Shown: positions 1 to 64,000 of the stretch, piece by piece
How the letters are laid out: every line of letters starts with the position of its first letter
Position numbering within the stretch: position 1 is the stretch's first letter
Origin: Candidatus Omnitrophota bacterium
Lineage (GTDB): Bacteria; Hinthialibacterota; Hinthialibacteria; Hinthialibacterales; JAKPRU01
Reading direction: 5' to 3'
Assembly: GCA_029570205.1 (NCBI GenBank)
Contig: JAKQSI010000045.1
Span: forward strand, 1 to 64,000
DNA length: 64,000 nt
The notes under the pieces: generated by a model
Told to the model about the DNA's origin: nothing
Seen by the model: the letters and a program-made list of their open reading frames with translations, nothing else
Databases searched by the model: none
Program-made: the position numbers and the translations under genes

Positions 1-334
1 AGGCCAGGCGTCTCTGCCTGGCCAGTAGGCCAGGCGTCTCTGCCTGGCAAGTAGGCCAGGCGTCTCTGCCTGGCAAGTAGGCCAGGCGTCTCTGCCTGGC
101 AAGTAGGCCAGGCGTCTCTGCCTGGCAAGTAGGCCAGGCGGCTCTGCCTGGCCAGTAGGCCAGGCGGCTCTGCCTGGCAAGTAGGCCAGGCGTCTCTGCC
201 TGGCCAGTAGGCCAGGCGTCTCTGCCTGGCAAGTAGGCCAGGCGTCTCTGCCTGGCAAGTAGGCCAGGCGTCTCTGCCTGGCAAGTAGGCCAGGCGTCTC
301 TGCCTGGCAAGTAGGCCAGGCGTCTCTGCCTGGC
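1..334. repeat. Tandem array of 26-bp palindromic units (13 copies)
   Basis: Thirteen head-to-tail units start every 26 bases (1, 27, 53 ... 313); the last is incomplete and the array may continue left of the window. Each unit holds the inverted repeat GCCAGGC-gtctct-GCCTGGC. Variation is small: the loop is gtctct or ggctct, and the joint is ccagt or caagt. There are no unique spacers, so it is not a CRISPR array. It lies just 3' of the minus-strand gene ending at 365. No ORF in it is credible. Confidence 0.97.
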
Positions 335-364
335 AGAAAAATCACCGGCCCTGCCGGAGGGATA

Positions 365-2113
365 CTACGGAGTCCATGTAATCACGAGTCGGAAGCTGAA
401 TGCAAGAACCGCCGCATCTTTCCGGTTCAGCTCAAAAGTCAACTCATTCGGCCCCGGACACAACTGAGAATGATTTGCAGCCATGTCTTCATAAGGCGTC
501 CGACCGCAACTCCACAGAAACACCCCATTCAATTCCGCGCGCAACTCGCCGTCAAATGAGGTCTGAATCCACATCAGCGAAGAAGAAAAATGACTCGGCA
601 TGGTAAACGGAACCCGGAACAGAATCCTGTCGGGGTTTTCCGGCCTTCTTTCAATCCCTGCGCGTGAAGTACTGCTGATGAATGCCGTGCCAGGAACCGG
701 ATCAAACTGAGATCGGGCCGGTGCAACCGGGGCTGGGTAAGGGTTCTCAACCGCCAAACGGTCAATCTCCACAACCCACACGGATCCGCTGATCGCGTCC
801 GGTTCATCCGTGGCGGATGCGCTGATAATTGTCAGGCCATTGACCGCCGGGGTCGGTATAGGTGTCAGTTGCCGGGTTGGAGAGGCCGCCGGCTTTGGAG
901 TAGGAGTGGGCGTGTTCCGTGGCGTGGGTGTACCCGAAAAAGTCGCCGTTGGCCCGGCCCCCGCTTCCCAGTAGATATTCCGATCATGCGGCGCGTGGAG
1001 CTCCATATCGTCCACCAGCACAGATGCCGGGCCGCCCGACACCTGGACCAGGATGGTCGGGTCCATGACCCCCTGAGTCCGAAACGTGCCCCCCGTGCGC
1101 ACCTGACGCCACGTATTTATCGGCAAATCCGCCACCGGCACGGAGACCACCGCCGTGTAATCGTCATCCGTCAATCCCAGGTAAAAATCTCCCTGATCCT
1201 CATCGGTCAATCGGCGCACCCAAACATGTGCCTCCAGCTGAGCCGGAAGGATAACCGGCGACAGTCCGGCCGGTGCAGACATATACTGCTGAATCACATC
1301 GGTAGATTTCCGCGTTTGCATCAATCGGCATCGTCCCGAACCGTTTGGAACTCTCGTATGCGTGTCCATCGAAAACATGGCGCCGAAAACGGTGCTTACA
1401 CGATCATTCCGCTGCAAAAGAACCTCATTCTTCTCAAAATCCTCATACAATGCCAAACGGGTTGGAGCAATCGCCAAATCGCTCGGCCACCATCCTCGAT
1501 GAACCCGAATTTCCCGAACATGTACCACGGACAGGCCGGTTGTCGATCCCACAGTCTGCAGAATCAGAAACACAACCGGTGAGGTCGATTCATAAGTAAA
1601 AGATATCTCGCGCTCCGTAATCGGGATTTCATCACCCAAAAGTTCCCCGGATGCCAGGTCCCTGAAATCCCAATTCCCGTTCCCATCCGCACCCACAAAC
1701 GCAACGGCAACCCGTGCCGGAATTCGCCCCTCGTTGTATAACTTCATCCGAACCGTGATCGGGCCGGTCCCAACCGGAATCGGCTTGGAAAGCAGCCGTA
1801 CCGCCTGCCAGGCATAAACATCCATTCGGATACCCCGCTCTTCAACGGAAACACCGGCTAAAGGCATCTCCCCGATCTTGTAGATTTGAAGTCCCTTTCC
1901 CTCCAGGGTTTCTGCCTCCCAGTCGGCTCCTTCGGGATTCACAGAAGAAACCATCTCTGTATACGCGCTGTCCCAGTTCTGACCGGCCAGGAACGCCGGA
2001 CGATTAAGATCCCCACAGTGTGCCTCACAAACACAGAAATCGGCCGGTATCAGGGGGCACAAGAGTCCCAGAATCCAAAGCCTGCTTGATCTGCGCAACA
2101 CGCTTGCCGTCAT
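365..2113 (-). CDS. Secreted protein with Thr-Pro linker, unknown function
   Basis: I do not recognise a catalytic family. The ORF track starts at 2182, but an ATG at 2113 begins a better signal peptide (Arg-rich start, then LWILGLLCPLIPA) and sits 4 bases after the stop of the upstream gene, so 582 aa is preferred. The first part is beta-rich and looks like a carbohydrate-binding or jelly-roll fold. A low-complexity linker with repeated TPTP at about residues 389-415 separates it from a C-terminal domain containing ELRAELNGVFLWS, reminiscent of galactose-binding-like modules. It is probably co-transcribed with the FG-GAP protein gene at 2118-5045. Export is inferred from the signal peptide and the linker. 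Confidence 0.75.
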   Translation of the reverse strand: MTASVLRRSSRLWILGLLCPLIPADFCVCEAHCGDLNRPAFLAGQNWDSAYTEMVSSVNPEGADWEAETLEGKGLQIYKIGEMPLAGVSVEERGIRMDVYAWQAVRLLSKPIPVGTGPITVRMKLYNEGRIPARVAVAFVGADGNGNWDFRDLASGELLGDEIPITEREISFTYESTSPVVFLILQTVGSTTGLSVVHVREIRVHRGWWPSDLAIAPTRLALYEDFEKNEVLLQRNDRVSTVFGAMFSMDTHTRVPNGSGRCRLMQTRKSTDVIQQYMSAPAGLSPVILPAQLEAHVWVRRLTDEDQGDFYLGLTDDDYTAVVSVPVADLPINTWRQVRTGGTFRTQGVMDPTILVQVSGGPASVLVDDMELHAPHDRNIYWEAGAGPTATFSGTPTPRNTPTPTPKPAASPTRQLTPIPTPAVNGLTIISASATDEPDAISGSVWVVEIDRLAVENPYPAPVAPARSQFDPVPGTAFISSTSRAGIERRPENPDRILFRVPFTMPSHFSSSLMWIQTSFDGELRAELNGVFLWSCGRTPYEDMAANHSQLCPGPNELTFELNRKDAAVLAFSFRLVITWTP

Positions 2114-2117
2114 TCTC

Positions 2118-5045
2118 TCACTCGCTGCCGGAACGGTTAATGAACACAAAAATATCATCCGACGCGCTGTCACAGGCCGCAATATCCGGCCTGCCGTCTC
2201 GGTTAAAGTCCGCTATTACCATCGGAAGACGCGAGAACGGCGACGCAGGCCGCTCTGTACGAAACACCGCCGCCGCTTCATATATCCGGGGGCCGCTTCC
2301 GCAGACAATCCCGATAGATTGTTTTCCCCCCGTCCCGATCTCACGATTCAGCAGAATCAGGTCCGAGACCCCATTCAAATCCAAATCCGCCGCGCGGATC
2401 GACTCGGTCAGGGCATTCTCCAGAAATCCTTCCAGCACAGCTTGACCGAATGTCCCATTTCCACGCCCGTAATAAAGACGCCGGGTCCCATCAAAAAGCG
2501 ATACCGCCAGGTCCGGATGCCCATCCATGTCGATATCCTGCACAGAAAGGCTTCGAGTGTAGGAACCCGCTACCCGATCATCCGTGGCAAAAGAAACCGT
2601 GGATTCAAATTGCCCGTCCCGATTGATATACACCGTTATCCGGTATGGACGTCTCACTGCAACAGCCAGATCCTCAAGACCGTTACCGTCAAAATCCGTC
2701 GCCTCCAATCCGCCGAACGCTCCCGGAAGGACCAGATACGAGACCGGCTCCAGCAGCCCGCTTCCGTCTCCACGGTAGACTATCAGTCGATCCTCTTCGA
2801 ATTCGAGCGATGGAACCATTGCGTCGAGCTGACCGTCTCCTGTGAAATCTCCCACGGCCAACAGGTTCAGCCGAGGCGCGCCGCTCCCGATATCCGGGTC
2901 GGCGGTGGGAGGAATGGAAACCGGCCCCAACGCGGAAAACCGCCCACGCCCATCTCCAGCGAAGAGGCGGAGAGTCTGCCCGTAGGAATGAGCAACAACC
3001 AGGTCAGGATGACCGTCCCGGTTCATATCCGCCACCGCGATACTTGCCGGACCGGCATCTGTCAGGATGGCCCCCACCGGCTGAAATCCGCCGGTTCCCA
3101 GCCCCAGAAACAGAGAAAGGCTGTTTCCATTCAGGTCCGCCGTCACAAGGTCTGCAATCCCATCCTCGTTGAAATCGCCCACCTTCAAATCGTACGGCAC
3201 ATCGCCGGTTCGGAATGTGCCCGCAAAAGCCAACTGAAACTCGCGGTCGCACGTATGAACCTGAATAGGAGTGGGAGATGGCGTTGCAGTCGCTCCCTGA
3301 GTAGGAGTCGCAGATGGGCTGGGGGTAGAGGTCGGGGTTCGGGTCCTTGTTGCTGTACCGGTCGGTGATCTCGTGGCAGATGGCGTCGCCGAAGCGGTCC
3401 AAGTGGTGACCGGCGTGCGCGTATCGGTCGGCGTCGGCGAAGGGAGTGACGTGGGTACAAAGGCAGCAGTCGGTGTGGCGGTCCACGTCGGTGTCTCGCT
3501 CTTCGTCGCGGTTTCAAGCGGCTCTGCCTGGACAAAGAAAGACAACCGCACCGGCTCACAAATCGGCGTGCCGTTCGGGATCACCTGAAACGAAGAGTCT
3601 TCCGCAATCTCCACTCGAAATCCCGGCCCGGAATCGGGAAGAGAATACCAGGAGATCGAAGACACCTCGATGCTTTCCTGCGGATCAATGAAATCGTTCA
3701 GCAGATAGGTACTCCGATAAGGTCTCAAGCCGTGCAGAATCACGGGCGAGAGCTGGTACGGCCGAACAATAAACGTGGAGGTCTTCACTGTCGCAATCTC
3801 CGCTGCCGACTGACGACCATCCGATACACAAATCTTCAGTTCGTATTCCTTGCCCGCCTCCGGTTGTGCCGGAAAACGGATGACATTGGAAAATCGCCTT
3901 TCGCCAAGTCCTTCCCATTCCCAGAACAACCGGTCCACAGGCGTCTCGGTCTCGGCTACATAGTCCCGCAAATCCAGCACAGAGGAATAAGACGTACCCA
4001 CCCGCAAACGCAGATCGGGAATCCGCCTCAGCCGGAGACTCAAGGAAGGAACCGGCGTCGGTGTGCTTTCAGGTAACGGTGTGGGAATCGGCAAAAACGA
4101 CGACCGGATACGGACTACCGTCTCCCCCACAGCAAGATACAACCCCCCCGGAAACTTGCCGCCCGATAGGAACGCCATCCCGTGAAATGGCTGCTTGCCG
4201 AAATCGGCAACCAAACCCGCATTTCCATTGGCATCCATTCGATACAGCCGGGTCTCCGCATCTTCTTCAAAACCCGTTTCGGCAATTGCGAATAACGATT
4301 CTCCAAAAGGATCACCGCAGGCAAAAACCAACTTCGACAATCTCGCAGGCCCCCCCTGTTCCTCCCCGGCCATTTCGCAGAAAAGATCCGGAGTCCCATC
4401 CCCATTCACCTGGTAGATTCTGGAACCGGTCGATAAGTAAAGCCGATCGCCGAATCCAAACGCGCACCCGGCAACCCCGTCGTGGAACAAAATCCCTGTC
4501 GTGAATACCTGTGACGTCTTCTCGGTCTTATTCACCCGCAATACCCCTCCCCACAAAGACACCGGATCAACCGCCGGAAAAAAGAAATCGCCATTCCAGG
4601 GAACGCTCGCCGGACCGACACCCACCCCCCAAACCGGAAAATCCACCGCCACCCCATCCAACACCCGCTCCACAGTCCCGTCCGAATACGCCCGCGTCAC
4701 CCGCACAAAACATTCTCCGGCATCCAGCCGAAGAATGTTTCCCTGCCCTTCCCCGGAGATCAATGCCGGAAACTCCGAATCGAACAAAAGAGGATCCCGG
4801 CACAGAATTCTCGATGAAAAATCCTCTTGAAATATCCAAATTGTATTCCCGTTCGCCGCAAACAGATCACCGTCCCCATTGAACGCCAAATCCGAAATCG
4901 CGACCCCCCCGGCCAGGAGATCGATGGAATACCCCGCCGCGACCGTTGGAATCTGCGCCAATGCTTGCGCCCCAAAAACCACAATAAGCGCCATACCGGG
5001 TAGGACCGGGCCAACGGAATGCACACGGGAGGCGGCGTTACGCAT
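2118..5045 (-). CDS. Secreted FG-GAP/VCBS beta-propeller protein
   Basis: A 975-aa protein with an N-terminal signal peptide (ALIVVFGAQALAQ). The region to about residue 320 resembles an NHL/glucose-dehydrogenase-like propeller, with repeated phrases such as NGDGDLFAANGNTIW. A short PT linker and an Ig/cadherin-like segment follow. A long Thr/Pro/Ser linker spans about residues 505-590. The C-terminal 380 residues hold seven FG-GAP/VCBS motifs (DFNEDGIADLV, DMNRDGHPDLV, DFTGDGQLDAM, DFDGNGLEDLA, DIDMDGHPDLA, DLDLNGVSDLI, DFNRDGRPDIA), the number for a closed seven-blade, calcium-binding propeller. Such proteins act outside the cell in adhesion or polymer binding. The partner or substrate cannot be read from the sequence. 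It is the first gene of a two-gene minus-strand unit. Confidence 0.88.
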   Translation of the reverse strand: MRNAASRVHSVGPVLPGMALIVVFGAQALAQIPTVAAGYSIDLLAGGVAISDLAFNGDGDLFAANGNTIWIFQEDFSSRILCRDPLLFDSEFPALISGEGQGNILRLDAGECFVRVTRAYSDGTVERVLDGVAVDFPVWGVGVGPASVPWNGDFFFPAVDPVSLWGGVLRVNKTEKTSQVFTTGILFHDGVAGCAFGFGDRLYLSTGSRIYQVNGDGTPDLFCEMAGEEQGGPARLSKLVFACGDPFGESLFAIAETGFEEDAETRLYRMDANGNAGLVADFGKQPFHGMAFLSGGKFPGGLYLAVGETVVRIRSSFLPIPTPLPESTPTPVPSLSLRLRRIPDLRLRVGTSYSSVLDLRDYVAETETPVDRLFWEWEGLGERRFSNVIRFPAQPEAGKEYELKICVSDGRQSAAEIATVKTSTFIVRPYQLSPVILHGLRPYRSTYLLNDFIDPQESIEVSSISWYSLPDSGPGFRVEIAEDSSFQVIPNGTPICEPVRLSFFVQAEPLETATKSETPTWTATPTAAFVPTSLPSPTPTDTRTPVTTWTASATPSATRSPTGTATRTRTPTSTPSPSATPTQGATATPSPTPIQVHTCDREFQLAFAGTFRTGDVPYDLKVGDFNEDGIADLVTADLNGNSLSLFLGLGTGGFQPVGAILTDAGPASIAVADMNRDGHPDLVVAHSYGQTLRLFAGDGRGRFSALGPVSIPPTADPDIGSGAPRLNLLAVGDFTGDGQLDAMVPSLEFEEDRLIVYRGDGSGLLEPVSYLVLPGAFGGLEATDFDGNGLEDLAVAVRRPYRITVYINRDGQFESTVSFATDDRVAGSYTRSLSVQDIDMDGHPDLAVSLFDGTRRLYYGRGNGTFGQAVLEGFLENALTESIRAADLDLNGVSDLILLNREIGTGGKQSIGIVCGSGPRIYEAAAVFRTERPASPFSRLPMVIADFNRDGRPDIAACDSASDDIFVFINRSGSE

Positions 5046-5249
5046 CAGCGCTGCTCAAAACGAATATCTTCCGTCTGATATATCGCCATTCCCGCCCTTT
5101 GTCATTATCACAATCAGATTCTCCAAACTCAGGCATCCCACGCCCAACTCCCCGCCCTCCCTCCATGGGCTTGATCCGCCACAACCCCGTTACTCTCCTC
5201 ATCCTCAACCGTTTTATCATTTTGACAGGCAGTCCTGATTCTCTCTCCG

Positions 5250-5290
5250 CCCCGATGGGTTTCTACTCCGTCCCATCGGGGTCTCTTTTT
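5250..5290 (+). terminator. Intrinsic terminator-like hairpin between divergent genes
   Basis: CCCCGATGGG (5250-5259) and CCCATCGGGG (5272-5281) form a perfect 10-bp stem with a 12-base loop, followed by TCTCTTTTT. It reads as a rho-independent terminator on the plus strand, yet no plus-strand gene ends upstream. It lies 55 bases before the CBM9-like gene, so it could be a leader attenuator or the end of a short transcript. The rest of 5046-5344 holds a TTGACA at 5222 without a matching -10 and no convincing ORF. Confidence 0.75.
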
Positions 5291-5344
5291 GCCTGCCCCA
5301 AAGCCTTCTCACAGCAACCGGACTATACTATCATTGTTGCCATT

Positions 5345-6145
5345 ATGAAGACATCTTTCATCCCAACCATCATGATCCTTACGCCCCTTCTCTTTCCCGT
5401 TTTTTCCGTGCAGGCAAGTCCCGTTCCGTCCGATGACACCCTTCCCCGGTATGTCTGCCCCTGGACAGATGCCAAAATCGTCGTGGACGGCATTCCCGAT
5501 GAGCCGGCCTGGACCGTCGCCCCCATGGTGACTTTCCTTGACGCAACCAATCGCGGCCCGGTCCGCCTCGCCACAGAGGCCCGCATCCTTTATACCGACG
5601 ATGCTGTCTATTTCTCCTTCTATTGCGACGATAAGCAGATCACCTCCAAAATGACCCGCCGCGACGACAACCTCTTCAATGAGGAAGTAGTCGAGGTGTT
5701 CTTCAGTCCCTCCGGGGATCTGAGTGCCTACTATGAATTTGAAGTCAACCCGCTCGGCACACTCCTGGACCTGACCGTAAAAAATAACTTCAAAATCACC
5801 GACACTTCGTCCGGTCGGATCGTTGACTATTCCCCCGGATGCGACACCAATTTCGCCTGGAACTGCAAGGGAATTCAGTGGGCAGCCTGGCAGCATAAGG
5901 AGAACGATCAACTGGTCGGGTGGAGCGTCGAACTCGCCGTCCCATTCGCCGGTATCGAACGAAAAACTCCCTCACCGGGCGAAATCTGGCGTGTCAACCT
6001 GTACCGGATCGACCGCAACCAGTCCGATCCGAAACTCGATGAATACTCCGCCTGGTCGCCGACTATGCAGACTCCCGCCTCCTTCCATTGCCCGCACTTC
6101 TTCGGTTTCCTGGAGTTCGCGGGAAAGGCAGAACCGGCAAAGTAG
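5345..6145 (+). CDS. Secreted CBM9/DOMON-like carbohydrate-binding protein
   Basis: The ORF track starts at 5099, but the first 82 codons run through the divergent intergenic region and its hairpin. The ATG at 5345 begins a clean signal peptide (MKTSFIPTIMILTPLLFPVF), giving 266 aa. The mature part matches the family-9-like carbohydrate-binding pattern: VDGIPDEPAWTVAP, then a strand ending YTDDAVYFSFYCDD, then EEVVEVFFSPSG, YYEFEVNPLGTLLDL and a C-terminal GWSVELAVPFAGI and WRVNLYRID. This family is common in outer-envelope or secreted proteins that bind xylan-type sugars or haem. No catalytic residues are evident. The gene stands alone, convergent with citrate synthase. Confidence 0.85.
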   Translation: MKTSFIPTIMILTPLLFPVFSVQASPVPSDDTLPRYVCPWTDAKIVVDGIPDEPAWTVAPMVTFLDATNRGPVRLATEARILYTDDAVYFSFYCDDKQITSKMTRRDDNLFNEEVVEVFFSPSGDLSAYYEFEVNPLGTLLDLTVKNNFKITDTSSGRIVDYSPGCDTNFAWNCKGIQWAAWQHKENDQLVGWSVELAVPFAGIERKTPSPGEIWRVNLYRIDRNQSDPKLDEYSAWSPTMQTPASFHCPHFFGFLEFAGKAEPAK

Positions 6146-6184
6146 CCGTTCCAGCGCCGTCCTTCCGGTGTCCTCTCCGTCTAC

Positions 6185-7447
6185 TTATCGTCGATCGATG
6201 GGCGTATACTCTTCTCTCACCGGGCCGGTGTAGACCGCTCGGGGACGGAAAATCCGGTTGTTTTCCAGGTACTCAAGAAACCGCGCGCCCCATCCCGATA
6301 TTCGACTCGCCGCAAAGATCGGGGTAAACATCGCCGCGTGGATCCCCAACGCTCGGTACACAATCCCCGAATAAAAATCGACATTCGGAAAGACTTTCTT
6401 TTCGACACCCAGTTCGGCGCAGACTATCTCATCCAGCTTCTTCGCAATATCATACACTCTCTTGATCTCCCGATTGTTCTCCGCCATCTTGCCCGCCAGA
6501 GGACCCAGTATCCGTGCCCGGGGATCGTACGCCTTGTACACACGGTGACCGAATCCCATAATCTTGCGTTTGCTTTCACGCGCTTTCTGAAACCAGGCTT
6601 CCACATTGTCTACCGAACCGATTTCCTCCATATCGTAAAGTACACGCTCGTTCGCCCCGCCGTGCAACGAACCTTTCAAACTGCCGATCGCCCCCGAAAT
6701 CGTCGCGTAGGCATTCGCTAACGAGGAGTTGATTACCATCGCGCTGAACGTCGAGGCATTCATGCCGTGGTCCGCATGAAGAATCAGAGAAATATCCATA
6801 ATCCGCTCCGCAACCGCACTGGGCCGCTCGCCCGTCATCATGTACAGTAAATTCGCCGCATGGGACAGACTCGGCTCCGGCTCAACCGGATCCCGGCCCG
6901 ACCGAAGACGCGCAATCATTCCCGTTATGGTCGCAATCTGGGCAATCAATTTGATCACGATCTCCCGCTCATTTTCGACAGTTGTGTCCTCGGCTTTTTC
7001 ATCCAACATCCCCAAAACAAGAACACACAGCCCCAGCGCCGTCATCGGATGCGTGTCCCGCACCCGCGCGGTCGGAGATCGCTTCAATACCGCCAGAACA
7101 GTCTCGTCAATCGGCATGTAGCCGGCCAGTTTTATACGAAAATTATCAAGATCTTTTCGCGTCGGTAGTTTTCCATATAAAAGCAGATAGGAGGTCTCCT
7201 CAAAACTGGATTTTTCGGCTAATTCAAAAATGTGGATCCCCCGATAGATCAACCATCCTTTGGAGCCGTTCACATATCCGATCTTCGTGCCGCAGGCAAT
7301 CGCTCCTTCCAGGCCCGGCCTCAGTTCGCACGTGATCGGCCAGTTCAATTCGCCGACCAGGGTCGGTTCCGGCTCATCATTCGTTTCCTGGGCCGCCTTC
7401 TCGGCCGCCTGCCGGACAATTCCATTAATGGCTTCAACATCGTTCAT
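6185..7447 (-). CDS. gltA: Citrate synthase
   Basis: Condenses oxaloacetate and acetyl-CoA to citrate in the cytoplasm. At 420 aa it fits the family. Signatures are HADHGMNASTF, MGFGHRVYKAYDPRA (catalytic His of the GHRVYK motif) and NVDFYSGIVYRALG (catalytic Asp). The ORF track starts at 7573, but a perfect GGAGGTG ribosome binding site (7457-7463, complement) sits 9 bases before the ATG at 7447, and the upstream 42 codons are low-complexity. It is the last gene of the ferredoxin-oxidoreductase operon, separated from the gamma subunit by 143 bases that contain a polypyrimidine stretch and a short direct repeat. The pairing with a 2-oxoacid:ferredoxin oxidoreductase suggests a TCA arm running between citrate and 2-oxoglutarate. 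Confidence 0.95.
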   Translation of the reverse strand: MNDVEAINGIVRQAAEKAAQETNDEPEPTLVGELNWPITCELRPGLEGAIACGTKIGYVNGSKGWLIYRGIHIFELAEKSSFEETSYLLLYGKLPTRKDLDNFRIKLAGYMPIDETVLAVLKRSPTARVRDTHPMTALGLCVLVLGMLDEKAEDTTVENEREIVIKLIAQIATITGMIARLRSGRDPVEPEPSLSHAANLLYMMTGERPSAVAERIMDISLILHADHGMNASTFSAMVINSSLANAYATISGAIGSLKGSLHGGANERVLYDMEEIGSVDNVEAWFQKARESKRKIMGFGHRVYKAYDPRARILGPLAGKMAENNREIKRVYDIAKKLDEIVCAELGVEKKVFPNVDFYSGIVYRALGIHAAMFTPIFAASRISGWGARFLEYLENNRIFRPRAVYTGPVREEYTPIDRR

Positions 7448-7578
7448 CTCGCTATTCACCTCCGCTATATCAATTCCCCCCCACAGATGAATTATACCCC
7501 AAACCCCGCACGACTCCCCCTCTCCTTTCCCTCGACCCCCGTCGCTCCATCCGCCCCTCCCCCTTCTCTCCATTCTTT

Positions 7579-7605
7579 GATTCCTGATTCTTAATTCCTG
7601 ATTCC
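7579..7605. repeat. Short direct repeat over the gamma-subunit stop codon
   Basis: ATTCCTGATTC occurs at 7580-7590 and again at 7594-7604, period 14. On the minus strand this reads GGAATCAGGAATTAAGAATC, so the last codons and the TAA stop of the gene at 7591-8130 lie inside the repeat. A polypyrimidine stretch (about 7505-7575 on the plus strand) adjoins it. Confidence 0.7.
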
Positions 7606-8130
7606 ATACTCCACCCCCCGACCGTATGCCTCCAGATTCAGCTCTTCCGTCCCGCGCGGCACGGAGACACGCACTGCTTCCCGCACCGCCTCTTCTCTCA
7701 ACAAACCGGTCGTCGCACTGAAAAATCCCAGCATGACCATATTGACAACAATCCGGTTACCCAGTTCCTCCGCGATACGAGTAGCCGGAATCCCTCTAGC
7801 CCTCCGGTGACCCACCCGCTCATCAACATGAACAAGGTCCTCCTCAAAAAGCAGAAGACCATCCGGAGCCAGTTCCGGTACGAATTTCGTATAGGCTTCC
7901 TGGTTGATCGCGACCAGGATATTCGGTTGACGGACATACGGGTACAGGATTTCCTGATCCGAGATCACCAGTTGCGAACTGCACGCGCTGCCGCGGGCTT
8001 CCGGGCCGAAACTCTGAATCATGGTCGCATTCAGCCCGCCATACAGCGCCGCCGCTTTCCCCAGAACAAGGCCGGTCAAAATAACCCCCTGTCCGCCGAA
8101 TCCGCCAATTTTCACTTCTGTTCTGCTCAT
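7591..8130 (-). CDS. korC: 2-oxoacid:ferredoxin oxidoreductase, gamma subunit
   Basis: A 179-aa protein of the pyruvate/ketoisovalerate oxidoreductase catalytic gamma family. The N-terminus has the glycine-rich GGFGGQGVILTGLVLGKAA, followed by SFGPEARGSACSSQLVISD, both typical of this subunit, which contacts CoA in the assembled enzyme. The start ATG overlaps the stop of the beta subunit by four bases (ATGA), which implies coupling. Gene order delta-alpha-beta-gamma and the citrate synthase neighbour favour 2-oxoglutarate as substrate, but pyruvate or branched-chain 2-oxoacids cannot be excluded from sequence alone. The last codons lie in a small direct repeat. Confidence 0.9.
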   Translation of the reverse strand: MSRTEVKIGGFGGQGVILTGLVLGKAAALYGGLNATMIQSFGPEARGSACSSQLVISDQEILYPYVRQPNILVAINQEAYTKFVPELAPDGLLLFEEDLVHVDERVGHRRARGIPATRIAEELGNRIVVNMVMLGFFSATTGLLREEAVREAVRVSVPRGTEELNLEAYGRGVEYGIRN

Positions 8131-9044
8131 TGTTCGATCTCGTTCTCCCCATGTTGTTCCAGAGGATCGCTCTCCTCTGAAATCCCCCGATACTCCGGGA
8201 ATCGTTCGCCCAGACGGCTTTTCATTTGTTTGTTGTATCCGTCCAGGAAGGTCGGACGGTCGATATCCACAAAACGCCCGACTAGGATCTCTTTTCCCGG
8301 CACAATCGCTGCTTCCTTGGTGTCGGCGCCGTGTTTTACAACCGACATTTCCCGGTACATTTTCATGGTATCCACACCGGTCCCCTGTCTATTCCGCCGC
8401 CCATATAGAGTCGGACACGGGGTAATGATTTCCAGAAAGGTCATGCCTTTTTTCTTCAGGCATTCCGCCATCGCGCGCGTGAGCTGCGTAACATGAAAGC
8501 TCGTCCACCGGGCCACATAAACGGCGCCGCTGGATTCGGCCAGGTACGGAAGATTAAATTCCTGCTCAAAACCGCCGTACGGGGCGGTCGTCGAGATGGA
8601 CCCCGGCGGCGTAGTCGGTCCCGCCTGCCCGCCGGTCATCGCGTAGGTGAAATTGTTGATGCAGATGATTTTCAGGTCGATATTCCGCCGCGCTCCATGG
8701 ATCAGATGATTCCCGCCGATGGCAATCAGGTCCCCGTCTCCGCTGTACACAATCACAGTCATCTCCGGTCGGGCCAATTTTAAACCGGTCGCAAATGGAA
8801 TCGCCCGCCCGTGCGTCGTATGAAACGAATCCGTGGCAATATATCCGGCCACCCGGCCGGTGCATCCGATCCCGGACACCACGGCAATCTTATTGCGTGG
8901 AATCTTCGATCTTTCAATCGCCCGGACAAAACAATTCACCGTCGTTCCAATCCCACACCCCGAACACCACATGTGCGGCATCCGGTCCATACAAAGGTAT
9001 TCCTCAACTACATTCCGTGGTACTTCCATTTCCGCCATACTCAT
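8127..9044 (-). CDS. korB: 2-oxoacid:ferredoxin oxidoreductase, beta (TPP) subunit
   Basis: A 305-aa thiamine-diphosphate-binding subunit. It shows the cysteine-rich N-terminal WCSGCGIGTTVNCF, GIGCTGR, the HGRAIPFATGLKLA stretch, and the TPP/Mg motif running from GDGDLIAIGGNHLIH to INN. The FTYAMTGGQAGPTTP segment is typical of KorB-type beta subunits. It decarboxylates the 2-oxoacid and passes electrons to ferredoxin while forming the acyl-CoA. Four-base overlaps at both ends (with korA and korC) show tight translational coupling. Confidence 0.93.
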   Translation of the reverse strand: MSMAEMEVPRNVVEEYLCMDRMPHMWCSGCGIGTTVNCFVRAIERSKIPRNKIAVVSGIGCTGRVAGYIATDSFHTTHGRAIPFATGLKLARPEMTVIVYSGDGDLIAIGGNHLIHGARRNIDLKIICINNFTYAMTGGQAGPTTPPGSISTTAPYGGFEQEFNLPYLAESSGAVYVARWTSFHVTQLTRAMAECLKKKGMTFLEIITPCPTLYGRRNRQGTGVDTMKMYREMSVVKHGADTKEAAIVPGKEILVGRFVDIDRPTFLDGYNKQMKSRLGERFPEYRGISEESDPLEQHGENEIEQ

Positions 9045-10198
9045 TTCACCGCCTCTTCGATCACTGTCGCTATTTCCTTCGGATCATGCACCGTTCCCCC
9101 GGCGTGCGGCACACAGTGCGTTTTCGCTCGCCCGGCGGCGTAACGTTCTACCTCCAGAACCATCTGTCCCATGTTCAGCTCCGGAACAACAAATGCCTTG
9201 ATTTGACCGGACAGCTCGGCAATTCGCCATCCGGGAAACGGCCAAACCACCACCAACCGCAGAATACCCACTTTGATTCCGTTTTCGCGAGCCAGACGAA
9301 TTCCTTCCATCGCCACACGGGAGGTGATCCCGTACGAGACCACAACCACGTCGGCTCCCTCGATCCGAGACTCCTCATACCGCGCAATCCGGCGCGCGTT
9401 CTTCCGAATCTTGTCTACCAAACGCCGAATGAGCCGGTCTTGCGCTGCTGCATTCATCACCGGATATCCCCGCTCGTCGTGTGTCAGTCCGGTCACATGC
9501 ACATTGTATCCCCGGCCGACTGGAACCATCGCGGGAACCAGATCCTCTTCCGGCTCATAGGGAAGGTACTCTCCGGAAGGCTTAGACGTATATCGTCGGG
9601 GAACCACTTCAATCTCATCCGCCGCCGGGATCACCACGCGCTCGGTCATGTGTCCCACCGACTCGTCCATCATAAGAAAGGTCGGTACACGGTATGTCTC
9701 CGCCAGGTTGAACGCCTCGATAGTCAGGTTGAAACATTCCTGCGGCGAATTGGGAGACAGGGCGATGATCCCATAATCGCCGTGTGATCCCCATCGCACC
9801 TGCATCATATCGGCTTGGGCGGGCAGGGTCGGCAGTCCGGTTGATGGCCCCGCGCGCTGCACATCCACAAATACACACGGCGTCTCCGTCATGGCCGCAA
9901 ACCCTATATGTTCCATCATGAGGGAGAATCCGGGACCTGATGTCACCGTCAGTACCTTCGCCCCGCCCCATGCTGCCCCAAGAATCGCGATGGAGGCCGC
10001 GAGCTCATCCTCCATCTGAATGAACATCCCGCCCACATGGGGAAAACGGGCAGCGATTCGTTCCACAACCTCGGTGGACGGGGTAATCGGATATCCCGCC
10101 GAAAATCGGCATCCCGCCGCCAGTGCTCCTTCACAGCAGGCATGATCGCCATCAATAAAGTGGGCGCCTGTCAAGACGCCCGCCGGATCTGCTTTCAT
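9041..10198 (-). CDS. korA: 2-oxoacid:ferredoxin oxidoreductase, alpha subunit
   Basis: A 385-aa alpha subunit with the pyrimidine-binding TPP half. Motifs include SAGYPITPSTEVVE near the N-terminus, QMEDELAASIAILGAAW with the Glu expected to activate TPP, TVTSGPGFSLM and RAGPSTGLPT. The ORF-track start is a TTG at 10201. The ATG directly after it (10198) is the likelier start, with GGAGA about ten bases upstream. Domain order (POR_N then the C-terminal transketolase-like domain) is complete. A 590-bp repeat-rich gap separates it from the ferredoxin-like subunit gene, so the operon may be read through or may use a second promoter near 10202-10285. Confidence 0.92.
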   Translation of the reverse strand: MKADPAGVLTGAHFIDGDHACCEGALAAGCRFSAGYPITPSTEVVERIAARFPHVGGMFIQMEDELAASIAILGAAWGGAKVLTVTSGPGFSLMMEHIGFAAMTETPCVFVDVQRAGPSTGLPTLPAQADMMQVRWGSHGDYGIIALSPNSPQECFNLTIEAFNLAETYRVPTFLMMDESVGHMTERVVIPAADEIEVVPRRYTSKPSGEYLPYEPEEDLVPAMVPVGRGYNVHVTGLTHDERGYPVMNAAAQDRLIRRLVDKIRKNARRIARYEESRIEGADVVVVSYGITSRVAMEGIRLARENGIKVGILRLVVVWPFPGWRIAELSGQIKAFVVPELNMGQMVLEVERYAAGRAKTHCVPHAGGTVHDPKEIATVIEEAVK

Positions 10199-10285
10199 CA
10201 ATTCTGTTCTCCGATTCTCGCTCTGTAATCAACCTCATTCGCGTTCTATCGTGTCGTCTATCCAAATTGCCCTTCCAGGGTGCTA

Positions 10286-10342
10286 CGTCATCGCGAGGAG
10301 CCGCCCGGAGTCCGCGAAGGGCGGCGGATGTAGCGATCTCAG
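10286..10342. repeat. Imperfect palindromic interspersed element
   Basis: The stretch running from CGTCATCGCGAGGAGCCGCC to TGTAGCGATCTCAGG folds back on itself: ATCGC (10290-10294) pairs with GCGAT (10333-10337) and CCGCCC (10301-10306) with GGGCGG (10319-10324). It resembles the widespread GTCATTGCGAGGAG...GCAATCTC type of repeat found in many bacterial genomes. It lies between korA and the second palindromic array. Confidence 0.7.
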
Positions 10343-10352
10343 GCCCCGCCCC

Positions 10353-10759
10353 CAGTAGGACAGGCGTCCCTGCCTGTCGACAGGCGTCCCTGCCTGTTGC
10401 AGTAGGACAGGCGTCCCTGCCTGTCATCCCACGTCCCTGCCTGTTGCAGTAGGACAGGCGTCCCTGCCTGTCATCCCACGTCCCTGCCTGTCATCCCACG
10501 TCTCTGCCTGTCATCCCACGTCCCTGCCTGTCATCCCACGTCTCTGCCTGTCATCCCACGTCCCTGCCTGTTGCAGTAGGACAGGCGTCTCTGCCTGTCG
10601 ACAGGCGTCCCTGCCTGTCATCCCACGTCCCTGCCTGTCATCCCACGTCCCTGCCTGTCATCCCACGTCTCTGCCTGTCATCCCACGTCTCTGCCTGTCA
10701 TCCCACGTCTCTGCCTGTCATCCCACGTCTCTGCCTGTCATCACACGTCTCTGCCTGTC
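10353..10759. repeat. Tandem/degenerate palindromic array (19 core copies)
   Basis: Nineteen copies of CGTCYCTGCCTGT occur with a dominant 20-base period. Complete units are the inverted repeat GACAGGC-GTCYCT-GCCTGTC, often preceded by CAGTAG. Most copies are half-units in which the left arm is replaced by CATCCCAC, so they cannot form the hairpin. There are no unique spacers. The array sits inside the kor operon, between the ferredoxin-like subunit and korA. The minus-strand ORF 10152-10427 is its translation and is not a gene. Confidence 0.96.
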
Positions 10760-10790
10760 GCGGGAATGGGCTGTGGGATGAGGACCTTCC

Positions 10791-10811
10791 TTCATCCTTC
10801 ATCCTTCATCC
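10791..10811. repeat. Heptamer repeat (TTCATCC x3) over a stop codon
   Basis: TTCATCC is repeated three times in tandem at 10791, 10798 and 10805. On the minus strand this is GGATGAA x3, and it supplies the last codons and the TGA stop of the ferredoxin-like gene. It resembles the short tandemly repeated heptanucleotides described in cyanobacteria. Confidence 0.85.
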
Positions 10812-11091
10812 TTTTCTTCCCCCCCGTCCGGATACCGTAAATCGCAAAATCCGGACAGTACATCCCACACAAATCGCAACCCGTACACGCCTCCGCATCG
10901 ACAATTTCAGGATGGTGGTATCCCTTCGAATTGAACGACCGGGACATCCTCAGCACATTCGAGGGACAGAACTCAACGCAAAAACCGCAACCTTTGCACC
11001 GTTCGGCGGTGATGACCGGGCAGCCTTTCGGGCCTTTCCGTTCTTTCGCTTCTTCGGATGATTTGATCGCGCTGTTCACTTCAGCCGACAT
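10792..11091 (-). CDS. korD: Ferredoxin-like 2x[4Fe-4S] delta subunit of 2-oxoacid oxidoreductase
   Basis: A 99-aa protein with two cluster-binding motifs, CKGCGFCVEFCP and CTGCDLCGMYCP, the layout of the delta/KorD subunit of ferredoxin-linked 2-oxoacid oxidoreductases. It would relay electrons from the TPP subunit to external ferredoxin. The ORF track starts at 11103, but the ATG at 11091 has an ideal GGAGG five bases upstream (GGAGGTTTCCATG), so the shorter form is preferred. It is first in the operon ahead of korA, korB, korC and gltA. The C-terminal tail (KKRMKDEG) is encoded by a heptamer repeat and may differ from that of relatives. Confidence 0.9.
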   Translation of the reverse strand: MSAEVNSAIKSSEEAKERKGPKGCPVITAERCKGCGFCVEFCPSNVLRMSRSFNSKGYHHPEIVDAEACTGCDLCGMYCPDFAIYGIRTGGKKRMKDEG

Positions 11092-11197
11092 GGAAACCTC
11101 CATCTACTGACAATGCCGATTCGGTTGTCATCTTTTACTCATCATTCTTTACAAACCACGGTTTCCTCTCCCGCAAGCACTTCCCCAGGCGCACATC

Positions 11198-11803
11198 TCA
11201 ATAATCCCCGGCGCTCACACGGAGAGAATCCATCACCATATCCGTAATCTGTTCCCACAGGGAGGAGAGGTACGCGGACAGGATCACCAGGTTCCGCTTT
11301 TCATGTTCACGGTCGATCACATGATTCTTCAAAAGCGCCTCGCGTTCGAACCCCATTTTCTCAAAAATGTGAAGCGCGGCTGTCTGGTCCTCGACCACCT
11401 CTGCCACCACTTTCTCGACCCGCAAAAACACCGCAATGGAGAAAATCTCCCGGGCCATTTGCATTCCCAATCCTATGCGACGATAGCCCGGATGGGTCAC
11501 CAGGCGGATCTGCGCGACATGGGGTGACCAGCTCTCCGGCTGGCGGTGAAGAGTGGCGGCTGCAACAATCTCCCCGCCCGGATTCTCCGCCACAATCGGA
11601 ACAACACGCTCATGATTAATGTTATGTGTCCATTCACGGATAATGCCGGGATCGGCAACATCGTGTCGAAGATATCGGCGGTCTTCCGGTGAAAGGGAGG
11701 CGTAGAAGTCCCGCAATGCCCGCTCGTCCTCTGGTGTGAGCGGGCGAATCACAACGGATCGCCCGTCCTTCAGGGTGACTTCTTTCGGATAATCGCGGAG
11801 CAT
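11198..11803 (-). CDS. GNAT-family N-acetyltransferase
   Basis: A 201-aa acyl-CoA-dependent acetyltransferase. It begins VTLKDGRSVVIRPLTPEDE, a start common to stand-alone GNAT proteins related to the acetyltransferase domain of protein-acetylating enzymes. The acetyl-CoA-binding motif A is seen in THPGYRRIGLGMQMAREIF, followed by ALHIFEKMGFERE. The target (protein lysine or small amine) is not clear. The ATG at 11803 has GCGAGG six bases upstream. A palindrome ACAGGA-AA-TCCTGT lies 29 bases before the start. It precedes korD on the same strand by about 106 bases. Confidence 0.85.
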   Translation of the reverse strand: MLRDYPKEVTLKDGRSVVIRPLTPEDERALRDFYASLSPEDRRYLRHDVADPGIIREWTHNINHERVVPIVAENPGGEIVAAATLHRQPESWSPHVAQIRLVTHPGYRRIGLGMQMAREIFSIAVFLRVEKVVAEVVEDQTAALHIFEKMGFEREALLKNHVIDREHEKRNLVILSAYLSSLWEQITDMVMDSLRVSAGDY

Positions 11804-11831
11804 GATAACCTCGCCAAAGATAAAATCCGGA

Positions 11832-11845
11832 ACAGGAAATCCTGT
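11832..11845. promoter_or_regulatory. Operator-like palindrome upstream of the GNAT gene
   Basis: ACAGGA-AA-TCCTGT, a perfect 6-bp dyad with a 2-bp centre, lies 29 bases before the GNAT start in the divergent region shared with the glycosyltransferase. It could be a repressor site or a small leader hairpin. No matching copy was noticed nearby. Confidence 0.35.
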
Positions 11846-12032
11846 AATAAAGGATAACCTGCAATTCGATTGTCCTCACGCCGTATCACTGCGTTAAGTT
11901 GAGATAGACCACGCCAATGACCGACCACAAGTCTTGCCCACTGTATCAAAATGCTATCCGCTTCCATTCGGACTGTACACGGTTCCCAAAGATGCACCCT
12001 GCCCAGTCCGGAATAACGGAGCCTGCTCCACA

Positions 12033-13877
12033 ATGACTCGACTTCCTCCCGCGACCATCGAACGCAATATCCTCCTCCTGTCGCGTGAGTGGCCTGAAAT
12101 CGCGCAACGCCTTCAAACAGAATCCCCCACCGAAACCGTCCGGCTGATTCCCACGAAGGAGGGGTTTCTGGCCTGTCGGCTCTCCGACTCGAAACGGCAA
12201 GTATGGGTTCATTCCGATCGTGCGCCCCGGCAGGAGGCTCTGTGCCCCCTTCGCAATTTCCAGCCGAGAGAGGGCGAATTGGTGATCGTCTGGCAGTCCG
12301 GATTGGGCTACCTCGCCTCCGAATTATGCAAGTTACGCGCGAACGGACCCAACCGGTTCCGCTTGATCGTTGTCGAGAGCCGCACAACCGTGTTCCGCGC
12401 ATCCCTCCAAGTGACAGATTACAATGGCCTGTTCAACTCTCGATCCACCTGTTTCCTTGTGGGAAACGATGCGGAAGACCGCCTGATCTCCCTTTTGAAA
12501 CGCTTTCCGTGGCTGATGAGAACTGGGGTTATGATTCTTCCCGGCTCCAATCTGCCCACCCCATCCACTCCCTCCCCCCTGTCCCCCTCCTCCTCCCCGT
12601 CCACCCCACCCGCCCTGCCCTCTCTCGACCGCATCCGCGCCCTCGTGCAGCAACTTTACGACCAATCCGAAAAAGAACTGGCCTCCCTTCGTGCCAAACT
12701 CTCACCCGACAACTCTTCACACCGCGTTGTCGTTTCGGCAGGCCTTTATCCGGCCCACTCCAAACGGCTGTGCGAGGCGTTCCACAACCTCGGCTGGGAG
12801 GTCGTCCAAAGACTGGAACCATCGGCGTTGACACGATTTATCGAGGACCCGGATTCCTTTCTGGATGTGTGCCGGCATGGATTTCCACAATTGGCGCTGT
12901 CATTCGGCGGTAAAAGCGATCTCTCCCTGGAGGACCTCCGCCAACTGCGCTCCCGTGGCGCAACCACAGCCGCATGGTTCTATGACAATCCGTTTCGATT
13001 TCCTTTGACGGAGGAGGAACTCTCTGCGTTGGATGCCGTCTTTGTATTCGATAAATACTATGAGTCGTTCTTCCGCGAACGTGGAATACGGATGTGTACA
13101 ACACTCCCCGCCGCATTCGGTATCTCCCCCCCGCCTCCCCCTCCGGCGAATTCTTACACCGAAAAAATATCTTTTCTCGGATCCACAGGAATCGACCGCA
13201 TTGTGCGTTTCTCGCATGATCTCCCGCCGGACGACCGGAAAATCACCAATCTCTCGAAAGAAACAATCACCTCCCTCCTGAATATGTCCGGCCCGCAACT
13301 TCGGAAAGAAATGGAACGCCTGGCCGGATTTGAGGGAACCGATCTGTCACGGCTCCGATTGCTCTTGCTCGAAGAGTTCCTCAGCTATCGCATTCGCATT
13401 CAATTCCTGACCGCCATCGCCGACCTGCCTCTCGGCATTTACGGCGATACAAACTGGGGAAACCCCAAAGCCACAGGAACCTTAACCTCCTGCTATCGCG
13501 GAAAAGGAACCCGCTTCCCGGATGAAACTGTCGAGTTATACCGAACCAGCAAAATCAACCTCAACATTTTCCATGCCCAGTGCATCGATTCCGTAACAAC
13601 CCGTGTGTATGACATACTCGCCGCCGGCGGATTTCTCCTTTCGGAGTATCGCCCCATCCTGGAGAGGGAATTTGAAATCGGCAGAGAGATGGAGATATTC
13701 CGCACACCCGAGGAGCTGAGGAAGAAGGCGATCTACTACCTTCGGAACGAAAAGGAGCGGGAACAAATTGCTCAGCGAGGCAGGGAGAAGGTGTTGGGCG
13801 CTGCATCTTACGAGAATCGGGTACACGGGCTTTTAGATACACTCAAAAGCGCACTTGAGAACCATAAAGCGCCCTGA
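12033..13877 (+). CDS. CgeB-like glycosyltransferase with Pro/Ser insert
   Basis: A 614-aa cytoplasmic protein. The C-terminal half fits the DUF3880/Glyco_trans_1_2 (CgeB-like, GT4-type) pattern: FGGKSDLSLEDLRQLRSRG, TTAAWFYDNPFRF, DAVFVFDKYYESFFRERG, then EKISFLGSTG, YRTSKINLNIFHAQC and TTRVYDILAAGGFLLSEYRP, the Glu-bearing donor-site segment. The N-terminal 200 residues include ELVIVWQSGLGYLA and resemble the domain that precedes GT modules in flagellin- or envelope-modifying enzymes. A 30-residue Pro/Ser/Thr low-complexity insert (about residues 175-205) comes from a polypyrimidine run at 12555-12625. The ORF-track start is 11934. I chose the ATG at 12033 because the earlier codons look non-coding, but the start is uncertain. 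Acceptor unknown. Confidence 0.78.
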   Translation: MTRLPPATIERNILLLSREWPEIAQRLQTESPTETVRLIPTKEGFLACRLSDSKRQVWVHSDRAPRQEALCPLRNFQPREGELVIVWQSGLGYLASELCKLRANGPNRFRLIVVESRTTVFRASLQVTDYNGLFNSRSTCFLVGNDAEDRLISLLKRFPWLMRTGVMILPGSNLPTPSTPSPLSPSSSPSTPPALPSLDRIRALVQQLYDQSEKELASLRAKLSPDNSSHRVVVSAGLYPAHSKRLCEAFHNLGWEVVQRLEPSALTRFIEDPDSFLDVCRHGFPQLALSFGGKSDLSLEDLRQLRSRGATTAAWFYDNPFRFPLTEEELSALDAVFVFDKYYESFFRERGIRMCTTLPAAFGISPPPPPPANSYTEKISFLGSTGIDRIVRFSHDLPPDDRKITNLSKETITSLLNMSGPQLRKEMERLAGFEGTDLSRLRLLLLEEFLSYRIRIQFLTAIADLPLGIYGDTNWGNPKATGTLTSCYRGKGTRFPDETVELYRTSKINLNIFHAQCIDSVTTRVYDILAAGGFLLSEYRPILEREFEIGREMEIFRTPEELRKKAIYYLRNEKEREQIAQRGREKVLGAASYENRVHGLLDTLKSALENHKAP

Positions 13878-13884
13878 GTGCGCA

Positions 13885-14790
13885 TTAAGGCGTTTTAAGG
13901 CAAATTGATGAAATAAGGCCCGCAAAGGAGGCATATTGATCCGGCGAGACATCCTGCGCACGGCAATTGACATCCAAATCCAGCATTTTTAAAAAATCCT
14001 CAGATTGCTCCTTCGTCAAACGGCACGCCCCAATCGGCGCTTCGCTCAAGTTACTGCGCAACTTCTTCCGACGGTGCATAAATGCAGTCCTGACAAGCGG
14101 TTCCATCCAGTTCCACACCAGGTTCATATCCACATCCGCCCGGTGGCGCGGCAGCAGTCGCATCCAGACTGATTCCACCTTCGGTCTGGGGAAAAAACAA
14201 CCGGGACCTATTCTCCGAAGTACTTGTATTTCAAAGAGATACTGCAAAATTACTGACAGACGCCCATACTCCCGATGGCCAGGTTTGGCCTTAATTCTCT
14301 CCCCCACTTCCCTCTGTAATAAAAAACCCCACTGCTGCACCCTTTCGTACCATTTCAGCAAATAAAATAGCATCGATGAAGCCGAGGAATAGGGCAGATT
14401 TCCAACAATAGAAACTTCCCAACTGCCCTCAAAACAAGGACTTAGGTCATAAGTCAGGATATCGCAACAATGAATCTCCAACCTGTCCCCAACACAACCC
14501 GAAAGCCACCTCAACAACCGTCCATCCGTCTCAAACGCCACCACAGAATATCCATAATCCAAAATCGAAACCGTCAAATGCCCAAACCCACACCCGATTT
14601 CAATAACCTTAGATTTATCAGGAACTTCCAAATCCCGAACCATCGAATCCAGTGTGGATCGCTGGTATAGAAAGTTCTGTCCCAATGCCTTCGATGGCGC
14701 AATTTCGGCCTCCCGACAGAGTCTCTCGACCCCTTTACGCGAAAAAAAATCTTGGGGAAACAACTCCGAAAATCGGTTAAATTCGGACAT
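13885..14790 (-). CDS. rsmA: 16S rRNA dimethyladenosine transferase
   Basis: RsmA (KsgA) dimethylates two adjacent adenosines in the 3'-terminal helix of 16S rRNA using S-adenosylmethionine, a late step of small-subunit maturation. At 301 aa it is a little longer than usual. Motifs are KALGQNFLYQRS near the N-terminus, the SAM-binding VIEIGCGFGHLTVSIL, IVGNLPYSSAS (motif IV, NLPY) and FFPRPKVESVWMRL. It is divergent from the dcw operon and convergent, only 7 bases apart, with the glycosyltransferase gene. The first 20 residues before KALGQNF may be an extension or an over-called start; no strong ribosome binding site is visible at 14790. Confidence 0.95.
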   Translation of the reverse strand: MSEFNRFSELFPQDFFSRKGVERLCREAEIAPSKALGQNFLYQRSTLDSMVRDLEVPDKSKVIEIGCGFGHLTVSILDYGYSVVAFETDGRLLRWLSGCVGDRLEIHCCDILTYDLSPCFEGSWEVSIVGNLPYSSASSMLFYLLKWYERVQQWGFLLQREVGERIKAKPGHREYGRLSVILQYLFEIQVLRRIGPGCFFPRPKVESVWMRLLPRHRADVDMNLVWNWMEPLVRTAFMHRRKKLRSNLSEAPIGACRLTKEQSEDFLKMLDLDVNCRAQDVSPDQYASFAGLISSICLKTP

Positions 14791-14888
14791 ATCCGTGTTT
14801 TGAACTAAACCGGCTAACCTCTTTACCTACCAGATATTGTAACAGAAACGGCAAGAAAACACAACATTTACGTAAGAACTCACCCGCT

Positions 14889-14930
14889 TTGAAGTTACAC
14901 CACCTGTAACTTAACTTCAAAATCAGGTGG
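14889..14930. promoter_or_regulatory. Nested, mutually exclusive inverted repeats between rsmA and mraZ
   Basis: Three dyads interlock: TTGAAGTTA (14889-14897) with TAACTTCAA (14912-14920); GTTACA (14894-14899) with TGTAAC (14905-14910); and CCACCTG (14900-14906) with CAGGTGG (14924-14930). The last cannot form together with the first two. They lie upstream of the dcw -35 box, so they are either operators at DNA level or part of the rsmA 5' leader on the minus strand. Confidence 0.6.
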
Positions 14931-14963
14931 CATTTGCGCGATAAATTTTATTATTCCAAGCTA

Positions 14964-14992
14964 TTGACAAAAACCTTTTGGGGGGTCATAAT
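14964..14992 (+). promoter_or_regulatory. Sigma70-type promoter of the dcw operon
   Basis: TTGACA (14964-14969), a 17-base spacer and CATAAT (14987-14992) make a near-consensus housekeeping promoter about 80 bases before mraZ. Transcription should begin near 15000, which places the MraZ-box-like repeats in the early transcribed region. Confidence 0.75.
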
Positions 14993-15022
14993 CCCAAATT
15001 GTAATGTAAAATATCCCATTAG

Positions 15023-15047
15023 GGGATTGTTGGTGGTAGAAAGTGGT
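15023..15047 (+). promoter_or_regulatory. Candidate MraZ-binding direct repeats
   Basis: GTGGT occurs at 15033 and 15043, exactly one helical turn apart, with a weaker GGGAT at 15023 in the same phase. In other bacteria MraZ represses its own operon through short G-rich repeats spaced about 10 bp near the mra promoter (TGGGN in E. coli, AAAGTG in Mycoplasma). The AAAGTGGT copy at 15040 resembles the latter form. Confidence 0.55.
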
Positions 15048-15074
15048 CAGCTTGCCCTAAACAGGATCGAGGCC

Positions 15075-15623
15075 ATGGAAAACTCTGTGACACCAGCTGT
15101 TTGGTTCATCGGCAATTTCGAGAAACCTGTGGATTCGAAAAACCGGATCGTAATTCCACGGTGTTTTCGAGACGCCCTGGAGTCACAAGACCTGATCCTG
15201 ATGCGTTGGTATGAACATGCCTTGGCATTGTTCCCGTTGCACGTTTGGGAGCCTTTGGCCGAAAAGGCGCGACGGATGTCGCTGACAGGAGGACCTAAAA
15301 AACGCGGAGCGCGTCTCAGTTTCTTCTCCGGCGCGTTACCTCAGCGTATGGACAATCAGGGGCGAATCGTGCTGAGCAAAGATATGAAGCAATATGCGGG
15401 GATCGATGGAGAATCGGTGATCCTGGGTGATGGAGACAGAATCCAAATATTGGCGCCGCATCGATATGCGATCTTTCGGGAAGATCATGATGCTCTGCTG
15501 AGCGAGGGTCTGGATGAGATTCTGGCCGAGACGGACATCCCTGAATTCACGCCCCGAGGTGTAACCCACAGCGATTCATCCGAAGAAACGGGAGAAAACA
15601 GTGCGGAAGATGATGACAAGTGA
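15075..15623 (+). CDS. mraZ: Transcriptional regulator MraZ
   Basis: DNA-binding regulator of the division/cell-wall operon. The ORF track starts at 14934, which would include the promoter. The ATG at 15075, after AGGATCGAGG, begins the expected MraZ start and gives 182 aa. Two SpoVT/AbrB-like half-repeats are visible: PVDSKNRIVIPRCFRDAL and QRMDNQGRIVLSKDM, the DxxGR-type signature that forms the ring oligomer. The acidic C-terminal tail (SEETGENSAEDDDK) is longer than in E. coli. Its stop overlaps the GTG start of rsmH. Autoregulation through the upstream repeats is inferred. Confidence 0.92.
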   Translation: MENSVTPAVWFIGNFEKPVDSKNRIVIPRCFRDALESQDLILMRWYEHALALFPLHVWEPLAEKARRMSLTGGPKKRGARLSFFSGALPQRMDNQGRIVLSKDMKQYAGIDGESVILGDGDRIQILAPHRYAIFREDHDALLSEGLDEILAETDIPEFTPRGVTHSDSSEETGENSAEDDDK

Positions 15624-16564
15624 CTCTCTACAATCGACATCAACCCGTTCTGTTACAGGAAACGCTCGACCTGCTGGCCTGTTCTCCAGGCCAATGTATT
15701 GTCGATGCGACGGTGGGATACGGCGGTCATGGATTCGAGATATGCAAACGCCTCGGAGAGAAAGGGGTATTTATCGGGATCGACCGGGACGAGGAGGCCG
15801 TCAAATGTGCATGGACGGTTCTTCATACCTTTCCCTGCCGAGTGGAAATCCTGCACGGGAACTTTGCGCAGATGGACGAGCTGGTATGGGGACTGGAGAT
15901 CGAACAGGTAGACGGTATCCTGTACGACATGGGCGTATCCTCCGCTCAATTAGACCAACCGGAGCGCGGATTCAGTTTCGTCGATGCGCCGCTGGACATG
16001 CGAATGTCCCAGTCGGACCCGGAGACGGCCGCGGATCTGTTGGCGCATATTTCGGAAGAGGACCTTGCACGGATACTTCGGGACTATGCAGACGAGCGAC
16101 AATCCCGTTCCATCGCTCGCGCAATCGTGTCGCGTCGATTGAGCAATCCCATTCGAACAACCGGCGAATTGCGTGCGTTAGTGCACCGCTGTTACGGCGG
16201 CAGGAGCCATTTGCACGGAATCGACACGGCTACACGAACCTTTCTTGCGATTCGAATTGCCGTGAATCGCGAATTAGAGAATCTCAAAATCGGCCTGGAG
16301 AAAGCATGGAAACTGCTCCGGCCGGGCGGAAGACTGGTAACGATCTCATTTCACAGCGGGGAACACCGGATTATCAAGGAGTTTATCCGGCGTCGCCTGG
16401 GACAATGCATTTGTCCCCCCGGAATGCCGAAATGCGGATGCGGGGCGCGAGTCGAGGCAGAATTATTAGTCCATGGAACGGTAACTCCCGGACCCGTGGA
16501 AGTGGCCGCCAACCCGCGAAGCCGGAGCGCACAGTTACGTGGAATTCGCCGTGTCGAAGGATAG
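15620..16564 (+). CDS. rsmH: 16S rRNA (cytosine(1402)-N4)-methyltransferase
   Basis: RsmH (MraW) methylates N4 of C1402 in the decoding centre of 16S rRNA with S-adenosylmethionine. The 314-aa length is typical. Motifs are the N-terminal HQPVLLQETLDLL, the SAM loop VDATVGYGGHGFEI, GILYDMGVSSAQLDQPERGF, PLDMRM, TFLAIRIAVNREL and the C-terminal ISFHSGEHRIIKEF (SFHSLEDR in most relatives). The GTG start overlaps the mraZ stop (GTGA). The position directly after mraZ is the classic dcw order. Confidence 0.95.
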   Translation: MTLYNRHQPVLLQETLDLLACSPGQCIVDATVGYGGHGFEICKRLGEKGVFIGIDRDEEAVKCAWTVLHTFPCRVEILHGNFAQMDELVWGLEIEQVDGILYDMGVSSAQLDQPERGFSFVDAPLDMRMSQSDPETAADLLAHISEEDLARILRDYADERQSRSIARAIVSRRLSNPIRTTGELRALVHRCYGGRSHLHGIDTATRTFLAIRIAVNRELENLKIGLEKAWKLLRPGGRLVTISFHSGEHRIIKEFIRRRLGQCICPPGMPKCGCGARVEAELLVHGTVTPGPVEVAANPRSRSAQLRGIRRVEG

Positions 16565-16577
16565 AGAGTGTTCTCCA

Positions 16578-16991
16578 ATGAATGACTACCCTCCTCGTTG
16601 GATCATTTGGCTCAGGGCCTTCCTGGGATATCTCTGTCTGTTGGCCGTATTTTCATCGTTCTTAATCTGTGTACATCTGAGTTTACAGGAAAAACGTCTA
16701 CGATATATCATGGCTAACTTGTTAAGTGAAAAGACCAGATTACTGCGTGACGTTTCTCTGACCCGTGCCCAAGTGGACAGCCTCCGCCGGCTCCAGCGTC
16801 TCGAAGGAATTTGTGAGAAACAGTTGATCCCATTATCGTCGCCTGAATTCCCGGCCCTGATTCTTCCGGAGAATTCCATGAGAGAAGCAAATCGGAAATC
16901 CGTTACACCGGATAACGACAGGGAAGACCCGCTGAGTGCTAAGGATTTGGGAAGCATTGCCTACGCAAGTAAAGAGAAGGGCATAGACTGA
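16578..16991 (+). CDS. ftsL: Cell division protein FtsL-like
   Basis: A 137-aa bitopic membrane protein: short cytoplasmic N-terminus, one transmembrane helix (LRAFLGYLCLLAVFSSFLICVHL) and a periplasmic heptad-rich segment (LSEKTRLLRDVSLTRAQVDS) expected to coil with a DivIC/FtsB partner. Primary sequence of FtsL is poorly conserved, so the call rests on topology, size and its place between rsmH and ftsI. I used the ATG at 16578; the ORF-track start at 16539 lies inside rsmH. The Pro/Glu-rich tail after the coiled coil is longer than in E. coli. No FtsB/DivIC gene is present in the cluster. Confidence 0.8.
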   Translation: MNDYPPRWIIWLRAFLGYLCLLAVFSSFLICVHLSLQEKRLRYIMANLLSEKTRLLRDVSLTRAQVDSLRRLQRLEGICEKQLIPLSSPEFPALILPENSMREANRKSVTPDNDREDPLSAKDLGSIAYASKEKGID

Positions 16992-16992
16992 A

Positions 16993-19101
16993 ATGGATTC
17001 CCCCGTCGGCCGTCGTCTTCTGTTTGTTCTTACCCTCAGCCTGGTGGGATTCGTCGGACTGGGATTCCGATTATATCAGCTGATGATGCACCCGGAAAAA
17101 CAGTACTGCAAAAGCCACAGTCGAATGTACCAGGGACACATCTATCTTCCGGCACAGCGGGGCCATATTCTGGATCGGAATTCGAATCCGCTTGCAACGG
17201 AAAAGACGGCATGGGACCTCTATGTAACAGGTCGGCCGGAGAATCCGAAGGAATTTGCCCGAATCGTCGGCAGCACACTCAATCAGGACCCCGAAACACT
17301 CATAATGCGCCTACCCGAGAAGGACGGACAAGACAAGCTGGTCTTGCGGGATATTCCGGGCGAGATATACAACCGGTTAGCTGCTGCGCTGGAACAATAT
17401 TCAAAAACCATGGAAAAAGAAGACCGCGTTAAATACTCTCTGCGGCCGCACTTTCTGCGTTTTTACCCTGAAGGAGATCTTGCCTCCAATGTGATCGGTT
17501 ATGTCGGGGCGGACCAGGTCGGATTGGGAGGAATCGAATACACGTTCCAGAACAGGCTGGAGAGTGCGCCGGAACGGGTGATTGTGCCGGTTGACAGTCT
17601 GCGGAATATTCTTGCAGAGAATGACTATATCAAACAAGCGAATGTTCGCGGGGCAGATGTCATTCTCACAATCGATGCCTGGATTCAGCACACGGTGGAG
17701 CAGGAGATACGGAATCTTATGGATCGATCGCAGGCAACCCAGGCCATGGCGGTGGTCATGGAACCCAAAACCGGGGAAATCCTTGCCATGGCCGCCGTGC
17801 CGAGCTTCGATCCGAATGACTATCAACGATATGGCGAGTTTCGACGGAAATGCAGACCGGTAACCGACATGTTCGAACCGGGATCGGTAATCAAACCCTT
17901 CGTCGTTGCAGGAGCGTTGGAGGCAGGTGCAGTAACGCCGGACCGGGTTTTTGATTGTGAGCGGGGTAATTATACCGTCCGGGGCGCCAACGGAAGAGTT
18001 CTGAAAGTCATTCATGATGATATCCACCGATTCGATCGTCTCTCCGTTCGTGACATCGTTGTCCGTAGCTCCAATATCGGAGTATGCAAGATAGCCGCTC
18101 AGTTGGGCGCGGCAGGCGTGTCGGATATTTTAAGACGATTCGGCTTCGGCTCGGTCTCCGGGGTGGAACTGCCCGGAGAAACTCCAGGAATCCTTCGGTC
18201 TCCCGACTCGCGAGGCTGGAGCGCCTTATCAATGTACGCCATGCCTTACGGGCAGGAGATGGCGACGAATTGCCTGGTAATTACAGCGGCCTACTCGATA
18301 TTGGCTAATCGCGGCCTCCGGGTGCAACCTCATATCGTTAAAGGTTACTGCAATCCGGCGGACGGTCGTATTTCGCTTCGAGAATCGCAACCGCCGGAAA
18401 GAATCATTGCAACCGAAATAGCCGAACAAGTTGTGGAAATGTTGATTGGAGTGACCGAAGATCCTGAGGGAACAGGATACCGGTATTGCCGCATTCCGGG
18501 ATTTCGCGTCGCCGGAAAGACCGGTACGGCGCAGAAAGCCGGTCACACCGGCACATACGAAAAGGGGAAGCGTATTGCCGGCTGGGCAGGTTTTTTCCCG
18601 GCGTACGACCCGAAAGCGGTTATTTTTTTGATGGTAGATGAGCCGACAATAGGCAAGTATGGTGGGGAATTAGCCGGTAGTTCTTTTGCTCGAATTGCCG
18701 ACAAGTTGATCCGGTACTGGGGGCTTTTGCCCGATCAGATCGAACCCTGGATCAGTGCCACTTCGCAAAAGTCACAATCCAGGGTTGATCACGAAGTAGA
18801 CGGTGCAACCCAGACAAAACCTCCAGAGAGCGCGCCGGAGCCTGTCCGTCGCGGAGTCATGCCCGATCTGACCGGGCTGTCGGCAAAAGAAGCTTACTTA
18901 AAACTTGTCGAAGCAGGCTTTCGAGCCACTTTCGAGGGCACAGGACGAGTGTTACATCAGGAGACTTCCGCAGGAGAAGTCCCGTCCACCTTCCATGCCG
19001 GACAGGTGGTATTGGGATCCGATCCCGACAAGATCAGACCGGCAGAAGTATTGGCGTCGATACCCGACGTGGGAAAGACTCGCGCCGACAAAGGCAAGTA
19101 A
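16993..19101 (+). CDS. ftsI: Septal peptidoglycan transpeptidase FtsI (PBP3) with PASTA domain
   Basis: A 702-aa class B penicillin-binding protein that cross-links septal peptidoglycan in the periplasm, working with FtsW. It has an N-terminal membrane anchor (LFVLTLSLVGFVGLGF), the dimerisation domain with RGHILDRNSNPLA, and the transpeptidase domain with catalytic S298VIK, S359SN and K509TGTAQ. A C-terminal PASTA-like domain (VMPDLTGLSAKEAYLKLVEA) follows a linker, as in Gram-positive and several candidate-phylum FtsI/SpoVD proteins but not in E. coli. One base separates it from ftsL. A 92-base gap with a hairpin follows before murE. Confidence 0.95.
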   Translation: MDSPVGRRLLFVLTLSLVGFVGLGFRLYQLMMHPEKQYCKSHSRMYQGHIYLPAQRGHILDRNSNPLATEKTAWDLYVTGRPENPKEFARIVGSTLNQDPETLIMRLPEKDGQDKLVLRDIPGEIYNRLAAALEQYSKTMEKEDRVKYSLRPHFLRFYPEGDLASNVIGYVGADQVGLGGIEYTFQNRLESAPERVIVPVDSLRNILAENDYIKQANVRGADVILTIDAWIQHTVEQEIRNLMDRSQATQAMAVVMEPKTGEILAMAAVPSFDPNDYQRYGEFRRKCRPVTDMFEPGSVIKPFVVAGALEAGAVTPDRVFDCERGNYTVRGANGRVLKVIHDDIHRFDRLSVRDIVVRSSNIGVCKIAAQLGAAGVSDILRRFGFGSVSGVELPGETPGILRSPDSRGWSALSMYAMPYGQEMATNCLVITAAYSILANRGLRVQPHIVKGYCNPADGRISLRESQPPERIIATEIAEQVVEMLIGVTEDPEGTGYRYCRIPGFRVAGKTGTAQKAGHTGTYEKGKRIAGWAGFFPAYDPKAVIFLMVDEPTIGKYGGELAGSSFARIADKLIRYWGLLPDQIEPWISATSQKSQSRVDHEVDGATQTKPPESAPEPVRRGVMPDLTGLSAKEAYLKLVEAGFRATFEGTGRVLHQETSAGEVPSTFHAGQVVLGSDPDKIRPAEVLASIPDVGKTRADKGK

Positions 19102-19114
19102 TTGTTGTATGTAA

Positions 19115-19137
19115 TCCTGCGGAATCCCGTCGCAGGA
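19115..19137 (+). other. Intra-operon hairpin between ftsI and murE
   Basis: TCCTGCG (19115-19121) and CGCAGGA (19131-19137) form a 7-bp stem with a 9-base loop, followed by ATTTTC, too weak for a full terminator. A second small hairpin, CCTTC-ctcaga-GAAGG, lies near 19162-19177 and overlaps the purine-rich stretch before murE. Either could modulate read-through or translation. Confidence 0.45.
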
Positions 19138-19193
19138 ATTTTCGGTGCATCGCTCAATCCACCTTCCTCAGAGAAGGAAATGAGTGTACCCCT

Positions 19194-20651
19194 ATGGTTG
19201 AGACTGGCGTGATACTTGACAATGTACGGATATTAGAGACCTGCGGAGAAATCCCGGCGTCGTTCGACAGTATTGTGTATGACTCCCGGCAGGTCCGTCC
19301 CGGCGCATTGTTCGTAGCATTGAGGGGAACGCGGACGGATGGTCACGGATATCTAAAACATGCCTTCGCATCCGGGGCCACGGCCGCCCTCGTTGAAGAA
19401 ATCCCGTCTCCGGCCCCCGGACCCTGCCTGCGAGTTTCGAACACACTTGCTGCTCTCCCGCTGGTCGCTACGGCTTTCTACGGAAATCCGTCCAAAGACC
19501 TCACGATAGCCGCCGTCACGGGGAGTAACGGCAAAACGAGCACCACGTATTTGATCGAGTCCATGTGGAATCAGGCCGGCTTTCCCTGTGCCGTTATTGG
19601 AACCATCGAGTACAGATGGAAGAACAACACTTTTAAGGCCCCTAATACCACGCCGTTGTCACTCGACCTCCAGCGGATGCTCGCAGAAATCCGAAAGGAC
19701 GGCATCCGTCACGTGGCGATGGAGGTCTCTTCGCACGCTCTCAAATTACATCGCGTGGATGGGATACGATTCCGGACGGCTACATTTACAAATTTGTCTC
19801 CGGAACATCTTGATTTTCACAAAGACATGGATGACTACCGAGAGGCGAAGTCCCTGTTATTTACCGACTACCTGGCTCCGAACGGGACAGCCGTTATCAA
19901 TACAGACGATCCACACGGCCGGATCATATTCGAGAGGTTAGATAAACACAATCGACTTGCATTTGCTCTCGAAAGTCCGGCGGATATTCAGGCCCGGGAA
20001 TATTCCTTCGGCCTGCACGGAACCCGTTTTTTGCTTCACACCCCCGCCTGGAGCCACCCGGTGCAATCCCGGCTGCTGGGTGAACATAATCTGCGGAACC
20101 TGTTAGGAGCGGCTGCAACCGGATTTGCACTCGGCCTGTCGGAGGACGCAGTTGTCGAAGGGATCGAGTCGCTTCAATCGATCCCAGGCCGATTGGAGTC
20201 GATACCAAATAACAGAGACGTGCAGATTCTTGTTGACTATGCACATACACCGGATGGTCTGAAACAGGTCCTTTCAACGATTTCTTCCCTGCCGCATCGC
20301 AAATTGGTTACCGTTTTCGGATGTGGAGGCGACCGTGACCGTACCAAACGCCCTGTGATGGGAAAGATTGCGTTGGAATACAGCGACCAGGTAATCGTCA
20401 CGTCCGACAATCCGCGAACAGAAGACCCGATGGCCATTATTGCAGAGATCGAGAAAGGCATGACTACCGGACAAGGACAGTACCGAGTCATCGCCGACCG
20501 CGGGGAAGCCATCCGTTACGGCCTGGAGATTACAGGGTCAAATGATGTTCTTCTGGTCGCGGGAAAAGGTCATGAGACAACCCAGACGATTGGTACGGTT
20601 GCCTATCCGTTTGACGACCGTGAAGTCATACGAGAGATTTTGGCGGAATAG
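19194..20651 (+). CDS. murE: UDP-MurNAc-L-Ala-D-Glu:meso-diaminopimelate ligase
   Basis: MurE adds the third amino acid to the UDP-MurNAc dipeptide in the cytoplasm. The 485-aa protein shows the Mur-ligase P-loop AVTGSNGKTSTTYL, the UMAG-site segment DSRQVRPGALFVALRG, MEVSSHAL, and D405NPR, the motif that in this family selects meso-diaminopimelate over lysine. Peptidoglycan is therefore predicted to be of the mDAP type, consistent with a Gram-negative envelope. The ATG at 19194 has only a distant purine-rich stretch. A nearer ATG (19180) in another frame opens a 10-codon ORF that overlaps the murE start, which may couple or restrain translation. Confidence 0.96.
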   Translation: MVETGVILDNVRILETCGEIPASFDSIVYDSRQVRPGALFVALRGTRTDGHGYLKHAFASGATAALVEEIPSPAPGPCLRVSNTLAALPLVATAFYGNPSKDLTIAAVTGSNGKTSTTYLIESMWNQAGFPCAVIGTIEYRWKNNTFKAPNTTPLSLDLQRMLAEIRKDGIRHVAMEVSSHALKLHRVDGIRFRTATFTNLSPEHLDFHKDMDDYREAKSLLFTDYLAPNGTAVINTDDPHGRIIFERLDKHNRLAFALESPADIQAREYSFGLHGTRFLLHTPAWSHPVQSRLLGEHNLRNLLGAAATGFALGLSEDAVVEGIESLQSIPGRLESIPNNRDVQILVDYAHTPDGLKQVLSTISSLPHRKLVTVFGCGGDRDRTKRPVMGKIALEYSDQVIVTSDNPRTEDPMAIIAEIEKGMTTGQGQYRVIADRGEAIRYGLEITGSNDVLLVAGKGHETTQTIGTVAYPFDDREVIREILAE

Positions 20652-20702
20652 CGGATGTATCCCTACAGCGCAACAACGTTGCCCAATTCAAGGAAAAGTG
20701 AA

Positions 20703-22103
20703 ATGCCGTTCATTTGGCAGGGAACAGACCTTTTGGCAGCCACCGGCGGACAGCCGGTCGGGACAATTCCCGATTCCGTCACAGGCATCTCCACAGATTC
20801 CCGCAACATCAAAACAGGAGACCTCTTTGTAGCGTTGCGTGGAGAGCGATTTGACGGGCATGACTACCTTCATGATGCCCGAATGGCCGGAGCCGGCGCG
20901 GCCTTGATCGACAACATGTATCTGAAGCAAAACGCCTCTCACCTGCCCCTTCCCTCAATTGTTGTAGAGGATACGCTTGTGGCGTATGGGAATCTTGCCC
21001 GCTATTATCGCCGTTGCCTGTCCTTTTCCGTTGCAGCGATTACCGGGAGTGTTGGAAAATCTACAACTCGCAGGATGGTGGCTCATATTCTTCAAAGAAC
21101 ATTCCGTATCCATGAAACGAAAAAAAACTATAATAATTTAGTGGGGACACCGAAAACATTGCTGGAGGCGAATGCCGATACGGATATTGTGGTTTTGGAA
21201 CATGGGATTGACCGCCCCGGCGAAATGCTTCGCCTCGCCAGGATCTCTGAGCCGAACGTCGGCATTGTTGTATCGGTCGCTCCTTGCCATCTGGAAAGGC
21301 TCGGCACGCTCGAAGGGATCGCAACGGAAAAGGGAATGCTCTTGACGGAAGTTCAACCGAACGGCTGGGGGATTATCAACCTTGACAGCCCGTTTGCCTC
21401 CTACCTCCAGTCTCTCCCGCCTCACTGCCTGTGCTTCAGTCTCCAAAGACATGCCCCGGTACAATGTATTCACGTTGAGACTGACGATCTGGCCCGCGCG
21501 TGCTTTATCGTCCGCGACCCTCATGGAACGTGGTCGTGTAATTTATCCGCACCCGGCGCGCATCTGGTCACAAATGCTCTCGCCGCCTGGTGCGTTGGAG
21601 AGATATACGGCGTTCCCTCGGAAGAAAGATCTCTGGCACTGCACGAGTTTCAAGCCGACTGGGGTCGCCTTCGTCGCCGTGCGGGACGGAATGGTTCAAT
21701 TGTGCTAGACGACGTCTACAACGCGAATCCCGTTGCTTTCCGGGCTGCGCTCGATACCCTTCGACGCACCTCCGCGTCGCGCAGAATCGCTGTAATCGGA
21801 AATATGCTGGAACTCGGTCCGCGCTCTGCTGAGTATCATCGTCTTCTCGGCCAGGATATCCCCGAATACGGCATTGATTATCTGTTCACTCTCGGCGATC
21901 TCGCGTTATGTGTGAATGATGGGGCAATCGAAAAAGGATTTCCACAGAATTGCGCTGTCTCCTGTATTAGCCATGAGGAGCTGGTTCAAAGATTATTAGA
22001 ATTAATCAAGCCGGGCGATTTGATATTAGTTAAGGCTTCCCGGGGGATGGCATTCGAATCCGTTGTGGAGCGAATCATCGAATTCGTGGACGAAACAGAT
22101 TGA
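20703..22103 (+). CDS. murF: UDP-MurNAc-tripeptide:D-alanyl-D-alanine ligase
   Basis: MurF attaches D-Ala-D-Ala to complete the UDP-MurNAc pentapeptide. The 466-aa protein has the N-terminal DLLAATGGQPVG, STDSRNIKTGDLFVALRGER, P-loop AITGSVGKSTTRRMVAHIL, EHGIDRPGEMLRLARI and the C-terminal DDVYNANPVAFRAAL. The ORF track starts at 20655. The ATG at 20703 has AAGGA eight bases upstream and matches the usual family start. D-Ala-D-Ala ligase is not in the cluster, so its gene must be elsewhere. Confidence 0.95.
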   Translation: MPFIWQGTDLLAATGGQPVGTIPDSVTGISTDSRNIKTGDLFVALRGERFDGHDYLHDARMAGAGAALIDNMYLKQNASHLPLPSIVVEDTLVAYGNLARYYRRCLSFSVAAITGSVGKSTTRRMVAHILQRTFRIHETKKNYNNLVGTPKTLLEANADTDIVVLEHGIDRPGEMLRLARISEPNVGIVVSVAPCHLERLGTLEGIATEKGMLLTEVQPNGWGIINLDSPFASYLQSLPPHCLCFSLQRHAPVQCIHVETDDLARACFIVRDPHGTWSCNLSAPGAHLVTNALAAWCVGEIYGVPSEERSLALHEFQADWGRLRRRAGRNGSIVLDDVYNANPVAFRAALDTLRRTSASRRIAVIGNMLELGPRSAEYHRLLGQDIPEYGIDYLFTLGDLALCVNDGAIEKGFPQNCAVSCISHEELVQRLLELIKPGDLILVKASRGMAFESVVERIIEFVDETD

Positions 22104-22114
22104 GGAGAAGAAAC

Positions 22115-23215
22115 GTGGCGCTGCTATTTCTTTATCCGTTAAGCCAAAGCATCGGGGTCTTCAATGTCTTCGTCTATATCTCATTCCGAGCCGCGATGGC
22201 CGCTGTTACCGCGATGATTATCGGCGTCCTTGTCGGCCCGGCGATGATTCGCTGGCTTCGCCGATTGAGAATCGGACAAACCATTCGAGGGGAGGGCGTC
22301 AAAGACCTTTATGAAAAACATAAGGGCAAGGCGGGAACCCCGACAATGGGCGGCATCCTGATTCTTTTCTCCATCCTGGTCTCGACCCTGCTATGGGGAA
22401 ACTTGAGCAATAAGCTGGTAGTTCTTGCGATCATTGTGACCTTGTTTCTGGGATTTTTGGGGATGGTCGACGATTACCGTAAATTACGTAAAAAAGTTTA
22501 TCACGGTCTTTCAGGTCGGGATAAGCTAATGGTACAATTCGCAATCGGGGGTCTGTTGGGATTGTATTTTTACCTGGATCCGTTGACGGCCAAACACGCG
22601 CATGAGATCCCTGTCCCATTTTTCAAAAATATGTTTATCGATCTCGGAGTGTTATACATACCCTTTGTTGCCATTGTAATTACCGGGGCATCCAATGCGG
22701 TGAATTTAACCGACGGATTGGACGGATTGGCGAGCGGCTGCGTTATCATGGCCGCTTCCGCCTTCACTGTCTTGGCGTACATCGTCGGAAGAACCGATTG
22801 GAGCGGGTATCTCGCAATTCCTTTTGTCCCCGAAACAGGAGAATTGACCGTATTTTGCGCTGCCGTGGTTGGGGCCACCATGAGTTTTCTTTGGTTTAAC
22901 GCACATCCCGCAGAGGTTTTCATGGGTGACACAGGTAGTCTTTCCCTGGGAGGAGCTCTCGGTGTGGTTGCCGTCATGCTCAAGCAGGAATTATTGCTTC
23001 TCATAATTGGAGGAGTGTTTGTTATCGAGGCTCTTTCAGTAATGATCCAGGTTGCCTCGTATCGCCTCCGGGGCGGAAAACGAGTATTCCTGATGGCCCC
23101 CATTCATCATCACTTTGAAATGCTGGGCTGGCCGGAATCGAAAATTATTACGCGCTTTTGGATTATCGCAGCCGTATTGGCGTTATTTGGCTTGGCCACA
23201 CTGAAAATTCGATAA
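22115..23215 (+). CDS. mraY: Phospho-MurNAc-pentapeptide translocase
   Basis: MraY transfers phospho-MurNAc-pentapeptide to undecaprenyl phosphate at the inner membrane, forming lipid I. At 366 aa with about ten hydrophobic helices it is the usual size. Signatures are KHKGKAGTPTMGGILILFS, the metal-site MVDDYRKL, ASNAVNLTDGLDGLA, MGDTGSLSLGG and the C-terminal MAPIHHHFEMLGWPE. The ORF-track start is a TTG at 22100 overlapping murF. A GTG at 22115 with GAGGAG seven bases upstream is the better start. Confidence 0.97.
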   Translation: MALLFLYPLSQSIGVFNVFVYISFRAAMAAVTAMIIGVLVGPAMIRWLRRLRIGQTIRGEGVKDLYEKHKGKAGTPTMGGILILFSILVSTLLWGNLSNKLVVLAIIVTLFLGFLGMVDDYRKLRKKVYHGLSGRDKLMVQFAIGGLLGLYFYLDPLTAKHAHEIPVPFFKNMFIDLGVLYIPFVAIVITGASNAVNLTDGLDGLASGCVIMAASAFTVLAYIVGRTDWSGYLAIPFVPETGELTVFCAAVVGATMSFLWFNAHPAEVFMGDTGSLSLGGALGVVAVMLKQELLLLIIGGVFVIEALSVMIQVASYRLRGGKRVFLMAPIHHHFEMLGWPESKIITRFWIIAAVLALFGLATLKIR

Positions 23216-23245
23216 GCAGCGGCCGAGCGGGCAAGGATTCGGGCA

Positions 23246-24637
23246 ATGATGTCGGAACAGAATGACGGACGGCGTTTCATAAGAAGATTCGATCATCGGA
23301 ATCTTCGTGGATCTACGGTAATGGTCATTGGTATGGCCCGAACCGGGCAGGCTGTTACCGACTTACTTTTGCAGCAGGGTGCGAGAGTAATTGCCTCCGA
23401 CACAGATCACTCCAAACGAGCGGGTTTAGAGGAACGATACAAAGGGCTACCGGTCCGGATCATTCTGGGACCACATGAGACAGTTGAGAGACCGGATCTC
23501 ATCGTCCTCAGCCCCGGCGTTCCCTGCAAGGGAGAGTTCTTCGACTGGGTAGAAAAGAATCGCGTCCCGGTATTGGGTGAACTGGAGCTCGCTTCTCGGT
23601 TTCTCAGGCGTCCGATTGTTGCAATTACGGGAACAAATGGAAAAACAACTATCACGGGGATGATCGCGCATATCCTCGGACGATCCGGATACGTCGGCGA
23701 AACCGCGGGCAACATTGGGAAACCTTTAGCTTCTTTTGTGACGGAACAACGGGCGGAGGGTTCTGAGCCTTTGGTCGTTGAGGTCAGTAGTTTTCAACTC
23801 GAGACCACTCAGTATTTTCGACCAACAGTCGCGGTAATCTCTAATCTTGCGCCGGATCATCTGGATCGCTACGCCAGTGTCCAGGACTATTATGAAACCA
23901 AAAGCCTTATTTCGGCCAATCAGACGCAGGAAGACTCTCTATGGATCGGTCCGGGAGTGGCGGAACTCTGTTGTCCCATAACCGAAGCCACCGTTCAACA
24001 CTTCGACATCTCGGAGCACAACGAGGATGGGTTGTATGAAGTTCACGGCACCGTATATCAGCGAATTGGCGAGTCGATGGAGTCGGTAGAGATTCCCTGG
24101 TGGGAAGGCGCTCTAACTCAAAACCGTCTTAATGCGATGGCCGCGGTCGGCGCAGCAAACAGCTTGGGAATCCCGGTTTCTGCCGGTTTTAAGGCATTAC
24201 AGGACTACAAACCGCCCCGGCATCGCCTGGAATTCATCGCGTCCGTTCATAACATCGCATGCTACAACGATTCGAAGGCTACCAATGTCCATGCAGTATG
24301 CGCGGCACTTGAATCCGTCCCCGCCCCGATCTTCATGATTGCGGGCGGGCGCTACAAAGGCGATCCGCTGGATCCGCTATTTCCACTCGTTCGGGAAAAA
24401 GTGCGACACATTTACCTTCTCGGGGAGGCGGCGGCACATTTTGCCCGTGCGTTATCTCCATTTACAGAAGTTACGATTGTACGGAACATGCAGGAAGCCG
24501 TACAAAAGGCTCTTACAGAACAGGCGGGTCCGGGATCTCTTCTTCTTTCCCCTGCCTGCGCCAGTTGGGATATGTATCAAAACTACGAAGAACGTGGCGA
24601 TGATTATGCCAGAGCAGTGTGGGAGGTGTCGAGATGA
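23246..24637 (+). CDS. murD: UDP-MurNAc-L-alanine:D-glutamate ligase
   Basis: MurD adds D-glutamate to UDP-MurNAc-L-Ala. The 463-aa protein has the N-terminal nucleotide-binding VMVIGMARTGQAV, SPGVP, P-loop AITGTNGKTTITGMIAHIL, GNIGKP, VEVSSFQLE, APDHLDRY and YNDSKATN, then IAGGRYKGDPLDPL. Two ATGs occur in tandem at 23246 and 23249; AAGGA eight bases before the first supports 23246. A basic 15-residue extension precedes the Rossmann strand. The stop overlaps the ftsW start by four bases. Confidence 0.96.
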   Translation: MMSEQNDGRRFIRRFDHRNLRGSTVMVIGMARTGQAVTDLLLQQGARVIASDTDHSKRAGLEERYKGLPVRIILGPHETVERPDLIVLSPGVPCKGEFFDWVEKNRVPVLGELELASRFLRRPIVAITGTNGKTTITGMIAHILGRSGYVGETAGNIGKPLASFVTEQRAEGSEPLVVEVSSFQLETTQYFRPTVAVISNLAPDHLDRYASVQDYYETKSLISANQTQEDSLWIGPGVAELCCPITEATVQHFDISEHNEDGLYEVHGTVYQRIGESMESVEIPWWEGALTQNRLNAMAAVGAANSLGIPVSAGFKALQDYKPPRHRLEFIASVHNIACYNDSKATNVHAVCAALESVPAPIFMIAGGRYKGDPLDPLFPLVREKVRHIYLLGEAAAHFARALSPFTEVTIVRNMQEAVQKALTEQAGPGSLLLSPACASWDMYQNYEERGDDYARAVWEVSR

Positions 24638-25797
24638 ATGTTGAAAAGTCTTTCGTGAATGCCGCCTTGTTCATCGTAACCATTGCACTGGTCCTGGTCG
24701 GCCTCATCATATTGACCAGCGCCAGCGCAGCCCTCTTAACCAAAAAAGGGATCGATCAGAATGTCTATATACATCTAGGCAGGCAGTTGATGTGGCTTGC
24801 AGTGGGGCTGGGTCTGATGGGACTGGCCACACAATTCGACTACAATTTACTGCGCCCTGTGGCCAGGCCAATGCTTCTTCTGAACATTGCCCTGCTGGCT
24901 GCCGTGTTGTGGTCTCCTCTGGGATATACGATCAATGGCGCCAAGCGCTGGCTCGATCTCGGCTTTGTTCGTGTCCAGCCTTCCGAGCTCGCCAAATTGA
25001 CTATGGTTCTCTACCTGGCGGAAAGCTGGAGCCGCAAATACGAAGACATAGAGGACTTCTGGCGAGGCGTTGTGCCAACATTTATTGTCATCGGTATAAT
25101 GTTGGCGATGATCTTTCCTCAACCCGACAAGGGAACGGCTTTTTTTCTGGGTAGTTTTTGTGTTATGTTATGGTTTATTGCAGGGGGTAACATTCGGCGC
25201 ATTCTGCCGATTCTTTGCATTCTGCTGGTGGTGACCTGCATTTTGATCGGGGGCGACGACTATTCGCGGAAGCGTATCACCGGTTTTTTTTCTGAAGAGA
25301 GTCACCATATTCGAATGTCGAAGATCGCCTTCGCGAACGGTGGCTGGAGCGGTGTCGGAATCGGTCAGAGCCAGCAGACGCTGGGGTTCCTTCCGGAACC
25401 CAATACCGACTTCATCTTTTCCGTTTATGCCGAAGAATTGGGATTCGTTCCCTGTATTCTGATGCTTTTCGCGTTTGCCACAATCGTTTTCCTTTCCGTC
25501 CATGTGGCGCGGAAATGCGATGATTTATTTGGCTCATTGATTTCCGCCGGGTGTGGTCTGTGTATCGGTTTTCAGGCCTGTTTAAATATCGGCGTCGTCA
25601 CAAAGGTTGTTCCCACCACAGGAATTTCTCTACCGTTTATTTCCTACGGTGGATCTTCTTTAGTCGTATTCATGGTCATGGTCGGCCTGGTCATGAATGT
25701 AGCCAATGCAACTTTACGAGGCGAAACCCCGGAGAGGATCGAGTATTCAAAGAGAAGGCGACGCTCCTCTGCAGAGACGCATCCGCGGACAATTTGA
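24634..25797 (+). CDS. ftsW: Septal peptidoglycan glycosyltransferase FtsW
   Basis: FtsW is the SEDS-family polymerase that assembles septal glycan strands with FtsI. The 387-aa, roughly ten-helix protein has SEDS landmarks: INGAKRWLDLGFVRVQPSE, FPQPDKGTAF, the SGVGIGQSQQTLGFLPEPNTDFIFS segment in two pieces, and GISLPFISYGGSSL. In most FtsW the motif reads PDxGTxxV; here it is PDKGTAFF. The ORF-track start is a GTG at 24619. The ATG at 24634 has GGAGG seven bases upstream and overlaps the murD stop. Confidence 0.96.
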   Translation: MNVEKSFVNAALFIVTIALVLVGLIILTSASAALLTKKGIDQNVYIHLGRQLMWLAVGLGLMGLATQFDYNLLRPVARPMLLLNIALLAAVLWSPLGYTINGAKRWLDLGFVRVQPSELAKLTMVLYLAESWSRKYEDIEDFWRGVVPTFIVIGIMLAMIFPQPDKGTAFFLGSFCVMLWFIAGGNIRRILPILCILLVVTCILIGGDDYSRKRITGFFSEESHHIRMSKIAFANGGWSGVGIGQSQQTLGFLPEPNTDFIFSVYAEELGFVPCILMLFAFATIVFLSVHVARKCDDLFGSLISAGCGLCIGFQACLNIGVVTKVVPTTGISLPFISYGGSSLVVFMVMVGLVMNVANATLRGETPERIEYSKRRRRSSAETHPRTI

Positions 25798-25812
25798 TTT
25801 GGAGAAGAGATA

Positions 25813-26904
25813 ATGAACGGACTGCTGATCATCACGGGCGGAGGAACCGGCGGACATCTATACCCGGCGCTCTCCGTCGCCCGCGAGGCGCGAAGGCGGA
25901 GACCGGACCAGCCTCTTCTCTATATTGGAGCGGATTCTCCCGTAGAAAAAGAAAAGATGGAGAAACTGGGAATTCCTTTTCAGGGTTACCCTGTCCGTGG
26001 GCTGCGCCGCCGTGGAATGTTCCAGAATATCGGAATTTTATTGGAGCATGCAAAGGCCACGGCTCAGATCACACGACTACTTAAGTCGGTCCCGAGGGGA
26101 ATCGTATTCGGTGTGGGCGGATATGCTTCCGCTCCGGCCATGCTGGCCGCACGAATCGCTCGGTGGCCCATTGTTCTGCACGAACAGAATAGTTATCCGG
26201 GTGTTGTCAATCGCTGGTTTTCAAAATACGCACGGGCAACCTGCATAACCTATACGGAATGCCAACGCTATCTCAACGGTCCGCCACCCGTGCTGACAGG
26301 ACTCCCGATCCGGCCTGAGGTACTTCCGCCGGAAGGCTGGCGCCGATCCGAACGTCCGAGTAATCCGCCTTGTATTCTTATTTTGGGAGGCAGCCAGGGA
26401 GCCAGATCTCTCGTTGAAATCGTTTTCCATACCTCGCTGTACATGGACGAAATAAACTACAAATATCGCATGATATTACAGACCGGCGAGAAAAACCGGG
26501 ACTTGGTAGAACAATGTCCCCCACGCTCCCATATCGCAACACCGGCATTTATCGAGGACATGGCCTCGGTGTACAGATCCGCTGACCTGTTAATTTGCCG
26601 GGCGGGAGCTGCAACACTGGCGGAGGCCGCCGCATGGCAGCTGCCGGCAATCCTTGTTCCGCTACCGACCTCTACAGGTGACCACCAGATGAAGAATGCT
26701 CTTCATTACCAGAGAAGCGGCGGCGCTCACGTTATCGGACAAGACAATCTTAACACGACTCTTCTATTTCGCACGATCTCTCATACTTTGGAGGATGATT
26801 CCCGACGGAAGAACATGATTACAGGAATGGCGCTACAGGCCGAACTTCACGCTCATGTGAAAGTTGTAGATGTTATTGAATCCGTTGCAGGAGGTCTCGC
26901 ATGA
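25813..26904 (+). CDS. murG: Lipid II synthase MurG (GlcNAc transferase)
   Basis: MurG transfers GlcNAc from UDP-GlcNAc to lipid I on the inner face of the membrane, producing lipid II. The 363-aa GT28 protein has the N-terminal GGGTGGHLYPALSVA loop, GIVFGVGGYASAPAMLAA, LHEQNSYPGVVNRWFSKYA, LILGGSQGARSL and the donor-site FIEDMASVYRSADLLICRAGA and TLAEAAAWQLPAILVPLP. The ATG has GGAGA upstream. It overlaps the murC start by four bases. Confidence 0.97.
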   Translation: MNGLLIITGGGTGGHLYPALSVAREARRRRPDQPLLYIGADSPVEKEKMEKLGIPFQGYPVRGLRRRGMFQNIGILLEHAKATAQITRLLKSVPRGIVFGVGGYASAPAMLAARIARWPIVLHEQNSYPGVVNRWFSKYARATCITYTECQRYLNGPPPVLTGLPIRPEVLPPEGWRRSERPSNPPCILILGGSQGARSLVEIVFHTSLYMDEINYKYRMILQTGEKNRDLVEQCPPRSHIATPAFIEDMASVYRSADLLICRAGAATLAEAAAWQLPAILVPLPTSTGDHQMKNALHYQRSGGAHVIGQDNLNTTLLFRTISHTLEDDSRRKNMITGMALQAELHAHVKVVDVIESVAGGLA

Positions 26905-28298
26905 AAATGAAACATCGCATCAGACTTCGACCGGGAATGCACATTCACTTCATTGGCATCGGTGGAATTGGAATGAGCGCCATCGCTTATGTTCTCAAGC
27001 TTTGGGGGTATACCGTGAGCGGATCCGATATCCATGAAAGTCCGGTCATGGATCATCTGCGCTCTTGCGGTATTTCCGTTTCTCCCAAACACGATGCTCA
27101 ACATGTAACCCACACGGATTTAGTCGTGATTTCCTCCGCGATCCACGAGGATAATCCGGAACGTCTTGCGGCGGAACAAAGAGGTATTCCAATATGCCAT
27201 CGCGCCCAGATATTGGGAGAAATCGTCAATCCGCGGAATGGAATTGTGGTCACGGGAACCCATGGAAAGACAACCATTACCGCAATGATTTCACTTCTTT
27301 TACATAAAGCCGAGCTCGATCCGACATGTCTAATCGGTGGTGTACTTGAACAATTCGGAAGCAATGCTCGTGTCGGGCAATCCGAATGGGTTGTCGCCGA
27401 GGGAGATGAAAGTGACGGATCATTCCACAATTTGCGCCCGAAATTCGCCATCGTAAATAATATTGAACCGGATCATCTGGACTATTACAAAAATGTGAAG
27501 CAAATCCAGAAATCATTTCTGAAATTCCTTGAAGGGGTCGATTCCTGTGGAGAGATATGGATTTCAGCGGACTGCAAGAACGCGCGAATAGTTGCATCTA
27601 AGATGGATCGCGCCATTCACACTTACGGCGAGAATGCCCATGCGGATTTGCGATTTACGGACTACGAACGGGATTCCTCCTTCACACATGCTCGAGTATG
27701 GTTGAGAGAGGATCTACTGGGATCTTTATCTCTTTCGATTCCAGGACGTTTTAATATGCATAACGCACTGCCGGCGGTTGCAGCAGGGCGATACGCCGGT
27801 CTTGCTTTTGAAAACATTGCAGAGGTCCTCAAAGACTATCGTGGGGCTCAGCGTCGGCTGCAGATGAAAGGCAAGAGCGCAGGAGTCACCGTAATCGACG
27901 ACTATGCGCATCATCCGACCGAGATTCGTGTTACTCTGAACGCACTCCGTGAAAGATTTCATGGCCGCCGTGTTGGGGTATTCCAACCGCATCGTTACAC
28001 CCGAACGAAGTATTTGAAAGATGAGTTCTCCAGGTCCTTTCAGGATGTGGATGTTCTGGTCCTTACGGATGTGTATTCGGCGGGTGAATCCCCTCTGGAG
28101 GGCGTGGACGGTGAGGTGCTTTTTCGTGCAATTCGCCGCCATCATCCGGACGTTGTTTATGTTCCCCGACTGGAGGAGATCCCCGACTATTTGACCGATG
28201 TTCTCCGTGACGGAGATGTGTTGATCACGATGGGTGCAGGAAATGTCTGGCAGGTGGGTGAGCAGTTGCTGGATCGTTTATCCGGAAAGCAGGAGTAG
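26901..28298 (+). CDS. murC: UDP-N-acetylmuramate:L-alanine ligase
   Basis: MurC adds L-alanine to UDP-MurNAc, the first ligase step of the stem peptide. The 465-aa protein has HFIGIGGIGMSAIAYVL, the GSD motif, P-loop VTGTHGKTTITAMISLLL, AEGDESDGSFHNLRP, NNIEPDHLDYY and IDDYAHHPTEIRVTL, plus FQPHRYTRT near the C-terminus. The start overlaps murG. It is usually followed by murB or ddl in dcw clusters; here ftsQ follows directly. Confidence 0.97.
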   Translation: MKMKHRIRLRPGMHIHFIGIGGIGMSAIAYVLKLWGYTVSGSDIHESPVMDHLRSCGISVSPKHDAQHVTHTDLVVISSAIHEDNPERLAAEQRGIPICHRAQILGEIVNPRNGIVVTGTHGKTTITAMISLLLHKAELDPTCLIGGVLEQFGSNARVGQSEWVVAEGDESDGSFHNLRPKFAIVNNIEPDHLDYYKNVKQIQKSFLKFLEGVDSCGEIWISADCKNARIVASKMDRAIHTYGENAHADLRFTDYERDSSFTHARVWLREDLLGSLSLSIPGRFNMHNALPAVAAGRYAGLAFENIAEVLKDYRGAQRRLQMKGKSAGVTVIDDYAHHPTEIRVTLNALRERFHGRRVGVFQPHRYTRTKYLKDEFSRSFQDVDVLVLTDVYSAGESPLEGVDGEVLFRAIRRHHPDVVYVPRLEEIPDYLTDVLRDGDVLITMGAGNVWQVGEQLLDRLSGKQE

Positions 28299-28305
28299 CC
28301 GTACG

Positions 28306-29205
28306 ATGCGAACCGAGGATTCCGAGAAAAAAGGTCAGTACAATGTTCCGCATTACATACGAATGCTGATCCATCAGTGTTGCCGGGTACTGATTTATAG
28401 CGCCGTCATTGCGGGAGGGATATGGCTCCTGATCGACGCTGTTTCATATTTCGGAACCTCTCACGACTTTACAGTTCGACAGGTTTATATTACCGGAACA
28501 AACTGGACCACACCGGAAGAGATTCAGCTACAATCTGAATTGAAGATCGGAACCAATATCTGGTTCGTTCCCTGTACACGTGTGGCACAGCGGGTGGCCC
28601 GCCATCCCTGGGTACGTTTTTGTCGTGTATCAAAAATTCCACCGGACTGTGTAAGCATCGTCATCCAGGAAAGAACACCGCTGTGTACTGTACTGGATCG
28701 GCGGCATGGTGTTCTCTATGGTCTCGATTCGAGCGGTATCGTGTTGCCCGCCCTGTTCTCGCCTCATCCCGATCCGGATGACCCCGTTGACGCACAGCGC
28801 GTCGAGGCCGTGCGAGCTCTGCCGTGTCTCACGGGTCCCACAGTCGTGTTAGTGCCCGGTCATCCGATTGAGGATACCCGGTATGTGAATGCACTAAATC
28901 TACTTGTTCGCCTGCAAGAATTATCGCCCGTTTTTCTGTCTCAAATCGATTCTGTAGAAATGTCGGAGGAAGATGGGATGGAAATGTTTCCCGCTCGACG
29001 CGTCGAGCGGATTCGAATGCCATCTCCGGTACCTGATTATCTGCCCAGGCAGATCATACAGGTATGGAGCCTGTTGGAGAAGGAGAATATCGAATCGGAA
29101 TATATTGATGCGCGATTTCCGAAGGCAGGTGTAGCCTTGAAGCCCAAGGATCTGCAACCAAGTCGCTGGTACGAGCTGTGCAGCCGGAATTCTGATGCTG
29201 CGTGA
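28306..29205 (+). CDS. ftsQ: Cell division protein FtsQ (POTRA protein)
   Basis: A 299-aa bitopic protein: basic cytoplasmic tail, one transmembrane helix (LIYSAVIAGGIWLLIDAV), then a POTRA-type segment (FTVRQVYITGTNWTTPEEIQ, LKIGTNIWFV, VARHPWVRFCRVSKIPPD) and the FtsQ beta domain. FtsQ bridges FtsL/FtsB and early divisome proteins in the periplasm. Family sequence identity is low, so the call rests on POTRA features and position before ftsA. The ORF-track start (28234) lies inside murC; the ATG at 28306 follows AGGAG by ten bases. Confidence 0.9.
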   Translation: MRTEDSEKKGQYNVPHYIRMLIHQCCRVLIYSAVIAGGIWLLIDAVSYFGTSHDFTVRQVYITGTNWTTPEEIQLQSELKIGTNIWFVPCTRVAQRVARHPWVRFCRVSKIPPDCVSIVIQERTPLCTVLDRRHGVLYGLDSSGIVLPALFSPHPDPDDPVDAQRVEAVRALPCLTGPTVVLVPGHPIEDTRYVNALNLLVRLQELSPVFLSQIDSVEMSEEDGMEMFPARRVERIRMPSPVPDYLPRQIIQVWSLLEKENIESEYIDARFPKAGVALKPKDLQPSRWYELCSRNSDAA

Positions 29206-29216
29206 GGAATGAATTG

Positions 29217-30452
29217 ATGATTCGGCACGATCGGAACGACAATTACATTCTCGCTTTGGACATCGGAACGACGAAGATTTGTTCCGTGGTTGCGCGAGAG
29301 CAGGGCGGGACAATTGAGGTATTGGGATTGGGACATCATCCGACAGCCGGACTGTCGGGAAGTGGAGTGGTAGACATGGAGGACACCGTCCACTCCATTG
29401 AGAACGCCGTGAGGAAAGCGTATGCCTGTACCCCGGGTGTCAAGATCAACGCAGCAACGGTCGGAATCGGGGGAGGATATATTCATTGTTTCAATACCGT
29501 CGGCTCCGTAGCTCTGCCCGGCCACGGTCGCGGTGTAACACGGGATGATATCAATCGGGCCATTCGGATTGCTGCCCACAAGTCCGTTCCAAAAGACATG
29601 ACTGTAATTCACAATATCCCACGCCGCTTCCGACTGGATAATAATGTAAATATCATTGATCCGATCGGCATGGCGGGGAGTCTTTTGGAAGTGGACGTGC
29701 ATATTGTTACAGCGCAGGAATCGATTATGCGCAATATTCGGAGGTGCGTGACCCGAGCCGGGTTGAAAATCGAACGATTTGTTCTTCAACCCATAGCCTC
29801 CGCGGAGTCTGTTCTAACCGAAGAAGAAAAGGACGCGGGAATCGCTGTGGTGGACATTGGGGGAAGTACCACATCCATAGTCGTTTATTATGACGGCTCC
29901 ATCCAGCACACGGAGATCCTCGCTGTCGGCGGGGAACATATTACACGCGACATCAATCATTATTTTCAGACACCCCTGGAAAATGCGGAACGATTGAAAA
30001 TATATGAAGGCACTGTTTTGACCGAAAGTGTGCCCGAAGAGGAATTCATCCAGGTGGTTCGATTCAAGAACCGCCGTTCCATCAAGGCAAAACGTCGTCG
30101 ATTATGCTGGGTAATCGAGGCGCGTGTAGACCAGATACTAAAGGAGGTGAACCGAACCTTGCAGGCGCGCGATCTGCTCCGTCATTTGTACGGCGGAATT
30201 GTTCTGACCGGTGGAACTTCATTACTAGATGGATTAGTGGAACGGGCGGCAAAGGTTATGCATCGAGAGGCGCATATCGGCTATCCGAACGGGGTCCTGG
30301 GTCTTTCCGACCTCAACAGCCCCATCTATGCAGCGGGAATCGGATTATTGCACTACTGTCATCAGGAGCGCACATTGGAACGAGCCTCCAAGGGGTCGAC
30401 CGTGAAACATTTGCTGATGCGAAGTCTGGAATGGTTGCGAGAGACATTTTAA
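29217..30452 (+). CDS. ftsA: Cell division protein FtsA
   Basis: FtsA is the actin-like protein that tethers FtsZ to the membrane. The 411-aa protein has the nucleotide-site LALDIGTTKICSVVARE, the 1C-domain region, GIAVVDIGGSTTSIVVY and VLTGGTSLLDGL. A C-terminal amphipathic helix (HLLMRSLEWLRETF) fits the membrane-targeting sequence. The ORF-track GTG (29202) overlaps ftsQ; the ATG at 29217 with GAGGA eight bases upstream is preferred. An 81-base gap precedes ftsZ. Confidence 0.95.
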   Translation: MIRHDRNDNYILALDIGTTKICSVVAREQGGTIEVLGLGHHPTAGLSGSGVVDMEDTVHSIENAVRKAYACTPGVKINAATVGIGGGYIHCFNTVGSVALPGHGRGVTRDDINRAIRIAAHKSVPKDMTVIHNIPRRFRLDNNVNIIDPIGMAGSLLEVDVHIVTAQESIMRNIRRCVTRAGLKIERFVLQPIASAESVLTEEEKDAGIAVVDIGGSTTSIVVYYDGSIQHTEILAVGGEHITRDINHYFQTPLENAERLKIYEGTVLTESVPEEEFIQVVRFKNRRSIKAKRRRLCWVIEARVDQILKEVNRTLQARDLLRHLYGGIVLTGGTSLLDGLVERAAKVMHREAHIGYPNGVLGLSDLNSPIYAAGIGLLHYCHQERTLERASKGSTVKHLLMRSLEWLRETF

Positions 30453-30533
30453 TGCGGACCGCGAGGTTCTCTGGCTGGAAGGCGACAGAAACACTCCATA
30501 ACGAGATTCCTTTGAAGAGAGAGGAGCCAAATC

Positions 30534-31817
30534 ATGATTCAGATGGTAGACGAAGCAAGAGAGAGAATGGACCGGGGCCCCCGAATCCTGGTTGTCGGGG
30601 TCGGGGGTGGTGGCAGTAATGCGGTGGACGCCATGAGTTGTGACGGTGGCATGGATGGTGTCGAGTTCATGGTCATCAACACCGATCTCCAGGCGCTTCA
30701 TCGTGCGCGAACACCGAAAAAGATCCATATCGGAGCAGGCGTTACGAACGGCTTGGGAACGGGCGCGAATCCGACTCTCGGCGAGAAGGCCGCCGAGGAG
30801 GATCGCGTTGTTCTTCGCGAAGCGTTGGAAGGTGCGGACCTGGTATTCATTACAGCAGGCTTAGGCGGAGGCACCGGATCCGGCGCTTCATCCGTGATCG
30901 CCGATTTAGCCAAAGAAATCGGGGCCTTGTCTGTAGCCATCACAACAAAACCCTTCGATTTCGAGGGATCAGTGCGTCGAAGCCATGCGGATAAGTACCA
31001 GCTGATTCTCCGTAAAAAGTGTGACACGCTGATTACCGTCCCGAACCAGAGACTGGTCAGTATTGTGGATGAGAAGACCACACTGATTCAAGCGTTTCAA
31101 GTAGCAGATTCTGTACTGAAACAGTGCGTGCAATCCATATCCGATTTGATTACGCGGCCGGGTTTAATCAATCTGGACTTTGCAGACATTAAGGCTGTTA
31201 TGGACAGCTCCGTTCAGGGAACGGGCGCCGTCATGGGTGTCGGCTATGGTCAGGGCGAGCACCGTGCGCGCGAGGCATTTCAGCAGGCTTCCTCCAGCCC
31301 ACTTATGGAAGAAGTAATGATTCAGGGAGCCAAAGGTATTCTGGTAAACATCACGGCTCCGCCCAACGTGACATTGCATGAGGTTAATGAAGCGATGAAT
31401 CAATACATCAACGGAAAGGCCGATCCATCTGCGAACGTTATTTTCGGTGTCGTTCTGGATGAGAATATGGACGACGATATGAAGGTAACCATTCTCGCGT
31501 CGGGATTTGTCAAAAGTGCGGAAACGGACGGAGCGGCAAGCGCCTCCGTTGACAACTATGAACGGGACAGCCGGGAATACGAAAAACCCGCCTGGGCGGC
31601 GAAAGCGGATGAATTCCCCCAATACTACCCGGAAACAATCGTCGACGACGATTTGCGGGAACCGGCTGTTGTCGGTTCGGCGATGGCGGAAAGCAGTCCG
31701 TTCCGGGGTTCCTCTTCCGGTCGCCACCATCCGGATCATCTAACGGAACGAGAGCGGGATACAAATAAGAAGGACGTGAGCCGTGTGCTGCCTGTGCTTT
31801 TCAGCAGTCGAAAATAG
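30534..31817 (+). CDS. ftsZ: Cell division GTPase FtsZ
   Basis: FtsZ polymerises into the cytokinetic ring. The 427-aa protein has VVGVGGGGSNAVDAM, NTDLQAL, the tubulin signature AGLGGGTGSGASSVIA, the T7-loop region NLDFADIKAVM, and VNITAPPNVTLHEVNEAM. GAGAGGAG lies seven bases before the ATG. The tail is acidic and Pro-containing and ends DVSRVLPVLFSSRK rather than the common DIPAFLRR-like peptide, so its FtsA-binding motif may differ. It is the last recognisable gene of the operon; a strong terminator lies about 210 bases downstream. Confidence 0.97.
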   Translation: MIQMVDEARERMDRGPRILVVGVGGGGSNAVDAMSCDGGMDGVEFMVINTDLQALHRARTPKKIHIGAGVTNGLGTGANPTLGEKAAEEDRVVLREALEGADLVFITAGLGGGTGSGASSVIADLAKEIGALSVAITTKPFDFEGSVRRSHADKYQLILRKKCDTLITVPNQRLVSIVDEKTTLIQAFQVADSVLKQCVQSISDLITRPGLINLDFADIKAVMDSSVQGTGAVMGVGYGQGEHRAREAFQQASSSPLMEEVMIQGAKGILVNITAPPNVTLHEVNEAMNQYINGKADPSANVIFGVVLDENMDDDMKVTILASGFVKSAETDGAASASVDNYERDSREYEKPAWAAKADEFPQYYPETIVDDDLREPAVVGSAMAESSPFRGSSSGRHHPDHLTERERDTNKKDVSRVLPVLFSSRK

Positions 31818-31876
31818 ACGTCCATAATCGAATTTCATTGTAGAGACGAAAGTGAAGGAACAGGCTCTTCTTTTTC

Positions 31877-32026
31877 ATGTGTGGAATCAACGACACGCCG
31901 GAGGCCGATTGTACTCCGCCGGATCGCCTGGACGCGCGGGACGGGTACGGAATCAACCCTCTGGCACCAGCCTATCCCCAGGGTAGTCGTGCATTCGTTA
32001 TGCGCGGATCGCACGACGTGCGGTGA
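31877..32026 (+). CDS. Possible 49-aa ORF ending at the dcw terminator
   Basis: An ATG-started 49-codon frame (begins MCGINDTPEADC, ends MRGSHDVR) whose TGA is the base directly before the terminator stem. It is missing from the ORF track because it is short. The nearest GAAGGA is about 15 bases upstream, which is far. No family is recognised. The rest of the 31818-32192 gap shows only the terminator and the ribosome binding site of the next gene. It may be chance. Confidence 0.25.
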   Translation: MCGINDTPEADCTPPDRLDARDGYGINPLAPAYPQGSRAFVMRGSHDVR

Positions 32027-32061
32027 GGGAGGTCAAGGATGTTGACCTCCCTTTTTCTTTT
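32027..32061 (+). terminator. Intrinsic terminator of the dcw operon
   Basis: GGGAGGTCAA (32027-32036), loop ggatg, TTGACCTCCC (32042-32051), then TTTTTCTTTT. This perfect 10-bp stem with a T-tract is a strong rho-independent terminator. Confidence 0.93.
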
Positions 32062-32192
32062 GCCTTTTCTTAGCCGTTTCTCGAACTGGGGGACGGGAAG
32101 CTTGCGCTTTCGTCCTGATTCGGACATCATGTTTATGAATTCTCGACGCGTATGAGACACATTCGACAACTGTCTTTTGAGGAGATACTTTG

Positions 32193-33113
32193 ATGACAAG
32201 GCCGACTCGTCCTCTTCTCACCCGACGTTCCTTTGCGCTCCTGACCGCCGTCGCTGCCGCCGATCTGGCCGTATCCCCTGTCCTTGGTGCAGAGATGGCC
32301 TCCGATTCACCCCATCGCGATATCAAAAAATCCCTCAAGCTGGGGATGATCGAGGAGGGTAAGACCTTCGAGGATAAACTCACGGTGGCAAAGAACGCAG
32401 GATTTCATTGCGTGGAGCCGGGGACGATCTACGACCGCAGCACTGTAGAGGAATTGCGCCGGGCATCCGAGAAAACCGGCATCCTTGTCGATGCTGTCGT
32501 CTGCGACAAGCACTGGAGTCATCCCCTTTCCGATCCTGATCCCGCCAAAGTAGACATCTGTGTCGAGTCGGTGCGCCTGAGCCTGGAAAACGCAAAGGAC
32601 CTCGGTGGTGATATGGTCCTCCTCGTTCCCGCCGTGGTCAATGAACAGGTCCTGTACGAACAGGCTTATGAGCGCTCCATGCGGGTCATTCGTGAGGCGA
32701 TCGTCCCGATGGCAACGGCCATGAACGTCGTTGTGGGAATCGAGAATGTGTGGAACAATTTCCTTCTCAGTCCGATCGAGTTTCGCAGATATGTAGAGGA
32801 AATCGACAGCCCGTATGTCCGCGCGTGGTTCGATATCGGAAATGTAGTCGCATTCGGATATCCCACCGGATGGATTCGGACTCTGGGACAACTGATAGCC
32901 CGCGTGGATGTAAAGGATTTCAAAGGCGGCCCGATGGTGGGGGGCGAGTTTGTTCCCCTGCGGCAGGGGTCAGTCCACTGGAATGACGTCATGAAGGCCT
33001 TTGATGAAATCGGCTACCAGGGAATCTTCGCCGCCGAGGTACAGGGCGGGAAACAGGATTACCTGATTGAAATGGTTTCGAAACCAATGGATATGATAAT
33101 TGCGGAGAAGTGA
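32193..33113 (+). CDS. Tat-exported sugar isomerase/epimerase-like TIM-barrel protein
   Basis: A 306-aa AP-endonuclease-2/xylose-isomerase-like TIM-barrel protein. It begins with a twin-arginine signal (LLTRRSFALLTAVAAADLAV) and an AxA-like cleavage region, a common feature of planctomycete-type and related isomerases. Strands with KLGMIEEGKTFEDKL, AGFHCVEPG, VVVGIENVWNNFLLSP (metal-binding Glu), AWFDIGNVVAFGYP (Asp) and VDVKDFKGG (Asp) match the family's divalent-metal site. The substrate is unknown; hydroxypyruvate-isomerase-like or inosose-type sugars are possible. GAGGAG lies ten bases before the ATG at 32193. It is seven bases from the DUF1638-hydantoinase gene and probably co-transcribed with it. 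Confidence 0.85.
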   Translation: MTRPTRPLLTRRSFALLTAVAAADLAVSPVLGAEMASDSPHRDIKKSLKLGMIEEGKTFEDKLTVAKNAGFHCVEPGTIYDRSTVEELRRASEKTGILVDAVVCDKHWSHPLSDPDPAKVDICVESVRLSLENAKDLGGDMVLLVPAVVNEQVLYEQAYERSMRVIREAIVPMATAMNVVVGIENVWNNFLLSPIEFRRYVEEIDSPYVRAWFDIGNVVAFGYPTGWIRTLGQLIARVDVKDFKGGPMVGGEFVPLRQGSVHWNDVMKAFDEIGYQGIFAAEVQGGKQDYLIEMVSKPMDMIIAEK

Positions 33114-33120
33114 ACATACA

Positions 33121-35994
33121 ATGGACTCTCCACACATTCATGTTATCGCGTGCGCTGTGTTGGCGGCTGATTTGAAAGCAGCGGCCGGTGAATTGGGATT
33201 AACTATTTCTACGCAATTTCTGCCCGGTGGACTCCATGAGACGCCCCAGGAACTGCGCAGGCGCCTCCAGGCGGCAATTGACGAGGTCTCGTCCGACAAG
33301 GGTATACAGCGAATCGCAATCGGCTATGGAGTCTGCGGAATGGGAACTTGCGGGCTTCACGCGCGAGACATTCCCCTGGCCATTCCAAAGGTTCATGACT
33401 GCATCGCGTTGTTTCTCGGCTCCGATCATGCTTATCGGGAACAGTTCCGAAAATGTCCGGGTACTTACTACATCTCCGCCGGGTGGGTGGACGAAAAGGT
33501 ACTCCCCGACTCCATGAAACAGACGGATCCTCTCCAATGCGGACCTCGGATTCTCCATCTCGACGAGATCGTTGAGAAATACGGGGCGGAAAACGCTGAC
33601 GCGATCCGTCATTTTCTGAATAGCTGGCAACGCAATTACCGGCGCGCCGCGTTCATCGAAACAGGCGTCGGAGGCCACAGGCGAAAATATGCGGAAATCG
33701 CCCGGAACATGGCCCGCGAATTCGGCTGGACATACGAAGAGCTTGTCGGGACTCACCGTCTCCTGAACCGATTGCTTCTAGATGAGACTTCTAATGATGA
33801 GGTGTTAATTGTTCCTCCCCATCACGAAACCGTCTATAACGGAGTAATGGAAACACTCCAGGCCGTCTCCCCGGTCGGGACCGGCCTGGCTCTTCCCGAA
33901 TGCCTGCTCTCCCTTTCCGCCTCTGCCGAAAAAGAGCAAAGAGCCGAGGCGTCATCGGCAATCACTCTGGGGCTGGGGATTGACGCGGGCGGAACATACA
34001 CGGACGCGGTGATCTACAGTTTTGAATCGAATCAAGTACTCGAGAAAGCGAAGGCACCGACCGCCAAATGGGACTTCACTGTCGGTATTCGGGAAGCGCT
34101 TTCCAAATTGAATGCGACGCGATTGCCTCAAGTCAATCTTGTCTCGCTTTCCACAACATTGGCAACAAACGCAATTGTAGAAGGCCGCGGACAAAAGGTT
34201 GGTTTGCTGATTATGCCGCCTTATGGTCTGTTCGATCCATCAGATATTCCCCATCGGCCGATCAGCATTATCGACGGCCGAATGGATTTTGACGGTACAG
34301 AAATCTCGCCGGTTAATCCCGATCAAGTGCGCGAAGTTATCCGACGAATGATTGAGCAGGACCATGTCCGCGCGTTTGCTGTAGCCGGATTTGCCGCCGA
34401 TTCCAACCCTGCACATGAGTTGCTAGTGAAAAGTATCATCCGAGAAGAAACCGGAATGAGCGTGACATGCGGCAATGACGTGTCCGATCTGATGAACTAT
34501 CGAGTTCGTGCGCAGACGGCTGCGTTAAACGCCCGAATTATTCCACTTTTGGAGGCTCTCATCGATCAGGTACAGATCGCATTACGATATTATTCCATTT
34601 CTGCTCCCATGATGGTGGTGCGGAGTGACGGCTCGCTGATGAGCGCCCGAGCGGCCAGACAGCGGCCTATCGATACTGTTCTCTCCGGACCTGCCGCAAG
34701 CGTAGCGGGCGCCCGATTCCTGTCTCGACTCGATCGCGCAACTGTGGTAGACATCGGCGGAACAACCACCGACATAGCGATCATTCGGAACGGAATTGTT
34801 GAGACATCGAAGAAAGGCGCCACCATCGGAGGCTGGCGAACCCATGTCAAGGCACTTGATATGCGCACATTCGGACTGGGCGGTGACAGCCTCATCGGCT
34901 ACCACAGACAACACATTCAAATCGGCCCGCGCCGCGTCACCCCCATTTGCCGGCTCGGCGAACAGGATACAAATAAAGCACTCGAATGGATCGAACAGCA
35001 TCTTGACTCGTTTGACCGATCCACAGATCGCCTGGGTATCCTTGCCCTGAACGCTCACAAGCCCGATTTTCAATTAACCGAAGTGGAGATGCGGATATTC
35101 GACATCCTCTCCGAACGTCCATACTCCATTCAGGAACTTTCTTCCCGCCTTACCGGAGACCTGTTCCGACCTGTTCCTCTCGAACGGCTGCAAGAACGGT
35201 ATGCAATTCAGCGATGCGGGCTTACTCCCACCGATCTCTTGCACATCGACGAGAAGATGCATCTGTGGAACCGCTCCGCGGCTGTTCGCTTTTGTGAAAT
35301 ACACTGCCGTCTGGCGCAAATCGATCTACGGGATTTTGTCCATTCGGTTCTCGAACAATTTATCAACAAACTGACAATGGAGATTCTTAAACGGGAGATG
35401 GCCGGGACGTGCGATGCAGAAGATATGGACAAATCCCTGTCAGCCGCTGCCTTGTTGCAAAACATGATGCGTGGCGGAGATTCCGACTACCAAGTGCGTA
35501 TACGGCTGAAACATCCGCTGATCGGTATCGGTGCACCGGTACACCATTTCCTCCCGCAAGTTGCGCGCCTCCTCGAAACCGAGGCCATTATTCCGCCCGA
35601 CGCGGACGTAGCCAATGCAATCGGCGCCATCACTAGTTTCGTATTAGTCCAGAAACACGTACGTATTTCCCCGACGCCGAACGGGACATACAATCTTTAT
35701 GGATTAGTCGATTCTCCCGTATTCAGTGATTTTGAAGAAGCACAAGCTTACGCCGTACGTTCTTTGAGGGATGTGATTCTCCGAAGCGCAGGCGAGGCAG
35801 GAACAAGTGAATCCCGAATCGAGGTCACCGCACAAGATCAGGTTGCCCCGCTTGCCGACGGAGGACAGCAATTCCTCGGTCGAACGATTACAGCACGCCT
35901 GACAGGCCGGCCGGATCTCGTGAGACTTCTCTCGGATACATGCGATGAATCACCGTTACTCCCAGCGGTTGCCGATGCTCCGCTGCGGCGCTGA
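33121..35994 (+). CDS. DUF1638 domain fused to hydantoinase/oxoprolinase-like ATPase
   Basis: A 957-aa fusion. Residues 1 to about 265 match DUF1638 (IHVIACAVLAADLKAAAG, GYGVCGMGTCGLHARDIPL, KVHDCIALFLGSDHAYRE, GTYYISAGWVDEKVLP), a family I recall being found near corrinoid-dependent methyltransferase genes. From about residue 280 an ASKHA-type hydantoinase A/oxoprolinase begins: LGLGIDAGGTYTDAVIYSFE (phosphate 1), LSTTLATNAIVEGRGQKVGL, VLSGPAASVAGARFLSRL and VVDIGGTTTDIAIIRNG (phosphate 2, near residue 542). The last 300 residues are less familiar. No methyltransferase or corrinoid protein is adjacent in this window. The ATG at 33121 is chosen; the ORF-track start lies inside the upstream gene. 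The 3' end overlaps the convergent NUDIX gene by 39 bases. Confidence 0.82.
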   Translation: MDSPHIHVIACAVLAADLKAAAGELGLTISTQFLPGGLHETPQELRRRLQAAIDEVSSDKGIQRIAIGYGVCGMGTCGLHARDIPLAIPKVHDCIALFLGSDHAYREQFRKCPGTYYISAGWVDEKVLPDSMKQTDPLQCGPRILHLDEIVEKYGAENADAIRHFLNSWQRNYRRAAFIETGVGGHRRKYAEIARNMAREFGWTYEELVGTHRLLNRLLLDETSNDEVLIVPPHHETVYNGVMETLQAVSPVGTGLALPECLLSLSASAEKEQRAEASSAITLGLGIDAGGTYTDAVIYSFESNQVLEKAKAPTAKWDFTVGIREALSKLNATRLPQVNLVSLSTTLATNAIVEGRGQKVGLLIMPPYGLFDPSDIPHRPISIIDGRMDFDGTEISPVNPDQVREVIRRMIEQDHVRAFAVAGFAADSNPAHELLVKSIIREETGMSVTCGNDVSDLMNYRVRAQTAALNARIIPLLEALIDQVQIALRYYSISAPMMVVRSDGSLMSARAARQRPIDTVLSGPAASVAGARFLSRLDRATVVDIGGTTTDIAIIRNGIVETSKKGATIGGWRTHVKALDMRTFGLGGDSLIGYHRQHIQIGPRRVTPICRLGEQDTNKALEWIEQHLDSFDRSTDRLGILALNAHKPDFQLTEVEMRIFDILSERPYSIQELSSRLTGDLFRPVPLERLQERYAIQRCGLTPTDLLHIDEKMHLWNRSAAVRFCEIHCRLAQIDLRDFVHSVLEQFINKLTMEILKREMAGTCDAEDMDKSLSAAALLQNMMRGGDSDYQVRIRLKHPLIGIGAPVHHFLPQVARLLETEAIIPPDADVANAIGAITSFVLVQKHVRISPTPNGTYNLYGLVDSPVFSDFEEAQAYAVRSLRDVILRSAGEAGTSESRIEVTAQDQVAPLADGGQQFLGRTITARLTGRPDLVRLLSDTCDESPLLPAVADAPLRR

Positions 35995-36405
35995 ACCCGT
36001 TTCTATCGCGACTATCAGCTCGCGTGTGACCGCAGGATAGATTGTCAGGCGCGGCAAGTCTGCCGGGGCAATCCACTGAGCATCCCGCAGCACCCTGTCC
36101 TGTGTAACATGCAGACTGCCCGATACAATCCGCCCCCAGTAATACAGATTTATCACATGCCGATGCAAATCCGGAGGAATGGATTCCGAAACCATGAACA
36201 AATCCTCAACGTCTACTTCGTATCCCGTTTCCTCCATTAACTCCCGGCTGGCTGCCGCTTTCAGAGTCTCCCCATATTTCACTCCACCTCCCGGCAAAAG
36301 CCAATACTTGCGCCCATACTTTTCATGCTGTACCAACAGTATTTTGCCTCCGTCGACAATCGCCACGGCAACACGAATTCTGATTCCCTGTTCTTCGTTT
36401 TCCAT
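35956..36405 (-). CDS. NUDIX hydrolase
   Basis: A 149-aa NUDIX-fold pyrophosphohydrolase. The catalytic box is complete (residues 40-62): G, five residues, E46, seven residues, R54ELMEETGY, matching GX5EX7REUXEEXGU. It is preceded by the strand IRVRVAVAIVDGGKILLV-type start and followed by ESIPPDLHRHVINLYYWGRI. It may act on nucleotide sugars, ADP-ribose or oxidised nucleotides; the sequence does not decide. It lies on the minus strand and its last 13 codons overlap the 3' end of the hydantoinase fusion gene in antisense. Confidence 0.9.
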   Translation of the reverse strand: MENEEQGIRIRVAVAIVDGGKILLVQHEKYGRKYWLLPGGGVKYGETLKAAASRELMEETGYEVDVEDLFMVSESIPPDLHRHVINLYYWGRIVSGSLHVTQDRVLRDAQWIAPADLPRLTIYPAVTRELIVAIETGSAPQRSIGNRWE

Positions 36406-36483
36406 CCTCTGAACTCCGTCTTGAACTGACCTTACGGTTTCTCTACTCCAACATCCGGATCCAATGCAGAATTGAATCTTAAT

Positions 36484-37791
36484 CTACTCCCCCTGCGCTT
36501 GTCTTCCCATCGCGTTCCATATTGACGAATAGAAGGCTTTCCGTATCCTTTCCCGGTTACACATATCTCGCCTCGGATGAATCGCATTCGTGAGGAGGAT
36601 TGCAATAACATTATGTTCCGGATCAACCCAAATACTTGTTCCAGTAAATCCTGTATGTCCAAATGCGCGCTGTGACGGAAGCCCGCCATGAGCCGTTACC
36701 GCAACCGTCGGCCCCATAGACCACCAACCGATCAACTGTCCTTTGCCCTGAAGGAATGCCGATCCCCTTTCAATGGCTTCGGTAGATATTTGTGATGTGA
36801 GCATTTCCCCGACCGTCTCCGTTTGAAGAATCCGCACATCTCCATATCCGCCCCCATTGAGCAACATTTGACAGAATATGGCAAGATCCTCCGCTGTAGA
36901 GAATAAACCGGCGTGTCCCGCAATTCCCCCGAGACAGTATGCGTTTTCATCATGTACTTCCCCCATCATCAATCGGCCCAACCGTTCGGAATATTCCGTC
37001 GCGGCACAACGACTTCGCAGTGTTCTCCCGGGACGAAAACATGTATCATTCATCCCCAGTGGCCTGAAGATCTTTTCCTCCGCAAACCGATCCAGTCTTG
37101 TTTTCGATACCTTCTCAACGATCTCTCCCAGGACAATAAAGCCGATATCGCTGTAGACACGCTGATAACCGGGAGGCGCATCCAACTCTTGCTCGCAGAT
37201 CAGCCGAAGCACCTCATCCTTGTCTTCCGCCATCTCATAGTACGCGGAAGGTGACGCAAGTCCGGACGTATGTGTCAGCAAGTGCCTTACCGTCACGGTG
37301 TCCTTGCCCGCCTGACCGAACTCCGGCCAATACCTGCACGCGGGCGAATCCAGGTCGATCAATTCCCGTTCCTTCAGGATCAAGATACATGTAGTCGTCA
37401 CAATCACTTTCGTGAGTGAAGCCAAATCGAATACGGTCGAGGTTCTCATTCGAATCTTCTTCTTTGAGAAGTCGTCTATTGTATGCCCTGGCCCTTTCGG
37501 GCGACTATACAGCTGCGCATACCCAAACGCCCTGCGCCGAATGATTTTCCCATCCTTCGCAATCAGGACAACTGCACCAGGCGCGGCCTTCTCTTCAATA
37601 GCCTTCTGTATCTCTGCATAACCTTTATTCAACTCCTCGAAATCCATGCCTGCATCCCATGGATTTGCCCTTGAAAGAATCGGAAATCGATCCGGTCTCC
37701 GGGCCATTGACGGCAGGTTCAGCAACAAACATAGGCATAACAAGTTTACGGCGCGGAACACCGATACGTTTGCTGATGACAGGTTACTCAT
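36484..37791 (-). CDS. Secreted serine hydrolase, class C beta-lactamase/DD-peptidase fold
   Basis: A 435-aa member of the beta-lactamase-related serine hydrolases (esterase EstB, DD-carboxypeptidase, AmpC relatives). The nucleophile motif is S125LTK in VFDLASLTKVIVTTTC; the second motif is YSD in RVYSDIGFIVLGE (Y-x-N-like); the third is HTG in FGHTGFTGTS. HLLTHTSGLASP and GGIAGHAGLFSTAEDLA are typical of the family. The N-terminus carries a signal or anchor helix (AVNLLCLCLLLNLPSMA). The ORF-track start is a GTG at 37797; the ATG at 37791 with GAGG seven bases upstream is better. It follows the dikinase-like gene by about nine bases, so the two are probably co-transcribed. Confidence 0.9.
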   Translation of the reverse strand: MSNLSSANVSVFRAVNLLCLCLLLNLPSMARRPDRFPILSRANPWDAGMDFEELNKGYAEIQKAIEEKAAPGAVVLIAKDGKIIRRRAFGYAQLYSRPKGPGHTIDDFSKKKIRMRTSTVFDLASLTKVIVTTTCILILKERELIDLDSPACRYWPEFGQAGKDTVTVRHLLTHTSGLASPSAYYEMAEDKDEVLRLICEQELDAPPGYQRVYSDIGFIVLGEIVEKVSKTRLDRFAEEKIFRPLGMNDTCFRPGRTLRSRCAATEYSERLGRLMMGEVHDENAYCLGGIAGHAGLFSTAEDLAIFCQMLLNGGGYGDVRILQTETVGEMLTSQISTEAIERGSAFLQGKGQLIGWWSMGPTVAVTAHGGLPSQRAFGHTGFTGTSIWVDPEHNVIAILLTNAIHPRRDMCNRERIRKAFYSSIWNAMGRQAQGE

Positions 37792-37800
37792 TCTCACGCC

Positions 37801-40737
37801 TCAGTACACGTACCATTCTCGAATATCGACAGGCGGCAGATGGTCCGTGATTTCTTTTTGGAATGCTTCAATTTTGATATAGCGGAGCGGTTGCAGGTTG
37901 CAATCCAACGTATACACTTCGCGATCATAATCCGTTTCTCCCGTCAATACCGCAAGCCCGTATGTTTCGCCGACGGGGGGATCGAACAACACCCAGAATG
38001 TTTCGTTCCAATTGTGGTGATCCGCTGCGTAAACAAGATTCCAGTAATTGCCCTGTTCTACATAGCCTTCTTCGATGTCGACCTGCGCGTAGACTAGATT
38101 GGCAGGTCCCGTGCCGGCCATAGCCGGTTGCCAGCGTTCGTACAGATGGACCGACTGGCCGTTCTCCAATGCAAGGTCTATCCGATGAAGAGGCAGGCCG
38201 GCATAAGTCTCCGATGCATATCGGAGGAAATCAATCCGTACGCCGACCTGAATCCGGGCAAGCATATAAAGGTCCCGTGAAAGAAACGGCTCATCAAAAA
38301 TAATCATCGCAGGACTCGGCCCACCGTCCATGAGATTTGTAGAAAGATAGTCGATAAATAGAGAAAGAGTCTGCCCATTGAAATCGAATTCCTGATCGAA
38401 GCGAAACTCGACTCGATTTACCGGATTTCCGACTTCCTTGACAGTCAGTTTTCCGGGAGACAACGGCTGGAGAACGGTCCGCGCCGGACCGAACTCAAAA
38501 CGGTCGATCAGATCAAATGAATAGATGCCGGACTCCAGCGCCATCGCGTGATCCCCGGGCACGAGGTCAATGGCCGATAGATATTCATACTCTTGCTCCA
38601 GGCTTCGGCCTTCTTGAAACACTCCCACTACTCGCGTATTCTGCGGAATTCGCAAAACACATCTTTCCTCTTGCGGCGGCACAGCAGAGGTCATCAGCGT
38701 CGGGCGAACCTGTTTGATTACCAGCTTCCCCATGTCGTATTTGAATTCAATATCCAGACAGACTTGATCCCGCCGATACTCGCCGAGTTCAACCGGCATG
38801 TTCTGCTCGATGTCCCAGAGGACTCCTCCGATTTCGCGCAACTGATCCTCCGAAAGAACCCATTCTCCCTGCGGAAGCAAGGAGGAGGTGCGCACACGGA
38901 GAATTTCCGAAACCTGGCCGTCTGTAAACGTAAGCAGATCCTTTTCCGGAACAATTCCCATCTCGGGCAAAACCACACTATAATCGCCCGCTTGCACATT
39001 GATGACGAAATAGTTTTTCTTTCCCGAGACTGGATCACCCGTAAACGCGACGCCATTACAGTCCTCCCGGGGAAATGCTTTCGTCACAAGGATTCCCATC
39101 CGAACCTTGCGGTGATCAATCTGATAGTACTCCCTTTCTTCGAATGCCTTCGGATTCCACAGGCTTGCCCAGACAAGTTTCAGGCCGCGTTCAATCGTTC
39201 TCTCATCATCCTGGTCCGGTTGACAACGGCAAGGCCCTGTTTCATCCCCGTCCAGTGTGTCCTCGGCGCATACCGAGGTAGAGTCATACAGGCCCGCACC
39301 GTTAAACTCAATATCGTCCTCGGAATTGGATGAGGATCGAAACCGGACCATTACATCCGTTGACCCGTATACCTCCTCTATTTTTGCAACGATTCCAGAG
39401 ATAAGCACCGGGTCAATAACGCCCGTCAGGCGGATGACATCCTGGAAATGTTCCAGCTTCTGTCGCCGATATGCCGTATCGGTTTGAAAAGGAGAATCCT
39501 CCAGAAGTAAATTCAAATAGTCCTGAAATGTGATCCGGCGGAACGGGTCTTCGGGGTCTCGTATGGTATTGGAATTCATGAATTCCATGTAGTAATGAAA
39601 TGGAATCGCGAATCCGTCTACCTGGTATGCCTTGTCCAGGAAAGAATAGAGTCTCGCCAGTCCCGTCGCTTTTCCACCGAATCGTCGGATCAAAGGCTCC
39701 TCCTTCCAAACGCGGGCCAATTGCGGAAGACTTACCAGTTCCGAATATACATCATCGGGTTCCGGAAGCGGGGACAACACGGGCCGATGGGCGGTCCACC
39801 ATGCCTCCGCGTCCGCAAGTTCAACCGGTACGACCACTTCATACCTGTCGGTTTCCAGAATTAACTTAACGAGTTGACCGCTATAGGGTGCAAATATCTC
39901 TGTCGCGTTTCTCACATAGCCGTTCGGGGTACCCCGACGCAGGGACCGGACATTAACATGCGACAGTTCGCCCTGTTGTGTTCCGGTAATAACACCCGCC
40001 ACAACTGTCCCGATATCGGTCGGCGCAGTATCGACTACCACAATATCCTGCCAACCGATCAGACCGTGCTCTTCCGCCTCTTGGAGCTCGCTCAATGTGT
40101 ATAGGCGGACGCGACCGTAATTGGTTGCAGGGGAATAGGCCTCATAGTCGGGTGTGACAATACCGTCGGGAAGATAAATTGGGAATCCGGGCTCTTCCCA
40201 CTCCCGCGCCGTTTCTATGGCGACCGTTGTCTTCGGCGCGTAAGCAAAAGGGCGCAGGGTAATCGTCTGCGATAACAGTTGGTAGACATAAAGGACCTCC
40301 ACAGGAAGAGGCGGTTCGGACAGAGCCGAGTAAATATCGAATCCATAGAGAATCCCGCCTTGAGAATCCTGGAAACGGGAAATAGATCCCGCATAGTACC
40401 GACGAGAGGATCGCCGATAGACCAGGTCCAGGTATTCCGGTTCGGTCAATCCGGCGAAACGTTCCGGGAATTCTACTGCAAGAAACTCCTGGTGCAGCGG
40501 GTAGCGATTCACGTTCTGATAGACGGTGTGCAGTAACGCAGGATCGCTCGTCGCGGGGGCGGTAAACTTCCCTGTTCGAAGCAGGTCGGGGCGGCTGCGG
40601 TCCGTCACAGTTATCCTGTCGAAGTCCGTCTCGCTGTCGATCCTCGCCAGCCAGGCAGGTTCTTGTCCCCAGGCAAACAAAGCTATCCGGCACAGAAACG
40701 TCGCGCAATAGACCACAACTTTAATTTTCCCATTCAC
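37801..40737 (-). CDS. Exported PEP-synthase/glucan-dikinase-like protein
   Basis: A 978-aa protein with an N-terminal signal-like segment (MNGKIKVVVYCATFLC to AWGQ, interrupted by one Arg). A swivelling phosphohistidine-type domain is seen around residues 230-280 with GELSH260VNVRSLRRGTP, close to the LSHVSVRARN motif of glucan water dikinases. It is followed by a PPDK-N/ATP-grasp domain (about 350-690): RRFGGKATGLARLYSF, RFRSSSNSEDDIEFNGAGLY, KLVWASLWNPKAFEE, GVAFTGDPVSGKKNYFV, KQVRP. Histidine domain before ATP domain is the GWD/PWD order, opposite to PPDK and PEP synthase. The C-terminal 290 residues are unrecognised and beta-rich. An exported ATP-dependent enzyme is odd. GTG start at 40737; the next gene downstream is the serine hydrolase. 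Confidence 0.72.
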   Translation of the reverse strand: MNGKIKVVVYCATFLCRIALFAWGQEPAWLARIDSETDFDRITVTDRSRPDLLRTGKFTAPATSDPALLHTVYQNVNRYPLHQEFLAVEFPERFAGLTEPEYLDLVYRRSSRRYYAGSISRFQDSQGGILYGFDIYSALSEPPLPVEVLYVYQLLSQTITLRPFAYAPKTTVAIETAREWEEPGFPIYLPDGIVTPDYEAYSPATNYGRVRLYTLSELQEAEEHGLIGWQDIVVVDTAPTDIGTVVAGVITGTQQGELSHVNVRSLRRGTPNGYVRNATEIFAPYSGQLVKLILETDRYEVVVPVELADAEAWWTAHRPVLSPLPEPDDVYSELVSLPQLARVWKEEPLIRRFGGKATGLARLYSFLDKAYQVDGFAIPFHYYMEFMNSNTIRDPEDPFRRITFQDYLNLLLEDSPFQTDTAYRRQKLEHFQDVIRLTGVIDPVLISGIVAKIEEVYGSTDVMVRFRSSSNSEDDIEFNGAGLYDSTSVCAEDTLDGDETGPCRCQPDQDDERTIERGLKLVWASLWNPKAFEEREYYQIDHRKVRMGILVTKAFPREDCNGVAFTGDPVSGKKNYFVINVQAGDYSVVLPEMGIVPEKDLLTFTDGQVSEILRVRTSSLLPQGEWVLSEDQLREIGGVLWDIEQNMPVELGEYRRDQVCLDIEFKYDMGKLVIKQVRPTLMTSAVPPQEERCVLRIPQNTRVVGVFQEGRSLEQEYEYLSAIDLVPGDHAMALESGIYSFDLIDRFEFGPARTVLQPLSPGKLTVKEVGNPVNRVEFRFDQEFDFNGQTLSLFIDYLSTNLMDGGPSPAMIIFDEPFLSRDLYMLARIQVGVRIDFLRYASETYAGLPLHRIDLALENGQSVHLYERWQPAMAGTGPANLVYAQVDIEEGYVEQGNYWNLVYAADHHNWNETFWVLFDPPVGETYGLAVLTGETDYDREVYTLDCNLQPLRYIKIEAFQKEITDHLPPVDIREWYVY

Positions 40738-40782
40738 CTTGTCGAGAACCTCAATGCTCCACAGATTATTCTCTACGTTACT

Positions 40783-42252
40783 CTATCCTGATTCGGACGG
40801 CGGGTCGGATACATGCCGGTCACGCCGATCCCGGCGATCTGTCATACTCAGAAGCCCTGTCAGGACACAGGTTACCAGGACAGCCAGGGGGATATACCAA
40901 ACCCAGAAAATGTACGAATGAAAAAGCCTGTAGACCACGAGAACGGCTATTACACCGGCACACATCCCAATTGTGACGGCTCTCTGCGAACGGACGGAGG
41001 TGAAAATGGCCAGCAGAAACGATCCTAACAGGCTTCCATACGTAAATGTCGTCACTTTCAGGCCGGTTTCCAGGATGTTTGTGGACCCCTGTGCGCCGTA
41101 CGCAATAGCCATCAAGAGAACGCACCAGGCGACGGTTACCCACCTGGACCAGCGGATTTCACGGCTCGGATCGAGAGTGTCGCCGAAGAAAGGTCGTATG
41201 AAATCCGTCACGGTTGTGGCGGATAGAGAGTTCAGGGCGGAGGCGGTACTGGACATGGCTGCAGCGAAAATGGCCGCAATGACCAGCCCGCCGACCAGCG
41301 GGTTGAATTGCGTTCTAATAAAATAAGGAAAAATCTGGTCGGATTTCTCCAAGCCGGCAGGCGGTTCGGGATAGAAAACATAAAGCATAGCCCCGATCAG
41401 GAGGAAAAGTGTGAATTGGGCAAACACGAGAAGTCCGCTTCCGATGATCGCGCATTTCGCGCCACGGAGACTCTTGCAGGACAGAAGGCGTTGGACAAGA
41501 TCCTGGTCCGCTCCATGCGAGGCAAGAGTGAGAAATGTCCCACCGATTAACCCTGACCAAAACGTGTAAGAAAGACGAAAGGGAGAACTGAGGTCGAATA
41601 CCTGGAACTTCCCGGCTTCGGAGGCGATGTCAACAAATCGTTCCCAGCCTCCCGGTAGAAGGTGGAGAATCTGAAAGAAAGCGATCCCCGCCCCTGCCAG
41701 CATCACAAGCATTTGAAAGACTTCAGTCCATATTACGGCGGAGAGGCCCCCCAGCACTGTGTATACAAGTGAAACAAGTCCCATGAGAAGAATGGAAATT
41801 GTCATGGACCAATCGGTTACAGTGAACAGAACGAGCGCGGCGCAGTAATGGCGGACACCGGCCGCCAGGGCGCGAGTCACAAAAAAGAACAGACCGGCAA
41901 CCCGTTGAACCTCCACACCAAAACGCTTTCCAAGGTGAGCATAAATAGTGTAGATTTCCTCCCGGAAAAATGCCGGTAGAAAATAGACAGCCAGAATTAC
42001 TCTGGCCGCTACAAATCCCAACACCAATTGGAGAAAGGTCATCGAGCCGGTATACGCGATACTCGGAGTGCCGACATAAGTAACCGAGCTCGTTTCAGTG
42101 GCCACAACAGCCAGCAGAACCGCCCATGACGGGATGCTTCGTCCGCCCAGGAAATAATCCCGCAAGTTCTTCTGACGACGTGCAATCCAGGCTCCCACAC
42201 AGAGGAGAGCCCCCATGTAGACAGCAATAATAACGATCTGTATCTGCGCCAT
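40783..42252 (-). CDS. Sodium:solute symporter (SSS family)
   Basis: A 489-aa inner-membrane transporter with about 13 hydrophobic helices. Landmarks include the N-terminal IVIIAVYMGALLCVGAWIAR, DYFLGGRSIPSWAVLLAVVATETSS in two parts (the SSS core with the Na+-site), TVLGGLSAVIWTEVFQMLVM, ASHGADQDLVQRLLSCKS and AAIFAAAMSSTASALNSLSA. It imports an organic solute (sugar, sialic acid or a carboxylate) with sodium; the substrate is not clear. The ORF-track start at 42318 overlaps the small DUF1080-like gene; the ATG at 42252 lies just before helix 1 and is preferred, though it lacks a strong ribosome binding site. Confidence 0.92.
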   Translation of the reverse strand: MAQIQIVIIAVYMGALLCVGAWIARRQKNLRDYFLGGRSIPSWAVLLAVVATETSSVTYVGTPSIAYTGSMTFLQLVLGFVAARVILAVYFLPAFFREEIYTIYAHLGKRFGVEVQRVAGLFFFVTRALAAGVRHYCAALVLFTVTDWSMTISILLMGLVSLVYTVLGGLSAVIWTEVFQMLVMLAGAGIAFFQILHLLPGGWERFVDIASEAGKFQVFDLSSPFRLSYTFWSGLIGGTFLTLASHGADQDLVQRLLSCKSLRGAKCAIIGSGLLVFAQFTLFLLIGAMLYVFYPEPPAGLEKSDQIFPYFIRTQFNPLVGGLVIAAIFAAAMSSTASALNSLSATTVTDFIRPFFGDTLDPSREIRWSRWVTVAWCVLLMAIAYGAQGSTNILETGLKVTTFTYGSLLGSFLLAIFTSVRSQRAVTIGMCAGVIAVLVVYRLFHSYIFWVWYIPLAVLVTCVLTGLLSMTDRRDRRDRHVSDPPSESG

Positions 42253-42269
42253 AGAGTTTTTAGAAAGCC

Positions 42270-42704
42270 TCAGCATATTGTACACATAAAGATGTGCGCC
42301 CCGCATGGATATACCCATCGGTGCCCGGTCATACCGAACATCTGCACGGTATTTACTTTCTCAACATAAACCGGACGATTGCGGGTGACCGCCGCGATGT
42401 GGAGCGCGCTCAGGCAATCCGCGTTCAAGACAGGTTGTTGTCCCTTCCTGACGCGGAAAGTATGTTCGACCGGCAGGATTTGATCTTGCTTGGGACTTGA
42501 GCGAAGATCGGGCCGGCCGACCTTGTCGGCAACCGCTCGAATCCCCTCATCCGCAATTCGGAAAGCGTCCGGAGGCCCTTGGGCAATTTCCCAGCCGCTG
42601 GAGTCTTGACCATCGAAAGCAAGAGGCCACATATCGTCGGATTGGACGGACACCATCCCGGACAGGACAAGAATTCCCGTCAGAAAACCAAGGCATCTCC
42701 GCAT
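42270..42704 (-). CDS. Small exported protein resembling a truncated DUF1080 domain
   Basis: A 144-aa frame starting MRRCLGFLTGILVLSGMV with GGAGG six bases upstream, so translation is likely. After the signal peptide, MWPLAFDGQDSSGWEI looks like the opening strand of DUF1080 (concanavalin-like 3-keto-glycoside hydrolase) domains, typically F-G-D-x-x-GW. The remaining 110 residues do not follow the family and the domain is shorter than usual (about 180-200 aa). It may be truncated, a decayed paralogue, or a different small protein. It sits just upstream of the symporter gene on the same strand. Confidence 0.5.
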   Translation of the reverse strand: MRRCLGFLTGILVLSGMVSVQSDDMWPLAFDGQDSSGWEIAQGPPDAFRIADEGIRAVADKVGRPDLRSSPKQDQILPVEHTFRVRKGQQPVLNADCLSALHIAAVTRNRPVYVEKVNTVQMFGMTGHRWVYPCGAHIFMCTIC

Positions 42705-42849
42705 TCGAACCTCCTGGGAAAGGGCATGATGATCCGGCATTTATGCGCCGATTTTTATGATAACGCAAAATTGTTGCGGGTGGGACCGTACCGCTTCAGT
42801 GGCAGCATAATCCCCGGGACAAGAAATCAGGGAATTCGAAATGGGGTGC

Positions 42850-42879
42850 TTGCCGAGAGGGTCGGCATTGAGATATACT
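42850..42879 (+). promoter_or_regulatory. Candidate promoter of the histidine kinase gene
   Basis: TTGCCG (42850-42855), 18 bases, TATACT (42874-42879). The predicted start site near 42886 is upstream of the ATG at 42949 and would exclude the ORF-track start at 42841. Confidence 0.4.
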
Positions 42880-42948
42880 GACATGGGATTTCGGCAAGAC
42901 ACTCGGTTGCACCTGGCATATCCCAGAGTTCTCGTTGAGCAGATTTCT

Positions 42949-45183
42949 ATGTTTCGGCGTGTTCGATCAAAATTGATTTTCTGGTTGCTCGTGGTGACGC
43001 TGGGGACGATGGTCCCCGTCGCGGTTGTTCCATATTATTCGTTGCGAAAACAGGTTTTGGAAAGAGGGAAAGCGAGTCTGGACCTGGTATGGCAGGAGTT
43101 CCGAAATATGGGGGCTACGATCAACGAGATGTTGGAGCCTGCCGCCTACATGGTTCGGAGTGAATTGCAAGCCGAATTCAACAAGGATACATCGCTTGCC
43201 CGGGCGTTCCGGGAAGGGGATGTAGCCCGCCTGGAAGAATTAGAGGCGCGATTGACGGAAAAACTCCGCCGGTTCAGGGGGTGTCGGTTGATGCAGGTGC
43301 ATCTCCTCAGCCTCAAGGACTACGAGGATTTGGATTCCCTGCAACAAAAAGATCTGCCGAATATGGGCCTGTATGAATCGAAAGATGGCACATTTCTGTT
43401 ATGGATGTATTCGGAACTCGCAGAGGAAGATGTGGTGGTCGGCGGGCTTGTGGTAGGTCAGCCGATCATGCACCGTCAGGAGGTTTTGCCGGATACGTCT
43501 TCTTCTATCGGCGGCGGTTTACAGAAACCACGGAGTCCTTTCGTGCTGGACTGGAAACCAAGGAAACTTCGGGGCGTGCAAATCGACGTAATTGACCCTG
43601 CCGACCCGACGATTCTGGACCCCGGATTTGTGAAAAGTGAGAAATTCCAGAATCTCTTGAGTGGGGAATACAGTTACGCGGACAACTATATGGACAGCAT
43701 TCGGATCGATGGCGACCTTTCCCAAGCCCTGCTGTTTCCGTTCAATAATCACAAAGGCGAGTTGACCGGTGTGATCATCCTGTCGGTGGCTCGTCTGGAG
43801 CCGTTGTCGGGATTCATATTGAAACATGCATTAAGTGGAATTGTATTCAGTACACTGTTCGCGATTGTCGTGGGCGTGGTACTGGCGCGTTCCATCGCGC
43901 ACCCTCTGAATCGAATATCTCGAACAGCCAAACAGATGGCAAGGGGAGATTTAACCGTGCGTTCGGAGATCGTCGGAGAGGACGAGATCGGACAGTTGGC
44001 TGCGTCATTTAACGAAATGGCGTCCGAGGTGGAACGGAGCCACACCGAGCTGGCGGCGCGTGCCCGGGAGTTGGAGGATAGTGTGCGCCTGGTGAACGCG
44101 GCCAACCGGGAGCTCACGCGCATTCAGAATCGCCTGGAGAATATCCTGGCGAACATCCGAAGCGGAGTTCTCGTGATCGATAATGTGGGTCGAGTGATTC
44201 GAGCCAATCGAGCGGCTCTGGAGATCCTCGGTCTGGAAAAAACGCCTAATGCCGATTACCGGGAAGTCTTGGGATATGAAGACTTCGGTGAACTGGTGGA
44301 ATCCTCATTGCACAGGGGAATCTCCATATTTCAGCGCGAGATCAAATGGAGTCGGGACGGGCACACGCCGGTTCCCATGCAGGTGAGTACCGTGCCGCTG
44401 CTGGATGGAGGACGAATTGCGGGCTTGGTCGTGACTTTCCATGATCTGTCAAGCATCCGAAAATTGGAGCGTCAGCTGGTTCTGCAAGACCGCCTCGCGG
44501 CCTTGGGACGCTTGTCGGCGGGTGTAGCACATGAGATTCGCAATCCACTCGGAGTGATTAAAGGTTCCGCAGAATTGCTGCGAAAGCGATTCGGCGGGAT
44601 GCCGGGCGAAGAAGGATTATTCGACTTTATCCTGGAAGAGGTGGCGCGGCTCTCGCGGGTTGTCAGCGATTTTCTCAATTTTGCGCGCCCGCAGACACCG
44701 GAGCTCGAAAAAGTGGATGTCAATACGGTCATTCAGCGTTCCGTCCAGTACCTGGAACACCAGGCCAACTCCCTGGAGATTCGCCGGGAATTCGAGCTCG
44801 CCGGCAATTTACCCTCTCTTCAGCTCGATCCCAATCTTTTCCAGCAAGTCTTGCTGAATATCCTTCTGAACGCCCAGGAAGCAATGCCGCAGGGAGGAAC
44901 CATCCGAATCCGAACCCGTCGGTTTTCTGCGCGGGAGATTGCCGTCGAAATCCAGGACACGGGAGTGGGAATCCCTCCGGACAATCTTCAACATATTTTC
45001 GATCCGTTTTTTACTTCCAAAGACTCCGGAAGCGGCTTGGGACTTTCTGTCGTACATCAGATCGTCTCCAGCCATTCGGGCAGGATCGAAGTTGAAAGTT
45101 CTGTCGGCGTGGGAACGACATTCCGCTTGATCTTCCCGATTCAACGCGAGGGAACCGAATTGCCGACATCCATGATGGCCTGA
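42949..45183 (+). CDS. Membrane sensor histidine kinase (HAMP-PAS-HisKA-HATPase)
   Basis: A 744-aa sensor kinase. It has an N-terminal helix (LIFWLLVVTLGTMVPVAVVPYY), a periplasmic sensor of about 260 residues, a second helix (ALSGIVFSTLFAIVVGVVLA), a HAMP domain (PLNRISRTAKQMARGDL), a short coiled coil, a PAS domain (NIRSGVLVIDNVGRVIRANR), HisKA with H528 in GVAHEIRNPLGVIKGSAELL, and HATPase with VLLNILLNAQEAMPQGG, DTGVGIPPDNLQ, FDPFFTSKDSGSGLGLSV. This is the NtrB/AtoS-like arrangement that usually pairs with a sigma54 response regulator; none is adjacent. The start at 42949 is uncertain; ORF-track 42841 and an ATG at 42883 are alternatives. Confidence 0.9.
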   Translation: MFRRVRSKLIFWLLVVTLGTMVPVAVVPYYSLRKQVLERGKASLDLVWQEFRNMGATINEMLEPAAYMVRSELQAEFNKDTSLARAFREGDVARLEELEARLTEKLRRFRGCRLMQVHLLSLKDYEDLDSLQQKDLPNMGLYESKDGTFLLWMYSELAEEDVVVGGLVVGQPIMHRQEVLPDTSSSIGGGLQKPRSPFVLDWKPRKLRGVQIDVIDPADPTILDPGFVKSEKFQNLLSGEYSYADNYMDSIRIDGDLSQALLFPFNNHKGELTGVIILSVARLEPLSGFILKHALSGIVFSTLFAIVVGVVLARSIAHPLNRISRTAKQMARGDLTVRSEIVGEDEIGQLAASFNEMASEVERSHTELAARARELEDSVRLVNAANRELTRIQNRLENILANIRSGVLVIDNVGRVIRANRAALEILGLEKTPNADYREVLGYEDFGELVESSLHRGISIFQREIKWSRDGHTPVPMQVSTVPLLDGGRIAGLVVTFHDLSSIRKLERQLVLQDRLAALGRLSAGVAHEIRNPLGVIKGSAELLRKRFGGMPGEEGLFDFILEEVARLSRVVSDFLNFARPQTPELEKVDVNTVIQRSVQYLEHQANSLEIRREFELAGNLPSLQLDPNLFQQVLLNILLNAQEAMPQGGTIRIRTRRFSAREIAVEIQDTGVGIPPDNLQHIFDPFFTSKDSGSGLGLSVVHQIVSSHSGRIEVESSVGVGTTFRLIFPIQREGTELPTSMMA

Positions 45184-45208
45184 TTGGGATACACAGAACC
45201 CGTGGTGG

Positions 45209-48200
45209 TCATTGTACGGTTTTGCGGACAGATCGATTGAGAAGCAGCCAGACTCCCCACCCCAGCCAGATCACCAATCCCAGACAAGACAACGAGAATC
45301 CCTGCGCAAACGAAGGCGGATCATAAACCATCCGCAGAGTATGACCACCCGCCGGAACGGCGATACCACGAAAGAATCGGAAAATCGGGAAGATATCCAC
45401 TTCCTCCTCGTCCAGCCAGGCTTTCCAATCCGGAAAGAACGGTTCGCTGATACACAGCAGTCCATCCTTCGGAGCAAATCCGGCTATTTCGATTTCCTCA
45501 GGAGAGGACTGTGTTACAAGCCATTGGGATTCGGAGGATTCCTTTCGGAGGTCCGATTCCAGGGCGATCGGATAGGCGGATGTCTCCGGCTGGGTCGCTG
45601 TCGGAGCAGGTTGGGGGAACGGAACAAAAGGCTTGCGAGCCAATTGTTCCTTGGCCCCACGGGACATCAGGACGGGGATCTGCAAAGCAGTCAACTGTGC
45701 GCTCCGTGCGGCGTCTAACTCTGCCGCTGCGAGATCCGGCGGAGGGGTGTTCAGTTCCGGCATGGGAAATCCTTCGACCGAAGTTCTGATAATGACATGT
45801 GTGCTGGAGGCAATCTCCACAGCGGACCCGGCAGTTGCGCCTTTCACACCAACAAAGGCATGTGCCCAGCGAAATCTCTTCCTGAGATCCAGCTCGCATC
45901 CCACCGCCCGGAGCGCCTGGATGGTCTCCGATTGAAGGATATTGCAGCCCTCATCGCGTACCGCACCGATCACAATCGCACCGTTGGGGAGATTTTCCAG
46001 GAAACGAATCATCCGGGAATTCTCCGGAGTCCCGGAAACAACCTGGCCGGTGGCAACATCCCAGTCCATGCCGATATCGAAGGAGTCTGTGGCAACAACG
46101 TTGTTGTTGATCGGGTCAAGCCATGCCAGGTTGTAGCCACGACGATTGGGCGCATAGTCCTTTCCGGAAACGATCAACGCGGCTCGGTCACTTTCAACAT
46201 CCCGGGGAACGGAATCGTCTTTGGGAGAGCTGAACAGGACAAGCGGAACTCGAAGCATAGCGGTCCCATCGCCGATGCGGCAAGAAGAAGCGGGCGGCAT
46301 GGAAATCGGGAACCGGCTGTGAGCCTCGTATAACTGTCGGGCATTGAAATGTCGAGTATCCAGAAAGATCTCCGGGGACGGTAGAGACGGTGGTGACAGA
46401 AACCAGGCCCCATCTACCTCGCTCATAATGAGGGCTTCTGTGGCGCTGACCACCTCCATTGCGGTTCCCGGCGGCATTCCCTTCACCCCGATCATGGAAT
46501 GCGCCAGCCAAAGGCGCTTGCGCAAATCCACACCGGACCCGCAGGACCACAACGCCCGGACCGCATTCTCCTGCAAGATGTTCGTGCCCTCTTCTCGAAT
46601 CGAGGCAAGAACGATATGACCGTTCGGAACGCTGTCCAGAAACCGAGCCATACGAGTGTTTTCCTGCTTTTCGGGAGGGGCAAATCCGGTGGAAGGATCA
46701 AAGTCCGCCATGGTGTTAAAACAATCCCGCTTGGTGACTTTCCCTGTTTGAGGATCCAAAACGGCAATGTTGTACCCGGTTCGGTTCAGGGAGTAGTTTT
46801 CTCCAGCGACCAGGATTACAGATTGATGCCGGACGGAGTTCTTGGAAATGCTCAGGCAGACAATCGGGGAAGGCAATACGGCTGAGACTCCGGGGATTCG
46901 CGCGGAGGCAACGCTCGACGGTTTGAATCGATCCAGGCCGACCAGTGCAACACGATCATAAGGGACACTCTGACTCGCCAGCAAAGCCGGAATCGAGGTC
47001 GGTTCGACAGCCCACCAGGAACCGTACCACCGAACCGGAGCAGAGACATCGGGATTTCGCCATAGATGCTCCTGAATTGGTTTCCATGGCCCCCCGGGAC
47101 CGGGAATATCCGAAAGGATGTATTCCGTATTCAGCAGGTCCAGAAACCGATGGTTGATACGCGTCGGATCTTCCAGACTGTGCAGGCCATTATTGCGCTG
47201 CACGTTGTAATAGGAGGGTCTCAGGGGACTCTCACCGTCCAACTCACGAAATCCGAACACCTGACCGTGATATTGGCGGCGGTCTTCACCTTCGGGACCG
47301 AACCGGATCTTGACTCGGCCCCGTGCAGGATTATCGAGAATCGTCTGTACGCATTCATCCCAAACATACTCCCCGGTTCTCGGTTCAATCTCGCGGGTTC
47401 CGTGAACAGTAGCCAAATCCCAGAAAACCAACAGAACAACAAAAGCGGAAAAAACCGTATGCGTGATTTTCCCTTGCGCATAGAGGACGGCCACCGCCAC
47501 AACAAGAAGGAGGCAAAGCAAAATCCAGCCGATCTGCCGGATCAACAGCGGCAACGAATCGGATATCTGTCCCTGAACAATGAAGAGACGAAGAACGATC
47601 AGAAGAAGAAAGGCAAAGAACATACAAAGGAACAACACTCCGAACGTGCCGAGATAAATCCGTGCAACATGATTCCGGGAGAAAACGCGGTCCCGCGTGA
47701 GAGCATCCAGTCCTCGTCCGGCCGCAAGCGCAACAGCCAGAGTTACCACAAAGACCCACCGACTTGACGCACGAAGCCAGGCTATTCCGGGGATAAACTC
47801 ATACGCCCACCGATGTGCCGCCGTGACATCCCCCAAAGCCAGGATGCCTGCCACTACGGCAATCAGGAGATAAAAGCCGGCCGGCCCTTTCCAGCGAAAC
47901 ACCGGTATACAAAACAACGCAATCAATGTTGTGGTAATCCCCCAGTAAAACACTTCGGCTCCGACATCCAGACCGGGGAGACGGACCGTTTCCGGCAATA
48001 CCGTATCGACAACCAGTTCCTCAATGGGAAGCGACAACTCCGAACTCGATTCATAGGTCGGACGGGCACGTTCTCCCTCGGTCACCAGCCCCCGCAGAGG
48101 AAGCCACTGCACCATGGTGGCAAGTCCGGCCACACCGACGAGCACGAGAACTGTCAGCCCGCGATGAAACGCCTTCGCCCGCTCCTTTGTTTCGGCTACG

Positions 48201-48865
48201 CAAACCGCCCACACCAGTCTGGCAAGCACAACAAAGGTGAGATAAATAGCCATTTGCGGATGGCCGCCAAAGTAGGTGCAGATCAGACAGCCTCCACAGA
48301 GCCACCCCGCCATTCGCCGTCCTTCAACCAGAAATTCCTCCAGGCAGAGGAGAATCCAGGGCAGCCAAACCGCCGTTTGGATGATATTGGAATGTATCTT
48401 GTGGGCTACCAGGAACCCGGAAAAGGTAAGAATGATACCGGCAAGCAGCGCAGCGGTATTCGTAAGCCCGTGTCTCCGACCCAGCATGGCCGTGCCCAAT
48501 CCGGCGAAAAACAAATGCAACAGAATCCATCTTTCAAAAATCGAATAGGAGAATCCATGCTCGCTCCAAAATGGAAGAAGCAGAAGGTTCGGCGGGTAGA
48601 AGAACGCCAACTCGGAGTTCGCGATCCCCGGCCAGCCCCCAAACAAATGTTCATCCCAGAGAGGAATATGCCCGTTCAGGAGCTCTCGAACGGCGAAAAG
48701 CCGGAACGGGTAATCTTTGAATTGAAGGTCTGCCCCGACATGTGAACGTTCATTGCGGTTCGGGGTCAGGATGGGCCAGAAGAACACGATCAGGAATACA
48801 AACAGCACCATCCCGATCGGCCAGACCGCAGATGGGAATCCTTTGCGAATCATCGGAAACCCCAT
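45209..48865 (-). CDS. YfhO-like membrane protein with two ILEI/FAM3-type domains
   Basis: A 1218-aa polytopic membrane protein. The N-terminal half has about 12 helices and the YfhO/GT-C-like hallmark DLQFKDYPFRLFAVRELLNG with HIPLWDEHLFGGWPGIANSE. The soluble part contains two tandem domains (about residues 682-815 and 895-1030) with the interleukin-like EMT-inducer (ILEI/FAM3) pattern: GYNIAVLDPQTGKV, FLDSVPNGHIVLASIREEG, RLWLAHSMIGVKG; and GYNLAWLDPINNNV, FLENLPNGAIVIGAVRDEG, RFRWAHAFVGVKG. It closes with the usual YfhO end (EPFFPDWKAWLDEEEV, VPAGGHTLRMVYDPP) and a last helix. YfhO proteins are linked to envelope glycosylation. AAGGAAC precedes the ATG at 48865. Confidence 0.85.
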   Translation of the reverse strand: MGFPMIRKGFPSAVWPIGMVLFVFLIVFFWPILTPNRNERSHVGADLQFKDYPFRLFAVRELLNGHIPLWDEHLFGGWPGIANSELAFFYPPNLLLLPFWSEHGFSYSIFERWILLHLFFAGLGTAMLGRRHGLTNTAALLAGIILTFSGFLVAHKIHSNIIQTAVWLPWILLCLEEFLVEGRRMAGWLCGGCLICTYFGGHPQMAIYLTFVVLARLVWAVCVAETKERAKAFHRGLTVLVLVGVAGLATMVQWLPLRGLVTEGERARPTYESSSELSLPIEELVVDTVLPETVRLPGLDVGAEVFYWGITTTLIALFCIPVFRWKGPAGFYLLIAVVAGILALGDVTAAHRWAYEFIPGIAWLRASSRWVFVVTLAVALAAGRGLDALTRDRVFSRNHVARIYLGTFGVLFLCMFFAFLLLIVLRLFIVQGQISDSLPLLIRQIGWILLCLLLVVAVAVLYAQGKITHTVFSAFVVLLVFWDLATVHGTREIEPRTGEYVWDECVQTILDNPARGRVKIRFGPEGEDRRQYHGQVFGFRELDGESPLRPSYYNVQRNNGLHSLEDPTRINHRFLDLLNTEYILSDIPGPGGPWKPIQEHLWRNPDVSAPVRWYGSWWAVEPTSIPALLASQSVPYDRVALVGLDRFKPSSVASARIPGVSAVLPSPIVCLSISKNSVRHQSVILVAGENYSLNRTGYNIAVLDPQTGKVTKRDCFNTMADFDPSTGFAPPEKQENTRMARFLDSVPNGHIVLASIREEGTNILQENAVRALWSCGSGVDLRKRLWLAHSMIGVKGMPPGTAMEVVSATEALIMSEVDGAWFLSPPSLPSPEIFLDTRHFNARQLYEAHSRFPISMPPASSCRIGDGTAMLRVPLVLFSSPKDDSVPRDVESDRAALIVSGKDYAPNRRGYNLAWLDPINNNVVATDSFDIGMDWDVATGQVVSGTPENSRMIRFLENLPNGAIVIGAVRDEGCNILQSETIQALRAVGCELDLRKRFRWAHAFVGVKGATAGSAVEIASSTHVIIRTSVEGFPMPELNTPPPDLAAAELDAARSAQLTALQIPVLMSRGAKEQLARKPFVPFPQPAPTATQPETSAYPIALESDLRKESSESQWLVTQSSPEEIEIAGFAPKDGLLCISEPFFPDWKAWLDEEEVDIFPIFRFFRGIAVPAGGHTLRMVYDPPSFAQGFSLSCLGLVIWLGWGVWLLLNRSVRKTVQ

Positions 48866-48913
48866 GTTCCTTCCTATCCCCGCTGTTTTTGTAAAGAGAG
48901 CGGAGCGCCGGAA

Positions 48914-50173
48914 TTATACCGATGCGCTCTCCTTCTTCTGGGCGATGCCGTAGAGATCTTTCAGCAGGAAATAGGCGAGCGCCGCAAGAAAGGCCATCGA
49001 GCCGGACAGGACAACGACAGCAGGACGGTTGGGCCTGGCAACCGTATCCTTGGCCAGTGCTTTGGTAATCGGGATCATCTCATATCGCTCGGAGAAAATG
49101 GTTGTGAACGCCCATCCCAGCTCCTTGTCGATGCCGCCGAAAATCTCGTAAGACCGGTCGTACTCGGCTTTCAGGCGCGCCACCTCAATCTGTCTGTCAT
49201 AGATCTGGTTCTGGGCCTCACGGACTTTTTGCTCGAGGTCCGGCAGCATTTTTTCGATCTGCGCGAGTTTCGCCTGATCGGCAATAAGCTGCGCATTCAA
49301 ACGGTCCTTCTCAGCAAGAAGAGTATAATGCTCCTGGTTGGGAGATTCGATGGTCAGAGAAAGATTTGGGAGCTGGGAGCCTTTGAGTTCCGGTGTTGCG
49401 CTGCGAACCATTTCGAACAGCACTGCGTCCTCCGAAAGTGTCCGTGCCAAAACAAGCTTCTCCGGCTGATTCTGAACGGCCTTTTCCAAGCCGGCCACTC
49501 GTACGGCGAGTTCCTGGGTCGAGACGATCAGATTCTCCCGTTCGCTCAATCTTAACTGCCATTGGCTGTACAGATTGTCCAGATACTTCTGAAGAACTTC
49601 CACTTCATATTCTTTTTGGGTGCGCAGATAAAGTTGCTCGCGACTGTTGTTGGCAGCCATTCGATCAGCCAGTGTTTCATCGAGCAGCTGTGCAGTCCGG
49701 CTCGCCTCCTCGATAAGGAACGCGATATTCTTCTCAATCCCCTTTCGGACCAATGAATTCGCGACTTTCGCGGCCATTTCGGGAGTTTCCATTTCGGCGT
49801 ACACCCGGATGACACTGGTCTCCTTATACTTGGAAACACTGATACGGGAAGCGAGCTGATCGACTTGACTGATCTCGTAAGGCTTCTCAGATAATCCCAA
49901 TTCCGGATCATCAATAATGGCTTTCAGTGTATCGTCCCCTTCGATATAACGTGCATAGACTTCAACCGGCGTGATCCAATTTTGCATGGCCCGTTCGCCT
50001 ACCCGCGAAGGTCTCACTTCGACCTCCGCCATCGCCCCATACCGTTTAGTCATAAACAGCGTGGCGATAAAAAAAACCATCATTACAACGAACGTGACCG
50101 TCAGAATCCGTTTCCCCCGTTCCCAGACGACCCGATATACAGAAGAGAGATCGATTTCCCGTTCAATGCTCAT
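48914..50173 (-). CDS. Wzz/GumC-like chain-length determinant protein
   Basis: A 419-aa inner-membrane protein with the polysaccharide co-polymerase layout: IDLSSVYRVVWERGKRILTVTFVVMM (cytoplasmic start and helix 1), a long periplasmic domain with extended coiled coil (about residues 150-350), and a second helix after AKDTVARPNRPAVVVLSGS, the Pro-rich motif typical of the family. There is no C-terminal tyrosine kinase domain, so it is PCP-1/2b-like rather than a BY-kinase. It would control chain length or export of a surface polysaccharide. The ORF-track start is 50236; the ATG at 50173 (MSIERE) overlaps the end of the PpiC-like gene by 11 bases. Confidence 0.82.
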   Translation of the reverse strand: MSIEREIDLSSVYRVVWERGKRILTVTFVVMMVFFIATLFMTKRYGAMAEVEVRPSRVGERAMQNWITPVEVYARYIEGDDTLKAIIDDPELGLSEKPYEISQVDQLASRISVSKYKETSVIRVYAEMETPEMAAKVANSLVRKGIEKNIAFLIEEASRTAQLLDETLADRMAANNSREQLYLRTQKEYEVEVLQKYLDNLYSQWQLRLSERENLIVSTQELAVRVAGLEKAVQNQPEKLVLARTLSEDAVLFEMVRSATPELKGSQLPNLSLTIESPNQEHYTLLAEKDRLNAQLIADQAKLAQIEKMLPDLEQKVREAQNQIYDRQIEVARLKAEYDRSYEIFGGIDKELGWAFTTIFSERYEMIPITKALAKDTVARPNRPAVVVLSGSMAFLAALAYFLLKDLYGIAQKKESASV

Positions 50174-51422
50174 CCGCTGCAAACCCCTTTCCGGATAATG
50201 GTGTGGCCGGTTGCGGAATCGCAGAAGGACTCTCATCCCCGGACCGGTCTGCGGTCGATTCTGCCTCTTTGGCTGTTTCTAAGTCCTTTTTTACACATTC
50301 TGCCAGGCGATCCCGGAAAAACTGCACGTGGTGTTCGGCGCACTTGGCTTCTTCCCATGCCTGAGTTTTCTCCTGCAAGATGAATTTCGGCAAAAGCCCC
50401 TGGACAGTGGGATTGTCGAAATCCTGAACCGTGCCCGCAACTTTGCGCGTCACATAGACAAATGTGTACCCGGAAGGGATGGGTAAGATATCCGACAGTT
50501 CGTGAAGCGGAACCTTGAGCAGTCCATCGCAGTATTCCTTCCCCAGCGCAGGCCATGCTTTGGGAACATGATAAACATTATTCAGGCCGGAACTAAATCG
50601 GGCATCCTCCGTCTCAGAGTACTTGATGGCCATTTCTTTCATGATTTCGATTCGGCCCGTCACATCTTGTACGGTCTCGAACTTTTTCTGCACTTCCGTC
50701 AGGAGCGCCCGTAATTCCTGACTGGCTTCCTCCGGAGTTCTTTTATCGCCATAGAGCAGGCAGACCCGCCGGACATCCGTTACCGCCGGGGGAGAGAAGT
50801 GCGTATCCACATGCGCGTCATACCATTTTCTTTTCTCTTCAGGTGTAGTTTCCTCGATGAATTTCTGATTTCGGATTCTCTCCATTTTCGTCATCAGGAT
50901 TTGGTTGGCAATCAGTTGCTCCAGGTTGGTTCCCTGCCGACGAAATGAATCGAGATAAGCGTTATATTGTTCTTCGTCCTTGAAGTAAGCCTTTGCGCGG
51001 CCCAGAAAGGCTTCAATCTCCTGGGGACTCGCCTCCAGTTTGTTCTGCTGGGCCTCTTTCAACAAAAGCCATTGAGAAATAACCTCACCCACTCTCTTTT
51101 CCAGCTGCTGCGTCAGGTACGGTTCGAGGTCTGGGTTGCCCGACATTTGAGACATCAGAACCGCTTTCCGAGGATCCATATATCCTCGAATACGATCATA
51201 CGTCACAGTTTCCTCGCCCAGCTGAAGTATGACCGTTTTGTCCCATGCGAAGACCTGGGCATCTGAAGTCGGTGTTGCTTCCATGATCGTCGGAGAAGCC
51301 GCGGAAGGAGTCGGAGTACTTTCCGGGGAGACAGCAGGCGGAGACGGGTTTCCACAATGGGTGAAACACAAAGGCACAAGGCAAATCGTGGTCGTCAATA
51401 TTACGCGAAGCCGGCGGAACAT
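50163..51422 (-). CDS. SurA/PpiC-like periplasmic peptidyl-prolyl isomerase
   Basis: A 419-aa exported protein: signal peptide (VILTTTICLVPLCFTHC, with a poor lipobox), a Thr/Pro/Ser linker (about residues 30-55), a helical SurA-N-like chaperone domain (VISQWLLLKEAQQNKLEAS, FLGRAKAYFKDEEQYNAYL) and a divergent rotamase-like domain (AIKYSETEDARFSSG, VPLHELSDILPIPSGYTFVYV). SurA-type proteins fold outer-membrane or secreted proteins. The start at 51422 has GGAG eight bases upstream; the ORF-track ATG at 51479 overlaps the preceding stop and would bury the signal peptide, so it is less likely. Confidence 0.75.
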   Translation of the reverse strand: MFRRLRVILTTTICLVPLCFTHCGNPSPPAVSPESTPTPSAASPTIMEATPTSDAQVFAWDKTVILQLGEETVTYDRIRGYMDPRKAVLMSQMSGNPDLEPYLTQQLEKRVGEVISQWLLLKEAQQNKLEASPQEIEAFLGRAKAYFKDEEQYNAYLDSFRRQGTNLEQLIANQILMTKMERIRNQKFIEETTPEEKRKWYDAHVDTHFSPPAVTDVRRVCLLYGDKRTPEEASQELRALLTEVQKKFETVQDVTGRIEIMKEMAIKYSETEDARFSSGLNNVYHVPKAWPALGKEYCDGLLKVPLHELSDILPIPSGYTFVYVTRKVAGTVQDFDNPTVQGLLPKFILQEKTQAWEEAKCAEHHVQFFRDRLAECVKKDLETAKEAESTADRSGDESPSAIPQPATPLSGKGFAADEH

Positions 51423-51475
51423 CGGTTGTCTCCGGGACGAAATCACCAAGTTTATCAACATAGCAGATTGATCTT

Positions 51476-52411
51476 TCATTGGGCAGATTGCACAGGCGTT
51501 CCAACCGGTGAATATCCGGTAAACGGCAGTGATTCCAGGGGTTGAGGAACAAATATGGGCATGGGCTTATCGGGATGATAGGTTCTCCAATACCGCTCGA
51601 AGTTCTGGCGTTGTGTTTCGGCGGAATCCAGATTCTGCTGCCCTGTCAATGCCTGTTCCTGCTGGAACTGCCTGCCATAAACTTCCATGTATCGTCGCTT
51701 GCTCTCCTCAATTTGCTGTTTGCTCGGAGGCTTGGGAAGATTGACACCGGGGAGGGGACGATAATCCCTGGAGAGCTCCTTCATCTTGTTGCCGTAAACT
51801 TGCATATAGTAATCCAGCCCTTGCTGTTGCTCTTCGGGGGTGAGCGGTCCCTTTCGGTTCTTGAGATTCTCAAGGAATGCGGGGACCTTGATCAGTGGAA
51901 GAGCGTAAGTGGCAGAACCAAGTTGCATTATCGCCGCCTCCGGCGAGAGCGACGCCACTACAATATCGTGCTCAAACGGCATTCCTTCTGTGACCTCGCG
52001 TTGCTCTTTGGTTCCGAAATGTTCAAGACGCCCGCGTTTTGTGGAGGCGATCTGGGTAAAGTCAACATAGTTCCAGTTCAACAGGAGGTTGATCAGGGCA
52101 TTCCGTCCCGGTTCAATCGGGGGAACCTCTGCCTCGGGTGTCTGCTCCGGCTGTGGGATGGGGGGTTCCGGGGGGACTGATGGTTCCTCCGTCACAGGTA
52201 CGCGAGTGGGAATGACGATCGTGGGGAATAATTCCACAAAGGTTTCCGCCGATGGGGTCGGAGTGGAAATTGGCGGAATGAGATCTGGAGTCGGCAGCAC
52301 GGCAAGCTGATACGGGCCGGACTCCATTCGCGAGCCGGAGAAAAGAACAATTCCGACCAGCAGAATCGCGACGATCAGAATCAGCAACGGGATCAGGATA
52401 GTCAGGCGCAT
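51476..52411 (-). CDS. Membrane-anchored Pro-rich protein, unknown function
   Basis: I do not recognise this 311-aa protein. It begins with one transmembrane helix (ILIPLLILIVAILLVGIVLF), followed by a Pro/Thr-rich stalk (about residues 40-105) and an envelope-facing domain with FGTKEQREVTEG, YALPLIKVPAFLENL and two related helical phrases, LDYYMQVYGNKMKELSR and KRRYMEVYGRQFQQEQ, suggesting an internal duplication. It overlaps the next gene's possible start and lies in the run giant protein - this - PpiC-like - Wzz-like - YfhO-like. The ribosome-binding region contains the dyad CGATAC-TC-GTATCG (52417-52430), which could hinder initiation. Confidence 0.6.
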   Translation of the reverse strand: MRLTILIPLLILIVAILLVGIVLFSGSRMESGPYQLAVLPTPDLIPPISTPTPSAETFVELFPTIVIPTRVPVTEEPSVPPEPPIPQPEQTPEAEVPPIEPGRNALINLLLNWNYVDFTQIASTKRGRLEHFGTKEQREVTEGMPFEHDIVVASLSPEAAIMQLGSATYALPLIKVPAFLENLKNRKGPLTPEEQQQGLDYYMQVYGNKMKELSRDYRPLPGVNLPKPPSKQQIEESKRRYMEVYGRQFQQEQALTGQQNLDSAETQRQNFERYWRTYHPDKPMPIFVPQPLESLPFTGYSPVGTPVQSAQ

Positions 52412-52509
52412 AAACTCGATACTCGTATCGGATTTGTCCCCTCACCCGGTCCCTCTCCCAAAGGGCGAGGAAGACGTATACAGGCACGGTAATTTTACGC
52501 CTTGAAATC

Positions 52510-52551
52510 AAAAAAGTAACGGCATTCGCCGGTGAAGACGAATGCCGTTAC
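52510..52551 (-). terminator. Intrinsic terminator after the 2138-aa protein gene
   Basis: GTAACGGCATTCG (52516-52528) and CGAATGCCGTTAC (52539-52551) form a perfect 13-bp stem with a 10-base loop; read on the minus strand it is followed by TTTTTT. It lies 24 bases beyond the stop of the giant gene and should separate it from the genes at 52411 and below. Confidence 0.93.
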
Positions 52552-52575
52552 CGGAATAGCAATCGCTCGGCACAA

Positions 52576-55500
52576 TCAAAAGTTCTTCGGCAGGACGAAA
52601 TCGCTCCGACATACCCACACGAAGTAGATTTCCTCCGGCGTTTCGCCCTGCGGCAAATCCATCCGCTGAAGAATCCGCATCAAGGCAAAATGAACCCCAT
52701 CCCGCAAAATAACAAAGTAGGAATTGCCCGGAACCACATTGGTGGAGAACACGGTATCTGCCTCCGTATCCAAGCTGTCGGCCAAGACACTGAATCGGCT
52801 GACATTGTTTAGAATTTCCTGGGCGCTGATAGCAAAAATGTCCGTGCTGCCGCCCAGGTTCATGATCCCCTGGTTCTTGCTTGTAACCGCCAGCCTGTCC
52901 GCAGACTCCAGTACGATATCGGCATCCCCGGGCTGAAGAGTAACGACCATCGCGCCATCCGAGAAGGAGAATCCATCCGGAATTTCCACCTCCAACTCCT
53001 CCTCCAAAGGACCCGGTTCTGTGTCGGAATTGGCGGAAATCTCCGTACCGTTGCTGTTTACACGCATTCGCTGCGGCATCCGAATACCGGTGATCTGAAA
53101 CTTTCCGTTGATGTTTTCCATCTGGAACTGAAATGCGCTGCTCCGCCAGGAGGCAATGTCTCCCGGATACCAGACCATCTCCATAACCGGGGGACCATAG
53201 TAAATGTTGTAAACCATCTGCTGGAACCAGAACATGAAGGTGTTGAGTCTTCCGGGGCCGTGATAACTGAACTTAACCCGCCTCTGTCGTTCGGCACCCT
53301 TGCTCTGGAATCCGAAATACTCCACACGACGATTTCCCGGAGCGGCAATAAGGGCTTTCAGTTTGGTGGTATTCTCCGCACCCTCAAATTCATCCCAGCT
53401 GAAATCAGTGAGGCTTTGATTCAATATGTTGTCAATATCGTAGACACTCAGATTCCACCCGCGTCCGTCGCCGACCTCCCGGATCGTAACAGTCTGGCTG
53501 AACGGGAATCCCGGTTCCGAACCGCTTGTGTTTGGAAAGCCCTGGATATCCGCATAGACCGTCTGTCCCTCTTCTATCTCCGCGACAAGCCGGTTGACCT
53601 GCGGCAGGAAATAGGTGGTTTCGACCTGGGCCGTCACAATTACCTTGTTGCCCTGGAACGTCACCATCAAGGCATCCTGGGCTGTTCCGACACGCATGGA
53701 TTTCATGTGGTAGAAATCGAAGAAACCTCCAAGGGAGCTCGAAAGTTTCGCGCGGTTCATTCCCTGGTCGTCGCTGTAACTGGATGCCGTCAGAGCCACA
53801 ATCGATTTCATATCTTCGCTTGAGTATGCAAGCAGTAAGTCGTTAATCAGGCCGGGGATATCGCGGAGATTATATGAGGCGGATTCGATATCAACCACGC
53901 GGTCATCCTGTATTCCCGGTTCGTCGCCGAACACAGCGGCGTCCCTCGGCATGATGACCGCCTCATGCGTCGCGGCATAAATGTGCCCACCACCATCCGC
54001 CAGAAGGTACGCGCGTTCTTTCCCGGCCATCTTTGCCAAACTTCGAAACACAGGCTCATCGGAAATCGGCGGACAATACGGCGGAAGATCGGCTCCCAGC
54101 CCGTACATGCGACCGTACGCATCCAGGACGATAACCCCGGAGACACCGCGGCCCGCGATGACCAGCTCCATATCTCGCGCCAAATCCTCTCCGAAACCGA
54201 GACTCCGGTTATATCCGCTCGCCGTTCCGCTCCCGTAGATGTCGCCGGCGAAGGTCAGGAAATACATTCCCTCTCCATCCGGTGTCAATTCCATATCGCG
54301 GTAGATACTTACACCGGGAAGTCGGATTGTCGGAGCAAGATTCCTCGCAGGCTCTGTGCCCAGCGCAACAAAATCTCCATCCATGTCCAGGATGAAAATC
54401 GTTCCCCGTTCGAAATCCACCTCCAGGTCACAGGCGGAATTGATGGTCACTCCCGAACTTGGATTGTCAATGGGATTGGACGGGAACACAATCTCCCCAT
54501 CCGCCGCGACTTTGTCGCTGAAGAGGCCGACATTGCCGACCGCGAACACTCGGCCATCGGCTGCCAGAACAACCGCACCCGAATAATCGGCGGTGAGTTC
54601 CATATCGATGGCGAGTGTTGTGCCGCCCAGAGCGGTAACATCGCTCAATCCGGCCGCTTCACCCAAGTTGAAGATTCGGCCGTCGCTGACCAGCTTGTAA
54701 TAATCCACCAGGTCGCCGGTCGGACTAACAGGAATCCCGCCCGTTCCGGGAGACCCCGTGCTAGCCAGCGCAATCGGGCCATCTGCGTAAATCAACTGCG
54801 GATCGCTGATTCCATCGGTGATACTGGCGTAGATATAGTAATCCAGCGCCGGATCGAATCCCGGAATGTCCTCGGTCAGGTTTATCTTATAGCGGGTATC
54901 AACGCCCTCGGTCAGGCCGGCAACCAGCAGGTATCCGTCGAATCCCTTGTTGTCGGTATCCACATAGAGAGTAATCGTGGCGTCATTATCCGGGTCGACA
55001 GCCTCCCAGGATATCTCATACTGTTGGTACTCGTCCGCGTAATTCCGTCCGGCTTTCGGGGACAGGAACTTGAATGTCGGCGGGACATTCGCGCTGCGCA
55101 CAACGAGAGCGGATGTAACCACCGATCCGGTGCTCTTCCCCGGGAATCGGTCGGAATAGACCTGGTTGCAGTCCGTGAACGAGAGATACGTAATTGCGCC
55201 GGCGCCCATACGAACCTGAAACCGGTCGCCGACCTGTGCCGTCTGCGCAGCCCGAAGAACCACATAGTAATCATTTCCCCGCAGGACCCCGTATTCTTCG
55301 TCCGGAATCTGGATCTGGTATTCGTAAGAAATGTCCTCGTCGTTAGGAATACTTCTCAGCTGAAGGGTCTCCTCCGGGTCGGTAATGGTCACCTCCGTCG
55401 GTTCCGGAAGGGAATCCGGATCAAATTCCGGCGGCTCGACACTGCTCGGATCCTCCGCTTCCGCTCTCTCTTCGTTGTAGGCTTCCACTTCCTCATTCCA

Positions 55501-58500
55501 GGCATCGATGGCATCCTGAAGGGCTTGCATGTATGCATCATGCGCGTCCGAAATTGACGTAACAATCTGTTCGAAATAATCGTACAGCTGTTCAGGCGCT
55601 ATGCCGGTAGTCACGTACCAACCTTTTTGGCTTAAATCGGCTGTGGCATTCCCACCTTCCGGATTGCTCTCGCTGATTCCCTGATCGTTGGCAAGCATGG
55701 GAACCAGGCCCATTCGGTTAAAGACCGTGTACGGGTCTGCAAATCGAAGCGCTCGCAAACTGACCGAGTCCTCCGACGGGACAATCCCAATCGGTGTTCC
55801 ATTCTTGCTGAAGATTGTAGCGAGGTTAATCGGTTTCGGGTTTCCTGCGGCGCCGGCAGCGCTGATGATCGCGTCTCGGATCTTTCCGTCAAAACTAACA
55901 ATCAGTTTCCAGTCGGGAAGGTAGAACTTTCCGTCGTCCTCCGCTTGGCTGGGCTGCCACAGATATGGTAACACAGCGGCGAGAGGCAAAGTCAAATCAA
56001 TGACCGGTGTGTCCTTATCCCCGGTAAGACGGAATTGCCAATTGGGCTGCCGAGTCTCTCCCAGGTTGAGCCAGGACATGCAGTCACGAGCCGCCCACGG
56101 AAGACTACCGATTTTCAACACCCGCAGATCGAACACAGCGCGGTACGCCCCGTTGCTGATCGGCACAAGAGGCGAAAACGCCAAGTCTTCCGTGATTTCC
56201 ATCCCCGCCTCCGTCGGATTGAGGGGATCGGGAACAAACAGACCATGATTGACCGCCCGCTTATACATGCTTGCCCACGTATTCGGGCCGCTGACCGGAA
56301 TCCTTACAGATCCGTAGTGATCGTCAATCGGCAGGATGAAGTTATCGTAGGCATCGAAAACACCATTGATTCCTCTCGGATCCCCATCGCCGCAATCTTC
56401 ATCAATTAAGCCGTCACCTTCGTCATCGATCATGTTGACAACTTCTTCATCGATCATCCCGTCCCCATCATTGTCGAATCCGTCTCCGACCGGCGTGTCA
56501 TCATCTTCGTAAAGAATAACCTGATGCTCGGACACCATATTGTTAAGAGAAGAGTCGATCCCCTGGGCGTTTGTGGCTCCATTGATAATGCGTGGGTTAA
56601 AAACCGACTCCCCGGGGGCGGGCAGGAAGTCGACCGTGAGAGTGTCCAGAACGGTACCTTCCGTAAAGAAGACAGCTTCCTCATCGGTTCCGACGGTATT
56701 ATTGAACATCAGGTTGGTGTTCTGTCCGTAGTCCACCGCGTTGATACCGATGACCGCTTTCGGAGGCGACCCCAGCTGCGGGCCTGACAGGATATTATTG
56801 TTGGTTGCGTTATCCCCCGGTCCCGGTATGGTGAGATCCTGAAACGTGAATGTCGGACGCGGACGCCCGATCAGGGGATTTGTGTGGGTGAGTGTTTCGC
56901 CGGGACGTTCCGGCAGAAGACGGTCGTACCCCAGTCTCGGCTGACCCACCCTGGAGTACGATGGCAGCGTCTCAATATCCGTGGCTCCCCGCACAAAACG
57001 CTCCAACTGTTTGCCGATGGTTATGTCGCCGGGAAGAATAAATGGAAGAACACTGTACAGATTGCGGATCTTGTCGCTCGTCTTCACAGCGATATACAGT
57101 TCCGGGCGATCTGTATCCAACGCCACACTGTCTGAAGAGGGAACCCGGAGAAGTTCTTTCGGGTTGTTGTGAGAAAGCGGGAGAACCATGGTGAACCCGG
57201 TGATAAGTTGCCGACCGAACAATTCCGTGCTGTTATCGATTCCATCGCCGTCATACATCCCGTCCTCGTTCGCATCGGCAGATTCGAGGGCGGCATCCGC
57301 CAGGAGAGCATCAATCATTTCACGAGACAGACCCAGAACATACTTGCCGGTATCCCAGCTGAAATCCCTTGGGGCAACCCGATACGCATCGACCACTCCC
57401 GAAGCAATTTTGTATCCTTGAGGCGGTGCGTATTGGCCGTATCTCTGCATAAGCTCCGCCAAACCGGGTGTCAACAGAAAATCCAGCGGAACATCATCCA
57501 GCAAGAAAGACAACTGGACCTCGCCAGTGATCGGGCTGCGCGGCAACGCACTCCGCCTGGACTTGAGAAGCGTTGCGGGGAGCAAACGATTGATGATCTC
57601 GCGGGGAAGTGTCGTCACATCCAGAGTCTCGAATCGAACGCCATCCCCCAAGGTCAGCCGCCGGTCAAGGTTGCTTTCGTAAAGGCCTTGTACTCCACCG
57701 CTGCCCTCGGTGAATAGAAAAATCCCACCCTCGCCATCCTGAAGAAGGTCAAGAAAGATTTCAGGTGAAACCAGGGTAGGCACATCCATCCCACGGTCCG
57801 CCAGGTATTTAGCTCGATTGGGATTGGCTCGATTGAAAATACTCAAACCCCGTTCGTCCGGCTTAGCGAGCGGAGGCGTAAACACTTCATACCACGATGG
57901 ATTCTGCAGGAACTTCGGAACATGTATGTAGTAGTTCGGGAAGGTGTCATACGGATTCGCATTGCCAATGAACCTGGACGGTCCGTTGACGTATCCCAGA
58001 AAAATGTCATCTATGCCTGCCCAGCCCAAAGCGGTGCTGCCAGGCAAGAATTGCGGCCCATACAGCCAGCTGATGGGATACAAGTCGATCCCGATAAAGT
58101 TGACCCGGACTTCCTTGACGAAATACTCCTCGGTGGGCGCTCCGACCAAATCCATCGCCAGAATGGTTGTCGGCTCAGAACGGTTGATGATCCGCTGGCC
58201 GACCGTGGTTCGGTTGTAAATCTGGACAATATCGCCCTGGAAAATCGCGCGATTCCGAAACTCCGGAAGTATGGCCAGCCCACCCAGCTGAGTGGAGAAA
58301 TTCGTGGCAAAATCCTCTGAAGGGAAATGATAGTCGAATCGTCGAAAGACACCGACACTGGGATCGCGATCCTCAATCCGAATCATGCCCGGAGTCATGT
58401 ATGCCTCAAACGCATCGCCCTGTCGCAGTTCAATGCTGGTCTTGGCAACAATATAAAACTCCGGAAACCCGTCGCTGTTGATCGGAAGCTGTGTAGAGCC

Positions 58501-58992
58501 TGCAATCTGAACAGGTTCTAAGGTGATCTGGTATCCGGTGGCAAGAGGAACCACGGCCGGGGCCGACTTCAGAATCATGGGGATATCGCTGGTGGCATCG
58601 CCCTCGGCATAATTGAAAAACTCAGGAACATCGCCGGATTCGGCATAGAGAGCAATCCCGCTCGTGCCGTCCTTGGTGAGAGGCAAAAAATCTGTGAGAT
58701 CCAGTCCGCCGAGATTCTCAAGAATAAAGGTGATGGATTTCAGGTTCTGCTGACGGATCTGCGGCTTGGCGGTCCAGTCGTTGACCGACAGGGGAATGCT
58801 CAACAACGCTACCGGACCGGAGTTCGGTGAAACAACCTTCGTGGCAAGGTGGACTCGCGCATTGCTTGCGGCAAAATCCGGAAGTGGGATCTGGCCCCAC
58901 ATCGTCGGGGTAATTGCAGCCGAACAAAAGAGAAACACCAGGAAGAAAACAGTTGGCCGGGCGATTCGGCCACGCGATCTTGAGATGTTCAT
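52576..58992 (-). CDS. Giant secreted multidomain protein (2138 aa)
   Basis: A 2138-aa exported protein, starting with a signal peptide (PTVFFLVFLFCSAAITPTMWGQ) and with GAGG five bases before the ATG. The N-terminal 800 residues are beta-rich and unrecognised. About residues 830-870 hold an Asp-rich calcium-binding segment (VGDGFDNDGDGMIDEE, MIDDEGDGLIDEDCG), like thrombospondin type-3/MopE repeats. A charged helix lies near 1137-1197 (WNEEVEAYNEERAEAEDPSS). A propeller-like run (about 1430-1700) repeats DGRIFNLGEA, DGRVFAVGNV, AGDIYGSGTA, YGRMYGLGAD. A following NTF2-like segment (GLINDLLLAYSSEDMKSIVAL) spans about 1705-1850. A C-terminal beta region ends in KNF. No sorting motif is visible at the C-terminus. 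The function is unknown; adhesion or surface-layer roles are possible. Confidence 0.78.
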   Translation of the reverse strand: MNISRSRGRIARPTVFFLVFLFCSAAITPTMWGQIPLPDFAASNARVHLATKVVSPNSGPVALLSIPLSVNDWTAKPQIRQQNLKSITFILENLGGLDLTDFLPLTKDGTSGIALYAESGDVPEFFNYAEGDATSDIPMILKSAPAVVPLATGYQITLEPVQIAGSTQLPINSDGFPEFYIVAKTSIELRQGDAFEAYMTPGMIRIEDRDPSVGVFRRFDYHFPSEDFATNFSTQLGGLAILPEFRNRAIFQGDIVQIYNRTTVGQRIINRSEPTTILAMDLVGAPTEEYFVKEVRVNFIGIDLYPISWLYGPQFLPGSTALGWAGIDDIFLGYVNGPSRFIGNANPYDTFPNYYIHVPKFLQNPSWYEVFTPPLAKPDERGLSIFNRANPNRAKYLADRGMDVPTLVSPEIFLDLLQDGEGGIFLFTEGSGGVQGLYESNLDRRLTLGDGVRFETLDVTTLPREIINRLLPATLLKSRRSALPRSPITGEVQLSFLLDDVPLDFLLTPGLAELMQRYGQYAPPQGYKIASGVVDAYRVAPRDFSWDTGKYVLGLSREMIDALLADAALESADANEDGMYDGDGIDNSTELFGRQLITGFTMVLPLSHNNPKELLRVPSSDSVALDTDRPELYIAVKTSDKIRNLYSVLPFILPGDITIGKQLERFVRGATDIETLPSYSRVGQPRLGYDRLLPERPGETLTHTNPLIGRPRPTFTFQDLTIPGPGDNATNNNILSGPQLGSPPKAVIGINAVDYGQNTNLMFNNTVGTDEEAVFFTEGTVLDTLTVDFLPAPGESVFNPRIINGATNAQGIDSSLNNMVSEHQVILYEDDDTPVGDGFDNDGDGMIDEEVVNMIDDEGDGLIDEDCGDGDPRGINGVFDAYDNFILPIDDHYGSVRIPVSGPNTWASMYKRAVNHGLFVPDPLNPTEAGMEITEDLAFSPLVPISNGAYRAVFDLRVLKIGSLPWAARDCMSWLNLGETRQPNWQFRLTGDKDTPVIDLTLPLAAVLPYLWQPSQAEDDGKFYLPDWKLIVSFDGKIRDAIISAAGAAGNPKPINLATIFSKNGTPIGIVPSEDSVSLRALRFADPYTVFNRMGLVPMLANDQGISESNPEGGNATADLSQKGWYVTTGIAPEQLYDYFEQIVTSISDAHDAYMQALQDAIDAWNEEVEAYNEERAEAEDPSSVEPPEFDPDSLPEPTEVTITDPEETLQLRSIPNDEDISYEYQIQIPDEEYGVLRGNDYYVVLRAAQTAQVGDRFQVRMGAGAITYLSFTDCNQVYSDRFPGKSTGSVVTSALVVRSANVPPTFKFLSPKAGRNYADEYQQYEISWEAVDPDNDATITLYVDTDNKGFDGYLLVAGLTEGVDTRYKINLTEDIPGFDPALDYYIYASITDGISDPQLIYADGPIALASTGSPGTGGIPVSPTGDLVDYYKLVSDGRIFNLGEAAGLSDVTALGGTTLAIDMELTADYSGAVVLAADGRVFAVGNVGLFSDKVAADGEIVFPSNPIDNPSSGVTINSACDLEVDFERGTIFILDMDGDFVALGTEPARNLAPTIRLPGVSIYRDMELTPDGEGMYFLTFAGDIYGSGTASGYNRSLGFGEDLARDMELVIAGRGVSGVIVLDAYGRMYGLGADLPPYCPPISDEPVFRSLAKMAGKERAYLLADGGGHIYAATHEAVIMPRDAAVFGDEPGIQDDRVVDIESASYNLRDIPGLINDLLLAYSSEDMKSIVALTASSYSDDQGMNRAKLSSSLGGFFDFYHMKSMRVGTAQDALMVTFQGNKVIVTAQVETTYFLPQVNRLVAEIEEGQTVYADIQGFPNTSGSEPGFPFSQTVTIREVGDGRGWNLSVYDIDNILNQSLTDFSWDEFEGAENTTKLKALIAAPGNRRVEYFGFQSKGAERQRRVKFSYHGPGRLNTFMFWFQQMVYNIYYGPPVMEMVWYPGDIASWRSSAFQFQMENINGKFQITGIRMPQRMRVNSNGTEISANSDTEPGPLEEELEVEIPDGFSFSDGAMVVTLQPGDADIVLESADRLAVTSKNQGIMNLGGSTDIFAISAQEILNNVSRFSVLADSLDTEADTVFSTNVVPGNSYFVILRDGVHFALMRILQRMDLPQGETPEEIYFVWVCRSDFVLPKNF

Positions 58993-59078
58993 ATTAACCT
59001 CACAGGTTTATTGGATCCTCTCCGCAAAATCGAAAACGAGATGTAACATATCCTGACGCTACGGCAAACCGAATCATC

Positions 59079-59106
59079 AGCGGGTTGGAGACTTCTCCAG
59101 CCCGCT
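59079..59106. other. Strong hairpin in the 58993-59500 gap
   Basis: AGCGGGTTGGAGA and TCTCCAGCCCGCT form a 13-bp stem with one G-T pair and a minimal loop. There is no T-tract on either side, so it is not a clear rho-independent terminator. It lies between the lptA-like gene and the giant gene and may end the former or sit in the leader of the latter. Apart from this hairpin, a palindromic remnant and a heptamer repeat, the 508-base gap shows no credible gene. Confidence 0.55.
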
Positions 59107-59420
59107 GCCCTCTCGTGTCAAGCCGGCACGGAATGTAATTGCTATCTCAAGGTTTTTCAGGCAACTACACAACCGGTATTACGCCCAGGGCCGACCCGAA
59201 AATCGGCGGCCGATTCTGCTTTCAATATAGTTCAGAAGCCCTTCTTGCGTCAAGTTTTTCCACTCGGCGACAAGACCTCACCTGCGATCCTGAACCGAAG
59301 CAAGGGACCACTATAGCAAAGGTGCAGGAGTCAGGACAGATTGAGTCCCTGACGCGAATTCTGAATTGCGGACTGGAGATTCGCAGGGGCAATCCCCCGT
59401 GGTTGCCACATAGGTCGCCA

Positions 59421-59436
59421 CCGGCAAGGATGCCGG
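59421..59436. repeat. Single palindromic remnant, CCGGC-aaggat-GCCGG
   Basis: CCGGC and GCCGG flank a 6-base centre, the same architecture (short GC-rich arms around six bases) as the units of the two arrays in this window, but with different arms. It may be a lone copy of another member of the same repeat class. Confidence 0.4.
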
Positions 59437-59469
59437 CGCCACCCGGAATTTTCCTATCCACAGGTTCTT

Positions 59470-59503
59470 CAATCTCCAATCCCCCATCCGCAATCCCCAA
59501 TCA
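59470..59503. repeat. Heptamer-like repeat over the lptA-like stop codon
   Basis: AATCTCC, AATCCCC and related words (minus strand: GATTGGGGATTGCGG...GGATTGGAGATT) start at the TGA stop of the gene at 59501-60184 and extend downstream on its sense strand. Confidence 0.65.
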
Positions 59504-60184
59504 ATTGGGTGACACTTTTTTGGAGGGACCTGCGGAATCCGACTTCGGGGGACTTCCCGCCGGAACAAGGTGGCCCACCCCACCTTTCATCTCCGGCATA
59601 TAGAAGTTCAACCGTTTCGGCTTCGGCACACGGGACCCTTTCAAAACAGGTTCGCCATTCTCATCCAGCCTGAACGTCGCATGAAACTCCTGTCCCTGCC
59701 AGTCGATCCGCTGGTTCCCAAATGTGTAATCTAACTCTCCATCCTTCCCCTCCAAACCGAAAATATCCAGTTTCAAGTCCCTGTATTCAATGGATTTCGG
59801 CCCAACCATTCTGTCTTTGCCGCGCACGACACGCGCATCTCCCTCGATCAGAAAGTCCGCCCGTTGCTTCCCGGTCTTCTCATCCATGGTCCGCCAAACG
59901 GTGATTTTCTTTCCGGTTGCCGTGGTTTTGACTTCCGTTGGCCCGTTCTTCCCCTTTTCCACAGTGACCATGGTAAGAGTAGCAATACCCTGAGAATCCG
60001 AAGGAGTAAGGGTGTATTTTTCCACATTGTCATCCCCGACCTGCATGTCAAAATCCGTGTTTTCTCCGATACTGAGGGTCGTGCCGTCGCCCATGGTAAT
60101 CTGCACACCCTCCTGGGCATAAGCGAAAACACAAAACCATAGGGCCGAACACAGAATTGCGGATCGTTGAAACATCACACCCAT
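59501..60184 (-). CDS. lptA: LptA/OstA-like periplasmic LPS transport protein
   Basis: A 227-aa exported protein: signal peptide (AILCSALWFCVFAYAQ), then a repetitive beta-strand region of the OstA/LptA jelly-roll type, with KITVWRTMDEKTGKQRADFL, IEGDARVVRGKDRMVG and KLDIFGLEGKDGELDYTFGN. LptA forms the periplasmic bridge that carries lipopolysaccharide to the outer membrane. Sequence signals are weak, so the call leans on its neighbours: the LptC-like gene ends in a TAATG junction with this start, and an LpxL-type acyltransferase lies upstream. The C-terminal tail is encoded partly by a heptamer repeat. Confidence 0.62.
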   Translation of the reverse strand: MGVMFQRSAILCSALWFCVFAYAQEGVQITMGDGTTLSIGENTDFDMQVGDDNVEKYTLTPSDSQGIATLTMVTVEKGKNGPTEVKTTATGKKITVWRTMDEKTGKQRADFLIEGDARVVRGKDRMVGPKSIEYRDLKLDIFGLEGKDGELDYTFGNQRIDWQGQEFHATFRLDENGEPVLKGSRVPKPKRLNFYMPEMKGGVGHLVPAGSPPKSDSAGPSKKVSPN

Positions 60185-60915
60185 TATTCCCTGCTCCTTT
60201 TCTTCTGTTTTGCATCCTTATCGGACTGAATGTCCTGTAATCGTTCTTCAACGGATTTGCCGGTCGTAAGATGGCGGCCCGCCTGGGTCAATTCAAGCAG
60301 AAATCCTTCTTTGAAAGAGGCCGATGATCCTCCCGGAGATTCAACCCGCGTCCGATCCCGGCAGATCAAGGCACGGTAATCGGGAAAGAAAGAGACCTCA
60401 CCGGAAGTACTCAGGATCCGTGGTTGCCCCGATTCCTCGAAGTGAATCCGCACATCCGTGGCAAGCCGGATATCGCCGAGTGTACTCGGAAAAAGTTCCG
60501 TCACATCGGGAACATCCGCCAGCCCCGAACCGGCGATCGCCCGACAGATTTCCTCCCCCTCCGTGCCATTGATGATTACTACGGGAGCCACCATTCGAAC
60601 TTGAGCTTTTACGGGATCATATTCTGCTTCCCGCGCGTTGACAAAGGTCACGGCATCCCGGCTCCGGTCCTCAAGACGCATATCCCGAAAAACAAAATAA
60701 TACCCAAGAGGCCCCTGTGACTGCGGAAACGGCAATTCTTCTTCACGAACACAAAGGATATAAACAGCCATCAGGAAAAGGCCGCCCCAGAAGCCCAAGG
60801 AGCTCCTAACCCCCCTCTCGCGCCACCAGGGAATCGCTTCGGCAGGTGTTATTTCAACCGGTTTTGTCTCCGGTCGGGTCTGACTGGGTCGTGACGGCGG
60901 TGCATCCACATCCAT
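60184..60915 (-). CDS. lptC: LptC-like LPS export protein
   Basis: A 243-aa bitopic protein: a cytoplasmic Pro-rich start, one transmembrane helix (LGFWGGLFLMAVYILCV) and a periplasmic beta-rich domain with YFVFRDMRLEDRSRDAV, FVNAREAEYDPVKAQVRM and GDIRLATDVRIHFEESGQ, then STSGEVSFFPDYRALI, the LptC/YrbK pattern in which strand pairs lead to a target-sequence comparison. LptC hands LPS from the LptBFG transporter to LptA. The ATG at 60915 overlaps the 3' end of the acyltransferase gene by 67 bases; no later start codon before the helix is evident apart from a GTG two codons downstream. The ORF-track start at 61062 is too far upstream. Confidence 0.65.
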   Translation of the reverse strand: MDVDAPPSRPSQTRPETKPVEITPAEAIPWWRERGVRSSLGFWGGLFLMAVYILCVREEELPFPQSQGPLGYYFVFRDMRLEDRSRDAVTFVNAREAEYDPVKAQVRMVAPVVIINGTEGEEICRAIAGSGLADVPDVTELFPSTLGDIRLATDVRIHFEESGQPRILSTSGEVSFFPDYRALICRDRTRVESPGGSSASFKEGFLLELTQAGRHLTTGKSVEERLQDIQSDKDAKQKKRSRE

Positions 60916-61784
60916 TGCTCCGGGTATTGTTCGATCACCGCAGAAAGGCGCGCGTTGAGAGAGCCAAGAATCCGTTCCATGTAGTTCTCCCATTCGGGTC
61001 CGGACCGGACGGCAAGAGGATCGACCCGCAAAGCCGGGTGAAAAACGAACCGATACGCCCACGGGCGGGTCCGAACGGAATAGGCAAAAACAACGCCTGC
61101 GCCTGTATGGGCCGCCAGAACCGCCGGTCCGATCAGAGTATAAGCAGGTCTACCCAGGAATTCCACCCAGCGGCCCTCACCCTCCGTACGGACATCGATC
61201 AGCAAGGCAAGCACATCCCCGCGACGCAACGCCCGCACCATGGACATACCCCCCTCCCCCTTTGTGTAGTGAACATGCAGTCCACACGCATCTCGATGAC
61301 CATCCACAATCTTCCGGTAAATCGGGTCACGAATCGGACGGGCTACAACATGGACGGAATACCCATGGCGTGCGAAATAAGCCGCCATCAACTCCCAGTT
61401 CCCGATATGACCTGTCAAAAGCAGGCATCCCCGGCCCTGCTCCAATACTTTCCGTACGGAATCAAGTCCCTCAATGGAAACGGACAAGCGATTCAGGAAT
61501 TTCTCCGGGGACCGCAGAGCCAGGAGTTCCATCACCGAACAAGCGAAATGCTGAAAAACGCCTTTCGCAATTTGCCGAACTTCCCGGCGACTCAGACGCT
61601 CTCCATAAAACTCTTCAAGATGCTGGATAGCTCGCGCGCGTTCGCGCCGGGAGACGGCATAGGCCAGATATCCCAGCAACCTGCCGAGACAATAGGTACA
61701 GCGTATGGGAATTGCCCGGAGGCAGTAAGTCAAGACGAGAACGGAATACGCGACCAGCGGTCGCCGGATCTCTTTCCAACGCAC
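60849..61784 (-). CDS. lpxL: LpxL/HtrB-type lipid A late acyltransferase
   Basis: A 311-aa inner-membrane acyltransferase that adds a secondary acyl chain to Kdo-lipid A or a related lipid. It has an N-terminal helix (LVAYSVLVLTYCLRAIPI), the catalytic HX4D/E box as H-I-G-N-W-E in LLLTGHIGNWELMAAYF, RPIRDPIYRKIVDGHR, DVLALLIDVRTEGEGRWVEF and FGRPAYTLIGPAVLA-like segment, ending with QYPEQWMWMHRRHDP. The typical DQ of LpxL (DQ...G) is replaced by DVRTEG. A GTG start at 61784 follows AAGGTGAACC. It is between pyrG and the LptC-like gene on the same strand. Confidence 0.87.
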   Translation of the reverse strand: MRWKEIRRPLVAYSVLVLTYCLRAIPIRCTYCLGRLLGYLAYAVSRRERARAIQHLEEFYGERLSRREVRQIAKGVFQHFACSVMELLALRSPEKFLNRLSVSIEGLDSVRKVLEQGRGCLLLTGHIGNWELMAAYFARHGYSVHVVARPIRDPIYRKIVDGHRDACGLHVHYTKGEGGMSMVRALRRGDVLALLIDVRTEGEGRWVEFLGRPAYTLIGPAVLAAHTGAGVVFAYSVRTRPWAYRFVFHPALRVDPLAVRSGPEWENYMERILGSLNARLSAVIEQYPEQWMWMHRRHDPVRPDRRQNRLK

Positions 61785-61792
61785 GGTTCACC

Positions 61793-61867
61793 TTGGAGTG
61801 CGGGAGCGCCAGCTCCCGCCTTTTCTTTGGAGTGCGGGAGCGCCAGCTCCCGCCTTTCTCGCTCCCG
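61793..61867. repeat. Two palindromic repeats between lpxL and pyrG
   Basis: TTGGAGTGCGGGAGCGCCAG and its continuation GCTCCCGCCTTT occur twice, 34 bases apart, followed by a lone half-arm GCTCCCG at 61861. Each copy is the dyad GCGGGAGC-GCCA-GCTCCCGC (61800-61819 and 61834-61853). The element fills the 85-base gap between pyrG and lpxL; without a T-tract on the minus strand it is unlikely to stop transcription by itself. Confidence 0.9.
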
Positions 61868-61869
61868 AA

Positions 61870-63489
61870 TTACCCCCTCATTTTCAGCGCCGCACCAACC
61901 AGCCCGGCAAAAAGCGGATGCGGACGCCATGGTCTCGATTTCAGCTCCGGATGGAATTGACACGCCACAAACCAGGGATGATCTTTCAGCTCAATAATCT
62001 CGACGAGCGTGTTGTCGGGAGAAGTTCCCGAAATAATCATACCCAGGGATTCAAACTGTTCACGATAATCCGCATTAAATTCCCAGCGATGACGGTGGCG
62101 CTCGCTGATATTCCACGACTTGTAAGCAGAATACGCGAGGGTTTTCGGCTTCAAAACGCAAGGATACGCCCCCAACCGCATCGTGCCGCCCTTATCGACC
62201 ACGGAACGTTGCTCATTCAGCAGACTGATTACCGGATAAGGCGTTCTCGGATCAAATTCCGTGCTGGAGGCTCCTTCCAGACCGGCGACATTCCGGGCGA
62301 ACTCGATCACACTGCACTGCATCCCCAGGCAGATTCCGAGAAACGGTATTTTGTTCTCGCGAGCGTACCGGATTGTGTCGATTTTGCCCTCAATGCCCCG
62401 CTTGCCGAACCCCCACGGGACCAGAATGCCGTGAACCCCTTGCAACAGCGCGGCCGGTCCCTGTTTTTCCACGGCTTCGGCGTGAACTTTGATGATATTC
62501 ACGCGACAGTTGTGCCGGATGCCACCATGGGCCAGCGCATCGTAAATAGACCGGTAGGCATCCTGAAGGTTGATATATTTCCCGACAACGGCGATATTCA
62601 CTTCCCCACGCCGGGGATTCTTAATTATGTTGACCATGCGCCGCCAGCTCTGCAAGTTCGGGCGATCTTTCCCCCGCAGCCCGAAATGATCCACAACCAG
62701 CGCATCCAAACCTTCTTCATGATACATGAGCGGGATTTCATAAATGGTGCTTTCGATATCCCGCGCACAGATCACGGAATCGGGGGAGAGGTTGCAGTAC
62801 AGGCCGATTTTCTCCTTCATTTCCCTGGAAAGCGGCCCGGAGGACCGACACAGGAGAATGTCCGGCTGAATACCGATTTCGCGGAGTTTTCCGACACTGT
62901 GCTGAGTCGGCTTGGTCTTATACTCGCCGGCCACCACGATATGCGGTACCAGGGTGAGATGAATATACATGGTGAAACGTTTGCCGCGCTCCCATGCAAT
63001 CTGCCGGATCGCCTCCAGGAACGGATACCCCTCGATATCGCCGACCGTGCCGCCGATCTCCACAATCTGGACATCGGCCCCCACGGAATCAGCCAGCCCC
63101 TGAATCCGACTTTTAATCTCATCGGTAATATGCGGAATCATCTGGACCGTTTTCCCCAGGTATCCGCCGCGACGTTCCCGCGCAATAACGGCCTCGTAAA
63201 TCTGGCCGGTGGACACACTGCTGGCGCGACCGACGTAGCTATTGGTGAAACGCTCGTAATGCCCCAGATCAAGGTCGGTCTCTGCCCCGTCATCGGTAAC
63301 ATAGACCTCCCCGTGCTGATACGGACTCATGGTGCCGGGGTCTACGTTGATATAGGGGTCCAGTTTCTGAAGAACGACCTTGATGTCCCGGGCTTCGAGA
63401 AGACAGCCGAGAGAGGCACACGCGACTCCTTTTCCGAGAGATGAACAAACCCCACCCGTAACGAAGATGAATTTTGTGTCGATGGCCAT
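61870..63489 (-). CDS. pyrG: CTP synthase
   Basis: PyrG aminates UTP to CTP with ATP and glutamine. The 539-aa protein has the synthetase domain ([79 protein letters not shown]) and the class-I glutamine amidotransferase domain with the nucleophile Cys in [18 protein letters not shown] and the FHPE motif in [16 protein letters not shown]. The ORF track starts at 63636, but the usual start is the ATG at 63489 after GAGGG. CTP synthase often sits beside Kdo/LPS genes, as here with lpxL and the lpt-like pair. The divergent region 63490-63736 shows no gene. Confidence 0.97.
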
Positions 63490-63736
63490 TTCCCTCAACC
63501 TTTGAGCGCTCTTATGGCGCAGATCTTCGCCTGCCCGTAAATCCATTCCTCGAGGAATGTCCGATTGAAACCGAGAACCGTGGAAGAAAACTTCAGGTCG
63601 GGATTCTACAGTACGAGATACCGGAACGTATGTCAAGAAAAAAGAGATTCCCTTTTCCCAAAAATTGTGGATCGACGATCTGGAGAACCGGGATCATTTC
63701 GGTATCATACCTGGAGCCAATGGGATGGGAGTCATC

Positions 63737-64000
63737 ATGGAGACTTACCGATTCACCTGCCCTCGGTGCAGGACTGCTTTCCGAAAGGAAGGCTCACTAC
63801 CGCATGAGCGCTGGAACCTGCTTGCGGTCGTTGTGACCCTGGGCCTTTGGCTTCCGATCTGGGCAGTCGCGCAATGGTGGCGAATTTTCAATTTGTCTCG
63901 ATGCCCGGAATGTAACCGCAGATCCTGGAAGGTATTAGTGCCGTTTCTGGTGGTTCTGCTGGTGACCATAGACGTTCTGGGGTCCTATTTCTATCTTTCG
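63737..64000 (+). CDS. Zinc-ribbon membrane protein, truncated by the window end
   Basis: An open frame of 88 codons runs off the right edge and is missing from the ORF track. GGGAG lies five bases before the ATG at 63737. It starts METYRFTCPRCRTAF with a CPRC knuckle, then a transmembrane helix (LLAVVVTLGLWLPIWAVAQW), a second knuckle CPECNRRSW, and the start of another helix (VLVPFLVVLLVTIDVLG). Paired CxxC motifs around a helix suggest a zinc ribbon embedded in a small membrane protein. An in-frame ATG at 63725 is an alternative start. Function unknown. Confidence 0.65.
   Translation, partial: METYRFTCPRCRTAFRKEGSLPHERWNLLAVVVTLGLWLPIWAVAQWWRIFNLSRCPECNRRSWKVLVPFLVVLLVTIDVLGSYFYLS

Follow-up and report, generated by a model that had tools for sequence, protein, structure and literature searches.

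Glucan-water dikinases (GWD), which phosphorylate alpha-glucan at C6 or C3, carry their catalytic histidine domain ahead of the ATP-grasp domain, with an LSHV-type histidine motif, a CFATC redox motif after that histidine and N-terminal CBM45 starch-binding modules. High-resolution GWD structures are missing (PMC12892837). In rifampin phosphotransferase, the catalytic histidine (His825) follows the ATP-grasp domain, and mutation of Lys22 or Arg117 abolished rifampin resistance (PMC4844700). A putative dikinase, GWD-like in its architecture, is encoded in the window, the term used here for the whole 64,000-nucleotide stretch of DNA that was analysed. The open reading frame (37801..40737, minus strand, as are all features of this gene given below) has a GTG start and no internal stop codons. 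Its 978 residues comprise, from N to C terminus, a charged and hydrophobic N-terminus, an N-domain (residues 27-204; 40126..40659), a swivel domain, an ATP-grasp domain and an all-beta C-domain (residues 690-978; 37804..38670). Comparison with the congeneric copy in genome G001 yielded a dN of 0.087 and a dS of 0.913; dN/dS is ~0.1 overall and low across the N-, His-, ATP-grasp and C-domains, and the gene is under purifying selection. The remaining PPDK_N proteins of this genome are encoded by separate genes on other contigs.

Pfam recognizes one family in the protein, PPDK_N (residues 352-685, E=4.8e-20, 72.5 bits vs a cut-off of 27), and the N- and C-terminal regions remain unrecognized, as had been noted from the sequence; the N-domain is conserved in relatives and matches no Pfam family. 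The ATP-grasp domain as delimited here spans residues 350-685 (38683..39690) and includes Lys356, Arg465, Arg467, Glu664, Gln676 and Arg678. An AlphaFold model of the protein has a mean pLDDT of 69.7, with the ATP-grasp region mostly at 80-94, and a Foldseek search with this part detected rifampin phosphotransferase (5hv6_A, E 1.4e-11, TM 0.76 on target) and also PEP synthase. N-terminal to the PPDK_N domain, at ~residues 205-300 (39838..40125), lies a putative phosphohistidine-type swivel domain with invariant YGR, DI, TG, LSH, R and PN positions and the expected beta/alpha order in the model. The proposed phosphorylated histidine, His260 (39958..39960), sits within QGELSHVNVRSLRRGTPN, in an LSHVNVR motif, and in the model a helix is predicted to begin at residue 260 between strands, as in phosphohistidine swivel domains. 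Residues L258, S259, H260, R264, P271, N272, K356, R465, R467, S468, S469, N471, E473, D474, G480-Y484, E664 and Q676 are invariant in the alignments, as is Arg678 in the core alignment. The L-S-H triplet does not vary in relatives down to ~30% identity, with S-H also found in more distant families, and His260, Lys356, Arg465/Arg467, Glu664 and Gln676 are retained over the same range in both phyla in which the family was detected. Judging from the motif, the lysine and the RSS arginine probably correspond to Lys22 and Arg117 of rifampin phosphotransferase. The active site is apparently intact, and no match was found to any family whose catalytic residues are lost.

The order of histidine domain before ATP-grasp domain agrees with the GWD-type order and upstream histidine motif claimed in the preliminary description; the wider claim of likeness to GWD held for domain order but was not supported in the strict sense. 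The histidine motif matches the Pfam GWD1_pHisD model (PF22973) weakly, below cut-off everywhere (E 0.33 in its own genome and 8.7e-4 at best in a relative). In most genomes tested the family protein was the only or the best place for this model, and sub-threshold matches also appeared in 5 of 14 unrelated control genomes. No CBM45 module, nor any other CBM family, matched the protein in Pfam. Unlike GWD, the protein has LRRGTPNGY in place of the CFATC motif, and an apparent export signal and an extra C-terminal beta domain. Because PF22973 is sub-threshold and no CBM45 was found, the protein is described as GWD-like in architecture rather than filed as a GWD, and identity with plant GWD is not established. 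One motif quoted as GWD-like, WASLW, is not specific, since PEP synthases carry it too (8a8e alignment). The protein shares with PEP synthase and PPDK the PPDK_N ATP-grasp domain, its conserved catalytic residues and WASLW, but differs in placing the histidine domain first and in its predicted export; the PEP/pyruvate barrel (PEP-utilizers_C) has no Pfam match in it, the C-domain being all-beta. The NCBIfam models for PEP synthase and rifampin phosphotransferase match the ATP-grasp part only and far below their cut-offs (40 bits vs 598); by no model cut-off is this a PEP synthase. Rifampin phosphotransferase resembles it in ATP-grasp fold and presumably in swivelling-histidine chemistry, and differs in the position of its histidine and in a rifampin-binding domain not seen here.

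Protein searches identified homologs within the same genus (84% and 95% identity), in two genera of the same order (51–53%), in one genus of the same class (49%) and in a genome of another phylum (33%); in all, relatives occur in five genera of its own class and in a second phylum. The core was detected at E<=1e-30 in 7 of the 386 genomes sampled, a single one of which lies outside the class; the family is therefore rare in this sample. In the second phylum 51 of 85 genomes were positive, all from two genera of one family. A contig search returned a MAG labelled Candidatus Omnitrophota as the sole named relative, a tblastn search of plasmids gave weak matches only, and a search of the open-access literature found no secreted GWD-like family. 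More distant families have the same His-then-ATP-grasp order (hhalign probability 100%, E 2.9e-42) and the same key residues. These include a Streptomyces "PEP/pyruvate-binding domain-containing protein" (WP_331760287.1) and a protein of genome G258, both of which, unlike the window protein, lack a signal peptide, and an exported-looking protein of genome G378, present in 1 of 7 genomes of its phylum, whose N-terminal region differs from that of the window protein. In genome G444 (contig C39, 56074-57523, plus strand) the family gene is broken into a pair of adjoining ORFs, likely by a frameshift or assembly error.

We give roughly even odds to the reading that this member of the PPDK/PEP-synthase superfamily, with its GWD domain order, is a catalytically competent dikinase exported to the periplasm or cell surface, and that its substrate, most probably a polysaccharide or glycoconjugate, belongs to the envelope or lies outside the cell; the protein's actual export, activity and substrate class are what we infer. 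By analogy with GWD (PMC7569903) and rifampin phosphotransferase, His260 of the swivel domain would be phosphorylated from ATP bound in the ATP-grasp domain, leaving AMP and phosphate as further products. From His260 the phosphate would pass to a substrate, most probably a glycan of the envelope or surroundings, that the N-terminal domain, the C-terminal domain or both would hold. The broader proposal, that some bacteria phosphorylate envelope or extracellular glycans through a secreted GWD-type dikinase fed by extracytoplasmic ATP or another phosphodonor, as a counterpart of starch phosphorylation, is offered only tentatively.

The glycan or cell-wall context first read from the neighbouring genes proved suggestive only: glycan-type neighbours do occur, but they vary between lineages and the link is circumstantial. 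In genome G013, glgA-glgC lie ~5 kb from the family gene, with a 3-keto-disaccharide hydrolase also nearby, and in G006 a DUF3417 glucan phosphorylase lies ~2 kb away; the GlgA, GlgC and phosphorylase enzymes act in the cytoplasm, however, which counts against an extracytoplasmic glycan link, as does the lack of any recognized carbohydrate-binding module in the protein. Family genes of the second phylum neighbour LamG, GH36N-like, Kelch/NANM-like and CBM9-like genes. The window copy is preceded after a 45 bp gap by a sodium:solute symporter (SSF; 40783..42318, minus strand) and followed 3 bp past its stop codon, in operon-like fashion, by an exported PBP4B-like serine hydrolase (36484..37797, minus strand), both arrangements being kept in G001. 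The last gene of the apparent operon encodes a NUDIX hydrolase (35956..36405, minus strand), and a similar-sized gene occupies the same place in G001. This arrangement is also compatible with an exported and active dikinase that phosphorylates a small molecule or protein instead of a glycan, much as rifampin phosphotransferase acts on an antibiotic. The closest solved fold is indeed that enzyme, and on a plasmid, the distant Streptomyces relative that shares the domain order is grouped with genes for an ATP-grasp protein and an MFS transporter. The exported LamG, GH-like and CBM-like neighbours in the second phylum speak against such a substrate, as do the N- and C-domains, which by Pfam and fold search are unlike the rifampin-binding domain, and we consider it unlikely, though worth keeping in view.

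The evidence for export also bears on the contrary reading that the enzyme stays inside the cell, its helix misread or serving as an anchor, and acts on glycogen as a true GWD. The window copy begins with a signal-peptide-like sequence, MNGKIKVVVYCATFLCRIALFAWG|QEP (residues 1-24, 40666..40737), with a positively charged n-region, a hydrophobic core and a possible SPase I site (AWG|QEP); an Arg within its helix is replaced by Gln in the two congeneric copies. In all 36 non-redundant members whose start could be read, a K/R-rich N-terminus leads into a hydrophobic stretch, a feature that ten PPDK/PPS-type proteins without signals mostly lack. As judged by simple hydropathy and charge measures, the median N-terminal hydropathy is 2.67 in these 36 members vs 1.2 in the ten others, though the ranges touch (1.72-3.26 and 0.43-1.87). 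In some members of the second phylum no clear cleavage site is evident, and these proteins may be anchored. Four further features appear to agree as independent marks of export. In G013, the core closes a 1887-residue protein in which a signal peptide, 15 FG-GAP repeats and a Thr/Pro-rich linker come before it. In the second phylum, all 29 long members carry an EF-hand loop after the helix (25 with the strict pattern and 4 with a variant, Asn at position 9). G006 and G007 encode the C-domain as a separate protein, preceded by a signal peptide of its own. Lastly, an acidic insert in the ATP-grasp domain (39208..39282) contains a Cys490/Cys505 pair, possibly a disulfide, which is found in all class members examined and absent from the second phylum. 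On these grounds the family is apparently always exported, consistent with the preliminary description, and neither hydropathy nor charge gave any cytoplasmic indication. A cytoplasmic enzyme would have ATP at hand and would suit glgA-glgC and the glucan phosphorylase near two relatives, but the positive charge ahead of the helix in all members predicts that the rest of the protein lies outside and, together with the fusions, EF-hand, separately exported C-domain and cysteine pair, makes this location, including the suggested anchor with a cytoplasmic domain, improbable.

The main weakness of the exported-dikinase reading is its extracytoplasmic phosphate donor, as no ATP pool is known to be established outside the bacterial cytoplasm; the rarity of the family also counts against this reading. 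The lack of such ATP makes an exported nucleotide-binding or scaffold pseudoenzyme, its phosphotransfer lost or never used, a natural expectation, yet no computed result favours it and neither the histidine nor any ATP-site residue checked varies down to ~30% identity, whereas binding alone would not require the histidine, so that we think it quite doubtful. A full catalytic set, in two phyla and apparently always exported, raises the question of the extracytoplasmic ATP source and of the phosphorylated target. Precedents for phosphorylating secreted or surface-layer material are Fam20C and CotH, kinases of the secretory pathway and spore coat, which have a protein-kinase-like fold and use no phosphohistidine intermediate. 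If active, the exported dikinase would bring dikinase chemistry to the cell surface, and the family would provide compact bacterial models of GWD.

Within the order, the stand-alone C-domain is confined to genomes that also have the dikinase. The copies with signal peptides (L015:1420-2400 and L016:1462-2448) both come from genomes with the fused form, and one of them adjoins an exported CBM9 protein. A fold search with the C-domain found nothing significant; AttH, a 25-phosphosteroid lyase and a pericyclase were among the top insignificant folds. A kinase-plus-lyase scheme prompted by the lyase was dropped, as the words dikinase, phosphohistidine and ATP-grasp were all absent when the 25-hydroxy steroid kinase paper was searched for them.

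Several other features of the window were observed. A short exported-looking ORF without a Pfam match (42270-42740, minus strand) overlaps the symporter gene; it resembles by eye the start of a 3-keto-disaccharide hydrolase and is possibly a gene remnant. A 2138-residue exported-looking protein (52576-58992, minus strand) has no Pfam matches at E<=0.01. The ORF at 33100-35994 (plus strand) fuses a DUF1638 domain to a hydantoinase/oxoprolinase A protein, and that at 45209-48865 (minus strand) encodes a YfhO-like membrane protein with two ILEI (interleukin-like EMT inducer) domains, an unusual combination for a bacterium. Positions 1-335 hold a tandem array of a 26-bp unit (~12.9 copies, 97% matches) that begins at the window edge.
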